This document shows positions 1 to 64,000 of a DNA stretch of 64,000 nucleotides, one piece after another (within the stretch, counting starts at the first letter, position 1; the number at the start of each line of letters is the position of its first letter). This stretch comes from Gautieria morchelliformis. Its lineage: Eukaryota; Basidiomycota; Agaricomycetes; Gomphales; Gomphaceae. The stretch is taken from positions 1 to 64,000 of the forward strand of contig WHVA01000437.1 in the NCBI GenBank assembly GCA_015179125.1. The letters are read 5' to 3'. The notes under the pieces were generated by a model. It saw nothing but the letters and a program-made list of their open reading frames with translations, made no database searches and was not told the DNA's origin. A program made the translations under genes and the position numbers.

Positions 1-350
1 TACTGGGAGAGAGGAGGGAGGGTGGTGGTGGAGTGCGCAAAAGCGGCTGCGCAGCGTTCTGCCAGCGCAGTGCTGCTTTGGAGTGCGCAGACCGGCGTCA
101 ACCGCTGATAAGCTCGTGGCTGCACCGCTCGCGTGCTCCAGAACGCTGCGCAGCCGCATTGAGCGCTGGAGCCGGAAGACTGGCGCAAACCGGCAGCCCG
201 GCATGAACCGGTTTGGGCCAGCTGCGCCACTCACGTCCTTGGCTCGCGGCTGCGCCGCTCGCATCTGATTGGCCAGCTGACTAATGCTTACCTAAAACCT
301 GACATAAGCACGACGCCCACAACCCACCGAGCTGTTTTCATATAGTGTAA
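1..350. repeat. GC-rich repeat segment
   Basis: No credible gene. The segment is rich in GCGGCTGCGC-type words, and its right part (about 230-345) resembles 4008-4105: both contain GCGGCTGCGCCGCTCGC, then TGACATAAG, then CGCCCACAACC. This suggests two copies of one repeat, perhaps ends of an element. The class is not identifiable from what is visible. Confidence 0.4.
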
Positions 351-525
351 CTAGGTGGATACCCGCGCTTCGCGCGGGGGTGCAAGTCAAACGCCTCGGT
401 AAGGTCAAACGCATCGGTAAGGTCAAACACTTGGGTAAATCAAACTTGGGATAAGTCAAACACATTTGGATAAGAAAATTTCATTCAGATAAGTAAAACA
501 CATCTTATTGATTGAAGGTAGGTAA
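351..525 (+). repeat. Hairpin-bearing repeat, copy 1
   Basis: Starts CTAGGTGGATAC, then a perfect 7-bp stem with a TTC loop (CCCGCGC 362-368, GCGCGGG 372-378), then spaced motifs of the type AAGGTCAAACGC and AAATCAAACTTGGGATAAG. A second copy lies at 1832-1993 in the same orientation. It may be the end of a non-autonomous element; subterminal hairpins occur in Helitron-like elements, but that link is only a guess. Confidence 0.5.
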
Positions 526-1470
526 TGTTATGACCATGCTGCTCGACCAACTCTGGTACCCCCATGGCTCCTCTGGCTCTATTCCGCAATGTCCACACTT
601 TGACCTTTTGATCCCCTTGTTCTTTACTATTCACATACTTCCCCTTTTGACTCTATTCACTGGCCTTCCCTACTTGAGCCTTAGCATAGCAAGTCCAGAG
701 CATCAGGAGATCCATTTGTTCCACTATCAATGTTACAACTGTTCCGCTCAACCATCTCCGCCATATCCGCATATCCTCCGCACCACCTCTGCACCGCCTC
801 CGCACCACCTCCAACTCTATTCCGCAACATCTGCACCATCCGCAACCCTCTACCTCGACCCTTGTGATTTCAGTACCCCTGGCCACCTCCAGATACCGAC
901 CCCTGTACTCAACCCTGAACACAGCAAGATACCATTTCCGTAATTCTGTTTCTTCCAATGCCTATTGTACTTACTCGCCTTGTTCTTTGCCATTGTACTT
1001 ACCCTACCCTGCACCCCCCTTGTCATCCCATTGTTCCGCATTAGTTACTTGGCCCGTATGTCTCTCCGATTCCCGCACTCTCCGGAATTTGCTTAGTACC
1101 ATACTATTACCTGTTGCTTCAGCTCTTTGTATAAAACCCCCTCATGTATGTCTCCATTTCTGCAATCAGATAATCAACTTTGATACGTGATTCCCTTCGC
1201 ACTGTCTCCTGTTCTTAGCACAGCGAGTTTTGCTAGTCTTGTCTCCCTCCGCTCTCGATCCCCTGTCCTCTGCCTCTTCCGCCTCCTCCGACCTTTGTTC
1301 TCCGACCCTCGAACCTCAACTCTCAGTACTCTGTTCCCAACTTCTGCCTTCTCCGATATCCGCAAGTCAATCCCGAAATACTTAGGATGGTAGTTCATCA
1401 GGGGCGCAACACATAAGTTGAAGCCGTTGTCCTTTCCAGTTCCAACCTCTGGGAATTCCGATACGTAACA
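526..1470 (+). mobile_element. LTR of family G, probably solo
   Basis: The ends are TGTTATG and CGTAACA, an imperfect TG..CA inverted pair. A TATA-like GTATAAAACCCCC lies near 1130 and a pyrimidine-rich tract follows. A diverged inverted copy lies at 45914-46650 and a partial copy directly follows at 1471. The flanks GGTAA and ATCAA do not form a target duplication, so a junction has been lost or rearranged. The short open frames inside are not genes. Confidence 0.6.
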
Positions 1471-1831
1471 ATCAATTAGACCCACATTCCCCTTGTTCTT
1501 TTGCCTATTGATTGTTCTTAGTTCTACCCGGCACCCCCTTGTAGTTCCTCTTGTTCCGTATTAGTTACTTACTCCATTTATCCTAGTTACTTTTGCTTGC
1601 ACTGGAATTGCTTACCTCTACCTTCTGACATGTTATCTCAGCTCTTTGTATAAAACCCAGTCATGTGTGCCTCTGTTTTGCAATCAGATAATTGACTTGA
1701 ATATATGACTCCCTTTGCACTGTTTCCTGTTCTTACCACAGCAAGTACTTGCAAGGCCTCTGTCTCTCTGACCTCTGCCTTCCACCTCGATTTCTGATAT
1801 CCAACTTAACTCAATTCTTGAACCCTTACCT
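1471..1831 (+). mobile_element. Partial LTR of family G
   Basis: Second, truncated copy of the family G LTR. It shares with 940-1350 the GTATAAAACCC box, the CAATCAGATAAT stretch and the CTGTTTCCTGTTCTTACCACAGCAAG stretch region (given here only as a similarity). Both ends are missing. It abuts the second hairpin repeat at 1832. Confidence 0.55.
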
Positions 1832-1993
1832 CTAGGTGGATACCCATGCTTCGCATGGGGGTGTAGGTCAAACACCTCGGTAAGGTGAAATGCATCAGCA
1901 AGGTCAAATGGGTAAATCAAACTTGGGATAAGTAAAACACATCTCATTGCCATTGAAAGTAGCTATAAGTAACACATCACGATAGGTAATGTC
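1832..1993 (+). repeat. Hairpin-bearing repeat, copy 2
   Basis: Same repeat as at 351: CTAGGTGGATAC, then a 7-bp stem with TTC loop (CCCATGC 1843-1849, GCATGGG 1853-1859), then the CAAACACCTCGGTAAGG-type motifs. Two stem base pairs differ from copy 1, yet pairing is kept because both arms changed. Confidence 0.5.
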
Positions 1994-1994
1994 T

Positions 1995-2865
1995 CTACAT
2001 ATGTCTGCATGTGCCCAAGTATAGTGTGCATAGCATGTCCTCCATGCACAGTGTGTCCCTCAAATATAGCATGCTTATTGTGTGCCTGGTTTGTAACATG
2101 ACCCCACACATAACATGTCCCCAAGTATAGTGTGCGTAGCACGTCCTCCATGCATAGTCTGTCTCCACATGTAGCATGTCCCTGGTTTGTAGCATGTCCC
2201 CAAACGTAGCGTGCCCTAAATTATAGCATGTGTGTCCCCCATGCATAGCATGTCCACATGTGTAGCATGTCCCTACATGTAGTGTGTGTAGCATCTGCCT
2301 CAAGTATAGTGTGCAAAGTGTGTCCCCCATGCATAACATGTCCCCCAAGTGTAGTGTGCATAGCATGCCCTTTGTTTGTAGTGTGTCCCCCTGGTATAGC
2401 ATGTGTAGAATGTCCCGTCTTGTAGTGTGTTCCCCATGCATAGTGTGTGTAGTGTGTCCCCTGTTTGTACCGTGTCCCCCAAGCATAGTGTCTGTCCCCA
2501 AGCATAGTATGTCCCCAAGCATAGTGTATCCCACCATATAGTGTGCACATCCCCATGCATAGTGTGTGTGTGCCCATGCATAGCATGCTTGTCCCCATGC
2601 ATAACAGTGTGTCTCTACGCATAACATGCATGTCCCCAAGCATAGCATGCGTGTCCCCATGCACAACATGCATGTCTCCACGCCTAACGTGCATGTCTCC
2701 ACACCTAACATGCATGTCTCCACGCATAACATGCATGTCTTCATGCCTAACATGCATGTCTCCATGCATAACATATGTGTCTCCATGCATAGTGTGCGTG
2801 TGCCCATGCATAGTGGGTGTAGCATGTCCCAATGGCATGTGTAGCATATCCCAAGGGCCTCAAAG
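1995..2865. repeat. Degenerate minisatellite, about 870 bp
   Basis: Head-to-tail array of short units built from words such as CATGCATAGTGTGTGTCCCC and ACATGCATGTC, with unit lengths varying around 20-40 bp. It gives long open frames on both strands (up to 292 codons on the minus strand) rich in Met, Cys, His and Thr. That is what a stop-poor tandem repeat produces, so these are not called genes. Confidence 0.8.
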
Positions 2866-2929
2866 TGAAGCAAGCAGAGGCTGTCTTTTCATTAACTTCT
2901 AGCAAACTCAGGGACATGTATCAATATCT

Positions 2930-3545
2930 ATTTTGTGACATACAGATATAAATAAAATAGTAAAGGAGGCCATATTTAAGCAGCTGCTGTCATTAATTTT
3001 AGCAAAGTCAGGATTATCTATTTTTTGAAAAATGTCAAAACAAATGTCCAGTACATTTAAGCTGAAGTTATTATTAATTTTAGCAGAGTCAAGATTATCT
3101 ATTTTTCGAAAAATGTCAAAAAAATGCACTGTACATTTAACCTGGAGCTGTTGTCAATTTTCACAAAGTCAGGATAATTTATTGACATCTATTTGTGAAA
3201 AAATGCCAAAAAAGTACAGTACATTGAAGCAGAAGCTGTTATTAATGCCCAGCCCAAGCCAGAGAAGCCCAGAGACTGACAGAGAAACCCAGAGGCCAGC
3301 CAAAGCCATAGTAACAGCCACCAGTATAGCCAGAGAAGGAGTGCCTGACAGCTTTACAGTAAATAAAACAACAAAAACCACATTTAAAAGTAGAACCTTT
3401 TGTCATTAATTTTAGAGGAAACTGTCAATTTTCGAAAAAAACCTGAAAAATATATATATAAAAATACTTTTTTTCAGCAGTCTTGGGATTTTATTTAAAT
3501 CTATTTTTCGAAAAAATTCACACAAATATAAAGTACATGTGACAA
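2930..3545. repeat. AT-rich tandem repeat of about 100 bp
   Basis: Four to five diverged units share TTAATTTTAGCAAAGTCAGG, ATCTATTTTTCGAAAAATG and a GTACATTTAA-like word. They recur near 3000, 3080, 3160 and 3395-3540. The array is interrupted at 3245-3380 by a stretch rich in CCAGAGAAGCC. No coding sequence is seen. Confidence 0.65.
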
Positions 3546-3639
3546 TACAATATGATGAAAAAAAAAATGGAACCAATAAAATTACAAACACAAATAAAAT
3601 AAAATACATGGGAATGCATTAAAAAAGAGATATTACTTA

Positions 3640-3850
3640 CCAATAGAAAGCCAGCCAAGCCAATAGAAAGCCAGCCAAGCCAATAGAAAGCCAGCCAACC
3701 AAAGCCATTGACAGCCAGCCAGCTCAAGGAGGAGACACCAGAGAGCGCAGACACAGCAGACAGAGCAGAGAGCAGACAGCGCAGACACAGCAGACAGCAG
3801 ACACAGCAGAGAGCAGACAGCAGAGAGAGCAGACAGCAGAGTGAGGAATT
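3640..3850. repeat. 20-bp tandem repeats and AGACAGCAG microsatellite
   Basis: At 3645-3715 the unit AGCCAATAGAAAGCCAGCCA is repeated about four times. It is followed by an irregular (A/G)CAGACAGCAG tract to about 3840. The open frames across it are low-complexity and are not called. Confidence 0.7.
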
Positions 3851-4130
3851 GCCGGTCAGGCAGATTCCTGGCGTTCCATCCTACCGAACTGCCTTTATAT
3901 ACCGCGCACGCGTGTCGTGCACGGACCACGCGCGAACGGGTCACGTGACCGCGGACGCTGCTGCGCAGCTTCGCGCCGGTCTGCCGGTCACGTGACCGCT
4001 GCGCAGCGTTGGTGCTCGCGGCTGCGCCGCTCGCCGCTGACATAAGTTTTACGTAATATTATTTGTAAGCGCGCCCACAACCTCCCACCGTGCTACTTTC
4101 ACCTATAGGAATTCTTTTTTCTCACAAATC
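3851..4130. other. GC-rich non-coding segment before the F-box remnant
   Basis: Contains several TCACGTGACC words and the GCGGCTGCGCCGCTCGC block shared with the left window edge. No gene is seen. Confidence 0.35.
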
Positions 4131-4247
4131 ATGTCAGTTTGGGTCCGATTTACTGTATAAGTTTCCGGTGTAAGATTACTAAGCAACTGTACAGTGTACT
4201 GTAAGTCTCGACTCTTCCAAGTTCTCTCCTGCAGTCGGTGGACAAGC

Positions 4248-4793
4248 ATGCAGGAGTGCAGGCTACCGCAAGAGGTTATTAGTGACATTGTGGATAACTA
4301 CGCGACGTCCCAAGACTATTGTGACCTGCATGCACGTGATGCTCTACGCACCTGCTCACTGGTTTGTCACTCATGGCTTCTGTTATGCCAACGTCGCCTC
4401 TTTCAGTCTATCACATTCACTATTTGGATGCCTTGCAGAACCTGTGCAGCGACTTTGTCACCCAGCGCGTGACTGGATGAAGTTTTACTCCAATCTCCTC
4501 ATCTTGCCTGGTATATTCGAGCGCTGCACCTAAATGATAGGACCTGTGAGATCTGTCAGGAAAATTGGATGAAGACTGATGAAACACTCCCCTGGGTGTT
4601 GCGCAAACTCGGAAACCTACAGGAACTAGACATTCGGCCACTGCATTGGAGCACATTGGGGGTAGAGCTCAGACAGTCACTTTGTTGGGTACTTCAGCTG
4701 CCCTTGATTACCAAGCTTGCAATCGATTCCGCCCACTTTAGAAGCTTCAAAGACTTTTTGGAGTTTGTTTCCCATGCTAGTGTAAAGGAGTAA
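4248..4793 (+). pseudogene. F-box-like protein gene, truncated and interrupted
   Basis: The frame from ATG 4248 begins with an F-box-like stretch: LPQEVISDIVDNY, then ALRTCSLVCHSWLLLCQRRLFQSI. This is the pattern of the large basidiomycete F-box-like family. The same frame continues to 4793 with family-like segments (VLLQSPHLAWYIR, LPWVLRKLGNLQEL), but only across a TGA at 4470-4472 where Arg (CGA) is expected. The frame ends 14 bp before element A, whereas family members normally continue for several hundred residues of LRR-like sequence. So the 3' part was lost at the A boundary. In SCF complexes F-box proteins select ubiquitination substrates; nothing shows this copy's target. Confidence 0.7.
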
Positions 4794-4807
4794 ACTTAGA
4801 GCCTTGT

Positions 4808-5020
4808 TGTAAATAACCCGTGTATCTACATGTACATTAGTTATTACATAATCCCAGTGGGCCCCTTAGGGACCCACTGTATAGTTTATGCGTGGGAACC
4901 GGCTAGCGGTCCCCATCGCATCTTACCCTTACACTGTCACTACGTAGCATCAGAATACCACACATTGGTCAAGTTCTGTCGTGCTCTTGTGACCTAAGGC
5001 TTAAGATAGACATCTTTACA
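4808..5020 (+). repeat. Element A left LTR
   Basis: Starts TGTAAATAACCCGTG and ends GACATCTTTACA (TG..CA). It is 213 bp, the same length as the right copy, and contains AGTGGGCCCCTTAGGGACCCACT, a near-palindrome. Confidence 0.88.
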
Positions 5021-5158
5021 CCTTTTTGAACTATCCTGCGGTTGATCGCCACGCGACCAACCGATAGTGGATTCGAAGCAATCTTGAAAAAGATCGCTAT
5101 GTCGACGACTAAACATCGTTGAGACCCTCCAGTAGACCTTCTACTGTTGGCTGCGAGC

Positions 5159-7399
5159 ATGATGATTCCACGCAGTCGAAGACGGACAGGAGCGACGAGC
5201 TCGAGGTCCACACCCCAGGCGCAGCCCAGTGACACGACGGCTGACGCTATCCTGGACCAAGAGAACAGGACGATAGAAGACGGAGAGATCGTAGATCTCA
5301 CCGCCCTCGTCCCCTCAGTAGAGGACGAGGAAAACCCCGACCACGTCTCGTCGAGCGTGGCTGAAGAAGAGACGACGCCGAGCGACGAGCCGGCGTCACC
5401 CCCCCATCTCCCTCTGCCCAAGGACAAAGGAAAGGGCAGAGAAGTCTCGCCGTCGTCTGACGGTAGAGCAACAATGTTGAGGCGGGCACAAAGCCACGAC
5501 TCAAACCGATGCTCACGAAGTAGAGCGACAACGATCGTCCCTGAAGGAGGACGATGGCAAAAGAGACGAGCCCCAGACGATGGTCAGGACTCGGAATACT
5601 CGAGCTCTAGTCGCAAGAGCTCGAGGGCTCACGCCATCGACCACGAGACGGCAGAGGCCCTGAACAAACAGGTGCAGGCTGCGCTGCACCAAGTACGCTG
5701 ACGCGCCACAAGCACAATCAGCTGGCATCGCAGCTTGACAACGCCGCCACCGCCCTAATGGCTATCAGCAAGGAACTCCACCAGGCGGAGGAGGTCAGGC
5801 TTCAAGATGCAGCCACGCTGGAGGACGTCCAGAAAGCACTCCGCCCACGCGGGGAACACGACGCAACACGTCCGAGCTCGCGACAGTCCGCAGCTAACGA
5901 ATGCAGTCGCGACGCGCGCTGAAAGGAGCGAGACAAACAGCGAATGCCACCACCAGCTGTCCCGGTCGAACAGGACATAAGGTTCGGGAACGAACCTCAG
6001 GAGCAACCGGCTGCCCCAACGGACAGCCGTAAAACGATCCAACAGATCGTTAGGGATCAGGTCGCCTCAGAGCCTGACTCTGAAACGATGACCGAGAGCT
6101 TAGAGCTCGAAGTCGCACACTGGCAGCGTAAAGAAGCCGCAGCCATGTGCTGCCACACATGGGCACTCGAGCTACTAGCAAAGAACGCTGAAGAGACGGT
6201 GGCCCACAGCCACACCGCTCAGCTGCCCGACGAGCAGCTCACGCAGGCCGTACAGGACGCACGGCAAGCGCGCGCAGCCTACAACAGCAGGCTACGGATC
6301 CGCAACGCGGGACTGACCGGGGACACCAGGCACAAAACGCCCCCGGAACCGCGAGCACAAAATGCTCCCGATCCCGAGCCCGATCCGGGCCCGGGGCCCG
6401 TCAGGGCATATAACAGCCTGCCCCACGTGGTGTCATAACCACGCGAGCGATCCATGGCCCAATGGAAGGCCAGGGAATCCCTGACCAGGCCGACGTCGTA
6501 CCATTGGAGCCGTACGACGGGATCACACGGATGATCCGCGTGGCGTTGGCAGACGCCGCGGACACAGACCCGGAGAAGTCTGTGCTAGGAAGGCCGGCGT
6601 AAAATTGGCCCACCCCGAGCCATATGCAGGGGGATCGGACCTCGAAGAGTTTGAAATCTTCGTGGCAGCCATCCTACGATGGCTAAAAATGAATTGCCTC
6701 CTAGGGCCAACCAGCATTGACACGCAGGTCGGCTAGGTGGGCACTCACCTCACCGGCGAAGCCCAGGATGGTTCCTTCGAAACGTTGAACATTCGATCAC
6801 CAGGTCCGCAGCTGGACGCTGGAATCTGTGATGCAAGGCCTTCAAAAGAGGTTCCTGCACACACTGACATACCATCACGCATCGAATAAATTGACGTGGT
6901 CATGCAAGGCATGAAAACCGTTCAGGAGATGCTGAACGAGCTCACGAAATACGCGGCACGTATGATACAGCCGCCAGAGAGTACACGTTCCGGAGATGGT
7001 TCATATCGGCGCTGCGCGAAACGCTGCGCAACGAGGTCCTCAAAAAGGGCTATAATGCGGAGAGCAGCTCAATAGAGCAACTCTTCGAGACGGCCCGGAT
7101 GATCGAGGAGGCATCCCGATACAACATGGGGATGCGCCGCGCAGAAAGCGCAGCAGCAACGGCAAGCGCCGCCCGGCTCACAGGGAGCAAGCCGTTGATA
7201 CAAACGGGCCTGACCAGGCCCAGCCTGTTCGCAAGAAGCGGAACAGGACAACGGCTACCGCCCTCACGCCCAGCACAAGCTGGACGCCTGCCTGAAGCTA
7301 AACAGCCTCAAGCGTCAGGGTCGTCCCCGCGACCTGCCCCACCACGAAAACGTCGGCCGGCCCAACGACAGGCCCAGCGGCAGCCAAAGCAACACCACA
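5159..7399 (+). pseudogene. Element A gag, fragmented
   Basis: Coding is visible in pieces. 5159-5700 is Ser/Glu-rich with an acidic stretch. A frameshift near 5695 leads into 5700-6438, an Ala/Gln-rich helical segment, with a TGA near 5920 where CGA is expected. Then 6440-7380 is spread over three frames and carries capsid-like segments (PYAGGSDLEEFEIFVAAIL, FRRWFISALRETLRN). Gag would form the virus-like particle and bind RNA. The zinc knuckle follows at 7400. Many frameshifts and stops make this copy inactive. Confidence 0.7.
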
Positions 7400-8236
7400 T
7401 GCTTTGAATGCGGCCAACCTGGCCACAAGAAGGCAGAGTGCCCCCGGCTTAGGTCCGGTATAAGGACAGCGGCCGTGAGGCACGACAGTGAAGCCGAGGA
7501 TCCGGAGATGGATCTCGGTCAAAACTCTCTTCAGCAGATTGATGAAGAGGGGGAGGGTGATCCCCAACCCAACGACACTCCGGATAACGGAGACACGCCC
7601 GCTGAAGAGTGGGACCCTGAGCCGTCCCAATACTATGAATGGGACGAAGAGGTGGAGGACACCACCTACAGGTCCAGCGCGATCAGATTCGCACTGGAAG
7701 ACGAAACCGCCACGAAGGTCATGGCGGCACGCACATCGGTCACGCCAGACAAGGCGGCCGAACCGGTGTATCACCACCGAAGCAAACACAGGACGCGGCC
7801 AACGCGTCCACGCAGTGAGAACCGTACCCTATCGGGGTACTGGGAAATAAACGGCGTAAAAGCCCACTGCCTGCTAGATAGCGGCAGCGAAGGGGTACTG
7901 CTGTCCCCCGAGTTCACGCGAGCTACAGGGATGAAGACGTTCTCCCTGGAGCAACCAATCGCGCTGCAGCTAGCCTGCATAGGCAGCCGTTCCACGATCA
8001 ACTATGGAACGAACACGACCATCAAGTTTGGTCGTGGGACATACGACGAATATTTCGACGTAGCAAACGTCGAATATTACGATGCGATCTTAGGGACACC
8101 GTTCCTAAGGAGATTCGGCATAACCCTGGACTTCTCGAGCCCAGGGACGATTCGCAAGGGAAACGAGGTGATCCCACGGGCAAGGTCTCATTCGACAACG
8201 ACGAATCGAAGAACGAGGACAAAGGGCCACGGGTGA
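7400..8236 (+). CDS. Element A zinc knuckle and aspartic protease region
   Basis: One open frame begins with a CX2CX4HX4C zinc knuckle (CFECGQPGHKKAEC, 7400-7441). It continues through an acidic linker into a retropepsin-like domain with HCLLDSGSEG near 7865 (catalytic Asp of the D-S-G type) and a later ILGTPFLRRFG flap/hydrophobic segment. This is the nucleocapsid-to-protease part of the polyprotein. It is open over about 280 codons, unlike the gag upstream. Confidence 0.78.
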   Translation, partial: CFECGQPGHKKAECPRLRSGIRTAAVRHDSEAEDPEMDLGQNSLQQIDEEGEGDPQPNDTPDNGDTPAEEWDPEPSQYYEWDEEVEDTTYRSSAIRFALEDETATKVMAARTSVTPDKAAEPVYHHRSKHRTRPTRPRSENRTLSGYWEINGVKAHCLLDSGSEGVLLSPEFTRATGMKTFSLEQPIALQLACIGSRSTINYGTNTTIKFGRGTYDEYFDVANVEYYDAILGTPFLRRFGITLDFSSPGTIRKGNEVIPRARSHSTTTNRRTRTKGHG

Positions 8237-8355
8237 GCATGATCACCCAGGCGCCGAAGCCAAACCTGGCTCATTGAAGCCAGGAGGACGAGTCGCGGGA
8301 CGACTCGTCCTCGAACTCACCCTACAGTCGTAGGGAGAGACGCTCTCACCTAACG

Positions 8356-9360
8356 GTGAAAGCGATGGGAAAGAGGAAAGCGGGCCCGCGCGCCGCGGGA
8401 CCTAATAGACGCCAACAGCGCCTAATGGCTTCTAAGCCAACCACTACCATCATCCTCACGGATGATGACCTTCCTCGCCTCCGCGAGGAATGGATGGAAA
8501 GAATCACTGACCTAGTCAGTGGAATTCCATTAGAACTCCCGCCACTGCGGGAGATCAACCATGAGATCAACCTCATCGATCCCAACAAGCACATGCGGTA
8601 TCGACTACCGAAATGCCCCGAACACTTCCGAGAGGAACTGTCGGCAAAGATAGAACGATACACCACTGCAAAGTGGTGGATTCCGGCAGTAGCGCAGCAG
8701 GCAGTGCCCATGCTGTGTGTGCCGAAGAAGAACGGTACGTTGAGAACCGTCTTCGATCTGCGCCAGCAGAACGAAAACACGGTGAAGGACGTCACACCCT
8801 TCCCGGATCAGGATATCATACGCAGCGACATGGCTCCTGCCAATATCGAACTAAACTCGATATGTCAGAAGCATACGAGCAGATCCGGATCCATCCGGAT
8901 CACGTAGCAAAGACAGCCTTTGCCACGATCCTTGGCACCTTCAGGAGCCAGGTGATACAGATGGGGGACTGTAACGCCCCATCAACATTCCAACGGCTGA
9001 TGACAGCCATTTTCCGCGACTGCATAGGTCGCTTCGTCCATGTATACATGGACGACATCTTCATATTCTCGCTCTCAATACAAGAGCATGAAGAACACCT
9101 CTACATCGTCTTTGACAGACTGAGGAAGAACCACCTCTTTCTGAGCAAGAAAAAGGTGGACCTCTACTCCATCTGAATGGAGTGCCTCGGCCATATGATC
9201 GATGGCCGAGGGGTACATGCCGACGAGGATAAGATGCAACGCATCCGCGAGTGGCCAGGCCACGACGTTCAACGACGTCCAGCGTTTCCTCGGGCTGGTA
9301 CAGTATCTGGCACACTACATGCCGGATGTTAGCACATATACCACCCGCTATCGGGCTGTG
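8356..9360 (+). pseudogene. Element A reverse transcriptase
   Basis: Frame 8356-8850 holds the RT fingers (MLCVPKKNGTLRTVFDLRQQN). A frameshift near 8850 moves to 8840-9176, which holds SEAYEQIRIHPDHVAKTAF, NAPSTFQRLM and the catalytic YMDD near 9045. A TGA at 9174-9176 stands where Arg (CGA) is expected (DLYSI, stop, MECLGHMIDG). After 9300 the frame drifts. Copies element RNA to cDNA in active relatives; this copy is dead. Confidence 0.8.
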
Positions 9361-9425
9361 CGCGTAATAACCGTCCATTCGAATGGACACCACTGCTCGA
9401 CAAATGCTGGCAAAGCATTAAGGCG

Positions 9426-10611
9426 TTGGCCTGTAAGGCCCTGATCCTGTGTCCAGTAGACGCAAGGTGCCCAGAGCTGATCTGGGTGATCACCGACGGA
9501 TCAAAAGCCGGCGTCGGTGCGGTCTACGGCCAAGGTCCTGACTGGAAAACTTGTCGACCAGCCGGCTTCTTGTCAAAGAAGTTCAGCGTTGCTCAGCAAC
9601 ACTACCGGACTCACGAGCACGAGACGATCGCGGTGCTCGAGGCTCTCATGAAATGGGAGGACAAACTGCTGGGGCGAAGGTTCACCCTCGTCACAGACCA
9701 CAAGGGGCTCGAGTACTTCGAGACCCAAAAGAGCCTATCTGACCGACAGGTCAGATGGTGGGAGTTTCTATCCCGGTTCAATTTCAACACCGTTCATGTA
9801 GACGGTGTAGAGAACAAGGTAGCGGACTGCCTGTCGCGCTACTACGAGAGCGACACGAGTGATGACAATCACCCGGACCACGTCTTCGTGAACGCGGATG
9901 CGCGTTTAGACCTGGATGGTGAGTTATTGCCCACTGACCGGTATGTCGAGCTGCGAACAGTGGCGACAAGACGCTCTAAACGCCTCGCTGAGAAGACAGA
10001 GGCGAGAGTAACGGAAGCCGCCGCATTAAACGAGGGCTCACCAGAGCCCGCGAACGTCGCCGCGTCCCGCGACGACGACGATGACATCAGAGCCATCGCC
10101 GCAGGGAATGACGGCGCACCCCTGCACCGGATCGTCGAGCAAGGCGTAGACCTGTCTAAGGTCCTACGAGATGCGTACCATAGGGACACCATGTTCCCAA
10201 AGATCATGGTGCACCCGGACGCGCACCTGAGATTCGGGATCTGGGACGGGCTGATCTGGACTAAGAATCAGCTCAAGAGAGACGTCATTGCCGTCCCCCG
10301 CTCTGTTCTTCAAGGGGGAAGGAAGCTGATCGAAATTATCATGGATCAGGCACATCAGATAGTCGGCCACTACGGCCATGTGAAGACTTCGAACTACGTT
10401 CGAAGAGCATATTGGTGGCCGGGCATGAACCCAGACATAGAAGCGTTCTGCACATCGTGCACGAGGTGTCAGATGACGAAAACCGGGCCACAACGGCCCA
10501 AAGGCCTACTACACAGCCTACCCATTCCGGATAGGCCGTGGCAGTCGATTGGCATCGACTTCATGGGCCCCTGCCCAAATCCAACGACTGTGACTACCTG
10601 ATGGTAGTCAT
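9426..10611 (+). CDS. Element A RNase H and integrase N-terminal part
   Basis: Open frame 9426-10601. RNase H core: WVITDGSKAGVGAVYGQG, then HYRTHEHETIAVLEAL, FTLVTDHKGLEYF and the end NKVADCLSRYY. The integrase HHCC zinc-binding part follows: H-x3-GHYGHVKT, then AYWWPGMNPDIEAFCTSCTRCQ, then the start of the catalytic core (SIGIDFMGP). A frameshift in the GGGCCCC run near 10565 precedes the break at 10611, where copia element B is inserted. The integrase resumes at 15939. Confidence 0.85.
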
Positions 10612-11151
10612 TGTTGGGTGCATTTATGCTCCTGCACCAAAATCAAGCCAAATAGATTCCACCATTCGTATTTCTTTTGATTTTGACTTGAAACCATGCT
10701 GACATTCATTCCATGATTTGTCAAATTTTTCTTTGATTTTTCGAAGCTGCATTTCTACTTCTTTTTATGTTCTGTCCAACCGACCCTTTGTGGGTGGTTG
10801 TGGACAAATTTCCTTTTGAGCTGCGGCTGTTCACCACCGTGGTACGTTCTACGGGCGCTTATCATGGCACACGGTGGTACCACGGGCGCTAAAGCGCCGG
10901 CTAGTAGTACATGCGCATGAGACACATTTCCCTCCTCTCTCAGTGACAACTAAATTCACTGAGAGAGGCAAGTAAATTAGTCTTGTTTCTTTTCGATTTT
11001 TTGACCTAGAAATACTGTAGTGAATTAATTTCTAGGTAGTGTATAATATTAATAGTGACAACTAAAATTCACTGAGAGAGTGAATTAATTTCTAGTCTAT
11101 TCTTTTGAGCAACAAGTCCATACCTACTGCCTATAATTCCTGTCCTCTACA
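10612..11151 (+). repeat. Element B left LTR
   Basis: TGTTGGGTGC to CCTCTACA. Contains a 12-bp perfect inverted repeat (CTCTCTCAGTGA, 9-nt loop, TCACTGAGAGAG) near 10935-10970 and a second one near 11005-11035 (CCTAGAAAT and ATTTCTAGG arms). The CACTGAGAGAG word recurs near 11065. Confidence 0.9.
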
Positions 11152-11165
11152 GGGTTATGGGCCCC
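11152..11165 (+). promoter_or_regulatory. Element B primer binding site, half-tRNA type
   Basis: Directly after the left LTR comes GGGTTATGGGCCCC. Its complement matches the anticodon stem-loop of initiator tRNA-Met (GGGCCCATAACCC with CAT anticodon), not the tRNA 3' end. This is the arrangement known from Drosophila copia, which primes from a cleaved half of tRNA-iMet. The gag ATG (11157) lies inside the site. Confidence 0.75.
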
Positions 11166-12443
11166 GGAGACACTTCACAGAAGCTTTTGGGTGTTGAGAA
11201 GCTTGCTACTGATGGAAGTAATTGGCCATTGTGGCGAGCCACTCTCATCAGCTATTTCGAGTCCAAAAATCTACTCAAGCATGTAGAAGGGAGAGTCACT
11301 CGACCTCCTGATCCTCCAGTTATGCCCCCAGGCCATATTCTTACAGAAGCTGAGGAAACTCAGATGGATAAGGCTGAGGAGAAGCTGGAGAGATATCTTG
11401 CTAGAGAAGGACAAGCCGAGACCCAAATCATCGTCTCAGTGTCAGAGTCATTAGCTCTGATGCTACAGAAGCAGAAGACAGCAAAAGAGACTTGGGATGC
11501 ACTGGTCAATGAAATGACCAAAAAGCCCAAGATGGTCCTCACCAGCCTGCAGAGACAACTCCACAGTATGAGATGTCTTGAGGATGGAGACTTGAGAGAT
11601 CATTTGGACAAGGCCCAAGACCTATATGCTCGTCTTAATGAGATGGGAGCCAGAGTTTCTGAAGAAGAATTCATGGACATTATCCTTGCGTCACTTCCAC
11701 CATCCTATGAGGCAGTCATGAACGCCCTTACCACTTCGCTTGAAGAATGCGGGATGCCATTAGTCCCTGATAATATCATCAGGGTACTAAAGGCTCAGTA
11801 TGACAGGAAGAAAACACTCCCGCAAGAAGAGCAGGTGTTTATTGGTTCATCTACTAAGAAGGACCAGAAGGGGCAGAAGGTGCATACATGCACTAACTGC
11901 AAAAAGCCTGGACATTCCATCGAAAATTGCTGGGCTAAAGGAGGTGGTAAAGAAGGTCAAGGACCACGTCAGAAGAAAAAAGCCAAAGGAAAGAAGAAGA
12001 AGAAGGGTAAAGCAAAAGCGAATGTTGCCGAAGAAGAGTCCTCTTCTGAGGAAAGTGATGATAGGCATCTTGCCTTCACCAATTTCGACAAGTGCTCTAA
12101 TTTTAATTCGAGCACATCCTCAGGAGTTGTAGTGATACTCGACACCGGAACGACATCGCATATGACTCCTCATAAATATTTATTGAGGAACTACTGTCAA
12201 TTCTCACAGCCGAGGACTATCCGAGCAGCCAACAAAGGCACTTTTGATGCCTTCGGCTCAGGACTGCTCGTGTTATCCAATAAGGTTGGAGATAAAACAG
12301 TAGAAGTCATGTTGCAAGACACATACTATGCACCAAAATTGCTGCTACCCTCGTCTCAATCGGTCGGTGCGATGATGCTGGCTACGATATTCGACTCGGT
12401 GGCCAGAAATGCACAATATCTAACACTGCTGGAAAGGTATTGA
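11157..12443 (+). CDS. Element B Gag and start of Pol (zinc knuckle, protease)
   Basis: 428-codon frame. The N-terminus is UBN2/copia-gag-like (DGSNWPLWRATLISYFESKN, then WDALVNEM and LHSMRCLEDGDLRDHL). A CX2CX4HX4C knuckle (CTNCKKPGHSIENC, about residue 243) and a long lysine-rich tract follow. The copia-type protease motif ILDTGTTSHM lies near residue 330. The frame then runs out at 12443 by frameshift. The start is the ATG inside the primer binding site. This part is uninterrupted, while the rest of pol is damaged. Confidence 0.88.
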   Translation: MGPGDTSQKLLGVEKLATDGSNWPLWRATLISYFESKNLLKHVEGRVTRPPDPPVMPPGHILTEAEETQMDKAEEKLERYLAREGQAETQIIVSVSESLALMLQKQKTAKETWDALVNEMTKKPKMVLTSLQRQLHSMRCLEDGDLRDHLDKAQDLYARLNEMGARVSEEEFMDIILASLPPSYEAVMNALTTSLEECGMPLVPDNIIRVLKAQYDRKKTLPQEEQVFIGSSTKKDQKGQKVHTCTNCKKPGHSIENCWAKGGGKEGQGPRQKKKAKGKKKKKGKAKANVAEEESSSEESDDRHLAFTNFDKCSNFNSSTSSGVVVILDTGTTSHMTPHKYLLRNYCQFSQPRTIRAANKGTFDAFGSGLLVLSNKVGDKTVEVMLQDTYYAPKLLLPSSQSVGAMMLATIFDSVARNAQYLTLLERY

Positions 12444-13470
12444 TGCAAGCACCGAAGGTCAATGGCTTATATCGACTAGACCTCCAGTCACCAAGTGCTC
12501 AAGCCCATATGTGTTTGTCTGCCATGGAAATCCATCAAAAATGGGGCACATCTCACAGAAGTCCCTACAACATTTACTAACCATGGCATGATATTGGGCA
12601 TTGAACTGAGCTCCACAGGTGATAAATTGTCTGTGATGCATGCATTCAAGCCAAGATTGCACGCAAACCTCTTCCTCAAGAACCCAGAGACCGAACATCA
12701 AAATTCGGTGACAGAATTTATTCTGATGTCTGGGGACCTGCAAGACACCTCACGATCGATAAAAAGTCATATTATGTCTCCTTTATCGATGACTATCAAG
12801 GGAATCGGTGATCTATCTCATGGCGAACAAATCAGAAGCATTCTCAAAGTACAAGCTCTACGAGGCTTTAATGCTTCGACAGAGAAATGTGCACATCAAA
12901 GCACTTGTTTCTGACGAGGGGGCGAATATACGAGCTCTGAATTCGAAAAGCATCTAGCCAAACAAGGCACGAAGCATCGGTTGACGGTACATGACACACC
13001 AGAGTCTAATGGTGTTGCCGAACGTCTGAACCGAACTCTCACTGAGAGAACTCGTGCCATGCTGTTAGAATCAGGCCTTCCTAAGATATTATGGGGCTAT
13101 GCGATACAGCATGCCAATTATCTTAGGAACAGGACGCATACAAGAGCTCTACCGGATAAAACGCCTTACGAAATGATTCACCATGAGAAACCGAATCTCA
13201 AAGCGTTCACGCGTGGGGAACTGAAGTCTATGTAAGGTCACTCAGGGAGATAAATTGGCAGCTCGTGCCAAGAGAGCTCGGTGGATAGGAATTTCTGCAC
13301 AGAGTCATGGTCATTATGTTTATTGGCCTGACTCGCACAAAGTTTCTGTCGAGCGGAACATTGTGTTTGATTCAGAGATGAAGAAGGGAAAGGCCCAATC
13401 ATTTCTATTGAGGAATCAAGCTACCTACGTCTAGAGAGGAGAAGAAGGCCATTCCGGCATCAGCGCCTGT
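12444..13470 (+). pseudogene. Element B integrase, degenerate
   Basis: The copia integrase is spread over several frames. Visible parts include GHISQKSLQHLL near 12545 (zinc-binding region), SDEGANIRAL around 12910-12945, and a clear core end HDTPESNGVAERLNRTLTER at 12987-13046, whose Glu is the third catalytic residue. ILWGYAIQHANYLRNRTHTR follows. At least three frame breaks are needed to connect these, so it cannot be functional. Confidence 0.75.
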
Positions 13471-15380
13471 GCCCGATCGCTTAGTCAGCGAAGAGGCAAA
13501 GATCGAAGAAATTGATGAAAGCGCACCAGAGGAATATCTTGAAGAGCTGCAACCTATTCAGGGAGTTGATGACAGACCTAGAGAAGCTGAACCAATAAGG
13601 AGAAGCGAAAGGATCCATCAACAACAAGTGCAGCCGGCCCCAACAGGTCCCGTAACAAGATCTCAAACTCAGAGACAAGCTGGCGCACATATGACTACGC
13701 TAGCTTACAAGGACGTTGAGGACCATAAAGAAGATTTATTGACCAAGAATTATCCTCAGAGATTGATGGCATCAGTAGCTATGAGTTTGCCATCAGTGTG
13801 TTTCCAACCGATGGTCAAAACAATAAAAAGGCACTGGATTTGAGTCAAATTGAACCTAGCAATGCAGACGAAGCTCTGAACAATCCTATGTGGAAGAAAT
13901 CAATGGACAAAGAGTATGAGGCCCTAATCGACAAGAGAGTGTGGGAACGAGCTAAACCACCTCCTGGAGTCAATATTGTCGGTAATAAATGGGTCTACCT
14001 TTGGAAGCGTAATCCAGAAGGGAAACCAATAATGCCTAAATCGAGAATGGTCGCCCAAGGCTTCACACAGAAGTTTGGAGTCGACTATGATGAGACATAC
14101 TCACCTGTTGCTCGGTTATCCTCCCTACGGATCATATGCGCCATTGCTGCTAGGAATGACTGGCCTATTCATCAAATGGACGTGGACTATGCATACCTCA
14201 ATGCTACGTTGCCTGAACCTATTTACATGAAGCAGCTGTATGGATATGAGTCCGGAGACAAAGATGAAGTGCTACTTTTGAAGAAAGCACTCTACGGCCT
14301 CAAACAATCTGGAAGGGAATGGTACAAATGTCTAAGTGGTGAATTCCACAAGTTAGGATTCACTACATCAGCCACAGATGGGGCTGTATTTTATAGACGT
14401 GGCATGTGATCATTGCAACAGCTGTGGACGACCTCACCATCACAGCTGAGAATCAGTCAGTCCTGGACGAAGTCAAACGAGATCTTGCTCAGGTCTTCAG
14501 TATGAAAGATCTAGGCGAGATTCATTGGCTATTGAACCTCAAAATCGAAAGAGACTGGCAGAAGAAAACCATTGCAATTTCACAACCCGCATACATCGAG
14601 AAGATCATCAAAAAATTCAATCTCGAAGATGCGAAGACTTATGCTACGCCTCTTGATCCAGCCGTAAAATTATCAAAAGACCAATGTCCTTCTACAGAGA
14701 GAGGCAAGAAAGCCATGTCGAAGATTCCATACAGGCAAGCTATAGGATCACTGATGTGGGCAGCTGTAGCCACTCGACCTGACATTGCATTTGCGGTGTC
14801 ATTGCTTTCACAATTCCTCGAAAATCCAGGTGGCACACATTGGAATGCAGTCAAACGTGTCTTCAAATATTTGAAAGGCACGAAGCATTACAAACTCACA
14901 CTTGGAAGGAATCGAGACGGCTTGATGGGGTATTCAGATGCGGATTGGGGTTCACAGAGTCATAGGCGTTCATATTTGGCATATTTATTTCAGATTGATG
15001 GAGGCACTGTTTCATGGAGTTGCCAGAAACAATCGATAGTAGCCCTCTCATCAACTGAAGCCGAATTCGTCGCCCTGACCCATGTGGGCAAAGAGGCTCT
15101 TTGGATGCGCCATTTTATTTCTGAAATATTCCAACCGCTGAACAGACCCATCCAAGTTTATTCAGACAATCAATCAGCCATTGCAATCACGTATGGCACT
15201 CAACAACACACGAGAACCAAACATTTCGACATCAGATTATATTTCCTTCGAGATATAATCAAAAATCAAGAAGCCAAGCTCGTTTATTTGCCAACTGAAC
15301 AAATGTTGGCAGATATTCTCACTAAAGGACTTCCTAGTCCTAGAGTGAAGATACTCAACGAGAAGCTGGGAATATATTAG
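13469..15380 (+). pseudogene. Element B reverse transcriptase and RNase H
   Basis: 13469-13800 is the linker to RT. 13798-14409 carries WVYLWKRNPEGKP, YDETYSPVARLSSLR and the copia-type KKALYGLKQSGREWY. A short frameshift at about 14405 separates it from 14406-15380, which has the catalytic AVDDLTI, ATRPDIAFAVSLLSQF and RNase H (GYSDADWG, ALSSTEAEFVAL, SDNQSAI, HIR-like TKHFDIRLYFLRD). It ends just before the polypurine tract and right LTR. The frameshift falls next to the active-site strand. Confidence 0.88.
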
Positions 15381-15393
15381 GCTTGAGGGGGCG

Positions 15394-15933
15394 CGTTGGG
15401 TGCATTTATGCTCCTGCACCAAAATCAAGCCAAATAGATTCCACCATTCGTATTTCTTTTGATTTTGACTTGAAACCATGCTGACATTCATTCCATGATT
15501 TGTCAAATTTTTCTTTGATTTTTCGAAGCTGCATTTCTACTTCTTTTATGTTCTGTCCAACCGACCCTTTGTGGGTGGTTGTGGACAAATTTCCTTTTTG
15601 AGCTGCGGCTGTTCACCACCGTGGTACGTTCTACGGGCGCTTATCATGGCACACGGTGGTACCACGGGCGCTAAAGCGCCGGCTAGTAGTACATGCGCAT
15701 GAGACACATTTCCCTCCTCTCTCAGTGACAACTAAATTCACTGAGAGAGGCAAGTAAATTAGTCTTGTTTCTTTTCGATTTTTTGACCTAGAAATACTGT
15801 AGTGAATTAATTTCTAGGTAGTGTATAATATTAATAGTGACAACTAAAATTCACTGAGAGAGTGAATTAATTTCTAGTCTATTCTTTTGAGCAACAAGTC
15901 CATACCTACTGCCTATAATTCCTGTCCTCTACA
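15394..15933 (+). repeat. Element B right LTR
   Basis: 540 bp. It begins CGTTGGGTGC instead of TGTTGGGTGC and ends CCTCTACA. It is preceded by the polypurine stretch GCTTGAGGGGGCG. The same two inverted repeats as in the left copy are present. Confidence 0.9.
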
Positions 15934-15938
15934 GTCAT

Positions 15939-16962
15939 CGACCGACTAACGTCGCTCGTACACCTCGTACCAACCACGATGAGCGTGTCAGCCAAGGGAG
16001 TAGCCTGGCTGTTTCTGAAAGAGGTCATCCGACTACACGGAGTTCCCGACTCCATCGTCTCGGACAGAGACTCAAAGTTCACGTCGATCTTCTGGCGTGA
16101 ACTCCAGCGACTCATGGGGACTAAGCTCCTCATGTCAACTGCCTTCCATCCACAAACGGATGGAGCCACCGAGCGGGCAAACCGCTCGATTGGCCAGATA
16201 TTGCGCGCGGTCGTCAGAGACGATCAGAAGGATTGGGCAGTGAAATGCCCAATGGTTGAGGTCGCCCTCAACAGCAACGTCAGCGCGACCACAGGATTCG
16301 CACCTTTCGAGCTGAACCACGGCTATATGCCGCGGATAGACCTCCCAATAGCCGCAGACACCCCGTTCAAGGGGGTGGCCCGGTTCGCACATCAGGCTAA
16401 ATGGAACCTGATGGCGGCACACGATGCAATCATAGAGCATCGAGTGACGCAAACGTTTCACGCAAATAAGAAATGTATGGCGAGCGACAGGTACGCGGCC
16501 AACAACCGCGTCTACCTGTCAACACAAAACTTAACTCTCCCGAAAGGAAGAGCCAGAAAGCTAGTCCCGTGGTACATCGGACCGTACCGCGTCATTGAGG
16601 CTCACAACGACGCCTCGACGGTGACCCTTGATCTTCCCGACGAACTGAAAAGCCGTCGCATTTCACCGGTCTTCCATTCAAGCCTCGTGCGGCGATACAA
16701 GGATAACAACGATGAATTGTTCCCTCGTCACGAGGCCAAGTCATTTTATGACTTCGGAGCAAATGATGACGAGGAGTGGCTTGTCAACGAGATTATCGCA
16801 CATCGATGGATAGACTCGACGGACCTGGAGTTCCAGGTCCGCTGGACCCTAGGCGACGTGACATGGGAACCCATGTCATCCTGCAAGGACCTCGAAGCCC
16901 TAGATAGCTACCTAGAGCTTCAGGGGGTGGGCAAGCCACGCGACCTCCCCAGACGCCGCTAG
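15939..16962 (+). CDS. Element A integrase core C-terminal part and chromodomain
   Basis: Continuation of the integrase interrupted at 10611. It holds LHGVPDSIVSDRDSKFTSIF (second catalytic Asp), FHPQTDGATERANR (catalytic Glu), then the C-terminal GPYRVIEAH and ISPVFHSSLVRRY. It ends with a chromodomain-like WLVNEIIAHRW followed by FQVRWTLGDVTWEPM. Chromodomains of this position target chromovirus integration to marked chromatin. The frame is open to a TAG at 16960-16962. Confidence 0.88.
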
Positions 16963-17082
16963 ACGTGTCTGTCGCGTGCGGACCACGTGACGCACTGGCC
17001 ACGGCGCGGTTAAATTTTCACCTCGGATCTTTCCGAGGGCGCATCGCTTCTTGGAAGCAACCACCATCATCTACCCACGAAG

Positions 17083-19064
17083 ATGATGCCCCCCAAAGAT
17101 GGAATGGACGTTGACCCGTCAACGTCCACAACGTGGACATCGGCCCCGAGACAAGGGGCCGCAGACATTCTCCGTGCTCCAATAGACCAGGAGCACTGGA
17201 TGATCGTGGGCTGGGAGGACGCCCTCGCCATCGTCCACCCGGACGATTGCTCAACATGCGCGGACTACGCCGCACACCTTAGGGCCGCGACTGGCACCTG
17301 CAAGGTCAAATTGCGAGATGAGGACATCGGTGACGCCGTCGATGCAGCCTGGGGATGGCTCCCATGGGGCATCGCGCGTGACATGCGGGAGGAGCCCCTC
17401 CGGGACATCCATGACCTTAAAAAGGAGGTCAAGGAGCTGGAACGTGCAGTCGAGGACCGCGACGACGCGCTCGCAACCGAGCGCGCAAGGATCAAGGAAC
17501 TGGAGCAACAGCTAAGTGCATCCCAGCTCCAGGTTACCCTGGCCCCCGTTGCCTCAAAAAGGCTGTGACATGACCCGGCTACAGACCCAGTGGCCGGGCC
17601 ATCATCACTTCGTGCGACGGCACCTCTTCCGGTGCGCGCAACATCGGGGCTAGCGTTCCGATTGTCGGCGCTGACCCCGATGACGACAACAACGGAAGGG
17701 CAGAGCGCACCTTCCGACTCGGCATACGGCGTCCCAGATGGATGGGAGTCCGACTCATCCGTCTGGAAGACGTACGACCCCGAACGGGCACAGCGGCTGG
17801 CGGAACAGCCAAAGAAAAAGCACAAGAAATTGCGCGGCTCCCCCCACACCGTCAATGGGCTAGCCATTGTGAAGGAAAGCGCAATTAGTGCTTACCTAGC
17901 GGCGTCACCATCGCACACCATCAACGACCCTGCCCTTCAGCGGCGGGTAGCACAGATCGAGGCCCAGTACATCGGGCCTGGCGTGGCCCTGCCTCCACCG
18001 GCGGGGACAGTTCGCCCTCCCTACCCGGGGGAGGGAGTGATCATACCACTCGGAGACCCACCAATCTCTGAGACGGGCCTCCTACCACGGCCGGTAGGAA
18101 AGGCCCAACAGCGTCGTACTCAATGGTACGACGTCTGCCCGCTCGACGACCCACGCTTCGTCGAACTCATAGCGCGGGCAAAAGAAACGCCGCAGCTCGC
18201 GCGTACACGTGAGATGATCGGCGTATTCAAACGCGTTGAGCGCGAACAACGCACTCGCAATCCCAAAAGGGATTGTCTCGTGATAGCGGACGGCACCCCA
18301 CACGACATCGTGGCCATCCTGAAGGGTTGGATACACAACCCTGAAGGGATCCCATCCGCCATCCGTGACAACGCGGACAGCACCTTCAATCTAGACGACA
18401 TGGACGTCTGGATGTGGTTGAAGGCCCTCGCGCCCCGGGTCAAAGGGGTCGCATCACCGCTCAGGGCGAGGCTACTCGACCTTTTTGGCTCGACAGACCA
18501 ATGGTCGAGCCTCGTCGACGCCAGGGAAGTGCTGACACCTCAGAGCACCACCCTGCGGCTCTCAATCACAGGCCCATTCCCTGTGGAGGGCACAGCCGGC
18601 CCCGACATCCCACTCGTGGAGATCGCGAGATGGTTGGCCCGCTACGTGGGAGTCACTCGCGAGCGAGCGGCGCGCATTGAACATTACGTTCAGCGCAGCA
18701 TCACCGGCGCGGCATTCAGCGCCACCGCTGCGAGGGCCAACAAAAGGTCATCGAGACCAGCCATGTGAGGGCCGTGGTGCCGCGACCCCTCACTCACACT
18801 CAGCTCGATCAAGAGCTGGTGCGCTTCCGGCCCCCTCCTCAAACGGAGGACCCGGCCGTTGAGGCCATGCTCCGCAAGGACACGGGCCCCAGCACCCAAG
18901 CGGAGACCGCCGCTAGTGGTGAGGCCGACCAGCCTCACCCAATCACCACCGATGAGGCGGAGGTGCCCCCGGAGGAGCCACGTGCTCCTCCGGCCCCGTA
19001 CGACGACAACGTCGTCGTATCGGCCACCCTAGAGGACTCCCTCATGGACGACCTCTATGAGTAG
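17083..19064 (+). CDS. Element A extra ORF downstream of integrase (unknown function)
   Basis: From ATG 17083 one frame runs to 18768, broken by a single TGA at 17566-17568 that stands in an Arg-like context (KRL, stop, HDPATDP; CGA to TGA). A frameshift near 18760 leads into 18769-19064, with an acidic end (SLMDDLYE, stop). The product would be about 660 residues. Its N-terminus has MDVDPST and a coiled coil (LKKEVKELERAVEDRDDALA, about residues 109-150). The middle is Pro-rich and basic (KKKHKKLRG). A folded-looking part at about 18110-18730 follows (DCLVIADGTPHDIVAILKGW; VGVTRERAARIEHYVQRSI). No membrane segment is seen, so it is not an obvious envelope. It ends 36 bp before the right LTR. 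I do not recognise it. Confidence 0.65.
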
Positions 19065-19086
19065 TAGTTAACCCCTATAGTTGTCT

Positions 19087-19313
19087 ATAGAGGGGGAGGG
19101 TGTAAATAACCCGTGTATCTACATGTACATTAGTTATTACATAATCCCAGTGGGCCCCTTAGGGACCCACTGTATAGTTTATGCGTGGGAACCGGCTAGC
19201 GGTCCCCATTGCATCTTACCCTTACACTGTCACTACGTAGCATCAGAATACTACACATTGGTCAGGTTCTGTCGTGCTCTTGTGACCTAAGGCTTAAGAT
19301 AGATATCTTTACA
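19087..19313 (+). repeat. Element A polypurine tract and right LTR
   Basis: The purine tract AGAGGGGGAGGG (19089-19100) primes plus-strand synthesis in such elements. The LTR (19101-19313) follows. The next base starts mid-gag of element E. Confidence 0.85.
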
Positions 19314-20063
19314 GACGCCTTCGAGAAAACATTTTCCGACCAGTTCTGCCCGAAAAACGAGCAGCTCACAGCCCTTACGAAGCTCGAGGGGATCAGCTGC
19401 TACCAGGCCAAGGATCCGGTCGATGACTACATCGATCGCTTCCAGGAGCTCATCGACCTTGCGGAGTATGACGACGACAAGACGGTCGTCATCAAATTCC
19501 GACGAGGACTTGATCTGACACTCCAGAACCAAGTCGTGCTGCTTGGGGATGGAGCTCCGGATTTTGATGACTTGGAAGGGTGGTACCAAGCTGCGCAGAG
19601 GGTGTCCCGGAACAGGGAAGCAAATGAGGCCTTCGTGGAGACAAGCCGGAACATGACACGCAGTTCCACTCGTCCTACTCCACCTGTGCCAAAACCCGGA
19701 AGCGCATTCATTCCCACACGGAAAATATTTCCGACGCTTGCTCCGCCTGCACCTATTAGGAACCATAGCCCTCCTCCCTCGAAGAGTGGCCCAGCCCTGA
19801 TGGATGTTGACCGCATGCGTGGAAAAGGCCACAGAACCATCACCTGCTTCCGATGTCGACAACCAGGCCACTATGCTTGCGAGTGCCCCCAAGCCTTTGA
19901 TATCCGGCTTATGACCACAGAGGAGAAACTCGAGCTCCTTCCAGAGTTCCTCGCACTTGCGGACATAAGCGGAGTGCCCACTGCGGAAGAAGTTTCCGAA
20001 AATGCGGAACATGGTCCACTGGAAGCGGAGGACACGTCGGATTTCGTGACGCACAGCGGGTGA
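19314..20063 (+). CDS. Element E Gag, C-terminal part
   Basis: Capsid-type segment KDPVDDYIDRFQELIDLAEY and VIKFRRGLDLTLQNQV, a Pro/Ser linker, MDVDRMRGKGHR, then a CX2CX4HX4C zinc knuckle (CFRCRQPGHYACEC). It ends in TGA 20061-20063, with pol starting in another frame just there. That is a gag-pol frameshift layout. The N-terminal half is missing because the element begins at the A junction. Confidence 0.82.
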   Translation, partial: DAFEKTFSDQFCPKNEQLTALTKLEGISCYQAKDPVDDYIDRFQELIDLAEYDDDKTVVIKFRRGLDLTLQNQVVLLGDGAPDFDDLEGWYQAAQRVSRNREANEAFVETSRNMTRSSTRPTPPVPKPGSAFIPTRKIFPTLAPPAPIRNHSPPPSKSGPALMDVDRMRGKGHRTITCFRCRQPGHYACECPQAFDIRLMTTEEKLELLPEFLALADISGVPTAEEVSENAEHGPLEAEDTSDFVTHSG

Positions 20064-22376
20064 GATGTGTGCCCCTGCTGCCTGTACATAACCGGTTTGC
20101 CTGTCTTGAAGTAGAGAATGAAAAGCCCCCACTCCCCTCACTTCGTACAGACCCACCGGATAAAGTCACACAAAAACCAAATCCGACACCCCATCCATCC
20201 CGCATCCGCCCTTGGGAGAAACGCCTTCCGAAGCGCTATGTTGTTGCTGCCACCCCTGGCCCCAAGTCACTAGTCATTAAGGTGGAGATCCAGACGACAG
20301 ATACGGCGGAAGTCAAATCCGGACCCGCCCTTGTCGATTGCGGGGCCACTGGTCAGTTTATAGACCGGGACTATGTGGAACGGAACTGACTGACCACGCG
20401 GAAGTTGCAACGTGCAATCCCAATGTTCAATGTGGATGGAAGCCCCAATGAGGCAGGGTCCATCACGGAGATAGTAGACACAATTCTCCGCTATGATGGA
20501 CACTCAGAACGCACCTCCTTTGCAGTCACCAGCCTGGGGAAGCAAGACATCATCCTCGGGTTTACCTGGCTTCAAGAGCACAACCCGGAGATCAATTGGC
20601 AGACTCGGAAGGTACTGATGAGTCGATGTCCAGCCAAGTGTCACATGTGCCGGTTGGAAGTGCGGAAGGAGCGCCAGGAGCAGCGGAAGACCGAACGGCT
20701 CATACAGACATGTCGTTCTGGCCCCCATCCACTGCTTGCAGAAGAAGACTCGGAAGCAGAATTTGAACCGGATCCCACTTCCAATTCCGATTCCGACTCC
20801 GACGTCATCCGACTCGACCTGGAAGACACTCTGGCGGAAGGGGAGCGCTTGCTGTATGTAAACCTTCCGCCGGAAGCGGAACACATCCGCGCCACCGGAA
20901 ATATTTTGCAACGCCTTGCTGAAGCCTCCAAGAGGCATGATAGAGTGGAGGCGGAAATTCCGGAGTACCTGCGGGAGTTTGAGGATGTCTTTTCCAAGGA
21001 GTCATTTGATGCCCTGCCTCCATGGAAGCTGTGGGACCACGCCATCGAGTTGGAGCCTGGGTCAAAGCCCACCAACTGCAAAGTCTACCCGCTGTCACCC
21101 AAGGAGCAGGTAGAGCTCGATGCATTCCTTGCGGAAAACCTCCGTACAGGGAGGATCCGCCCCTCCAAGTCACCCATGGCATCTCTGGTGTTCTTCATCA
21201 AGAAGAAGGACGGCTCGCTCAGACTTGTGCAGGATTACCGGGCCTTGAATGCGATCACGATCAAGAACCGGTACCCCATTCCACTCATTTCTGAACTGAT
21301 CACACAACTCCATGGGGTGAGGTACTTCACTAAGCTGGATGTCCGCTGGGGCTTCAATAATGTCCGGATCCGGGAGGGAGACGAGTGGAAGGCCGCATTC
21401 CGCACCAACCAAGGACTCTTTGAGCCACAGGTCATGTTCTTTGGCCTCACCAACAGTCCTGCCACGTTCCAGACGATGATGAATGACATTTTCCGTGACA
21501 TGATAGCAGAAGGGGTTGTCTGCATCTACCTCGATGACATCCTCATCTTCACAAAAACAATGTCTGAACATCGGGAAGTCGTGCGGAGAGTGCTGGAATG
21601 GCTCCGGGAGTACAACCTGTGTCTCAAGCCAGAAAAGTGCGAATTTGAGCGGACGCGGATAGAGTATCTTGGGGTGATTGTGTCGGAAGGAAAGGTGGAA
21701 ATGGACCCAGTCAAGGTTTCCGGTGTATCGGATTGGCCCGTGCCGTGGAACAAGAAGGAGGTCCAGTCCTTCATTGGGTTTGTCAATTTCTACCGGCGGT
21801 TCATCAAGGACTTCTCCTGCCACGCCCGGGCCCTCTTCGACCTCACCAAGAAGGAGGTTGGATGGCGGTGGGGAGAGCCAGAACAGGCCTCCTTTGACAA
21901 ACTCAAAGAGCTGATCACTTCTGCCACGGTCCTGGTCTTTCCTGATGACTCTCGCCCTTATCGAGTCGAGGCGGATTCTTCCGACACAGCTACCGGAGCG
22001 GTCTTGTCACAACAGTCATCGGAAGATGGTGGGGGGTGGCATCCGATTGCCTTCTTCTCTAAGAGCCTTAGTACGGTTGAGCGGAACTATGAGATCCATG
22101 ACAAGGAGATGCTGGCAATCATCCGAGCGCTGGAGGAGTGGCGACACTTCCTCGAGGGTTCTCTATGCCCATTTGAGATCTGGACAGACCACAAGAACCT
22201 CGAGTATTTCCGCACGTCTAAGAAGTTGAACCGACGACAAGCACGGTGGTCCCTACACCTGTCCCGGTTCGACGTCATTCTCCACCACCGGCCCGGCCGC
22301 GCCATGGGCAAACCCAATGCCCTATCCCGCCGTGCGGATCATGGAAGTGGAAGTGGAGACAACGCTGATATGACAC
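20060..22376 (+). CDS. Element E protease, RT and RNase H
   Basis: The protease has ALVDCGATGQFID (DCGA replacing the usual DSGA/DTGA). A TGA at 20387-20389 stands where CGA is expected, and the same frame goes on from 20390. An acidic linker (DSEAEFEPDP) precedes [47 protein letters not shown] and catalytic YLDD near 21530. RNase H follows: RVEADSSDTATGAVLSQ, NYEIHDKEMLAI, WTDHKNLEYFRTSK. From 20390 the frame is fully open, making this the best-preserved RT in the window. Real coding stops at 22376, where an insertion begins. Confidence 0.88.
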
Positions 22377-23447
22377 TTTTAGATTAAGGTATCAATTAGT
22401 GCCTTTAACAAGTAGAATTCTATTGCTCAGTGATTGAAACCACTGTGTTCGCCCCTCGTTTATGTGCTGACTAAGCCTTTTGAGGCGCGTCCAGCACTGA
22501 TGAATGAGGGTCACGTGACCGCATCGACAGAAGAACGGTGTCGATCCAAGGGATAGTCAAATCAAAAGCGTTCGCTTTTAAGGTAGTATAGAGTAAACAG
22601 TGATAGTAGACCCTTGATGAAGATTTAGAATAAACTATCAAGATTTGAGCTCTGTAGCTATCAAACAAGACTACAGCAATTTCAGGGGGCAGAATAATCG
22701 ATTCTGGACAATTTCGTTCATACATGTGTACTAGTTATTTATACTATGTTGATAGTAACTACTAGTGTTCAAGATATTGGATGGATGGGTCGAAAAACTA
22801 CTTTGTAACTAAGGGATGACTAATTTATAGTCATAAAGTCATGGGGTGATGGGGATGGTATCAGGATTGTCTGGGCCTTGGAATAGAGATCTGTACCTAG
22901 TATACAAAGCACCTGTCCACATGATGTTAAGATAGTAATCAGTCAGACGTGTCATGGTATTAGAATAGAAAATAGATCTGAGTCTACCCTGCCCAGCATA
23001 TATGCTGGTCTTGGAGATGGGGCCGCTGTCTCTGTGCCCTTTCTGTGGGGCAGCTGATTGAATACTGTATACTACAGGTGACTTTCTCAGGTCGCTCCAC
23101 AGCACGTTATACCCCTGCGCAGTCTTTTGTTCTCTGCGGTGTTTGGTGCCCGCACCCCTTGATGCCTATGGCCTGGCGCCTGTCGACGTCATGGCCGATG
23201 CCATCACTCGATAGGCACGCCGTCCCTGATCGACCGCACGTGGTCGACGCTCGAGCTCCTGTATATTACCCGATCTATGAGTAATATGGCATATCATAAA
23301 TTCGTGTGATCGTCGTCTGCGCCGACGTCTGTCATGAATATAATTTCTGTTTCTTTTTGATTTTTCTTTTGTTTTTCTTTCTTTCTTTATTAGTTTCTTT
23401 TTATATATAAATGATTTGAAGTGAGAATAATTGCGTTTATCATAACA
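22377..23447. mobile_element. 1.07-kb insertion of unknown class in E pol
   Basis: Flanked by a 5-bp direct repeat GACAC (22372-22376 and 23448-23452). Removing it and one repeat joins the pol codons exactly (MT-L-LHPS, then LFAIRALEGV). The ends TTTTAGATTAAGG and TTATCATAACA are not obvious inverted repeats. Inside are a TCACGTGACC word, a T-rich tract at 23340-23400 and no credible gene. A solo LTR or other non-autonomous element are options. Confidence 0.7.
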
Positions 23448-23452
23448 GACAC

Positions 23453-24914
23453 TGCTCCACCCAAGTCTCTTTGCAATCCGCGCCCTCGAAGGAGTGACTG
23501 CAGTTGGGGCGGAAGCGGAAATGCTCCGGGATATCCGGAGGCAGTACCGGAATGGAGAGAAGGAGGAGTCGGTGGTGAAGGCAGTGGAGGAACTTCGGAA
23601 AGGGCACTCACGGTCTGTATGGGCAGCGGAATGGTCGGAACGTGATGGACGCACCATGACACACGGGTCGCTGGGCATGCTGGCAGGTGGAAGACACTGG
23701 AGTTAGTGGCTTGGAATTACTGGTGGCCTCAGATGTCCCACTACATTGGACAGTACGTGAAGACATGTGACCTTTGTCTCTGAACCAAAGCACAACGACA
23801 TCCCCCCGTCGGAGAACTTGTTCCGCTCCCAATTCCCGAATCCCGCTGGGACACCATCAGTGTCGACTTCATCGTTGAACTCCCAGAGTCTCATGGCTAT
23901 GACGCGATCATGAACGTCGTGGATTCGGTAAGCAAGGTGTCCCACTTCATTCCGACACACACGACGATCACAGCCCTCGGAGCGGCCCGCCTGTTCCTTG
24001 CACATGTCTGGAAGTTGCATGGGCTCCCAAAGCAAGTTGTTTCCGACCGAGGTCCGCAATTTGTCGTGGAATTGACTCGGGAGCTCTACCGCCTGCTCGG
24101 CATAAAGCTGGCTACCACCACAGCGTACCATCCCCAGGGTGATGGACAGACGGAACGGGTCAATCAGGAGTTGGAGCAATATCTCCGCCTCTTTGTCAAT
24201 GAGAGGCAGGATGACTGGGATGAGTTACTTCCACTGGCGGAATCCCAATACAACAACCATGTCCATTCCGTCACACAACAGACTCCCTTCATGCTTGACT
24301 CCAGACGACACCCGCGGATGGGCTTCGAACCACACCAGGCTGACTCCCGACTTGAGACGGTCAATGAGTTCCGAGACCGCATGGACTCCACCCTTTCGGA
24401 AGCCAAGTCGGCCCTTGCAAAGGCCAAGGATGACATGGCAAGGTACTACAACCAACGCCGGGTTCCTGCCCCGGAGTACCAAGCTGGAGACAAGGTGTAT
24501 CTAGATGCAAGTGACATCCGCACCACACGCCCTTCGCAGAAGCTTGCCCACCGCTACCTTGGGCCCTTCACAGTGACGCGGAGGGTTGGACGGAATGCAT
24601 ACCGCCTCCGACTTCCAATGTCCATGTCCCGCCTCCACCCCGTCTTCAACGTGGTGAAGTTACTCCCTATGCTTGAGGACCCAATTCCAGGTTGGAAGGC
24701 TCGTCCGCCACCTCCGCCGGAAATTGTAGATGGGGAAGAGCACTATGTGGTGGAACAGATCCTGGACAGCCGGTTTGTGCGAGGACGACTCCAATTCCTC
24801 ATGAAATGGGAAGGGTATGAGTACGAGGAGAATTCGTGGGTCCCGGAGCAAGATGTTTCCGCTCCAGAAAAACTCCATGAGTTCTATAGGACACACCCCG
24901 GTGCCCCTCGCTGA
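23453..24914 (+). pseudogene. Element E integrase with chromodomain
   Basis: Resumes pol after the insertion. A small deletion with frameshift near 23648 removes residues just before the HHCC finger (HHDTRVAGHAGR, YWWPQMSHYIGQYVKTCDLC). A TGA at 23781-23783 stands in an Arg position. From 23784 it is open: SVDFIVELPESHGYD, VVSDRGPQFVVELTREL, YHPQGDGQTERVNQELEQYL, LGPFTVTRRVGRNAYRLRLP, then the chromodomain VVEQILDSRFVRGRLQFLMK and WEGYEYEENSWVPEQDV. It ends 70 bp before the LTR. Confidence 0.86.
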
Positions 24915-24969
24915 ATCCTTTCGCTGGCATTTCAATCCCTCGTGTCCCGTGCTTCGAGGACGCAGCACG

Positions 24970-25458
24970 CTAGAGGGGGGGTGATGTCAGGGGACACCCT
25001 GTTTTCCATTTCCAGTTCCGACTCCATTTCCGACTCCGGTTCTGGTTCCGATTCCATCTCCGCCTCCGCTTTCAGAAATGATTCCGCTTCTGGGAGGACT
25101 TCCACCAGTTCTGTTCGCCTTGCCAGTTCCACTCCAATTTCCAACTTCCACTCTCGGAACAGTGTCAGAAATCAAGCGACTCGCGTAATAGGTGGCATCA
25201 AGGGTCGATCAAGGGTCAGGGTGGTCAGGGAGATGCAGGGTTGATGGCGGGTGCCAAGTGTTGTCCCTGGCTGCGCAGCGTAGTATAATACAGGCTCGCT
25301 GACATTGGGGGTCCTTAGACTTTTCTCTTTGGATTTCCCCTTGTCAGGTGAGAATCCCCTCTCTTGTATACTCTCTGTTCATTTATACATACTTTGGATT
25401 TCCCCTTGTCAGTTGTGTGGTAGTGTGATCTCCACAACCAGCCAGGGTTGCCCTTACA
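24970..25458 (+). repeat. Element E polypurine tract and right LTR
   Basis: GAGGGGGGGTGA (24973-24984) is followed by the LTR, TGTCAGGGGACACC to GTTGCCCTTACA (24985-25458). A sequence of the same kind is seen in reverse at 63888-64000. The LTR holds two similar blocks, GGATTTCCCCTTGTCAG, near 25330 and 25395. Confidence 0.85.
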
Positions 25459-25972
25459 TGCACCCCTATCCAACCCTGACTCATGATGGCCTCTTTCCTA
25501 TTCACTGTTACCACACGAGCATTCGATACAAGTAGTTTACATTCGCATGTATATTCTCCAGTTAAATTATCATACGTCCATCTTGTGCAAACTTGACCTC
25601 GCTGTGACTATTGTCTTGAGCCTTCTCCTGTAGATTTCTATCTTCGACCAGAAGAGGACTTAGGCATCACTGGTGAGTTCTCATACTTCATCTTCATTAC
25701 CTTAGCCTTCGAACTATTTTCTGTGCTGTCAGCGAAGGGATTGTCGCTACTTAGACAACCCTTCTGTGACACCTTGCAAGTTACATCGTCAAGTGCCACG
25801 GGCTATTTCGCTACGACTGTAGATAGGGTGAGCTCCGTTCGGGCAGCCCTCTTATCTTGTGAACATTTATTGGTTCACCTATTCGCCAAACGGCATACTT
25901 ATTCGCACAAGTTATTCAGACATTCACTGTGTTCACTAATACACGATATTAATGCCTAAAAACCAATCTTGA
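25459..25972 (+). mobile_element. LTR of family F, 3' part (copy F1)
   Basis: Matches 26505-27022 and, inverted, 28157-29215. It begins with the TGCACCCCTATCCAACCCTGAC stretch region and ends CCAATCTTGACA. Its 5' part was separated by the insertion of E, and that part is no longer in place. The short open frames in it are not genes. Confidence 0.7.
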
Positions 25973-26236
25973 CACCTATCACCTCCTCTGCTCAACCCCC
26001 TTTTGATGTTCCTATGATCGGATTGTCACGACTCGTATATTTCCTCCACCCAGCTATCCCTGTTTCCCCTTTCGCCACTCCCCCTCCGTGTTCATTCAGC
26101 TTCGCCCCTCCCTTTGATCACTCCTCCTCTGTCCTCTCCGTTTGCCCTTCGCCACATTCGCTGAACAACCATTCGCTGCTTGCATCATTCACCAGCAGGC
26201 ACACCATCAAATGCGATCGACATCCTCTACCCGGCA
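25973..26236 (+). repeat. F-family sequence upstream of LTR F2
   Basis: Pyrimidine-rich. It is clearly similar, inverted, to about 29478-29745. It sits between two F LTR copies, so it is probably either the end of the F interior or an extended LTR. I cannot decide which. Confidence 0.45.
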
Positions 26237-27022
26237 TGATGGTTCATCACTGGCCCCATCACCTTCCTAATGCAACCCCTTTAGGTGTTCATATGGCCGG
26301 GATGCATTTGTGGGACGTTCTACCCGTGGGCCATGTGGGATCAACCCAGCAGACGAAGAGTCCGTGCAGGGTAGCGTATATGCAGGTCCCAAGGCGTGTT
26401 TTCGTACATAGGAACCTTCGCCCTCTTTCCTCTCCATCGTTTCATGTTCGCACCCCTCTTCCATTCTATTGAATGTTTATTTCATCTATTTTGTATCATG
26501 ACTGCGCACCCCTATCCAACCCTGACTCATGACCGCCTCTTTCCTATTCGCTGTTACCATACGAGCATTCAATATAAGTAGTCCACATTGGCATGTATGT
26601 TCCCCAGTTCAATTATCCTATGTCCATCTTGTGCAAAGCTTGACCTCACTGTGATCATCATTTTGAGCCCTCACCTGTAGATTCCTATCTTCGACCAGAG
26701 GAGGACTTAAGCATCACTGGTGAGTTTTCGTACTTCACCTTCGTTACTTTAGTCTTCAAACTATTTTCTATGCTGTCGGCGAAAGGATTGTTGCTACTCA
26801 GACAACCTTTCCGAGACACCTTGCACGTTGCATCGTCAAGTGTCACAGGCTATTTCACTATGACTGTAGATAGGGCGAGCTCCGTCCAGGCAGCCATCTT
26901 ATCTTCTGAACATTTATTGGTTCACCCCCTTTGCCGAATGGCGTACCTATTCACACAAGTTATTTGGGAATTCACTGTGTTCACTAATACACGATATTAA
27001 CACCTAAAAACCAATCTTGACA
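26237..27022 (+). mobile_element. LTR of family F (copy F2)
   Basis: TGATGGTTCATCACTGG to CCAATCTTGACA, about 786 bp, in the plus direction. The following base begins the protease end of an inverted F element, so the junction at 27022/27023 is a rearrangement and not an insertion boundary. Confidence 0.65.
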
Positions 27023-28156
27023 CCGGAAGGGAAATCATCATGCAGGCCATAGTGACCGTCAGGTGGTAGTATGGAACCAGTGCCGAAGGGAAAGGTGATT
27101 GAGAGAGAACCCCAATTGATGATGGGTTTTGTAGAGTGAAGCCACAGGAGCCTGAGAATGATTGTGGCCGAAGGGTGTAACTTTGTGACAAGTAGCGAAA
27201 TGTCCTGTGAAGAGGAGTTGCTGAATGTGAGACTAGTATCGAGATATTCATGGATGAAAGCACCAGTAGCTGGTTTTCCATTGAAAAGTCAGAGAGCGAT
27301 CAGTGAACGGAGTGATGTACATGTGAAACCAGGATGAGAGGAAAATGAACTGTCAATGAAATTTGAAGTGGCACCAGAGTCAATGAGAGTAGGAATGGAG
27401 TTAGAGAGACTGGGAAGGTGTACATGGATGATGAAGGATGAGTTGGAATGGGAACCAATAGAAGCGAACAGATACACAGATGGTACAGAGTGAATGGGGT
27501 TGGTGTTCAAAGGAATAGAGTGACCCATCGTTAACACCGCAGAGGTATCGTGAACTAGTTTTCCGCAGGTGAGTCTTCACTATATTCGCAGACCTCCTCA
27601 AGGGTGGTGACCTGAGGATCGCCTTTGAGGGTGAAGATAGCCCTGTCAGTAGTTGAGGCAGGATCCTTATAATGGCACCCCTTTGCATCATCTGTGGGAG
27701 GTTCGCTGCAACATGGACAAAGGCCTTTGGATTTTCATCGCTCTTTCTCGGCTTCAGTGAGATGTCTGGTAATGTCAAGGATACCAGAAAGGTCTTTCTG
27801 TTTGCCGGGCTTGGCTGCTGCAGAGGGTCTGGAGCAAGCGTTAGCATGAGGTGTGGAAGCTGACTTGGAGGAGGAAGGGGGACGAATGGAAGTTGAGTCT
27901 GCTTTTCACCTTGGTGTTCCCAGTAGGGATTGTCAATGCAAAGAGCGTGACGCTTAAGATCGTCGAGGCTTTCAGGATGTTCGTAAGAGAGCATGTGGTC
28001 TTTGATACACTCAGCAAGGCTATTATAGAAAGTGTCGTAAAGGGCAGATTCTACTCAACGTAAGAGGACAACTCAGCAAAAGGGGTCATGTGGCGATCAA
28101 CACGATGGGTGTTGAGCATCTTGAGCTTGCTCAGAAACCTGTATGATCTTGGCATG
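27023..28156 (-). pseudogene. Element F gag-protease remnant
   Basis: Minus-strand interior following the inverted LTR. A gag segment near 27880-27994 resembles element C gag (SYEHPESLDDLKRHALCIDN, then PYWEHQGE). The protease is near 27290-27440 (IPTLIDSGATSNFIDSSFSS), then VTKLHPSATIILRLLWLHST near 27140. Several frame changes are needed. Everything downstream (RT, RNase H, integrase) is absent. Confidence 0.7.
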
Positions 28157-29477
28157 TGTCAAGATTGGTTTTTAGGCGTTAATATCGTGTATTAGTGGAC
28201 ACAGCGAATGCCCGGATGACTTGTGCGAATAAGTATGCCGTTCGGCGAATAGGTGAACCAATAAATGTTCACAAGATAAGAGGGCTGCCTGAACGGGGCT
28301 CACCCTATCTACAGTCGTAGCGAAATAGCCCATGATATTTGACGATGTAACGTGCAAGGTCTTACAGAAGGGCTGTCTAAGTCTCGACAATCCCTTCGCC
28401 GGTGAAGGTGCTCCTTCGGATCCCTTCGCCAACAGCACAGAGAATAGTTTTGAAGGCTAAGGTAACAAAGATGAATTATGAGAACTCACCAGTGATGCCT
28501 AAGTCCTCTGCTGGTCGAAGATAGAAATCTCCAAGAGAAGGCTCTGTTGGGTGCATTGATGCTCCTGCACCAAAATCAAGCATAATATATCCAATTTGTT
28601 GTGTGCTTTCTCAATTTCTTCTCATGTTGTTCTTGTATCATGCATCCATTTCTCTGGTTATTTTCGAAATTTTCCACTCACTCCCTGTCTCTCTATTTCA
28701 TTTTGTTATTCCTACTTTCACAAGCGGCTGCACCCAGCGGAGTCTGAAATGACTTCGACGCGCGAGCTCTTGGGCGCTAAAGGGCCGGGTAGTAGTACAT
28801 GCGCAGTGAAACAGTTTCCCCCTCTCTCAGTGACAACTAAATTCACTGAGAGAGGCAAGTAAATTAGTCTAGCATTCTTTTGATTTATTAACCTAGAAAT
28901 CCTCTGTAGTGAATTGTTTTCTAGGTAGTGTATAATATATTTATAGTGACAACTAAATTCACTGAGAGAGTGAATTGTTTTCTAGTCTATTCTTTTGAGC
29001 AACAAGTCCATACCTACTGCCTATAATTCCTGTCCTCTACAGGCTCAAGACAATGATCACAGCGAGGTCAAGTTTGCACAAGATGGACGACGTATGATAA
29101 TTGAACTGGGGAATATACATGCGAATGTAAACTACTTATATCGAATGCTCGTCAGGTATCAGCGAATAGGAAAGAGGCCGTCACGAGTCAGGGTTGGATA
29201 GGGGTGTGCAGTCATGATACAACATAGATGAAATAAACATACAATAGAATGAGAGAAGAGGGAGAACATGAAACGACGGAGAGTGAAGGTGGCGAAGACA
29301 TCTATGTACGAAATCATGTCTTGGGGCCCGCATATACACTTCCCTGCATGGGTTCTTCGTCTACTGGGTTGATCCCACACGGCCTACGGGTAGGATGTTC
29401 TGCGAACGCGCCCTGCTCATATGAACACCAAAAGGGGGTTGGATCGAGAACCTGATGGAGTTACTGACGAGCCATCA
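28157..29477 (-). mobile_element. LTR of family F, inverted, split by a solo copia LTR
   Basis: Inverse of F2/F3: it starts at 29477 (TGATGGCTCGTC on the minus strand) and ends at 28157. About 500 bp inside (28545-29041 plus one target copy) is a foreign copia LTR. Gag of element F follows on the minus strand, so this acts as its 5' LTR. Confidence 0.68.
28545..29041 (+). mobile_element. Solo LTR of the element B copia family
   Basis: TGTTGGGTGC to CCTCTACA, about 497 bp, with a perfect 5-bp target duplication GGCTC (28540-28544 and 29042-29046). It is diverged from the element B LTRs, but the CTCTCTCAGTGA/TCACTGAGAGAG inverted repeat is kept. Formed by LTR-LTR recombination of an older copy. 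Confidence 0.88.
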
Positions 29478-30175
29478 TGCTGGATAGGGATGTTGATCGT
29501 GATTTGATGGTGTGCCTGCTGGCGAATGATGCGAGCAGCGAATGGCTGTTCAGCGAAATGCAAGGGAGGGCGAACAGAGATGACATAGAGGAGGAGGGGT
29601 CGAGGTGGAGGGCGAAGCTGAGTGAACACTGGGGAGGAGTAGCGAAAGGGGAAATGGGGATATCAAGGTGCAGGAAATACACAGGTCATCACAATCCGAT
29701 TATCAGAACACCATTGGAAGAGGGTCGAGCAGAGGAGGTGATAGGCCCAGCGATGACTGCCAAGTCAGTCCAAAGACATCGATCGTGCGTTGACGGCGTG
29801 GCTATGGTAATTGGCACGAACGGCGAGAATCGGTTGCTGAACATGACAATGGCGATCGGAACAAACACGGAGATGGAGTGAGAAATGGCAGGACAGAGCA
29901 CCTGAGTATGAGAAATAAACACGTCATGACAGCATGACCGAAAAGATGATTAAGCTCATCAACAAAGGTAAGCCAGTCACTCCGAATGGGAGGTTCTGGG
30001 ACCTGAATGAGAAAGGGTTGCCTGTTTTGGAACCCCTTGAACTAAATGTAAAACTGTGGTGTTAAACACAATTCTAAAGTTCAATCAGAGATTTGACTTT
30101 ACAAGCACATGCAAGCTTCAAAACTATTTTAACGGAGAACCCAATTAAGAAATTATACTCTGGTGAACAATCCGG
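29478..30175. other. Non-coding F-family flank and unassigned DNA
   Basis: 29478-29745 repeats 25973-26236 in inverse orientation. The remainder to 30175 shows no gene and no similarity that I could assign inside this window. Confidence 0.4.
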
Positions 30176-30934
30176 TGATGGTTCATCACTGGCCCCATCA
30201 TCTTCCCGACTCAACCCTTTAGGTGTTGGTATGGCCGGAATGCATTCGTGGGACATCCTACCTGTAAATCATGTGGGATCAACCCAGCAGACGAAGAGTC
30301 TGTGCAGGGTAACATGTATGCAGGTCTCAAGGCATGTTTTCTTACATGGGTACCTTTATCCTCTTCCCCTCTGTTGTTTCATGTTCACACTCCTCCCTTC
30401 CTCTATTGCATATACGTTTCATCTATTTGTATCTTGACTGCACACCCCTATCCAACCCTGACTTATGACGGCCTCTTTCCTATTCGCTGATATCATATGA
30501 GCATTCAGTATAGTTTACATTCACATGTATATTCCCCAGTTCAATTATCATACATCTATCTTGTGCAAAACTTGACCTCACTGTGACTATCGTCTTAAGC
30601 CTTCTTCCATAGACTACTATCTTAGGCCAGAGGAGGACTTGAGCACCACTGGTGAGTTTCCATACTTCACCTTCACTACCTTAGCCTTGGTACTATTATC
30701 GGTGCTGTTGGCAAAGGGCTCAGAAGGAGCACCTTCACCGGCAAAAGGATTGTTACTACTTGACAACCTTTCTGTGAGACCTTGTACGTTACATCATCAA
30801 GTATCATGGGCTACTTCGCTACGACTGTAGATAGGGCGAGCTCCATTCAGGCAGCCCTCTTACCTTCTGAACATTTATTGGTTCACCTTATTCGCTGAAT
30901 GACACCCTTTGTTGCACAAGCTATTTGGGCATTC
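30176..30934 (+). mobile_element. LTR of family F (copy F3), left part
   Basis: Same LTR as F2. It is interrupted by element C at the pentamer CATTC and finishes at 45775-45823 (CCTAAAAACCAATCTTGGCA). With C removed it is about 808 bp. No matching target duplication was found around it. Confidence 0.7.
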
Positions 30935-31401
30935 TGTTAAGACCCGTTCCCGAGTCTGGACCTGAGGCCGAGGCCTCGGTTCTCGCTGAACCCTCGGCTT
31001 AACTCAGGTTCCCTATCGGTTCATCATTCACCCTGATCCCCTTCCTAGATAGTCCGGTTCCATTTCTGATGATCGTCCGTCAACCCTGCTTCCTGCTTGA
31101 TACGGGCATTGATGCCCTCTTTCCATTCCTTGCAATTAGTATATAAACCCCCATCATGTACGCTAATTCCTCAGTTCTGATATCGACTTAGATTCCTTGT
31201 ATCTTTCTGCTTCTCCGTCTGACCTCATTCCGAACCTTGGCTTCTAGCCGAATCCATCCCAAACCTGTTTCCTGAAATTAGGGTGGAACACTGTAGTGGG
31301 CACAACCTACAAAGTTGAAGCCAAGCCCCCTGTTTCCAAACTTCAGCTAACCTTGGCTCGGCCCTCAGGTTGAGTCTTAAGTACGACTTACGTTCTTAAC
31401 A
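30935..31401 (+). repeat. Element C left LTR
   Basis: 467 bp, with a TATA-like GTATATAAACCCCC near 31139 and an AGTGGGCACAACCTA word near 31295. The following TATATCAGAACTC (31403-31415) loosely resembles an initiator tRNA-Met 3'-end primer site (TATCAGA core). Confidence 0.88.
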
Positions 31402-31435
31402 GTATATCAGAACTCTCCACGCACAGTTGTTCGAT

Positions 31436-32512
31436 ATGCCTATCACTAGATCTTACGCCCATGCCCGCGGTAGCCACGTCACCCCGACCATAGAGGCCCA
31501 CTGTGCACCAAGTGCTTCACACCACCCTGAAAACCCCCTGTTCCATCCTATGACAACCCCCCTCCGTCTTCGAACTCGTCTCAACGCCAAGTTATAGGTG
31601 TTGGTCACGGACGTATCAGTGAGGTTCCCGAAGATCCCCGCGGTGAGTCCCCCGACCCTAGCGACCCCAGAGACGGTGGTCATGGTGGCAATAACGACTC
31701 CGGTTCCGAGCACAACTCCGATCCCAATGCAGAGGCCCTGAGACCGAACCCCAACCTGAATGCAGAGGCAGACAGCAAGGAACAGGTTGGGCGCTGAATG
31801 CTCGCGGCTTTGGAAAAGCTTGCCGACAATGGACTCGGTGGAGGAGACAGCGCCAATTCAAAGGCAAAACTTTGGGAACCTGACCAATTTGACGGTTCGG
31901 ACCCGAAGAAACTCCGAGGTTTCCTTCTCCAGTGCATGTTGAATTTCCGTGCCAAACCCCAAGCTTTCCGAGATGGTTCTGCGAAAGTGAACTATTTTCT
32001 GTCCTTCCTCAAAGGGACAGCTCTTGATTCTTTCAAGCCTTTCCTCACTGACGACCCTGTTAACGAGCCCCTCTGGGCCTCGGATTATGGCATCTTCATG
32101 GAAGAGCTTTACCTGAACTTCGGCCCCTACGACCAGGTCGCCAATGCCAAGCTGGAGCCTGAAAACCTCGTCATGAAGGACAGTCACAAGGTGACTTGGT
32201 TTTTTGTCGATTTCTACAGACTTGCATCCATGCTCCAGCACAACGATTTGGCTTTGCATCGCCGAGCATACCTTGCTCTGCTGAAGTGAATCAAAGATGA
32301 AATGGTGCATTTCGACAAACCCCGATCCCTTGACAACCTCCGAGATCTGGTCCAGAAAATCGACCAAAGGTATTGGGAACGCTGTGGCAAAGCCTCTCGT
32401 GAGACTCAAACCACGCCCAAACCTGGGGCCAAGGACAAGTCCAACCAAAACCAAGCCCCTCAGAACAATGAATGTCAGGGTCAAAGTTCCAGCAACTCCA
32501 ACTGTGAGGGCA
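31436..32512 (+). pseudogene. Element C gag, first part
   Basis: ATG 31436 (MPITRSYAHARG) opens a frame that shifts near 31580. The coding-like frame then carries an Asp/Asn/Pro-rich stretch, a TGA at 31795-31797 (expected CGA), and capsid at 31798-32289 (KAKLWEPDQFDGSDPKKLRG, FLLQCMLNF, YFLSFLKGTALDSFKPFL). A TGA at 32287-32289 again replaces CGA (LLK, stop, IKDEM). The same frame continues to 32512 (LDNLRDLVQKIDQRYWER), where element D is inserted. Confidence 0.8.
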
Positions 32513-32884
32513 ACACTAATGACGAAGCCACAACCAAAGATACTCAAGGAGATAAGAGCCGATACTAGGACAATGACCAACTGTGTAGTGGGTATCCTCA
32601 GTTTATAACTCTACCAACAATAGATACATGGGGACTTGCCTGTGTAGTGGGTATCCTCAGAGATCAAGCTGAGGAAACACCACCACACGGGCTACAGTCT
32701 TATAGCGCTGGCAAGGCTTACATAATAGGGGAGATGGAAACTTGTAGAAGGTTACGGAAAGTGACGGAAAGTGACATGTGACGGAAAGTGACATGTGACA
32801 GAAGGTGACGGAAACTGACGGAAGGTGACGGAAACTCATGGAAGGAAATAGAAACTTGTGGAAGGAAACGCGTGAACCCTGACA
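32513..32884 (-). repeat. Element D 3' LTR
   Basis: 372 bp. Contains the TGTGTAGTGGGTATCCTCAG block twice and a run of (A/T)GTGACGGAAA units that is one unit longer than in the partner LTR. Confidence 0.9.
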
Positions 32885-32920
32885 TCACCCCCCTCTCAAT
32901 GCTTGTCGTCCCGACAAGCA
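32885..32920 (-). promoter_or_regulatory. Element D polypurine tract with adjacent palindrome
   Basis: On the minus strand GAGAGGGGGGTGA directly precedes the LTR. A few bases upstream lies TGCTTGTCG-GGA-CGACAAGCA, a perfect 9-bp stem with 3-nt loop. The stop codon of the extra ORF lies in this palindrome. Confidence 0.75.
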
Positions 32921-33492
32921 CAGCTGCCACCTAGCCCCCAACATCCACCGAGACATCGTTTCCAAGTATGCCACAGGCGGGACCACCATCTCTCCTGACC
33001 CTTCCCTTCCTGGTAATGCAGGTCAATGATGAGCTCAGGGGGATTGGGGTCCATGGGCAAGTGCGGCCCTCGGAACCTTGCTCGACGTATTCGCTCTCCT
33101 GCCATGTTACGGAAACGTCGCCCCACCCAGCCTTCGAAAGTGTAGGGGGTTCCACACGGGGGGGTTCCATCGTTGAGGAAGACAGGGTCGCCGATGTAGT
33201 ACGTGTTCTCTCGTCTGTGTCGGGGTCTGAGGAATGCGAGTGCAGGGCGAGTGGGCGCCTGACTCTTCGCTGGTGTGAGGTCCTCAGAGCTGACGGACCA
33301 CTTTGAAGACCATGCGACGTCGAGATCACGGCAGTCAAGCATCCTTTGTAGCTTGGCTTCACTGGCTGCTCTGGATGACGAGAAGCCGGAGAAGTGCAGG
33401 AGGGTGGGATCGACACGTGACATGTTTGGCAGGTCAGAGAGGTTTTGGGTGAAGCTGGGGAGGGCAACAAGCTCAATGGCGGGCGAGGACAT
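32896..33492 (-). CDS. Element D extra ORF, 198 residues, unknown function
   Basis: ATG 33492 to stop at 32896, between the integrase and the 3' LTR, on the same strand as pol. The product has SRVDPTLLHFSGFSSSRAAS, then a helical CRDLDVAWSSKW, an Arg-rich FLRPRHRREN, and TYYIGDPVFLNDGTPPCG with YTFEGWVGRRFRNMAGERIR. The Trp/Arg-rich C-terminus ends in a Cys-rich CLGGCWGLGGSCAC. No membrane helix or known motif is recognised. It has no stop or frameshift, while pol upstream carries at least five stops, a frameshift and a mutated RT site. Its role is unknown. Confidence 0.68.
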   Translation of the reverse strand: MSSPAIELVALPSFTQNLSDLPNMSRVDPTLLHFSGFSSSRAASEAKLQRMLDCRDLDVAWSSKWSVSSEDLTPAKSQAPTRPALAFLRPRHRRENTYYIGDPVFLNDGTPPCGTPYTFEGWVGRRFRNMAGERIRRARFRGPHLPMDPNPPELIIDLHYQEGKGQERWWSRLWHTWKRCLGGCWGLGGSCACRDDKH

Positions 33493-33598
33493 GGTTGATG
33501 GATGTTGTGGGGTCGATGCAGTGGAGGCGAGCGGTCACAGGTGGAGAGGGGATATATAGCTTATCGGAATGAATTGGTTAGGCGGAGGCCGATATCGC

Positions 33599-36500
33599 TT
33601 ATCTTTGGGGTCCTGGACCCTTGACATTATGAGTAGAAGCCCTGCCTGCTGTCCAGTCGAAGAGAGTTTGCCTAGAAGGTTCTGTGAAGTTCTGAAATCT
33701 CTGGAAAGGGAGGGACATGTATGTGGCTGCTGAGATACGCTGAGGTGCCTCTGGGTTCTGCCGGTGAAATTCCTTAATGAGTCGCTTTGCCCCAGAGACA
33801 TCTTTCGCTGGTAGCCAGAGATCGTCGGCAGCTCCATAGCCCTTCCAGCGCACGAGATACTCCAACCTTCCACGGAACATCCTGCTGTCTAGAATCCTTT
33901 CAACTTCATATTCTTCGACTCCATCCCGTATGACAGGGGGGGGGGGTGGAGGGGCATGACGTTCAAGAATTGGGTCATCTTCATATGGCCGAAGCAGGAC
34001 GACAGAGAACACTGGATGTGTGCGACCAAAGGATGCAGGAAGATTTAGACCATAGGCATTTCGTGAGACCACCTTATTAACCGTGTAGGGACCTAGCCAC
34101 TTGTGGTCTAGCTTCTTCATTGGGCGAGTGGTTGTGATGTTTTGTGCATTGAGCCAGACCTTGTCACCAAGCTTATAAACTGGGGCTGCTTTATGGTGCA
34201 CGTCATAGAAGCATGCCATGTCCTCTGCTGCCTTGGACAGGGCTGAACGAGCTTCTCTCATGGCCGCTTCCATCCGCGTTGTGAACTCATCCAGGGCCTC
34301 GAGTCAAGTTTCCCGGACTGGTTCCAGTCCCAGCCTTGGATGTTGGCCACTGTCCAACATGAAGGGTGTAGTCTGGGTTGAGGCATGGATTCGGTTGTTA
34401 TAGGCAAACTCGGCCAAGGATATCCATTCGAACCAATCATCCTGACGCTGGTTGATGAATAGTCGAAGGTATTGCTCAATCTCCTGATTAACCCTTTCAG
34501 TCTGTCCATCAGTTTGGGGGTGATAAGCAGTAGAGGCAGCGACTTTGACACCAAGAAGTTTGTTCAGTTCACGCATGAACTGGGAGATGAACTGTGTGCC
34601 TCGATCACTGATGATTTCTTCAGGGAGCCCATGAAGTTTCCAAACATGATCACGGAAGAGTCGGGAAACTCCCACTGAAGTTACATCTGAAGTGGTGGGA
34701 ATGACATGTGCACGCTTTGAGAGGCGATCAACAACAACAAGGAGAGCATCATAGCCATGACTGGTAGGCAGTTCTACAATCAAGTCAACAGACATAACCT
34801 GCCATCCACGGTCTGGGATACGGTTTGGTAGAAGCTTGCCAATGGGAGAAGCAGGGAAGGTTTTTGTCCGGTTGCACAGGTCACAGGCCTTCACATATTT
34901 TGCAATGTAACGTCCCATCCCAGGCCACCAGTAACTCCGAGCAACTAGTTCAGTGGTTCTCCAACGACCAGGGTGACCGGTGAGAGGCATGTCATGGTGC
35001 GCTTTCACTATGTCATGTCATAGTTTTGCATCAAGCGGCACATACACTTTGTTGTGATAGAGGACAAGCCCATCCTGTTCAGACCACTCTTCTCCTCGTA
35101 AATTGCCAGAGGAGCCCAGTTCTTTGAGAGCCTTGACAACCTTTTCATCCCGGTCTACACAGTTCCTTACTCAATTGAGGAAAGCATCACCTTCACCTGG
35201 GACTAACTGCGCACCAGCCTCTGGGGGATTCGCCTTGATGTGGAACAAGTCAGGGGTAAGTAAGACTTGATTTTGGTTGTCTTCCTCCCCCCGCTTATGA
35301 TCCACGCATCGTGAGAGTGCATCAGGCTTGGCTGAATGACGACCAGGACGATGGATCAGCTCAAAATCAAAGCGAGAGAGGTAGAGTGACCAGCGTGCTT
35401 GACGACAGTTCAGGTTTTGTGCAGTGCGGAAGTAGGTGAGATTCTGATGGTCATTGAGAATCTCAATCTTGTGCTTCGTTCCCTCTAAGATGTGGCGCCA
35501 TTCCTCTAATCCCCGAATCACAGAAAGAAGCTCCTTGTCATGGATGGCATAGTTGCGTTCAGCATCATTGAGGCTTTTGGAGACAAACCCCACAGGCCGC
35601 CATTTGCCATCATCACATAGCTGGGACAGTACTGCTCCTGTGGCATAGGCTGAGGCATCTGTTTCAAGACGGAAATGTTTGTCTTGATCAGGGAGGACAA
35701 GGATCGGTGTTGAGGTGATGAGGAGTTTGAGCTTGTCGAAGGACATTTGCTCTGGGCCATTTGGATCCCAAGACCATTGGGCATCCTGTTTTGTCAACTG
35801 GTTGAGGGGCTTTGAAATGTGTGAGAAGTCTTCCACAAATCTACGGTAGAAGTTGATGAAACCAAGGAATGATTTGACTTCAGTGACGTTACGTGGTATT
35901 GGCCAGTCCCGCACCCCTGCAACCTTGACTGGGTCCATGGCAACCTGTCCTTGAGAGAGGATGAGGCCGAGATACTCCACCTCTAGTTGCTCAAATAGGC
36001 ATTTTTCAGGTTTGAGGTACAGGTTGTTGGCCCGGAGGATTTAAAGGACACGTCATACAATCCTACGATGTTCTTCAAGCGACTCTGTGAAGATGAGAAT
36101 GTGGTCCATGAACACCACCACAACCCCTTCATCGATGAGACTCTTGAAGATGTCATTCATCATCGTCTGGAAGGTTGCTGGGCTGTTGGTGAGTCCAAAG
36201 AACATGACTAGAGGTTCATACAGGCCCCTATTTGTCCGAAAGGCTGCCTTCCACTCATCTCCCTCTTTTATGCGTACATTATTATATCCCCAGCGAATGT
36301 CAAGCTTTGTGAAGTATTTAGCCCTTCCAGCAGCAATCTTATTCATGATGTCTGGAATAAGGGGCAACGGATAGGCATTCTTGATTGTTATATCATTGAG
36401 CTTCCGGTAGTCTTGCACAAATCTAAGACTGCCGTCCTTTTTCTTCACAAAGAAGACTGGAGATGCCATAGGTGACTTGGAGGGATGGATACGATGGCTC

Positions 36501-36601
36501 TTCAGGTTCTCCTCAAGGAAGTTATCCAGTTCCCTTTGCTCAACCGGTGACATTGGGTAAACCTTTGTGCTGAAGGGTTGTGCACCTGGAGTGAGCTCAA
36601 T
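33599..36601 (-). pseudogene. Element D RT, RNase H, integrase and chromodomain
   Basis: One frame from 36601 to 33599 with in-frame stops at 36053-36055, about 36040, 35171-35173, about 35015 and 34304-34306. All but one are TGA at conserved Arg. [42 protein letters not shown], with the active site reading FMDH (36101-36112) instead of YLDD. RNase H: RLETDASAYATGAVLSQ, IHDKELLSVIRG. Integrase: HPGRWRTTELVARSYWWPG, SDRGTQFISQF, YHPQTDGQTERVNQEIEQYL. Chromodomain: YEVERILDSRMFRGRLEYLV, then RWKGYGAADDLWLP. Dead copy. Confidence 0.9.
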
Positions 36602-37560
36602 TGCATGGTCCCAGGGCTTTCGAGGAGGCAGTTGTCAAATGACTCCTTAGAAAACACATCCTTGAACTCCTGGTATGGTTTAGGGACAAGGTCCTCGAAG
36701 GATCTGACTGGTGCAGACTTGCTGGCCCGTTCAGCAAGCTGTTGGGAGACAGTCCGGCCTGCGCCAATCATTTCAGGACTCTCATTCACAAAGATGACAA
36801 AGGTCCTGTCTCCTTCCTCAAGTAGGGAGCGGGTGTGCTGTATGGGAACCTCCTCTTGATTTACACTCTCTTCTGGAACAGTTTCGACTGTGGGCCCTCT
36901 GACAACAGGTCTGCCCCCACATGACTTGGGACAGCATGTCATCTTCACATCTCCTGTACGCCAGTCAACTTCTGGGTTGTGTTCAACAAGCCATGTGTGA
37001 CCAAGAATGATGGCAAGTCGTCCAAGGCTCGTGACAGAGAATGTGGCACGTTCCGTATGATCCCCAAAGGTGCAAATGAGGTCGACTTCTTCCTTGATTG
37101 AGCCAGCCTCATTTGGGGTACCATCAATATTGTAGACGGGGATGGCACGGGGTAGGGGGCGGGTCCGAAGCCTGTGTTCCCTCACAAACTCCACATCGAT
37201 GAACATCCCTGTAGCACCACTGTCAAGGAGGGAGTCAATTGCAAGTGGATGCCCTGTGTCAATGGAGTGGACCTTGAGAGGTACTTTGGTGCATCGGCGG
37301 AGGTCAGCGGTACGGACATATAGAGGGACTGGAAGGTTTGCATTAGCAACTGGAGCGATGGGTTGGGTTTTTGGCATGGCTGGTTTGGTTTCAGTTCGAT
37401 CAGGGATAGGAGAAGGATGCATCATATCGCCTGTGATCCCTATTGTACATGTTTCGAGAACTGAAAACCGATTCGTCGAGCAGGGCATGTCTTTCACCGC
37501 TGACTGGCCTAAAAACCCTTTCCTTCCTCTTGGACAGGGGCTTCCACCTTCTCTTTGCAT
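36602..37560 (-). CDS. Element D protease
   Basis: Frame 37560 to about 36620, overlapping the gag end (37509), as in gag-pol frameshift elements. The retropepsin motif [16 protein letters not shown] lies near 37215, followed by [14 protein letters not shown] and [17 protein letters not shown]. An acidic linker and [13 protein letters not shown] precede a frameshift near 36620 that disconnects RT. Close relative of the element E protease. Confidence 0.82.
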
Positions 37561-38615
37561 TCCTCTATCGCCGCTGCTACAGATTTAGAGACAATTGCTG
37601 CAATGTCTGCCTCTGTGAGGTTTGCACGGATTCGTGGCTTGCGAGGTTCAGGACAGTCTGGTGAAATGTGACCAGGTCTCTTACAGTTGTAGCAGGTTCG
37701 TGTTTCGGTGCGGCGGCGGGATGAGTCAATGTCCATAGGTGTCGTGTTACTGGGTGATGCTGTGGCAACAGGAGCCATAGCAGGAGTGTGGAGTGCTCGG
37801 GCAGGAGGAGGGTGATTAGGGACATGAGGTGTCTGTGCCTTCCTGACCTCTAACAGACGGCGATGATTGCGGTCAATCTGACAGGCTGCTTCCTTCCAGG
37901 CTTTGAGGTTGGATGGAAGAAAGGGCTGGGCGTGGATCTTGTCAAGGATACCTGCTGGAAGGCCACGAGCATAGGCATCCTTGAGTGCCTCATCATTAAA
38001 GCCTGTCCTGCCTGCCAGGATCTCAAATTGAGCCGTGTATTCATCTGCTGACATTCCTGACACCATCCTAAGGTCATGCAGCTTAGTGCGAGCCGTTCTG
38101 GCACGATCTGGGTCACCAAAGGCCTCCTCCACACGTTTAATGAACCCCTCCAGAGTGGATATAGAGGAGATGCCATCAATGACAGCCTGTGTCTCGTTGT
38201 GTGCCCATATCTCCGCAAAGCCTCCCGTCATGAAGGAAAGAGCGTATAGGATCTTTGTGCGTTCATCTGGGAAGGATGCTGGCTGGACAGCGATGGACAA
38301 CTTGATAGACCTGATAAACCCTTCAGTCTCTGCACGGTCTCCATTGAACTTCTCCGGTTCTGCTGCTTTGATAGAGCGAGTAGATGGAGGGACACTGTGA
38401 GGTACTGAGGGCGCAAGGGCTTGAGCAGCAGCAACAGCAGCGTTGGTGGCAGCATTGGCTAAGTGGTCGTGAACGTTAGCAATCTGATTGTGCAGTTCCT
38501 GATTCTGCAGTTGAAGTTGCTGCAACTGCTGTGCTTGGCTGGAAAGGAGGCCTCGAAGAAATGGCCCATGGTCACCCAGGGTGTCCCAGTATGCGTCTGG
38601 GAGTTGGTCTGCCAT
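37509..38615 (-). CDS. Element D Gag
   Basis: 368 residues from ATG 38615 (MADQLPDAYWDTLGDHGPFL). An upstream in-frame ATG at 38753 would start inside the LTR and is less likely. Coiled Gln-rich N-terminus (AQQLQQLQLQNQELHNQIAN), capsid (EPEKFNGDRAETEGFIRSIK, DEYTAQFEILAGRTGFND, LRM/LKAWKEAACQID), then a CX2CX4HX4C knuckle (CYNCKRPGHISPDC). Uninterrupted, unlike pol. Confidence 0.88.
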   Translation of the reverse strand: MADQLPDAYWDTLGDHGPFLRGLLSSQAQQLQQLQLQNQELHNQIANVHDHLANAATNAAVAAAQALAPSVPHSVPPSTRSIKAAEPEKFNGDRAETEGFIRSIKLSIAVQPASFPDERTKILYALSFMTGGFAEIWAHNETQAVIDGISSISTLEGFIKRVEEAFGDPDRARTARTKLHDLRMVSGMSADEYTAQFEILAGRTGFNDEALKDAYARGLPAGILDKIHAQPFLPSNLKAWKEAACQIDRNHRRLLEVRKAQTPHVPNHPPPARALHTPAMAPVATASPSNTTPMDIDSSRRRTETRTCYNCKRPGHISPDCPEPRKPRIRANLTEADIAAIVSKSVAAAIEECKEKVEAPVQEEGKGF

Positions 38616-38676
38616 AGGCTGAGATGAAGGCTGGTTAAGAAAAGTGTGTGGGGTCGTCCTATGAGCTTGATCTTCT

Positions 38677-39040
38677 GTGAGGGCAACACTAATGACGAAG
38701 CCACAACCAAAGATACTCAAGGAGATAAGAGCCGATACTAGGACAATGACCAACTGTGTAGTGGGTATCCTCAGTTTATAACTCTACCAACGATAGATAC
38801 ATGGGGACTTGCCTGTGTAGTGGGTATCCTCAGAGATCAAGCTGAGGAAACGCCACTACACGGGCTACAGTCTTATAGCGCTGGCAAGGCTTACATAATA
38901 GGGGAGATGGAAACTTGTAGAAGGTTACGGAAAGTGACGGAAAGTGACATGTGACAGAAGGTGACGGAAACTGACGGAAGGTGACGGAAACTCATGGAAG
39001 GAAATAGAAACTTGTGGAAGGAAACGCGTGAACCCTGACA
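38677..39040 (-). repeat. Element D 5' LTR
   Basis: 364 bp partner of 32513-32884. It lies directly next to the target copy CCAAC, after which C gag resumes. Confidence 0.9.
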
Positions 39041-39045
39041 CCAAC

Positions 39046-39309
39046 GCCAATGCCGGTAATAGTAACCATGGCAAAGGCAAGGACAAGCACAAAGGGAATA
39101 ACATGTCCGAGGGTCAGAAAAAACCCGACTACGCTAACAAGCTCGGCAAGGATGGCAAACTCATGCCTGAAGAACGCCAGCGTCGCATGGATAACAACCT
39201 CTGCCTAGTTTGTGCGCAGAGTGGTCACCGTGCGAAAGACTGCCCGAAAGCCACGTTGGCTTGGGCTGCATCGGCTTCTGATGGGAAGATGTCCGACAAC
39301 AAAGCTTAA
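39046..39309 (+). CDS. Element C gag, C-terminal part with zinc knuckle
   Basis: Continuation of C gag after D: KGKDKHKGNNMSEGQKKPDY, ADYANKLGKDGKL-like basic linker, then CX2CX4HX4C (CLVCAQSGHRAKDC, near 39204-39245), ending SDNKA at 39309. With D and one CCAAC removed, the reading joins SSSNSN to ANAGNSN in frame. Confidence 0.82.
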   Translation, partial: ANAGNSNHGKGKDKHKGNNMSEGQKKPDYANKLGKDGKLMPEERQRRMDNNLCLVCAQSGHRAKDCPKATLAWAASASDGKMSDNKA

Positions 39310-40582
39310 TCTTCGGCTTCAGGTGCGAAAAAATAATCAGCGACCCTCTGACCTCCACGCAAACCGAGGGTCGCGTTGACTCAACTTGCGCAGTAGGGGA
39401 GGTAAGAATCAACGCTTCTGCTCTCTTTTCTCCGAACTCTCTTGTAATTAGTTTGTCCTCGTCTCTTGTCCCGAACCAAAATTTTAAAGCATTAGTAGAT
39501 TCCGGCTCTACCCATTGTTTCATAGAATCAGTCTTTGTCCTTAAATACACTCTCCGAACTCGTTCCGTAGACCCAATCCCACTCCGTTTATTCCATGGTA
39601 GTACAAATTCGGTAATTACTGAAGCTGTAGAGCTACCTATCTGATTCCCCAATGGTCACACCCATTCCGTAGACTTTTATGTCACCCCCCTTGATTCATC
39701 TGTTTCAGTAGTTCTCGGACACAACTGGCTCACCCGCTACAATCCATTGATTGACTGGGTATTGGGCAGTATTACTTTCTGAACTTCCCTTCCAGGCAGT
39801 CCTGTGGACCCCCCGCCGGCTTCGGCTCACGCCGCATCGGCCGAGCCACCCCCGAGTCTGGTGGCCCCTCGGATTACCCTGCTTAATGCTGCGGCATTTT
39901 ACCGTGCCTGCAAGTTAGAGGGCTCCCAGTGCTTCCAGCTAAATCTGGCGATGCCCGAGAATGAGGCCTCGGCCCGCTCGGCTTCCGCAAAACCCGAACC
40001 TGTGGATCTCAAGGATGTCCCGCCAGAGTACCATGACTTCGCGGATGTGTTCAGCAAGTCCAAAGCTGATACCTTGGCTCCACACCGACCCTATGATCTC
40101 AAGATTGCTCTGGAGGACGGCGCTATGCCCCCTCAACCTCCGTTATATTCACTCTCTACCTTGGAGCTTGCCACGCTCCGGGCGTTCATAGATGAGCATC
40201 TGAATATGGGTTACATTCGGCCCACTTGGTCTTTGCATGGAGCCCCCATCCTCTTTGTCAAAAAGAAGAGCGGTGAACTTCGGCTTTGCGTCGATTTCTG
40301 AGCACTCAACAAGATTACGAAGAAAGATTGCTATCCACTTCCGTTAATTACCGACTTGTTGGATGCACCCCAAAAGGCTCGGATCTACACAAAAATCAAC
40401 CTTCAGCATGCATTCCATCTTGTACGAGTCACCGAAGGTGACGAGTGGAAAACAGCTTTCCAGACCCAGTACGGCTCTTTCGAATGGCTGGTCATGCCAT
40501 TCAGCCTGACCAATGGTCCCACGGTTTTTCAACGTTTCATGAATGACGTCTTCAGAGATATGCTTGATGTATGCGTCGTCAT
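39310..40582 (+). pseudogene. Element C protease and RT N-terminal part
   Basis: The protease frame from about 39400 has FKALVDSGSTHCFIESVF and [17 protein letters not shown]. TGAs at 39642-39644 and 39780-39782 replace CGA. RT: EYHDFADVFSKSKADTLAPH, YIRPTWSLHGAPILFVKKKS, GELRLCVDF, TGA at 40299-40301 (again Arg expected), then [41 protein letters not shown] solo LTR interrupts it at 40583, just before the catalytic YLDD. Confidence 0.85.
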
Positions 40583-41125
40583 TGTTACGATACAATCCTT
40601 CATAAGGTTGACTGAGCTCGGAGGTGAAACCCGAGGTAAGGTCTGAGGTTATGGGGCAAGGTTTGATAGGGAAGTCAGAGAGGGACTTGGCTTCAGCTTA
40701 TGTGCTGCGCTGACCCTATGCACAAGTCCCAACTTCAGAGGTAAACGAATAAGAGGCGAGGTTTGGCTCAAGAGGCGAAGGCTTAGAAACTAACTAAGGA
40801 TCAAGAGGTACGATAGTCGATTTTCAGACTGAGGAATAGGAATGCATACAGGGGGGTTTATATACGAGCGAGGGTAAGGGTCAGGGGCGAGCATATTGGG
40901 GGGGGGGGTTCAGGGCGAGGTGAATATACAAGTGATGCATGATGGAACGGGATCAGTAACTAGGGGAATTTGGGCATGGGATCAAGGTCAGATATGAGCT
41001 GAAGCTCAGGCTCGGGCTTGGGCGCAGGCTTAGAATCACAAGTACTCGGGCACGAGTATCACAAGGCTTGGGCTTGGAAAAAGGGTTGTACTGGTAAGTA
41101 ACTGGCCAAAGGCCGGGTCCTTACA
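40583..41125 (-). mobile_element. Solo LTR inside C RT
   Basis: 543 bp between GTCAT (40578-40582) and GTCGT (41126-41130), a target duplication with one mismatch. On the minus strand it runs TGTAAGGACCCGG to TCGTAACA, with TATA-like GTATATAAACC near 40860. The start resembles the C LTR (TGTTAAGACCCG), so the families may be related. A run of ten G lies near 40905. Confidence 0.8.
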
Positions 41126-41130
41126 GTCGT

Positions 41131-41932
41131 GTACCTTGATGACATACTCATCTAGTCCGACGACCCAGTCAAACACAGGGAACACGTCCATGAAGTATTG
41201 TGGCGTCTTCGGAAACACGGCCTCTACACCAAACCCGATAAATGTGAATGGCACCATGATTCCATGGAATTCCTCGGTTATATGCTCTCTACCTATGGAT
41301 TTACCATGTCCAAAGACAAAGTCCAGACTATCCGTGATTGGCTTGAACCCAAAAGGTAAAAGACATACAGTCCTTCCTTGGCTTCGCCAACTTCTATCGC
41401 CGCTTCATCTTCAATTATTCCGACATCACTGTTCCCCTCACTCGGCTTACCCGTAAAGGCACACCATGGGCATTTACCAAAGAATGCCGAAAGTCCTTCA
41501 ATCACCTTAAGGAGACTTTCACTTTGGCTCCAATCCTGTCACACTGGATTCCCGACCGACCTATGGTTGTAGAAACTGATGCTTCGGATTATGCCCTCGG
41601 TGCGATTCTGTCTTTGTTCGATGACGCAGGCAAACTACATCCCGTCACCTTCCACTCTCGGACATTTTCCGGTGCCGAACTCAATTATGATGTCCATGAT
41701 AAAGAGCTACTGGAAATCTTTGAAGCATTTCAATGTTGGAGACATTACTTGGAGGGCTCTGGCCCCCCTATTGACGTTGTCACTGATCACAGAAAACTTG
41801 GAGTACTTTTCCACCACTAAGTTGCTAACCCGACAACAAGCCCGCTGGTCCAAGTTCCTCTCCCAATTTAACATCATTATTTGGTTCCGTCCCGGAAAGC
41901 TCAGTACAAAACCCGACGCTCTAACTAGATGA
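41131..41932 (+). pseudogene. Element C RT end and RNase H
   Basis: Begins VYLDDILI (catalytic YLDD) and a TAG. Then HREHVHEVLWRLRKHGLYTK, MEFLGYMLSTYGFTMSKDKV. A frame change near 41350 leads to SFLGFANFYRRF-type sequence. RNase [37 protein letters not shown]; a frameshift near 41800; then [15 protein letters not shown] and [17 protein letters not shown] at 41930-41932 replaces CGA. Confidence 0.83.
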
Positions 41933-43586
41933 TGGGACATCTACCTTAAAGAGGGAGGTAATGACTATGGCTCAGTCAATCTGCAAAACTTCTGACCGAT
42001 TTTCAAAAATCAACAACTATCGGAATCACTCTGGGCAACTTATCTGCTTGCACCCATCCTCCAAGCAAGCACTATGATGGACTCCGAAAAGCTTCATGCC
42101 AACATCTTAGCCAATCTGGCATCCGACCCTGTTGCCTGCCGGCATCTTGGTGATAGTTCCGACCTGAGATGGATGCAAACCGACAATGGCTTCCTACTAC
42201 GTTCCTGACGCCGACGATCTCTAGCTCCGAGTACTCCAGTATAAACATGACCACATACTCTTGGGACACTTCGGCCAAAACAAGACCCTTGTGCTGATCC
42301 GCCGGGAATATACCTGGCCCGCAATTCAGTCTTTCGTCATCAACTTCTGCAAGTCTTGCACCACTTGCTCCCATTCAAAGTCCTAGCGTCACCGGCCCTA
42401 CGGCACCCTCAAGCAGCTCCCGATACCCGAGCAACCATGGAATTCCATCTCTATGGATTTCATCGAGCAGTTGCTGGCATCCTCAGGATTCACTGCGATC
42501 CTCATGGTAGTCTGCCACTTAACCAAGAAGAGCATCTTCATTCTGACGTACGACACGATCACTTCCGCTGACCTAGCCCGCCTGTTTGTCTTGCATGTGT
42601 TCTCGAAGCACAGTGTCCCAAGCCATGTGACATTGGACCGAGGTTCGGAATTCGTATCCCACTTCTTCTGTTCCCTCGGCAAAGCTCTTGACATAAACTT
42701 GCACTTTACCTCCGGATATCTCCCCGAAGGCGATGGTCAAACCGAACATGTAAATCAAACTCTCAAACAATATCTCCAGGTATATTGCAACTACCAACAA
42801 GACAATTGGTCCGAGTTGCTCCCGCTTGCCGAGTTTGCGTACAACAATGCTCCCAGTGCCACTACTGGCATTTCGCCATTCTTTGCCAACAAAGGCTACA
42901 ACCCAAACTTGACAGTTCACCCTGAAAGGGACCTCACTTCCTCTCGGGCCCGAGACTTCACAGTTGACCTTGACCAGCTTCACGCGGCCTTGAAAGAGCA
43001 AATCAAATCCGCTCAATCTCAGTACCAAGTCTCGGCTGATGCACGTTGTGCTCCCGCCCCCGAGTTCACGATTGGATTCTTAGCATTTGTAAAAGCACAG
43101 TTCTTCTGGACAACCCGGCCCTCAAAGAAGCTGGCTGAAAAATACCTCGGCCCCTTCGAGATCATTGGCCAGGCCGGATCCCAAGCTTACATCCTACGGC
43201 TTCCGGACAGCCTTTGGGCAGCCCACCCGGTCTTCCATGTCTCAATGCTCAAACCCACAACCCCGAACACCATCCCGAATTGGGTTCAGTCTTTGCCACC
43301 TCCAGTTGAGATCGACGGCAAGACAGAGTACGAGATTTCCGAGATCCTTGACTCCAAGATCGACCAACGCCACAGACTTTGTAACCTCCTGTACCTCGTC
43401 CGATGGGCTGGTTATGAAGGTACCAATGAGGAAACGTCATGGGTCCTCGTGACCAAGCTCGGCCATGCATCCGAGAGTGTGACGGACTTCCACTCGGCCT
43501 ACCCTGGCAAGCCTGGACCATGGTTCCTTGCGAGCTTCGGCTCCCCAGTTTCTCTTCACTCATTATATGGTCACTTTCTTAGTTAG
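41933..43586 (+). pseudogene. Element C integrase with chromodomain
   Basis: The finger region 41933-42450 is frame-broken. From 42453 the frame is open: ISMDFIEQLLASSGFTAI, SHVTLDRGSEFVSHFF (catalytic Asp), GYLPEGDGQTEHVNQTLKQ (catalytic Glu), LLPLAEFAYNNAPSATTGIS, FWTTRPSKKLAEKYLGPFEI, HPVFHVSMLKP. The chromodomain follows: EISEILDSKIDQRHRLCNLL, then YLVRWAGYEGTNEETSWV. The 1.1-kb open stretch contrasts with the decayed finger. Confidence 0.87.
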
Positions 43587-43781
43587 ACACAAAAAAATCT
43601 TTTGCTATGTTTTATCTCAGCCATTTTGCCGAATAGCTACGCTTGTAGTGCTTGGCCCCTCTCTCTCAGCATCTGTTTCCCTCATTCTCTCTGTTCATCG
43701 TTTCACTCCCGATTCCGATTCTGAACCCCAGACAAAAAACACCAAGAAAAAAGATTCACATTATTTTCGGAAAACATCAGA

Positions 43782-45183
43782 TTAATCATCCCCCATAGTC
43801 GCATCCCCATCCACATCCTTTCCCTCATCATCCCCTGATCCCACATCCGAACCCCCGTCTCCCATATTATCTGCATCCCCATCTCCATTTTCCAACCCTG
43901 AACCTGTACCCATACCGGCCTCTGCTCTTTCCTCTTCCTTGTCCTCTTTCTCTTTTCCTTTTTCCCTGTTTCCTGAACCCAATCCCCCCACGAACCCGAA
44001 CCCTTCCCAATCCGCACCCGAACCTGAACCCGAACCTGAACCCGAACCTGAACCCCACACCCCGGCTTCTTCAGCCGCACCTGTCCACCACTGAACCCGC
44101 TTGCTGAGTCACGAGTTTTGCCGATGAGTTCTCTCGACAAACTCCAGTATTCCCTGGAGTGTATCGTGCATGCGCTCTTCGAGCACATTCTGTTGAGCGA
44201 GGAGCTCCCGAATGGCCGCCAAGTCCTGATCTCCTGAGAGGCCCGTTAATTTGGGCTGCTCGGCCTTGGTAGGTAGCCCTGATCCCATTCCGGATCCCGA
44301 TCCCGATCCCGAAGGACCCGCCTTGATCTCAACCGACGGCTTGGCTCCCGTCGGCTTCACTGGCATCGACCTCAGCGTTTTGACCACCGGCACCTCAGTT
44401 CTGGCCCCGACCCTATGCTTACGCTTTCCCTCGGTAAAGCTGCAATGTACTTTGCGCGTATTGCAGTCCCGACACGCCATATTAGTCCCCCGTATGCAAG
44501 GGACTTTTTGCCTAAAGCAGTTGTCACAAGGGAATTCCTAAAAAAAAAAAAAAACAAGTCAGAACCCAAGCTGAGCCATAACAGAATACTCACTTCTTCC
44601 TCTTCCAACTCCTCCTCCATCACTTTCCGTTTCTTCGCCCCCATTGACTTCGGCTTCATCTTCACTTGGTTCCGATCCTGAGCCTGCATAGACATGAGGA
44701 TCCGAGCCTTCGCAACTGCCAAATCCATGACCACTAGTTCGCGTGATGGAATACAGACCTCCTGGCTGACCGTGGCTTGCCGCTCCCGAAACTCCTTAAT
44801 TATATCATCAAGACGTTTTTTTAAACATGCACGGGTAGCTACCTCAGCGTTCTTTGCCTCCTCCTCTCAGGCCTTCTTCTTGGCCTCCCAAGCCTCTTCT
44901 TTGGCTTCCTGAGCCTTACACGCTTCTTCCTCGGCTCCCGAGCCTTGCGCTCCTCTTCCTCAGCCTCCGCTTTGCATTGCCGTTCCCGTTCCTCCTCAGC
45001 TTCTTTCGCTTTCCGTTCCTCATCCTCCTTCCTTTTCTTCTCCGTCGCATCCTTGCACTCCTTGGCAAGGCGATGTTTCTCCTTCAATTGTTCCCTCTTC
45101 TTCTCAGCCTCTCACTCCTCACGCTCAAGTTCCACGTCGAGTTCCTCGACTGTGGGTTCCTGGGTGTCTTGGATGTCTGACAT
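43782..45183 (-). pseudogene. Antisense gene of element C with Zn2Cys6-like cluster
   Basis: Lies between integrase and right LTR on the opposite strand. ATG 45183 (MSDIQDTQEPTVEELDVELE). Exon 1 (to 44594) is a Glu/Lys/Arg-rich coiled coil, then VCIPSRELVVMDLAVAKARI and a basic stretch. The intron 44538-44593 (GTGAGT...TTTTAG) keeps phase. Exon 2 starts EFPCDNC and holds CX2CX6CX7CX2CX6C at 44448-44528, a spacing like the fungal Zn2Cys6 binuclear cluster. Then come a Pro/Gly/Ser linker, a helix (LAAIRELLAQQNVLEERMHD), Gly-Ser repeats and an acidic end (DEGKDVDGDATMGDD). The ancestral product was about 448 residues. Lesions: TGA at 45112-45114, 44867-44869 and 44109-44111, each in an Arg context, and one frameshift near 44935. 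The layout suggests a DNA-binding regulator. That is inference. Confidence 0.72.
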
Positions 45184-45309
45184 GGGAAATTGATGGTGAT
45201 GGGAGGAAGCAGAAGGAGATGTGAAACAAAGCTTATGTAATACCCTCATCCCGGCAATCTCTGGGATCTCACTTATGGCCTCATGGGTTTGGCCATAAGG
45301 GCGAGGTAC

Positions 45310-45769
45310 TGTTAAGACCCATTCCCGAGTCTGGACCCAAGGCCTTGGCCTCGGTTCTGGCTTGGGAACCTTCGGCTTAACTTGGGTTCCCTATCGGTTC
45401 ATCATTCACCCTGATCCCCTTCCTAGATAGTCCGGTTCCATTTCTGATGATCGTCCATCAACCCTGCTTCCTGCTCGATACAGGCATTGATGCCCTCTTT
45501 CCATTCCTTGCAATTAGTATATAAACCCCCGTCATGTACGCTAATTCCTCAGTTCTGATATCAACTTAGATTCCTCGTATCTTTCCGCTTCTCTGTCTGA
45601 CCTCATTCCGAACCTCGGCTTCTAGCCGAATTCGTTCCCAAACCCGTTTCCCAAAATTAGGGCGGAACACTGTAGTGGGCGCAACCTATGAAGTTGAAGC
45701 CAAGCCCCCTGTTTCTGAACTTCGGCTAACCTCGGCTCGGCCCTCGGGTTGAGACTTACGTTCTTAACA
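45310..45769 (+). repeat. Element C right LTR
   Basis: 460 bp partner of 30935-31401, ending TTCTTAACA next to target copy CATTC. Clearly diverged from the left copy, for example in the first 80 bp. Confidence 0.88.
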
Positions 45770-45774
45770 CATTC

Positions 45775-45823
45775 ACTGTGTTCACTAATACATGATATTA
45801 ACGCCTAAAAACCAATCTTGGCA
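45775..45823 (+). mobile_element. LTR F3, right end
   Basis: Last part of the F LTR interrupted by element C (ACTGTGTTCACTAATACATG to CCAATCTTGGCA). Confidence 0.65.
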
Positions 45824-45913
45824 GGAGCTTGCAGTTGAAAATGCTTATGTGTCCCCCATCATCCATACCTAAGGAGGCATAGTGATAGTTATTGGGTGGG
45901 AATCAGATACTAC

Positions 45914-46650
45914 GGTTACGTATCAGAAATCCTGGAGAACGGAACTGAAAGGACAGTGGCTTCAACTTATGTGTTGTGCCCCCAATGACCTATCATCCTA
46001 GGTATTTGGAATTGAGTACCGGAAATTGGAAGAGGCGGAGGTAGAGAGGGTTCGGGAGTTGAACTTGGTCGAAGGGTCGAGGGTCAGAGGTTGGAGAGTG
46101 GAGGTCGGAAGAGGCGGAAGATGGAGTATCGTAAGACAGAGAGAGACGGAGTACTTGCAAGACTTGCTGTACTAAGAACAGGAGACAATGCAAGGGGATT
46201 CATGTATCGAAGTTGATTATCTGATTGCAGAAACAGAGAGCATACATGAGCGGGTTTTATACAAAGAGCTGGATCAACAAGTAATGGGGTGGGACTAAGC
46301 AAATCCAGGGAAAGCAGAAGTAACTATGATAAACAGAGTAAGTAACTAATACAGAACAAGAGAACTATGAGGGGGTGCAGGGTAGAGTCAAGAACAATGG
46401 ACAAAAGAACAAGGGGTGCGTAAGTCTAATGGACAGCAGAACAAACGGAATTCCTGATGAACCAGAATTGGTGTCCTGCTGTGCTAAGGGTTGGGTATGG
46501 ATGGCCGATGAATAGAGTCAAACAGGGGTGTCGAAGAACAAGGAGTCAAAGTCGAGGGTTGCAGATGTTGCAGAAGAGAGTCAGAGGTATTACGGAAGTG
46601 TTACAGAGGTGGTGGAGATGGTTAGGCGGTATGGTTGTAACATGGTCTCT
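45914..46650 (-). mobile_element. LTR of family G, inverted
   Basis: Inverse of 526-1470. On the minus strand it shares CTCTTTGTATAAAACCC, CAATCAGATAATCAACTTCG, the CTGTCTCCTGTTCTTAG stretch and the end CTGATACGTAACC (last base changed). The 5' boundary near 46650 is approximate. Confidence 0.6.
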
Positions 46651-47387
46651 GCATGTGTTCCTCATCTTGTTTGTTGTAATATCAAGAGTAAAACTAATAG
46701 AAATCTGAATTAAACTTCTTATAGAAGTCAAATTGAGTGAGTCTGAAATAGCAAGGTATATGCATCTTGCAATACTGCTAATAAGACTAAGTGACTCAAA
46801 GCATGGTGAAATAAGAAGTAAATTCACTGTCGTTTGTAGTGTACAGCTATGAGTATTTAACTATCAAGAAAAGAACTTGGCATTCTTGGTATGTTACAGG
46901 ATGAGAACAAAAGAAATGATAAATCGGGTGAACAGCATGTGTGAGAGTTTAGGAGTGAGTACGATGAGTATGTGGAACAGGATGGAGTGTAAAGTATAAT
47001 AGTACAAAAGGGGATACAGAGTTGGAAGCGAATAGGAGGTATGGTTGAGGTGTATGCAGGGTCAACTCGTTGTGTTACGTCCCTTGACCAGGTCATGTGA
47101 CCGTTCAACGTGTAGGTCTTGGGACAGGCTCAGCATGTTGTACAAGCAGGATAGGGGTGTTCTGGACCTAGGTAGCATATGGCATCAAGTCCTGTGATAC
47201 CAGAATAGTCAGATTGAACAAGTTGTGTGTGTTCAAACATGTGTGTGTGACCTCGGTGATCTCAGCAATTGGTCAAGGTGGATATATGCGTGTTCGGGGA
47301 TGGGTAGTTGGCTTTGTGTAGTATCAGGGGTTATAATAGTGAAGGTAGAAAGATGTTTTAGTGTTTTTATGACACCTCAGACAAAGC
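46651..47387. other. Intergenic, no gene seen
   Basis: AT-rich spacer between the family G LTR and the 3' end of the NLR-like gene. Contains TGTGTGTGTGACC-type short runs but no supported feature. Confidence 0.4.
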
Positions 47388-50300
47388 CTAGGGTGTGTCT
47401 ATGCCTGCATGGGTGGGGGCTTGTATCAATGTGTCGGGATGCTCCTCACCAAGGACCCTCTTCCTTTCCTCCATGACTTGAATCTCCAGATCTTCAGCAT
47501 CCTTCCACTGGCCCAGCCTTTGATAGGTTTCAACAAGGCTGTCCATGGCAGTCAGTGTGTCAGGGTGCTCCTCACCAAGGACCCTCTTCCTTGCCTCCAT
47601 GACTTGAACCTCCAGCTCTTTAGCATCCTTCCACTGTCCCAGACTCCCACAGGTTACAGCAAGGTTGGCCATGGCAGTCAGTGTGTTGGGATGCTCCTCA
47701 CCAAGGACCCCCTTGCTTGCCTCCATGACTTGAACCCCCAGCTTTTCAGCATCCCTCCACTAGCCCAGACTCCAATAGGTTGCAGCAAGGTTGGCCATGG
47801 CAGAAAGTGTGTTGGGATGCTCCTCACCAAGGGCCTTCTTCCTTGCCTCCATGACTTGAACCTCCAGCTGTTCAGCATCCCTCCACTGGCCCAGACTCTG
47901 ATAGGTTACGGCAAGGTTGGCCATGGTGGAAAGTGTGTCGGAATGCTCCTCACCAAGGACCCTCTTGCTTGCCTCTATGACTTGAACCTCCAGCTCTTCA
48001 GCATCCCTCCACTGTCCCAGACTCCCATAGGTTGCAGCAAGGTTGGCCATGGCCGAAAGTGTGTTGGGATGCTCCTCACCAAGGACCCTCTTGCTTGCCT
48101 CTATGACTTGAACCTCCAGCTCTTCAGCATCCCTCCACTGGCCCAGACTCTGATAGGTTGCAGCAAGGTTGGCCATGGTGGAAAGTGTGTCAGGATGCTC
48201 CTCACCAAGGACCCTCTTCCTTGTCTCCATGACTTGAACATCCAGCTCTTCAGCATCCCTCCATTGGCCCAGACTCCAATATGTTGCAGTAAGGTTGGCC
48301 ATGGCAGAAAGTGTGTCAGGATGCTCCTCACCAAGGACCCTCTTCCTTGTCTCCATGACTTGAACCTCCAGCTCTTCAGCATCCCTCCACTGGGCAAGAC
48401 TCCAATAGGTTGCAGCAAGGTTGGCCATGGTGGAAAGTGTGTCAGGATGCTCCTCACCAAGGACCCTCTTGCTTGCCTCCATGACTTGAACCTCCAGCTC
48501 TTCAGCATCCCTCCACCGGCCCAGACTCTGATAGGTTTTAGCAAGGTTGCCCATGGCAGTCAGTGTGTCAGGATGCTCCTCACCAAGGACCCTCTTCCTT
48601 GCCTCCATGACTTGAACATCTAACTCTTGAGCATCCTCCCATTGGCCCAAACTCAGATAGGTTTCAGCAAGGTTGGCCATGGCAGTCAGTGTGTTGGGAT
48701 GCCCCTCACCAAGGACCCTCTTGCTTGCCTCCATGACTTGAACCTCCAGCTCTTCAGCATCCTTCCACCGGCCCAGACTCCAATAGGTTGCAGCAAGGCT
48801 GCCAGTGGCAGTCAGTGTATCAGGATGTTCCTCTCCAAGGTCCCTCTTCCTTGCCTCCATAACCTTAACATGCAGCTCCTCAGCATCTGTCCATCGCCCC
48901 GCTTCATCAAACACTTGTGCAAATTTATTTGCCATGTTTAGATCTGCACATTTTATATGTAGCTCATTAATATGAGAGAGAAGAGTTCTCCTAAAGGCAT
49001 AGTCCTCTGTGCTATTTTCAAATGGGATAGAAAGTGCTAGTATCTGCATCATACATCCTTGGTTATACTCCTGCTCTGCCACCTCCAGTCTTTCTCTAGC
49101 CCAACCATGCACTAGTGGATGAAGGAAAAATGTGTTGTCTCCCTCATCAGAGCTAACCAGTGAGTAAGAAGTTAATTCATTAATGACCTCCTGAAATTGG
49201 AAGTCACTCCAGCTACCATCTGCAGTTTGAAAGTTATGCAGAAACTGTTTTGCATCATCAAATGGCCCATCTGGATCTATGAGAGCTGCCCTCTGAAATA
49301 TGCTCTTGGAAATACCCCTATAATGCAGAAATGCACATAGGTGTAGCAGGCTTGCTGCTTTGGGACCTAGCCTTTTAAAGCTGATTTCCCATGTTGTGTA
49401 TACTGCCCACTGATAATTATCTGTCATCTGTACAGAGTGCTTGCTCATCAGCTGAACCCGATCCTTCTGGAGAATATTCAGGTATTCATTCAAGCTGCAC
49501 CCCTTTGAGATATAGGCACCTGCTTGTACAATGGCAAGGGCAAGGTAACCAAGTTCTTTGGCAATCAGAGCTGCCATCCCATGATCCTTTGTAGAACCTT
49601 TGGCTGTAGAGAACTGAGGAGCAAATGAATTGCTTCATCTGGGTTCATGCCTGAGACATGACAGTTGGAGGTGGGTGCATGCACACGACACTCCACATTG
49701 CGAGTTGTCACAATGATGTTTCCATGCTTGCATGCTGGGAAGTACTTTTGAAGGTTTATATCTCTGTCATCAGCATTGTCCAGGAAGAGCAACCACCCTT
49801 GGCGTTGTCCAGAAAGCCAGAGAAGAGCATCCTCAGCAGTCTCACTAATACCCCCTTCCTGAGCAATGTCCTCTAGGCCAGACTCTATAGTGGATACACT
49901 ACTTGCATCCACATAATAGACCCTCCAAAAGCTAAATATAAAACAGATTAGTTGAAACATAACAGACCTGGGTAAACTACACCACCATTGATAAAACCTA
50001 TCAATGAATGTCAACCCAATCTGTGTTTTTCCCACCCCACCAAGCCCATACAAGACAAAGATGTGCTGTTCCTCCTTAACAGTGGAGGTCTTATCTGGGA
50101 AGAAATAACCCTTAAGTTGCAAAAGGATATCGACTCTTCCAGTAAATCTGCGTGTTGGTGGAGGACAAGCCTTACGGCAAGCTCTCTGTTTACCTGATAG
50201 TCGACTAACAGTGCCTGCACCTATAGTATCTACCATAAAACATAAGTCATCAGCTGTGAGCCATTGCAAATTGTACGCACTGAGGTGTGCCACAGGTATC

Positions 50301-51701
50301 ACTTCCCGGCGTTCCCTGAGGGCAATGACAGCAGCTGTTACCATCTTGTCTACCTGTCCCCGCTGAAGATGCTGTAATGTGTGTGTTGTCACCTCAGGTA
50401 ACCTTTCCCACTGTGCCAATGTTACACTTTGCATTCCTTGCTCCACATTGAACCGGAAGTAGACGTTCGGTGCAGATCTGAAGCGCTGCTCAGTTTCCTC
50501 TGCTGTCGCCTCACACTCCGTGGTGATCTTCTTCAATACCTCAGCTACACTTAATGGTATGATGTTATTAAACAGACTAGGTGCTGGCAGGCTGGCAGTG
50601 GTGACATGTCCAGTGCCAATGCTGACGACGCAAGCAATATGTTGGTGCGGAAAGATGCGTTCTGCTTCTTTGAGGATTTGCCTGATCGGATTGTTGCAAC
50701 CCAGGCCAGCATCAACAAAGGGTTCACGCATGGGTGGTATGCCGATGAAAATCCGTTTGAAAAACGTAGGAGCGGCAGATGTAGCACGGGCGGCCTCCCA
50801 TATAGCGCAGTCGAATGATTCGTACTTGCCGACGCTGTACGTACGAAAGAGGCGGGATGTGCTCATGTTATTTGCGGGCATCGCGCAGACGAAACTGGGC
50901 TACGGTCAGCTATGTACCAAGTCATGAACGAGCGGCAACGTGACATACGTTTTGCACACGTCTCTGCTGGGTCTTGGATCGAACATGCGTGCGTTAAGGT
51001 CACCAGTCGATTCCTGGATGATTGCCTTGATAGCCTTCTCCAAATGGCTAGCCTTGAACATTCCGTCCTTCCAAAATGGTTTCTTCTCCGAGAAGACTTG
51101 TGAGGCGAATGTGCCATAGGCTTCGATCGCTTTATCTACGGGCAGGCGAAGGCGGCCCAGCATGAGCGCTATGAGCCTGCATGGAATGTATTAGCGAGCG
51201 ACGGCGATGGAGAAGAAAGTAACTTACCCGCCTGTACTCGTACCGCAGATTAAGTCGAAATATTCACAAGGAAGGGGGGCGGTGGGTCGCCCTTCTGCGT
51301 GCTGGATTCTTTGCATGATTTCTTGTAGTATGATGAGTTCGGACAAGCCGCGGATGCCGCCGCCATCTGCTGAGGGTGTCAGAAAGCGTCATATAACATG
51401 CATGAAAACATTACCGAGTGATAGCAACCTGAGCCCGGCACCTCGATGCTCATCGGTTTGCGTCATTGGGATAGATTCGATTCCCGGTCTCGCTGCAGCA
51501 AGACCAGAAGTAGATAGCGATACGCCCTATTCATGAAGATTCGTCAGATAGTCAGTCCCCTGGATTGTCTAGCGTCCTGGAATAAACTTTGCTTACCTCT
51601 GAGGATACCAAAGACGGTTTTACGATCGGCGGCGGCGTTTCGTCATGCCTGAATGAAGGGGAAGCTTTGGCGATCTGCTCGTTGGAGGAGTAAGAGGTCA
51701 T
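47388..51701 (-). CDS. Patatin-NB-ARC-TPR NLR-like gene, probably disrupted
   Basis: Exons on the minus strand: 51701-51597, 51526-51415, 51366-51228, 51176-50949, 50894 onward, with consistent phases. The patatin phospholipase has DGGGIRGLSEL (oxyanion hole), GTSTGG (nucleophile Ser, split by an intron) and DAGLGCNNP (catalytic Asp). NB-ARC: P-loop GLGGVGKTQIG (near 50000-50035), LLFLDNADD and IIVTTRN; a small intron may lie near 49927-49980. A winged-helix-like part precedes at least 12 TPR units of 42 residues. Fungal STAND proteins of this build are thought to act in non-self recognition and cell death. Lesions: a frameshift near 49607 between NB-ARC and the next part, and TAG at 47760-47762 (Gln in the repeats), with three more repeats behind it. 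An upstream in-frame ATG exists at 51761. Function after these lesions is doubtful unless they are assembly errors. Confidence 0.82.
47415..48930 (-). repeat. Twelve-unit 126-bp TPR-coding repeat array
   Basis: Each unit encodes 42 residues with a core LGEEHPDTL, then NLAATY and an acidic DAEELEVQVME helix. The units look more than 90 percent alike in DNA by eye. Differences cluster at few codons (Trp/Gln/Gly before SLG; Ala/Ser/Thr around the MANL segment; ARK/ASK/TRK). This is a tetratricopeptide family repeat with signs of recent unit duplication or homogenisation. Confidence 0.88.
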
Positions 51702-51761
51702 AGTAGTATGGGACGAAGAAGGAGGCAGTGCGAGGCAACTGCCGTGGGAATAAGAAGACAC

Positions 51762-52218
51762 GACCAGCGAGAAACTTGTAGGCCTTTTAGTGTGTGTATG
51801 ACGTTCATGTCTAGATAGTGTAAGTAACTAAAGAGAAGGGATGGCAAACGTCGAAATTTGAACTCTCCAAATATTCTGAGCTTCACGCGCGGGCAGGCAG
51901 CTCTATAGAACAACTCACCGAACGGTGGTGCTTACGGTCCCGGTATCCCCCCTATTGATGAAATGGTTGAGACGTGCCGGCCCTGGGAACTCGTTTATTT
52001 TATGGATTTTGTTGTACGGTTACTCTGGAAGACGTTTTACGTCGACTGTTATACGTAGGCGAGTCGGCACCCAGGACCAACTTCCACTAGTGCATAGTAA
52101 CCTGAATCTGGAACTATGAAAACCCTGAGTATTTTACACCCAACCACCACCCATCATCGAATCTCCAAGGGAGCTTTGTGGAGAGGAGCTTCCATGTCCA
52201 TCGCCTCCTGGCCCTCAT
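51762..52218. promoter_or_regulatory. Intergenic between two minus-strand genes
   Basis: Likely promoter region of the NLR-like gene (upstream is to the right) and 3' region of the orphan gene at 52219. No specific motif can be claimed. Confidence 0.35.
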
Positions 52219-53180
52219 TTAGAGTGGCAACGTCGTTCGGTCCAGGGTGACCGAGCTTCCTGACAACGTTTCGACATCCGCCTCCGAAACCTCTTCGTCG
52301 ACGTCCATATCCATGTTCTGTGCGCCACTGTTGGCACTTCTATTAACACCAGTGTGTTCACCCTTTCCTTCGTTGTTTATATTTGGCTTTGGGTAAGATT
52401 CCGGGAGCATCAAGTTGATGGTAATGAAGGAGCTTTTATCATGTATTCAGGACTCGACAATGTAACAAAAATAATATTCTTACTTTGGAGTGTCCAAATA
52501 TACAATATTAGACAATATTGCTGATAAACCAGGGATTAGCAGAAGAGCAGGAATGCCATAATCCATTTCCGGGCTGGTAAGCTTCCGAGCTTCAAGGTAG
52601 ATTGAGAAAAATGCATCCCACCGCTGCTTTCTCTCCACATCAATCTCAGCAACAGGAATGTTTCTAGAAACCCTTATGAATGGAAATCTGAATTTTCGGT
52701 CAATCTGGCTCAATGCGATTATTGTGTTTTCTGCATTTTCCGGAACTGACAAGTCAGTGTTATTCATATTTAGTAGTTTTCATAGATTTGACTAGAGGCA
52801 AACCCGAGTTATTATAAGCTGCCTTCAACTGTAAAATATGCATGCCGGGGTGCACTCCATTGAAATGTTTTATGAGTGAACGCCGATTTTCAAAAAAACG
52901 ATGCTTGATGACGGGTGGTGCAAGTAATCTGGCATGACCTTTCCAGAGAGCTCGACACTGTGCATGAATTAGAATCTGTTGCAATTATAGTGGTAGATGC
53001 TGGAGCAAACATAAACTCCTGTAAACACATTAGGAGTACACTCACAACATATAGTGCACTTGAACACACCTTGCTCAGCCTCCGTTCCAAATAGGTTGTC
53101 ATCCTGGTTAATTTGTCAACATCAGAGACTTCCCATGTTGCTGTGGGCACTTGTTCTAGTTGGTAAGACCCAGAGTCCAT
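52219..53180 (-). CDS. Orphan four-exon gene, about 252 residues
   Basis: Not recognised. Exons 53180-53070, 52975-52804, 52745-52484, 52432-52219 join in phase, with introns of 94, 58 and 51 bp. The product starts MDSGSYQLEQVPTATWEVSD and has a basic helical segment (LTRMTTYLERRLSK), then KHRFFENRRSLIKHFNGVHP. The middle has RFPFIRVSRNIPVAEIDVER and IPALLLIPGLSAILSNIVYL, possibly a membrane or hydrophobic segment. The tail is acidic (MDMDVDEEVSEADVETLSGS). An in-frame ATG at 53213 could add 11 residues. Consistent splice phases support a real gene. The first acceptor could also lie 18 bp downstream. Confidence 0.55.
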
Positions 53181-53404
53181 CTTGTGACGTGTTGCACTGC
53201 AAGAATGTTTCAAATTGCGCTGAACCCGAGGAGCGGCTCAGAAAGTTTGGCTGGGAGGATTAGGGACGCCGGTACCACCTAGGAAACGATGCGATTGCGA
53301 AAAACTGCGCGTTAGCAGACTACCTGTGCAAATAGGGAGCGCCGCAAGCGAGCAATGCACAGGCGGCGAAAAGTACATGGTTCCGAGTCCCCCACTGACA
53401 CACG

Positions 53405-53440
53405 CGCCACCGTGACGTCAACGGTGACGCGCGTAATTTT
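53405..53440. promoter_or_regulatory. Palindrome centred on a CRE-like TGACGTCA
   Basis: CACCGTGACGTCAACGGTG flanked by CGCGC and ACGCGCG. The 8-bp core TGACGTCA is the classic bZIP (CREB/ATF) site. It lies about 230 bp upstream of the orphan gene start, so it may be a promoter element. Confidence 0.4.
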
Positions 53441-56032
53441 ACCTTGAGCAATATCTCATTTACTTTTCACAGGAGCCCAGTAAATAGACACCAGGTGGAA
53501 CAGGTTCCACGGCTACGTGAAGGATACATCCGATATATCACTGTCGATGTTTCGCGGCCGCAGAGGAAGACCCGCACGCTCAAAGAAGCAGAAGCGGGAA
53601 GGCGCCTGACGGAGGCCGAAGATCATGGCATATCCGGGTGACAGATCGTAAAATCCAAGAAGTGTAGCCTGTGCATCCAGCAGGTCTATGCCAACTATCC
53701 CTCTCACTTCTACATGCACTCTGGGTGCAGAACCTCAATGTTCGCAACGAGTGCGTCCGCTCAGCACGACCCCTAGTTTGCTTGCCAATCGACCGTCCGA
53801 CACCGCGGCAAATATTCTTTCCAAGTGAACATGGACACATGTGTTTGTCCAACAGCGGATAATGGATGCGGAAGCTCACATCTTGAACACAACCTCATTA
53901 TGCTTGTCCTCCCGCTCGTCGAGGGAATCGTCCTTGACGACAGTCGCCACGGTAGCTCAAATGTGTCCATGTTACTGATATCAGGCATTCTGGAATGATT
54001 CTGCTTATTTACCACCTGGCACGTAGTGTTCTCGATTCAAGCCCAAAATCAGGCATCAGGCAGACTATGGAACGACGGGGAAGGCTTTATCTGAAGCGGA
54101 AGCACAATGCATGCTCCTCCCTCCAACCCGAACGCTGCAGACCACGGAACCTCGAGTGAACCTCACATTCCTTCACACTGTCGGTGTACCGCCCTGCAGC
54201 AAATACACGATGGTGAACGAAAGATTTCATGGCATTGCAGAGAGGTTTCTCACCATAAGTTCAGTGTCTATGCAGGGGGGAAATAATTGTCCGTCCTTCT
54301 AGCTGGCCTCGTCAGCTCAACCCAACTTTGATTCCTTACTTTCAAAGGTGAAAAGACGCCAGATCATGTCATGGCATCATTCTCCTTGACGCCACCTCCG
54401 GACACGTCGCCAAGGCAGAAACGACCACCAGCAGTCCTGCTACATAAATCAACAGGCACTGCCTGTTGGTTTATGTACTAGTAGGAGTTTTTGACCTTAG
54501 CCCTGGTCGAGACTCGACCGTTACTTCCGCAGCAATATGTACATTGTAAGTGTCAGATGGGCCTCGACTCCCGCGATGATTATTTCTCCTGTTTTGATCA
54601 GCATGTTTCCCTTTCCTTTGAAACGGGGTGTGTGTCTGTTGCTTCGCCGATGATTATATGACGGCCGCCGTCGCGTTAAAAACTTTACGCGCTCTTTTTG
54701 TTGACTTTTTTATTTGCTTTCCTGTCACCCCTTCTTGTGATTCAATCAATCCGCTCTCAGAATCCAGTCGACTAATTTATAGACGAGTCTTTTGACGTTA
54801 TGGGGGCCGACCAGCGGCACCAGGCGGACGGCGCGCGGCGTTTCTTTATAGCTCTTGGATGGTCCTCCCATACATTTGATGGTCGGTGAAAATCTCCTCG
54901 ACCTCTGTGCTGGTATATTTATTCTCAGTGGTGGCACTTCACGCTGGCTGCGGGATCGTCCAGGTTACACTGGGACGAATACGTACCTAGGAAGTCAACC
55001 TCGAAAAAATATTGCAGTGTTGACATGCCACCACACATTATTTTCCTGCCGTCCTGAATATCCCATCGACAGAGGTATACCACACACCATGCACGTTCCC
55101 TCTCTAGCCGCACGCTGAAGATCTCACTCAAAATACCATTCTCCGCTCATGCCCGATTGACACTAGACATCACTCTATCGGATATATATCTCGGTGCCCT
55201 CAAATACATTCACACTATATACCCTGTTCACCTATTAAATCTCCATACAGCCCGATCTTCTTCAATCGAGCCGTCCTAGCTTGCACGTACGTACATATAC
55301 CTGTGCGTTTGTGTCTAATACCCATCAGGCCAGGCTTCTTGCATTCGAAGACCTATAAGTCAGATTGCCTTCTGTTATCTTCTAGCTTCGAATGCAAAAA
55401 GTACAGCGTTCTCCCGTTCCAATTCCTCGCAAGAACTCGAACTTTGATACGACCACGCTGGGCCAGAAAATCAGAAAATTCTTTAATAAAGCCGTACCTG
55501 GATGATACGGCCGTGCTTACGTTGCACTTGTTCGAGTCAGCCAAGATCCGGGTCGATAAGGTGCATCCCAAACAGGATCTCCCTCTGCCCAAAGTGATGG
55601 CTAATTCTTCCGGGACGTTAGATCACCCGCATTGCTGAGTCACATACCGACCAGAATACATCGACCTCGGCCTCAGTAGCAAGGGACTTCGAAGCCGTAG
55701 GCTATAGTCTTGCTTGGCGGACTTGAGCCCACAACGTGGACCATCTGGGTACCCCCCGCAATGCACCTGACACGATTAAAATCTCCTGATGCGTTTCAAA
55801 ATCACGTCGAGGGAATCAAGTTGGTTTCTATCTGTGCGTGTATCTATTGCGTGTATCTATGCTACAAGTGCTACTGGTTGGAAATAACATGCTCGAGAGA
55901 GGTCAATTTTTGGTTAGGACACGAGCTACGCACGACCTCGATATGAAAAGCGGGGGAGACAGAGAAACGTAACGGTGTAATGAATATCACATGTCGAGTA
56001 GGCACGGAATGCGACGAGTATATTGCGTAAGG
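53441..56032. other. Intergenic with a long inverted repeat at 54441-54477
   Basis: No convincing gene. The open frames are short, lack phase-consistent neighbours and show no motif. At 54441-54477 two 18-nt arms (TACATAAATCAACAGGCA and TGCCTGTTGGTTTATGTA) face each other across one base, with a single G-T mismatch. Around 55190-55230 is a TATATATCTC/ACTATATACC stretch that could be promoter-like. Confidence 0.45.
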
Positions 56033-57809
56033 TTAATGTCCGTGGAACGTATGTGTCAGGCTCATGTCCCACCCGCGGAACTGGGGGTACACGGCGACAT
56101 CGGGGGGACACATGAGTAAGTCTGACGCCATTGCATACGACTGGGGGTCGGGGTAGTGATCCTCAGTGGTGGGAGGGGCCGGGCAGTAGAACGGGAGCGT
56201 GTGCGCATGTGGATGGCGCACCGCAGAATCAAATGGACATGGGGGAGGGGAGGAGGGCGCGAGTGTCGGCTGTGCCGGGCATGTCGGTGTCACATAAACA
56301 CTGTTGAGGAAGTCTAGCTCAAGCGCGGGCTTTGGACTGATGGGCGGAGTTGGAGGCGAAGCAGAGCTGCACGAGGGAAAGCACATAAGAATGGGCACGT
56401 CTGATTGAGGGGCGCACGTACAAGATATGGTCGTCAAGTTCCATGATGCGGCGGAAGAGCATACAAGCAGAGGTGGGGTGATGAAGATCTTCCAGAGCTT
56501 CGCGTGCCGTCCGGAGCGCACTCGCGAAATGCACCATGGGGCTGTACACCGTCGGATTTGTAAGACACCGGCATCGAGAGGCAGCGCCGGAATTATGCAC
56601 AGCAGATTGGGAACAAGGAGTTTTTTGCACCTCGGGCGTGCAGTATCGAGATCCGGGAGCCGAACATGCAGGGACTGATGTCTGTATGCCGATGCTTGCG
56701 TGATGGCTGGAAGGAGGGCAGATCGACAACTGGGTCGAGAGGCCATCGACGAAGGGAGGCATTTCAGTTTCGCCTCGACCCGGAAAGAGACTGGCGAGGG
56801 GGGTCCATCTTCAGATGACTCGGACGCAGCAGGACTGACGCAAGCCGTTAGCGGTCGACTTGCAGCACAATCCTGCATCCCCGCCCCGTCTCCTGGGACG
56901 AAGCTAGACAACGGAGGAGAAAACCCTGCTGGGTCGGCATACGGTGCATCTTGAAAAGAACAGGAAATCGAGAGAGGCGAAGCAGGAGCAATACCGTTGA
57001 AAGGAGGAGATACAGATGAAGCAGATGATATAGTACATGGGGCATCAAGTGACAACGGAGAGTCGGGGGAGAGTGGCGAGATTGGAGTGAGCGGCGAACC
57101 GATTGATGAGAGCGATGGGCCTGCTTCAGAGGGTGTGAATTCAGGCGTGAATGCCTGTTGTTCAAGCTTGATTTTGCATTCTTCCGAGTCGCCATTGGAC
57201 CTCCCGTCTGCGATCGCGTCGAAAAACGCTTCGACTGAGGTGCAGCGCGCGTACTTGCGCGTGGCTTTGGCGCGTCGCCTCGTTCCGCGCCTGAGGGAAA
57301 CAAGCGAGGGGTCGTGAGTGATGCCGTCAGGCGCGAGCCAACGCGGATGGGGCCTGTTGTTGAGTGAGCGAATTACAGACTCAAGCTCGGCAATTCGGTT
57401 TTTGAGGCGCGTTGACTCGTCAACTTGAGCCTTGTCCCTGGAGACATTCTTTGTGAGTACGATGAAAAAAGAATCACAGGCAACGTACCTCTCAGTAGGA
57501 TCATCGAGTTCGTATACGCAGAGGCCAGTCTACTTTATTTTCCAGGGCTGCGGGGGAGAGTACTATAGACTAGGCTTACCAGGCCATGTTTGATACATCG
57601 CGTGCAGGGCCGTTTTCTGTCGCACTGGGGCGCGTATCAGATTACTGCAAGGCGCCGCACATCTCACAACTCACCTTTCTCTTCGAGGCGTAGCAATTCA
57701 GACAAGACACCCTCATCCTGTTGCGCCTGCGTTTACGATGGTTTTCCTCGCCAGGTTCAAGTGACATGCGGAAAGAAGAAGATGGTGATTCTGCAGCGTC
57801 AAGGAGCAT
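56033..57809 (-). CDS. Zn2Cys6 (GAL4-type) transcription factor, six exons
   Basis: Exons 57809-57675, 57624-57580, 57529-57489, 57437-56631, 56541-56422, 56366-56033 join in phase to 493 residues; introns are 50, 50, 51, 89 and 55 bp. ATG 57809 has an in-frame TAG just upstream. A basic stretch (HRKRRRNRMR) precedes the cluster CLNCYASKRK-CDRKRPCTRC-IKHGLTGLC (CX2CX6CX5CX2CX8C), split over exons 1-3. Then a coiled-coil linker follows (DESTRLKNRIAELESVIRSL), a long Ser/Pro-rich middle, and a helical segment near the C-terminus (FASALRTAREALEDLHHPTS; LFRRIMELDDHI). Known family role: DNA-binding regulators in the nucleus, usually dimers. The target is unknown. The intron 56542-56630 (GTGCAA donor) is the least certain. 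Confidence 0.86.
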
Positions 57810-59654
57810 GGTCAACTAGGATTTTTTGGGCGAGACAATCGAGCCCCAGACGAAAAATCGAGGCCTATATATTATCCAGAACAAATCTTTAGGCATATCA
57901 GCAATAGGCAAATCGTTACCTATGAAAGAATTATTTCAGTGTATTCTTGTAAGCGGTTCCACTGCCAGGAGCTGCCAGAGTATGAATGCATGGGTGCCGA
58001 AAAAGAAGCGACGCGGGCCCGTCCCCAGAAATTGCAAAGGTTAATTGACTTGCCAGGTCGTCAAGGAATACATTGCTTTCATATACAAGACCATCCGAGT
58101 CCTCAATAAGCTATAGTGCAACGATCCGCGGTGTCAACCAGCCCTTCATAAGAATCGACAGACGTCAACGAAGCCGCGGTTTCCAAGTTTATCATAATAT
58201 TGCTTCGGATCCGGAGCTGAAGCGGGGGTCCAATATTCACACCCAGCTAATCACTATTTCAGACATTTGATGGTCCTCCGTCCTGAGATGACATTCCAAA
58301 TTCCAATGATCTACAGTATTTCCTTTTTCTCCTGATATCCGCAATGTATACTCACTCGTAAGTCAGCCAACCTGTCAGGTTCATCCATTTCCCACTAACT
58401 CTGAAGTACTAAGTGGCACAAGCGACATTAAAACAATAAGATGTCGATGGGTCCACCAAGAGAACAAACTTGTCGAGTCTCTTGCGCAGCGTGCCCAGTG
58501 CTTTCATTACGTGGTTAGAGCTCCCATCAGCGGCCGAATAAACTGAAGCCTGGAACTTAGATGTGTCACCACGTGAGTACATGCCGAGCGGATCTGAGAT
58601 ACGTAGATATTCGTGACCGGTAACGCTTGCTCATCCGTCGTTGGCAGAGGTTTCTAGCGTTCTCTTGGCTTTGGAAGCATCCAGGATCGCCATTGGCCCG
58701 CTAATCACGTCAAAAAGGGCTGTGCATAGCATAGCTGTGGCAATAAATAAAGTCGACATGCTGACATGCACCTTTTCAAACCACCCTCAAAATTCGCGAA
58801 TGAAGATCGCCCAGTCGACGAAATTCGATGAGCGTGCTGATCAGCGCCCGTCATGACCTCCATTGCGGCATCGACCTAAGGCTGAATACCAGTTGTCATT
58901 TCGATTTCTAGGTTTCCGCTCTGAGGGTGTTCTTTTCTTAAGGAAACACCGCTGTACGGAGGTACGCATACACGTTATCGCATGTTCGGCTGTATCCTTG
59001 CCTGCTAACCGCACGACATGCAGCCATGAAATACCAGTGAACGAATTAGCCAAATATCTTAAAATCGACGGCTGCAGCTCGGTTAGACTCAAACCAAATG
59101 CTTGAACTGTGAGTCCGCTGTCAGGCTGCCGGTGGTGACCGTCTCTTATATTTCAAGTTTGGCCAGGGTGCTCGAGCATCACAATGCTTCGACATGCTTG
59201 CTAGGTCACTGATTCTTGTAGAGCGCCAGCTGGTTGAATAATATATAAGCCGACGAGAAGAATTCATGTCGCAGGGACTCGGGGGTTCCCTTGTGGGTGG
59301 GTGATAAGAAGCGGCTTAATTACATGTTAAGAGACGAGATAAACCCATTGTATCATGTTCCGAACATCACTCATAATGCAGTTCAAGTTCGACCTCTGAT
59401 ACTTGAAGCGATTTTTTGTGGTTCGAAACAATCTGTCACTTTATAAATATGCTTTTAGCAAAATAATGCGTGCTTTATATATGGGTGTTCGTGGATACAG
59501 TGTTCTGACACCTCTTCCCCTTATGCCCTCTCCGTAATGCCGTTCATCTAACCTTGCTCTCCCTCCGGCGGTATCATGCCCTCGCACACACATCACACCT
59601 GTAGTGATACCTTGTCCGTGGATACTGCCACTACAAGGGATATTGTTCTGAGTC
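57810..59654. other. Intergenic, no gene supported
   Basis: Upstream region of the Zn2Cys6 gene and downstream region of the DUF6533 gene. Short open frames on both strands show no motif or coherent exon set. Confidence 0.4.
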
Positions 59655-61322
59655 TCAAGAAGGCATGAACCACCGAAACAACTGGAACAATGACTCACCA
59701 TGGCGATGTTCAGCAAATACATCACTATCTACAGCGCTCGCAGGTTCCCTGCCATGAGGGATTTCCTCAAGCTTGATTCCCGCCTTTGCGTCAGACAAGG
59801 GGTCATCGTCCATGTGAGCTTCAATTGCTTCAGATGTTCCAATCTCCTCAATGTTCGGATCGCCGAATTCCTCTATGAGTGACTTGTGAATGTGTCGTGC
59901 GGCTGCACGAAAGGTCGTTATGGGATGGTGTGCCGAATGGGTGGTGCCATTAGGGTGAGCAGCCCTCTCTTGAAGAGCAAGATGACAGCGACAAATGATG
60001 ACGACAGACCCACTGGCTGTAGTGTTAGCCATGTGACTTAATAATGAGCCTAATAGGCTCTCACCTGTCTTGCAAAGTTGAGCTATTGACCGCATGTAAA
60101 ATTGACCTACCAAGTGTATGTGTGCAATGGACTCACTCCTGACACCTGTTATACTGAATGTTAGGTATGTCTCATGAAATTGAACATCATACAGTACCTT
60201 CGTGGCAATGCTAATGGTTAATGTCATGATCAATACAAATCTGAGTCGGTATCAGATCTGATGGAAAGTTCAACGGTGGCGGTCTTAAAGTACACACCCA
60301 TATCTTATAAGACCTAGACTGGTAATGAGCTATTTCAAAGTGTAAGGATGAATTAACCTACCTTGTTCAGCCAAAGTCTGGGCCAGTGACTTTCGAACGA
60401 GCAACTGAAACTTTCTTGAGTGCCTCACAAGTCCAAGGGTATTGTATAGTGTTACAACAACAACCAATGTTTCAAAAAGTATAATGAGCATATTATCGGC
60501 TAGGAATAAATGGTCTGTTAAACTGCAACGAAACACGAGGATTTCTCACCCCTGACAAAGCAATATATAGACATGTTTCAAAATAACTACTGCATTCACT
60601 CACAAAATCAGAGCATCCAGATCCTGAGCTGTGGCGTTGCATTTATTTTTGACAGCGATAGACTGTAATACCGTATTGCGTTTGAGGATAGATTAGTGGC
60701 AGATTTGAACTTGAAGAAGAGGGAAGTGTGCATGCATACCACTAGCGCACCCAAACTGCCCATATGCAGAAGAAGACAGAGGGCTCCAAGCATCCACCGC
60801 ATCCCTCGATTGTGGTGGGACATGGCGTATATTCGCGCCCACAAGAGTCCTGCAAGGCGTGGTATGTAATTTTATCACTGAGGACTTACCAGTACATAGT
60901 TACCTTCTATACCTGGAAGGGCCACAATGACTAGACAATCTTGGAGACGCATCAGTGAGTTGCACACACTGCTTTTGCATCAGATGATGTATAAAAGAAC
61001 ACAAATATCATACTGGATTATGTGAGCATCCTGCGTTCACGAATAAACCCACTCACCTCGAGTGGGACATAATGACATTTGCTGTATCCGTGTATACCCC
61101 AATAATACCCATAAGGAAGATAGGATAGCGAGCGAGCAGGTAAAGGACAGATCCTAATCTGACCTTTCTGTGCCAGATATAGGTAATCTCGGACGGGAGG
61201 GTCAGGAGAGTATCATAGGCGACCAGTGCTGTGTGGATCAGGGATACGTTAGCAGTCCCTGATTATCGATTACTCCTTACACACCGAGGGCAGCAACATC
61301 CACATAGGTAACAGCCCGACTT
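59655..61322 (-). CDS. DUF6533-type multi-pass membrane protein gene
   Basis: Phase-consistent exons: 61322-61285 (start of the gene not resolved), 61228-61057, 60972-60914, 60849-60740, 60662-60604, 60522-60362, 60313-60298, 60240-60198, then a terminal part within 60020-59655. The first parts read VTYVDVAAL then YDTLLTLPSEITYIW, the hallmark of the basidiomycete DUF6533 domain. Membrane segments include SVLYLLARYPIFLMGIIGVY, MRWMLGALCLLLHMGSLGAL, MLIILFETLVVVVTLYNTLG and FVLIMTLTISIAT. LLWARIYAMSHHNRGMRW matches the usual loop after helix 3. The soluble tail is acidic (DPNIEEIGTSEAIEAHMDDD). The function of the family is unknown. The last intron (acceptor near 60085) and the stop are uncertain. 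Confidence 0.72.
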
Positions 61323-62371
61323 TAAGACTGTCAGATTCTACCTCATTGGTTGACCTGACATACTCACATATATGATATAACCTGAATATCCACACTCTGT
61401 TGAGATGCCATATGGTGATCGTATACTGTAAACTAAGTGGGACGGATATCTGGATGTTAAAGATGAACCGTCCGCCGACAGAACCTTATAGCATGGGATG
61501 GCAGAGGGGCACGAAACTGAAACTGGGGTTACAGCCTCCGCTATGATTACCCTCGTTGACAACGCGTTGATCTTCGCGCGCGCCTCCATGAAAGATAACA
61601 CTGGCGATAGTCAGAGAACGGGATGGCACGCTCACAACTCACACCACATAGCGTGATCACAGTCCAAAATCCATACACTAGTGATGATGATGAACCTTAT
61701 AGAAGTCCTGCTATCGAGTGCGTCTGCAAGGCGGTCAGGTATGATCATATGTTCAATTGGGGAGTCGCCGTTTCAATCACATCAGAGCCTGACTAAAGGG
61801 CATCATGCACTACAACACCTAGAATCCAGGAGTCCATGATCGAGGCGTCTGGGGCTGTGGAGTCGCCATTTTAATCACACCAGAGCCTGACTAAAGGGGA
61901 TGCACTACAATACCTACTAGTAGAATCCAGGAGTCCATGATCGAGTGGCCCACCGGCGTCAACTGCTGCTGGACACCACCTCGATCTGGCTTTTTTATCC
62001 TTCAGGATTCCTTGACTGGGTAATACTACAGAACACGGCACACAACGACGGTTCTAGCTATTGCCGATGTCGGCCTGGTGGGATGTAGTAGGGCGATGTC
62101 TGGACATGAGGTTAGAGCTCAGTTTGTTTTATATTGTGTTTGGGGCTCAGGGCAGTGCATGTCATCAACATCCAGGGGCACGGTCTGGTCGAGCCACGGT
62201 AAATCAATAGTTGATATATAACATATAACATACTGAACCATGAAGGATGGCTGGCATCCAACCAATGCATCAAGAATGCTTCAACTCTCGATGTCTAGAG
62301 GTGCTGGGTCTTAAGATGGGAACACCGTTTCTAGATCTCATGACGAGGTAACAACTCAGGCGTGCCTGTCT
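61323..62371. other. Intergenic with a tandem duplication
   Basis: Holds the unresolved 5' end of the DUF6533 gene and, at about 61763-61945, two copies of a unit of about 95 bp sharing AGAGCCTGACTAAAGGG and ATCCAGGAGTCCATGATCGA. No gene is seen. Confidence 0.45.
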
Positions 62372-62732
62372 CTCCCAAGGGCGGATGCGGGATGGATGGG
62401 GTGTCGGATTTGGTTTTTGTGTGACTTTATCCGGTGGGTCTCTACGAAGTGAGGGGTGTGGGGGCTTTTCATTCTCTACTTCAAGACAGGCACACCGGTT
62501 ATGTACAGGCAGCAGGGGCACACATCTCACCCGCTGCGCGTCACAAAATCCGACGCATCTTCCACTTCCGATGCACCATGTTCCGCATTTTCGGAAATTC
62601 CTTCCGCAGTGGGCACTCCACTATGTCTGCAAGTGTGAGGAACTCTGGAAGGAGCTCAAGTTTCTCCTCTGTGGTCATAAGCCGGATGTCAAAGGCTTGG
62701 GGGCACTCGCGGGCATAGTGGCCTGGTTGTCA

Positions 62733-63690
62733 TCATCGGAAGCAGGTGATGGTTCTGTGGCCTTTTCCACGCATGCGGTCAACATCCATTGGGGCAGGGC
62801 CACTCTTCGAGGGAGGGGGGCTAGTGTTCCTAATAGGAGCAGGTGGAGCAACCGTCGGAAATATTTTCCGTGTGGGAATGAACGCACTTCTGGGTTTTGG
62901 CACAGGTGGAGTGGGACGAGCGGAACTGCGTGTCATGTACCGGTTTGTCTCCACAAAGGCCTTGTTTGCTTCCCTGTTTCGGGACACCCTCCGCGCAGCT
63001 TGGTACCACCCTTCCAGGTCATCGAAACCCGGAGCTCCATCCCCAAGCAGCGCAACTTGGTTCTGGAGTGTCGGATCAAGCCCTCGTCGGAATTTGATGA
63101 CAATCGTCTTGTCGTCATCATACTCCGCAAGGTCGATGAGCTCCTGGAAGCGGTCAATGTAGTCATCGACTGGATCCTTGGCCTGGTACCAGCTGGTCCC
63201 CTCGAGCTTCATAAGGGCTGTGAGCTGCTCATTTGTTGGGAAGAACTGGTTGGAAAATGTTTTCTCGAAGGCATCCCAGTCCCGGAAGTAGTTCCCCTTG
63301 CCCTTTGCTTCATGTCAGATCACCTTGTTTGCAAAACGGGCTGCGCGATCCGACTTGAAAAAGGACAATGCCCAGTGAATCCGAGCCTGGTCGTTCGGAA
63401 AGAGGTCTCCGACAATTGCGAAGTAGATGCTGCATGTGTTGAAGAATGCGCGTCCCTTCTCCCGATCTCCGTCAAAGTCCGACGGAGTTGCAGGTTTGAC
63501 CTTTGCCAACTTTGCGGACATCCTCTCTTCCGCCAGTTCCGCTTTTCTGAAATCCGGCTCATCCACATTGCATTTCCACCACTTTGTGGAATATCTAACT
63601 TAGCCAAAATCGTTTGTAAGGCTGTTTCAATTGCGTCGGTCTTCATCCGGTTCCGCGTCAATTCCTCCTCCATATTCCGAAGACGATCAT
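62733..63690 (-). pseudogene. Gag of the right-edge E relative
   Basis: N-terminal helix (DPDDRLRNMEEELTRNRMKT), then a frameshift near 63560 into EPDFRKAELAEERMSAKLAK, ARIHWALSFFKSDRAARFAN, a stop at 63315-63317, then the capsid part KDPVDDYIDRFQELIDLAEY. The zinc knuckle begins CFR and then has two TGA codons where E has Cys-Arg (near 62733-62738). Beyond it QPGHYA is still readable. Dead copy. Confidence 0.78.
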
Positions 63691-63887
63691 CCGGATCCAT
63701 GTCAGAAGGGGAAATATGGGACGGGATTTCCAGGGTTGGGAGCTCGACGTAAGAAGAGGGGCTGTCGTATACCGTGTGCACGGAAGAGGTTGCGATCTCC
63801 GAGTCGCTGTCTCCAATTCCGAACGCACCTATGGCAAATGCAACGCGCAGTACGACCGCCGGTCCTCTAGGGGAGAGACTTTTCTGC

Positions 63888-64000
63888 TGTAAGGGCAACC
63901 CTGGCTGATTGTGGAAATCACACTACCACACAACTGACAAGGGGAAATCCAAAGTATGTATAAATGAACAGAGTATACAAGAGAGGGGATTCTCACCTGA
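63888..64000 (-). repeat. 5' LTR of the right-edge E relative (partial)
   Basis: Reads TGTAAGGGCAACC on the plus strand, the inverse of the E LTR end GTTGCCCTTACA, and contains the GGATTTCCCCTTGTCAG block. Continues past the window. Confidence 0.82.

Follow-up and report, generated by a model that had tools for sequence, protein, structure and literature searches.

A two-exon antisense gene with a Zn2Cys6-type cluster in a chromovirus lineage of Gautieria morchelliformis

Between the integrase and the right LTR of a retrotransposon in the truffle-like fungus Gautieria morchelliformis there is a further gene, which reads in the opposite direction. It has an intron, and it encodes a cysteine cluster of the kind known from fungal transcription factors. 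An earlier note on this DNA described it as a cargo gene. This raises the question if the gene is a passenger or a part of the element, and what its protein might do.

The element and its antisense gene

The window, which is the whole stretch of DNA that was analysed, measures 64,000 nucleotides (contig WHVA01000437.1). The retrotransposon is called element C here. Its parts are, in window positions:

30935..31401, plus strand: 5' LTR of element C, with ends TGTTAAG...CTTAACA; the target duplication CATTC is ahead of it at 30930-30934
40302..43586, plus strand: decayed pol of element C, with RT pieces, RNase H at 41347-41820, and integrase plus SH3/chromodomain at 42387-43586
43782..44537, minus strand: antisense gene exon 2, with zinc cluster, basic patch, linker, long helix and acidic tail
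44442..44528, minus strand: CX2CX6CX7CX2CX6C, the Zn2Cys6-type cluster, inside exon 2
44538..44593, minus strand: antisense gene intron, 56 nt, phase 0, GTGAGT...CTGAC...TTTAG
44594..45183, minus strand: antisense gene exon 1, with charged helical N-terminus and acidic run; its ATG is at 45183
45310..45769, plus strand: 3' LTR of element C, with CATTC behind it at 45770-45774

Element C is a Ty3-type chromovirus: its LTRs enclose an integrase with a chromodomain behind it. The element is flanked by a 5-bp duplication of its target, CATTC. In Pfam, the integrase stretch (42387-43586, plus strand) matches SH3_Tf2-1 at 61.9 bits, against a cut-off of 30. The window copy is decayed, and its matches to rve (22.1 bits, cut-off 32.6) and Chromo (19.4, cut-off 25.1) fall below theirs. 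The K2P distance between the two LTRs is 0.075, made up of 29 transitions (17 in CpG context) and 3 transversions, so this is an old copy.

Other sequence lies inside it. A second Ty3-type element, reversed, is nested at 32502-39048; its LTR copies are 97-98% alike, and it has gag with a zinc knuckle on the minus strand. The RT of element C is broken by an insertion at about 40585-41128, which by eye starts with TGTTA and ends with TTACA, and is perhaps a solo LTR. Beyond element C, at 47388-50899 on the minus strand, lies an NLR-like Patatin / NB-ARC / TPR gene with about 11.6 near-identical 126-bp TPR repeats. TPR_10 scores far over its cut-off there; Patatin, with 24.3 bits for a cut-off of 27.7, and NB-ARC, with 19.2 for 23.5, fall short.

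The antisense gene runs from 45183 to 43782, on the strand opposite to element C, and sits between the integrase end and the 3' LTR, as the earlier note had it. The phase-keeping intron that was described there is also found, and the exon translations confirm the charged N-terminal part and the acidic tail. In full, the protein consists of a charged N-terminal part, an acidic run, the Cys cluster, a basic patch, a Gly/Ser-rich linker, a helix and the acidic tail. The cysteine spacing had been read correctly, with a start at 44448 that was six bases short of the true span. What the earlier note missed, in taking the exon pair as coding, is that the window copy is dead. It has in-frame TGA codons at 45112-45114 and 44867-44869 in exon 1 and at 44109-44111 in exon 2, as well as a frameshift near 44937 in exon 1. 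The protein has no match in the three other integrase-bearing stretches of the window (15934-16710, 23796-24968 and 33743-34846).

A broken copy is what one might expect from a chance open reading frame opposite constrained sense sequence, or from a host gene that was captured and now decays as neutral cargo. This can be judged from other copies of the gene.

Copies, intron and selection

Exon 2 was used as a query against the 122-Mb, 1113-contig Gautieria morchelliformis assembly. This gave at least 150 scored matches, many of them with open frames. Fifty loci were read. Thirty of these form a first subfamily, being the best 30 of at least 150 protein matches; the window copy is one of them, and the remaining 29 have 75-83% identity. 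The second subfamily consists of 20 loci hand-picked at 41-48% identity, all without a stop inside the match. Both sets were chosen by protein similarity, which is a possible source of bias. Between the subfamilies protein identity is about 40%, and the cysteine spacing is identical.

Intact relatives, which the earlier note proposed to look for, exist in this same genome: four copies (L004, L006, L016 and L034) encode, once spliced, a complete protein of 419-435 aa. L049 gives a fifth long product, of 429 aa, with an altered end and one missing Cys.

The gene travels with the element. The LTR of element C is found upstream of it in 23 of the 30 first-subfamily loci. An integrase match is nearby in 25, of which 24 are antisense and downstream and one (L022) is an other-strand fragment. 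LTR and integrase occur together in 20. In the second subfamily, 19 of 20 loci have the antisense integrase downstream, and L046 has none. Starting from the integrase gives a similar picture. Among the matches listed, 24 integrase relatives have at least 78% identity, and 22 of these have an opposite-strand antisense-gene match at most about 3 kb downstream, as read by hand; the exceptions are C771, at a contig edge, and C638, for which no antisense-gene match is listed. By contrast, 80 integrase matches at 71-73% identity have no antisense-gene match within 6 kb among the matches listed. The antisense gene therefore marks one lineage. The more distant lineage would either have no such gene or have one too different to see. 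It is also the more intact one, with several open frames over 1200 aa.

An integrase tree of 25 rows separates the two subfamilies with support 100, and antisense and integrase distances correlate (rho 0.72 and 0.76). Together this means that co-inheritance prevails. 'Cargo' is thus too weak a label for this gene, which is co-inherited with the integrase as a standing part of the element lineage.

Public protein searches found three relatives, all from Gautieria morchelliformis (Gomphales), and none outside Gautieria, which in itself would suit neutral cargo. All three have the look of gene models built on copies of the element; in two the cluster is incomplete, and in one a Cys is changed.

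The antisense frame is clearly under constraint. Pooled pairwise dN/dS, a check the earlier note had suggested, is far below 1, at 0.196 for the 30 copies and 0.190 for the 20. Resampling of copies gives 0.163-0.234 for the first subfamily and 0.173-0.211 for the second. Neutral simulations with mutation bias have means of 0.58-1.0 and never go below 0.40. The other frames are at 0.98-1.41, except for the mirror frame, which has its third positions in common and is lowered too, to 0.27-0.30; taken by itself, this would suit a chance frame. The nearest independent pairs, which hold most post-insertion decay, are at 0.308 (15 pairs) and 0.238 (10 pairs), with pairs closer than 1% excluded. Where copies are matched, the antisense gene is at 0.168 and the integrase at 0.273 (n=11), or at 0.166 and 0.303 (n=7). 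The constraint extends to exon 1, of which the last 75 codons show 0.278 (30 copies) and 0.217 (19 copies, with L041 excluded).

No sense frame across the antisense region is open in any of the 30 first-subfamily copies. In the second subfamily, one sense frame is open in 2 of 20 copies and the other two in none. Closed sense frames, constraint across two diverged subfamilies, a conserved intron and complete copies already contradict a chance frame or neutral cargo, and we regard that explanation as very improbable. The antisense gene is real, conserved and under purifying selection.

It could also be that the antisense transcript itself is active, as antisense RNA or as an RNAi trigger on the element, with the protein being less important. 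From its position, such a transcript would cover the integrase end and the 3' region, and would pair with genomic RNA. Yet third positions account for 51-56% of the differences, and pS exceeds pN by a factor of 3-4. RNA pairing would not demand such constraint on amino acids, which makes this explanation an improbable one.

Introns of the GT-AG type parse in 29 of 30 first-subfamily and 17 of 20 second-subfamily copies (46 of 50), with lengths of 46-62 nt. These lengths are spread over all three classes modulo 3, so the exon frames agree only with the intron removed. Lying antisense to the genomic RNA, the intron would escape splicing before reverse transcription, and could in this way persist in the element.

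The gene also stands out for how far it has diverged. Non-CpG divergence, followed along an alignment of eight copies, is high over the whole antisense gene, and lower in the LTR and integrase on either side. The ratio of antisense to integrase non-CpG divergence is 2.27 for 14 copies and 2.68 for 8 copies. This island spans about 800-2450 in L006, and the corresponding region of other loci in the first subfamily. Synonymous sites are raised there as well, with pS 0.35 against 0.18 in the integrase of matched copies. Module exchange, older diversity or faster evolution may each be the cause.

The zinc cluster and the leader

Within this diverged protein the cysteines are well conserved. Each of the six is kept in 90-100% of copies in both subfamilies. 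At these six positions the majority residue has a mean share of 0.972 in the first subfamily and 0.975 in the second; the means for all columns are 0.871 (P 0.013) and 0.793 (P 0.002). In an alignment of 13 and 11 copies (A3), the subfamilies have a common majority residue in only 72 of 157 columns, and these include all six Cys. Exact CX2CX6CX7CX2CX6C is present in 25 of 30 first-subfamily and 17 of 20 second-subfamily copies, and this agrees with the CX2CX6CX5-12CX2CX6-8C spacing of the Zn2Cys6 class. A stricter PROSITE-like pattern fits 0 of 30 and 13 of 20.

With E values up to 1 allowed, 23 of 25 domain copies match Pfam Zn_clus (PF00172), the best at 1.3e-5. L034, at 21.5 bits, is the one copy displayed over the cut-off of 21. 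Five of eight longer pieces match as well (best E 0.0039); the scores shown, 16.1 and 16.4, the latter for the window copy, are below the cut-off. All nine PDB matches from Foldseek are Zn2Cys6 factors. Judged by its sequence, the protein carries a Zn2Cys6-type cluster of the PF00172 family, and the earlier assignment holds. It also has a long helix at 98-154. No second fungal transcription-factor domain was matched in Pfam.

A selected protein with a DNA-binding type of cluster does not have to be a transcriptional regulator. It might be a chromatin tether for the integration complex, or serve target choice or anti-silencing; the cluster would then hold it on DNA, and its helices and acidic tail would make protein contacts. 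The dN/dS constraint would fit this equally, and the rapid divergence that the whole gene shows from lineage to lineage would suit a host arms race as well. On the other hand, Pfam matched no feature of known tethering or silencing-suppressor families, and the Zn2Cys6 class and the position off the genomic RNA would favour a regulator made from the integrated copy. We think such a non-transcriptional role possible, if rather unlikely.

Three features ahead of the antisense ATG are of interest:

45184..45309, minus strand: leader from antisense ATG to 3' LTR, 126 nt, a likely antisense promoter / 5' UTR
45272..45299, plus strand: perfect 9-bp inverted repeat with 10-nt spacer, a candidate operator or RNA hairpin
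45297..45309, plus strand: purine-rich tract adjoining the 3' LTR, by eye a probable polypurine tract

The chance expectation for the inverted repeat in the window is 0.03, allowing up to 3 mismatches, and as a hairpin it comes to -13.7 kcal/mol. It could be parsed in 35 of the 36 copies aligned. In 23 of these it is perfect, in 11 it has a single mismatch, and in one there are two. Its 8-bp core is exact, and at the same position, in 26 of the 50 loci. The repeat adjoins the probable polypurine tract on the upstream side, and is common to both subfamilies, whose LTRs and antisense genes have diverged. Between the subfamilies, identity is 87% in the 75 leader columns that adjoin the LTR, 64% in the remaining leader and 79% at the LTR end. 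Special conservation is thus confined to the part near the LTR. The whole leader is at 76%, and the ORF start at 41%. Four misaligned loci (L034, L036, L040 and L049) are not in the leader counts. The repeat may serve as an operator, belong to the promoter, or form an RNA hairpin at the polypurine tract. As a regulatory binding site it is putative, which leaves room for the non-transcriptional role.

A possible regulator, and known systems

The explanation we favour, and consider fairly probable as a whole, is that the gene is a standing antisense accessory of a Gautieria Ty3-type chromovirus lineage, and that it encodes a nuclear, dimeric DNA-binding regulator much like HBZ and the APH proteins of deltaretroviruses. 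Position, antisense orientation, splicing, DNA-binding class and long helices all fit this. The integrated copy would be transcribed antisense from a promoter of its own, as the earlier note also supposed. This promoter would lie in the 126-nt leader, on the antisense side of the 3' LTR, or in both. A single splice in vivo would give a protein of about 430 aa, with a long helical charged N-terminus, acidic and basic patches, a Zn2Cys6 cluster, a second long helix and an acidic tail. Having bound zinc, this protein would most likely sit on DNA as a nuclear dimer, and adjust how the element, or some sites of the host, are transcribed. The sign of the regulation and its target are guesses.

A more specific version is that a dimeric Zn2Cys6 regulator, antisense and spliced, arose convergently in this lineage, as a fast-diverging module of which each variant recognises its own family versus rivals. 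Fast divergence under purifying selection would be expected if each variant tells its own element family from others. This version we put forward tentatively, as one that may well not hold.

Antisense genes in retroelements are not new. The available part of PMC10186651 describes HBZ of HTLV-1 and APH-2/3/4 of HTLV-2/3/4 as antisense genes by the 3' LTR with a spliced transcript. The Gautieria gene similarly adjoins the 3' LTR of an integrated retroelement, with splicing deduced from sequence. HBZ is described there as a nuclear regulator of DNA-binding class, and the Gautieria protein has such a class by its sequence. HBZ is however a bZIP protein of an infectious animal retrovirus, with a demonstrated 3' LTR antisense promoter and repression, whereas the Gautieria protein is of the Zn2Cys6 type, comes from a fungal chromovirus and is predicted from genomic sequence. 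No homology is suggested. Pfam gave no bZIP match, so the gene is compared with HBZ and not filed as HBZ.

Plant Retand elements, and also Grande and RIRE2, have an antisense ORF with a TRP28 domain in the interval between pol and 3' LTR, according to the available part of PMC11963269. There too the ORF is conserved across a Ty3 lineage, with possible DNA binding. Retand is a non-chromovirus plant lineage, unlike the Gautieria element; Pfam gave no match to TRP28 (PF04195) in the Gautieria protein, and zinc terms are absent from that part of the paper.

In its six-Cys spacing, basic loop, PF00172 and structural matches, and helix after the cluster, the protein resembles fungal Zn2Cys6 factors like Gal4, Put3, Ppr1, Hap1, Leu3 and Pho7. 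It differs from these in being encoded on the antisense strand of a retrotransposon, and in the long charged helical N-terminus ahead of its cluster. Element C for its part has RT, RNase H, integrase with chromodomain and LTRs, like other fungal chromoviruses. It differs in having the antisense gene from those in the available parts of PMC3248453, PMC3411680 and PMC2864245, where the terms 'antisense' and 'zinc' are absent. Among the matches listed from the full-text literature, there is no spliced antisense gene of DNA-binding class in a fungal chromovirus.

Deltaretrovirus antisense regulators were thus known already, as were antisense ORFs of plant elements without an assigned function. If the favoured explanation is true, the antisense-regulator strategy arose again in another kingdom and with another fold, and the role of antisense ORFs between pol and 3' LTR would become testable in fungi.
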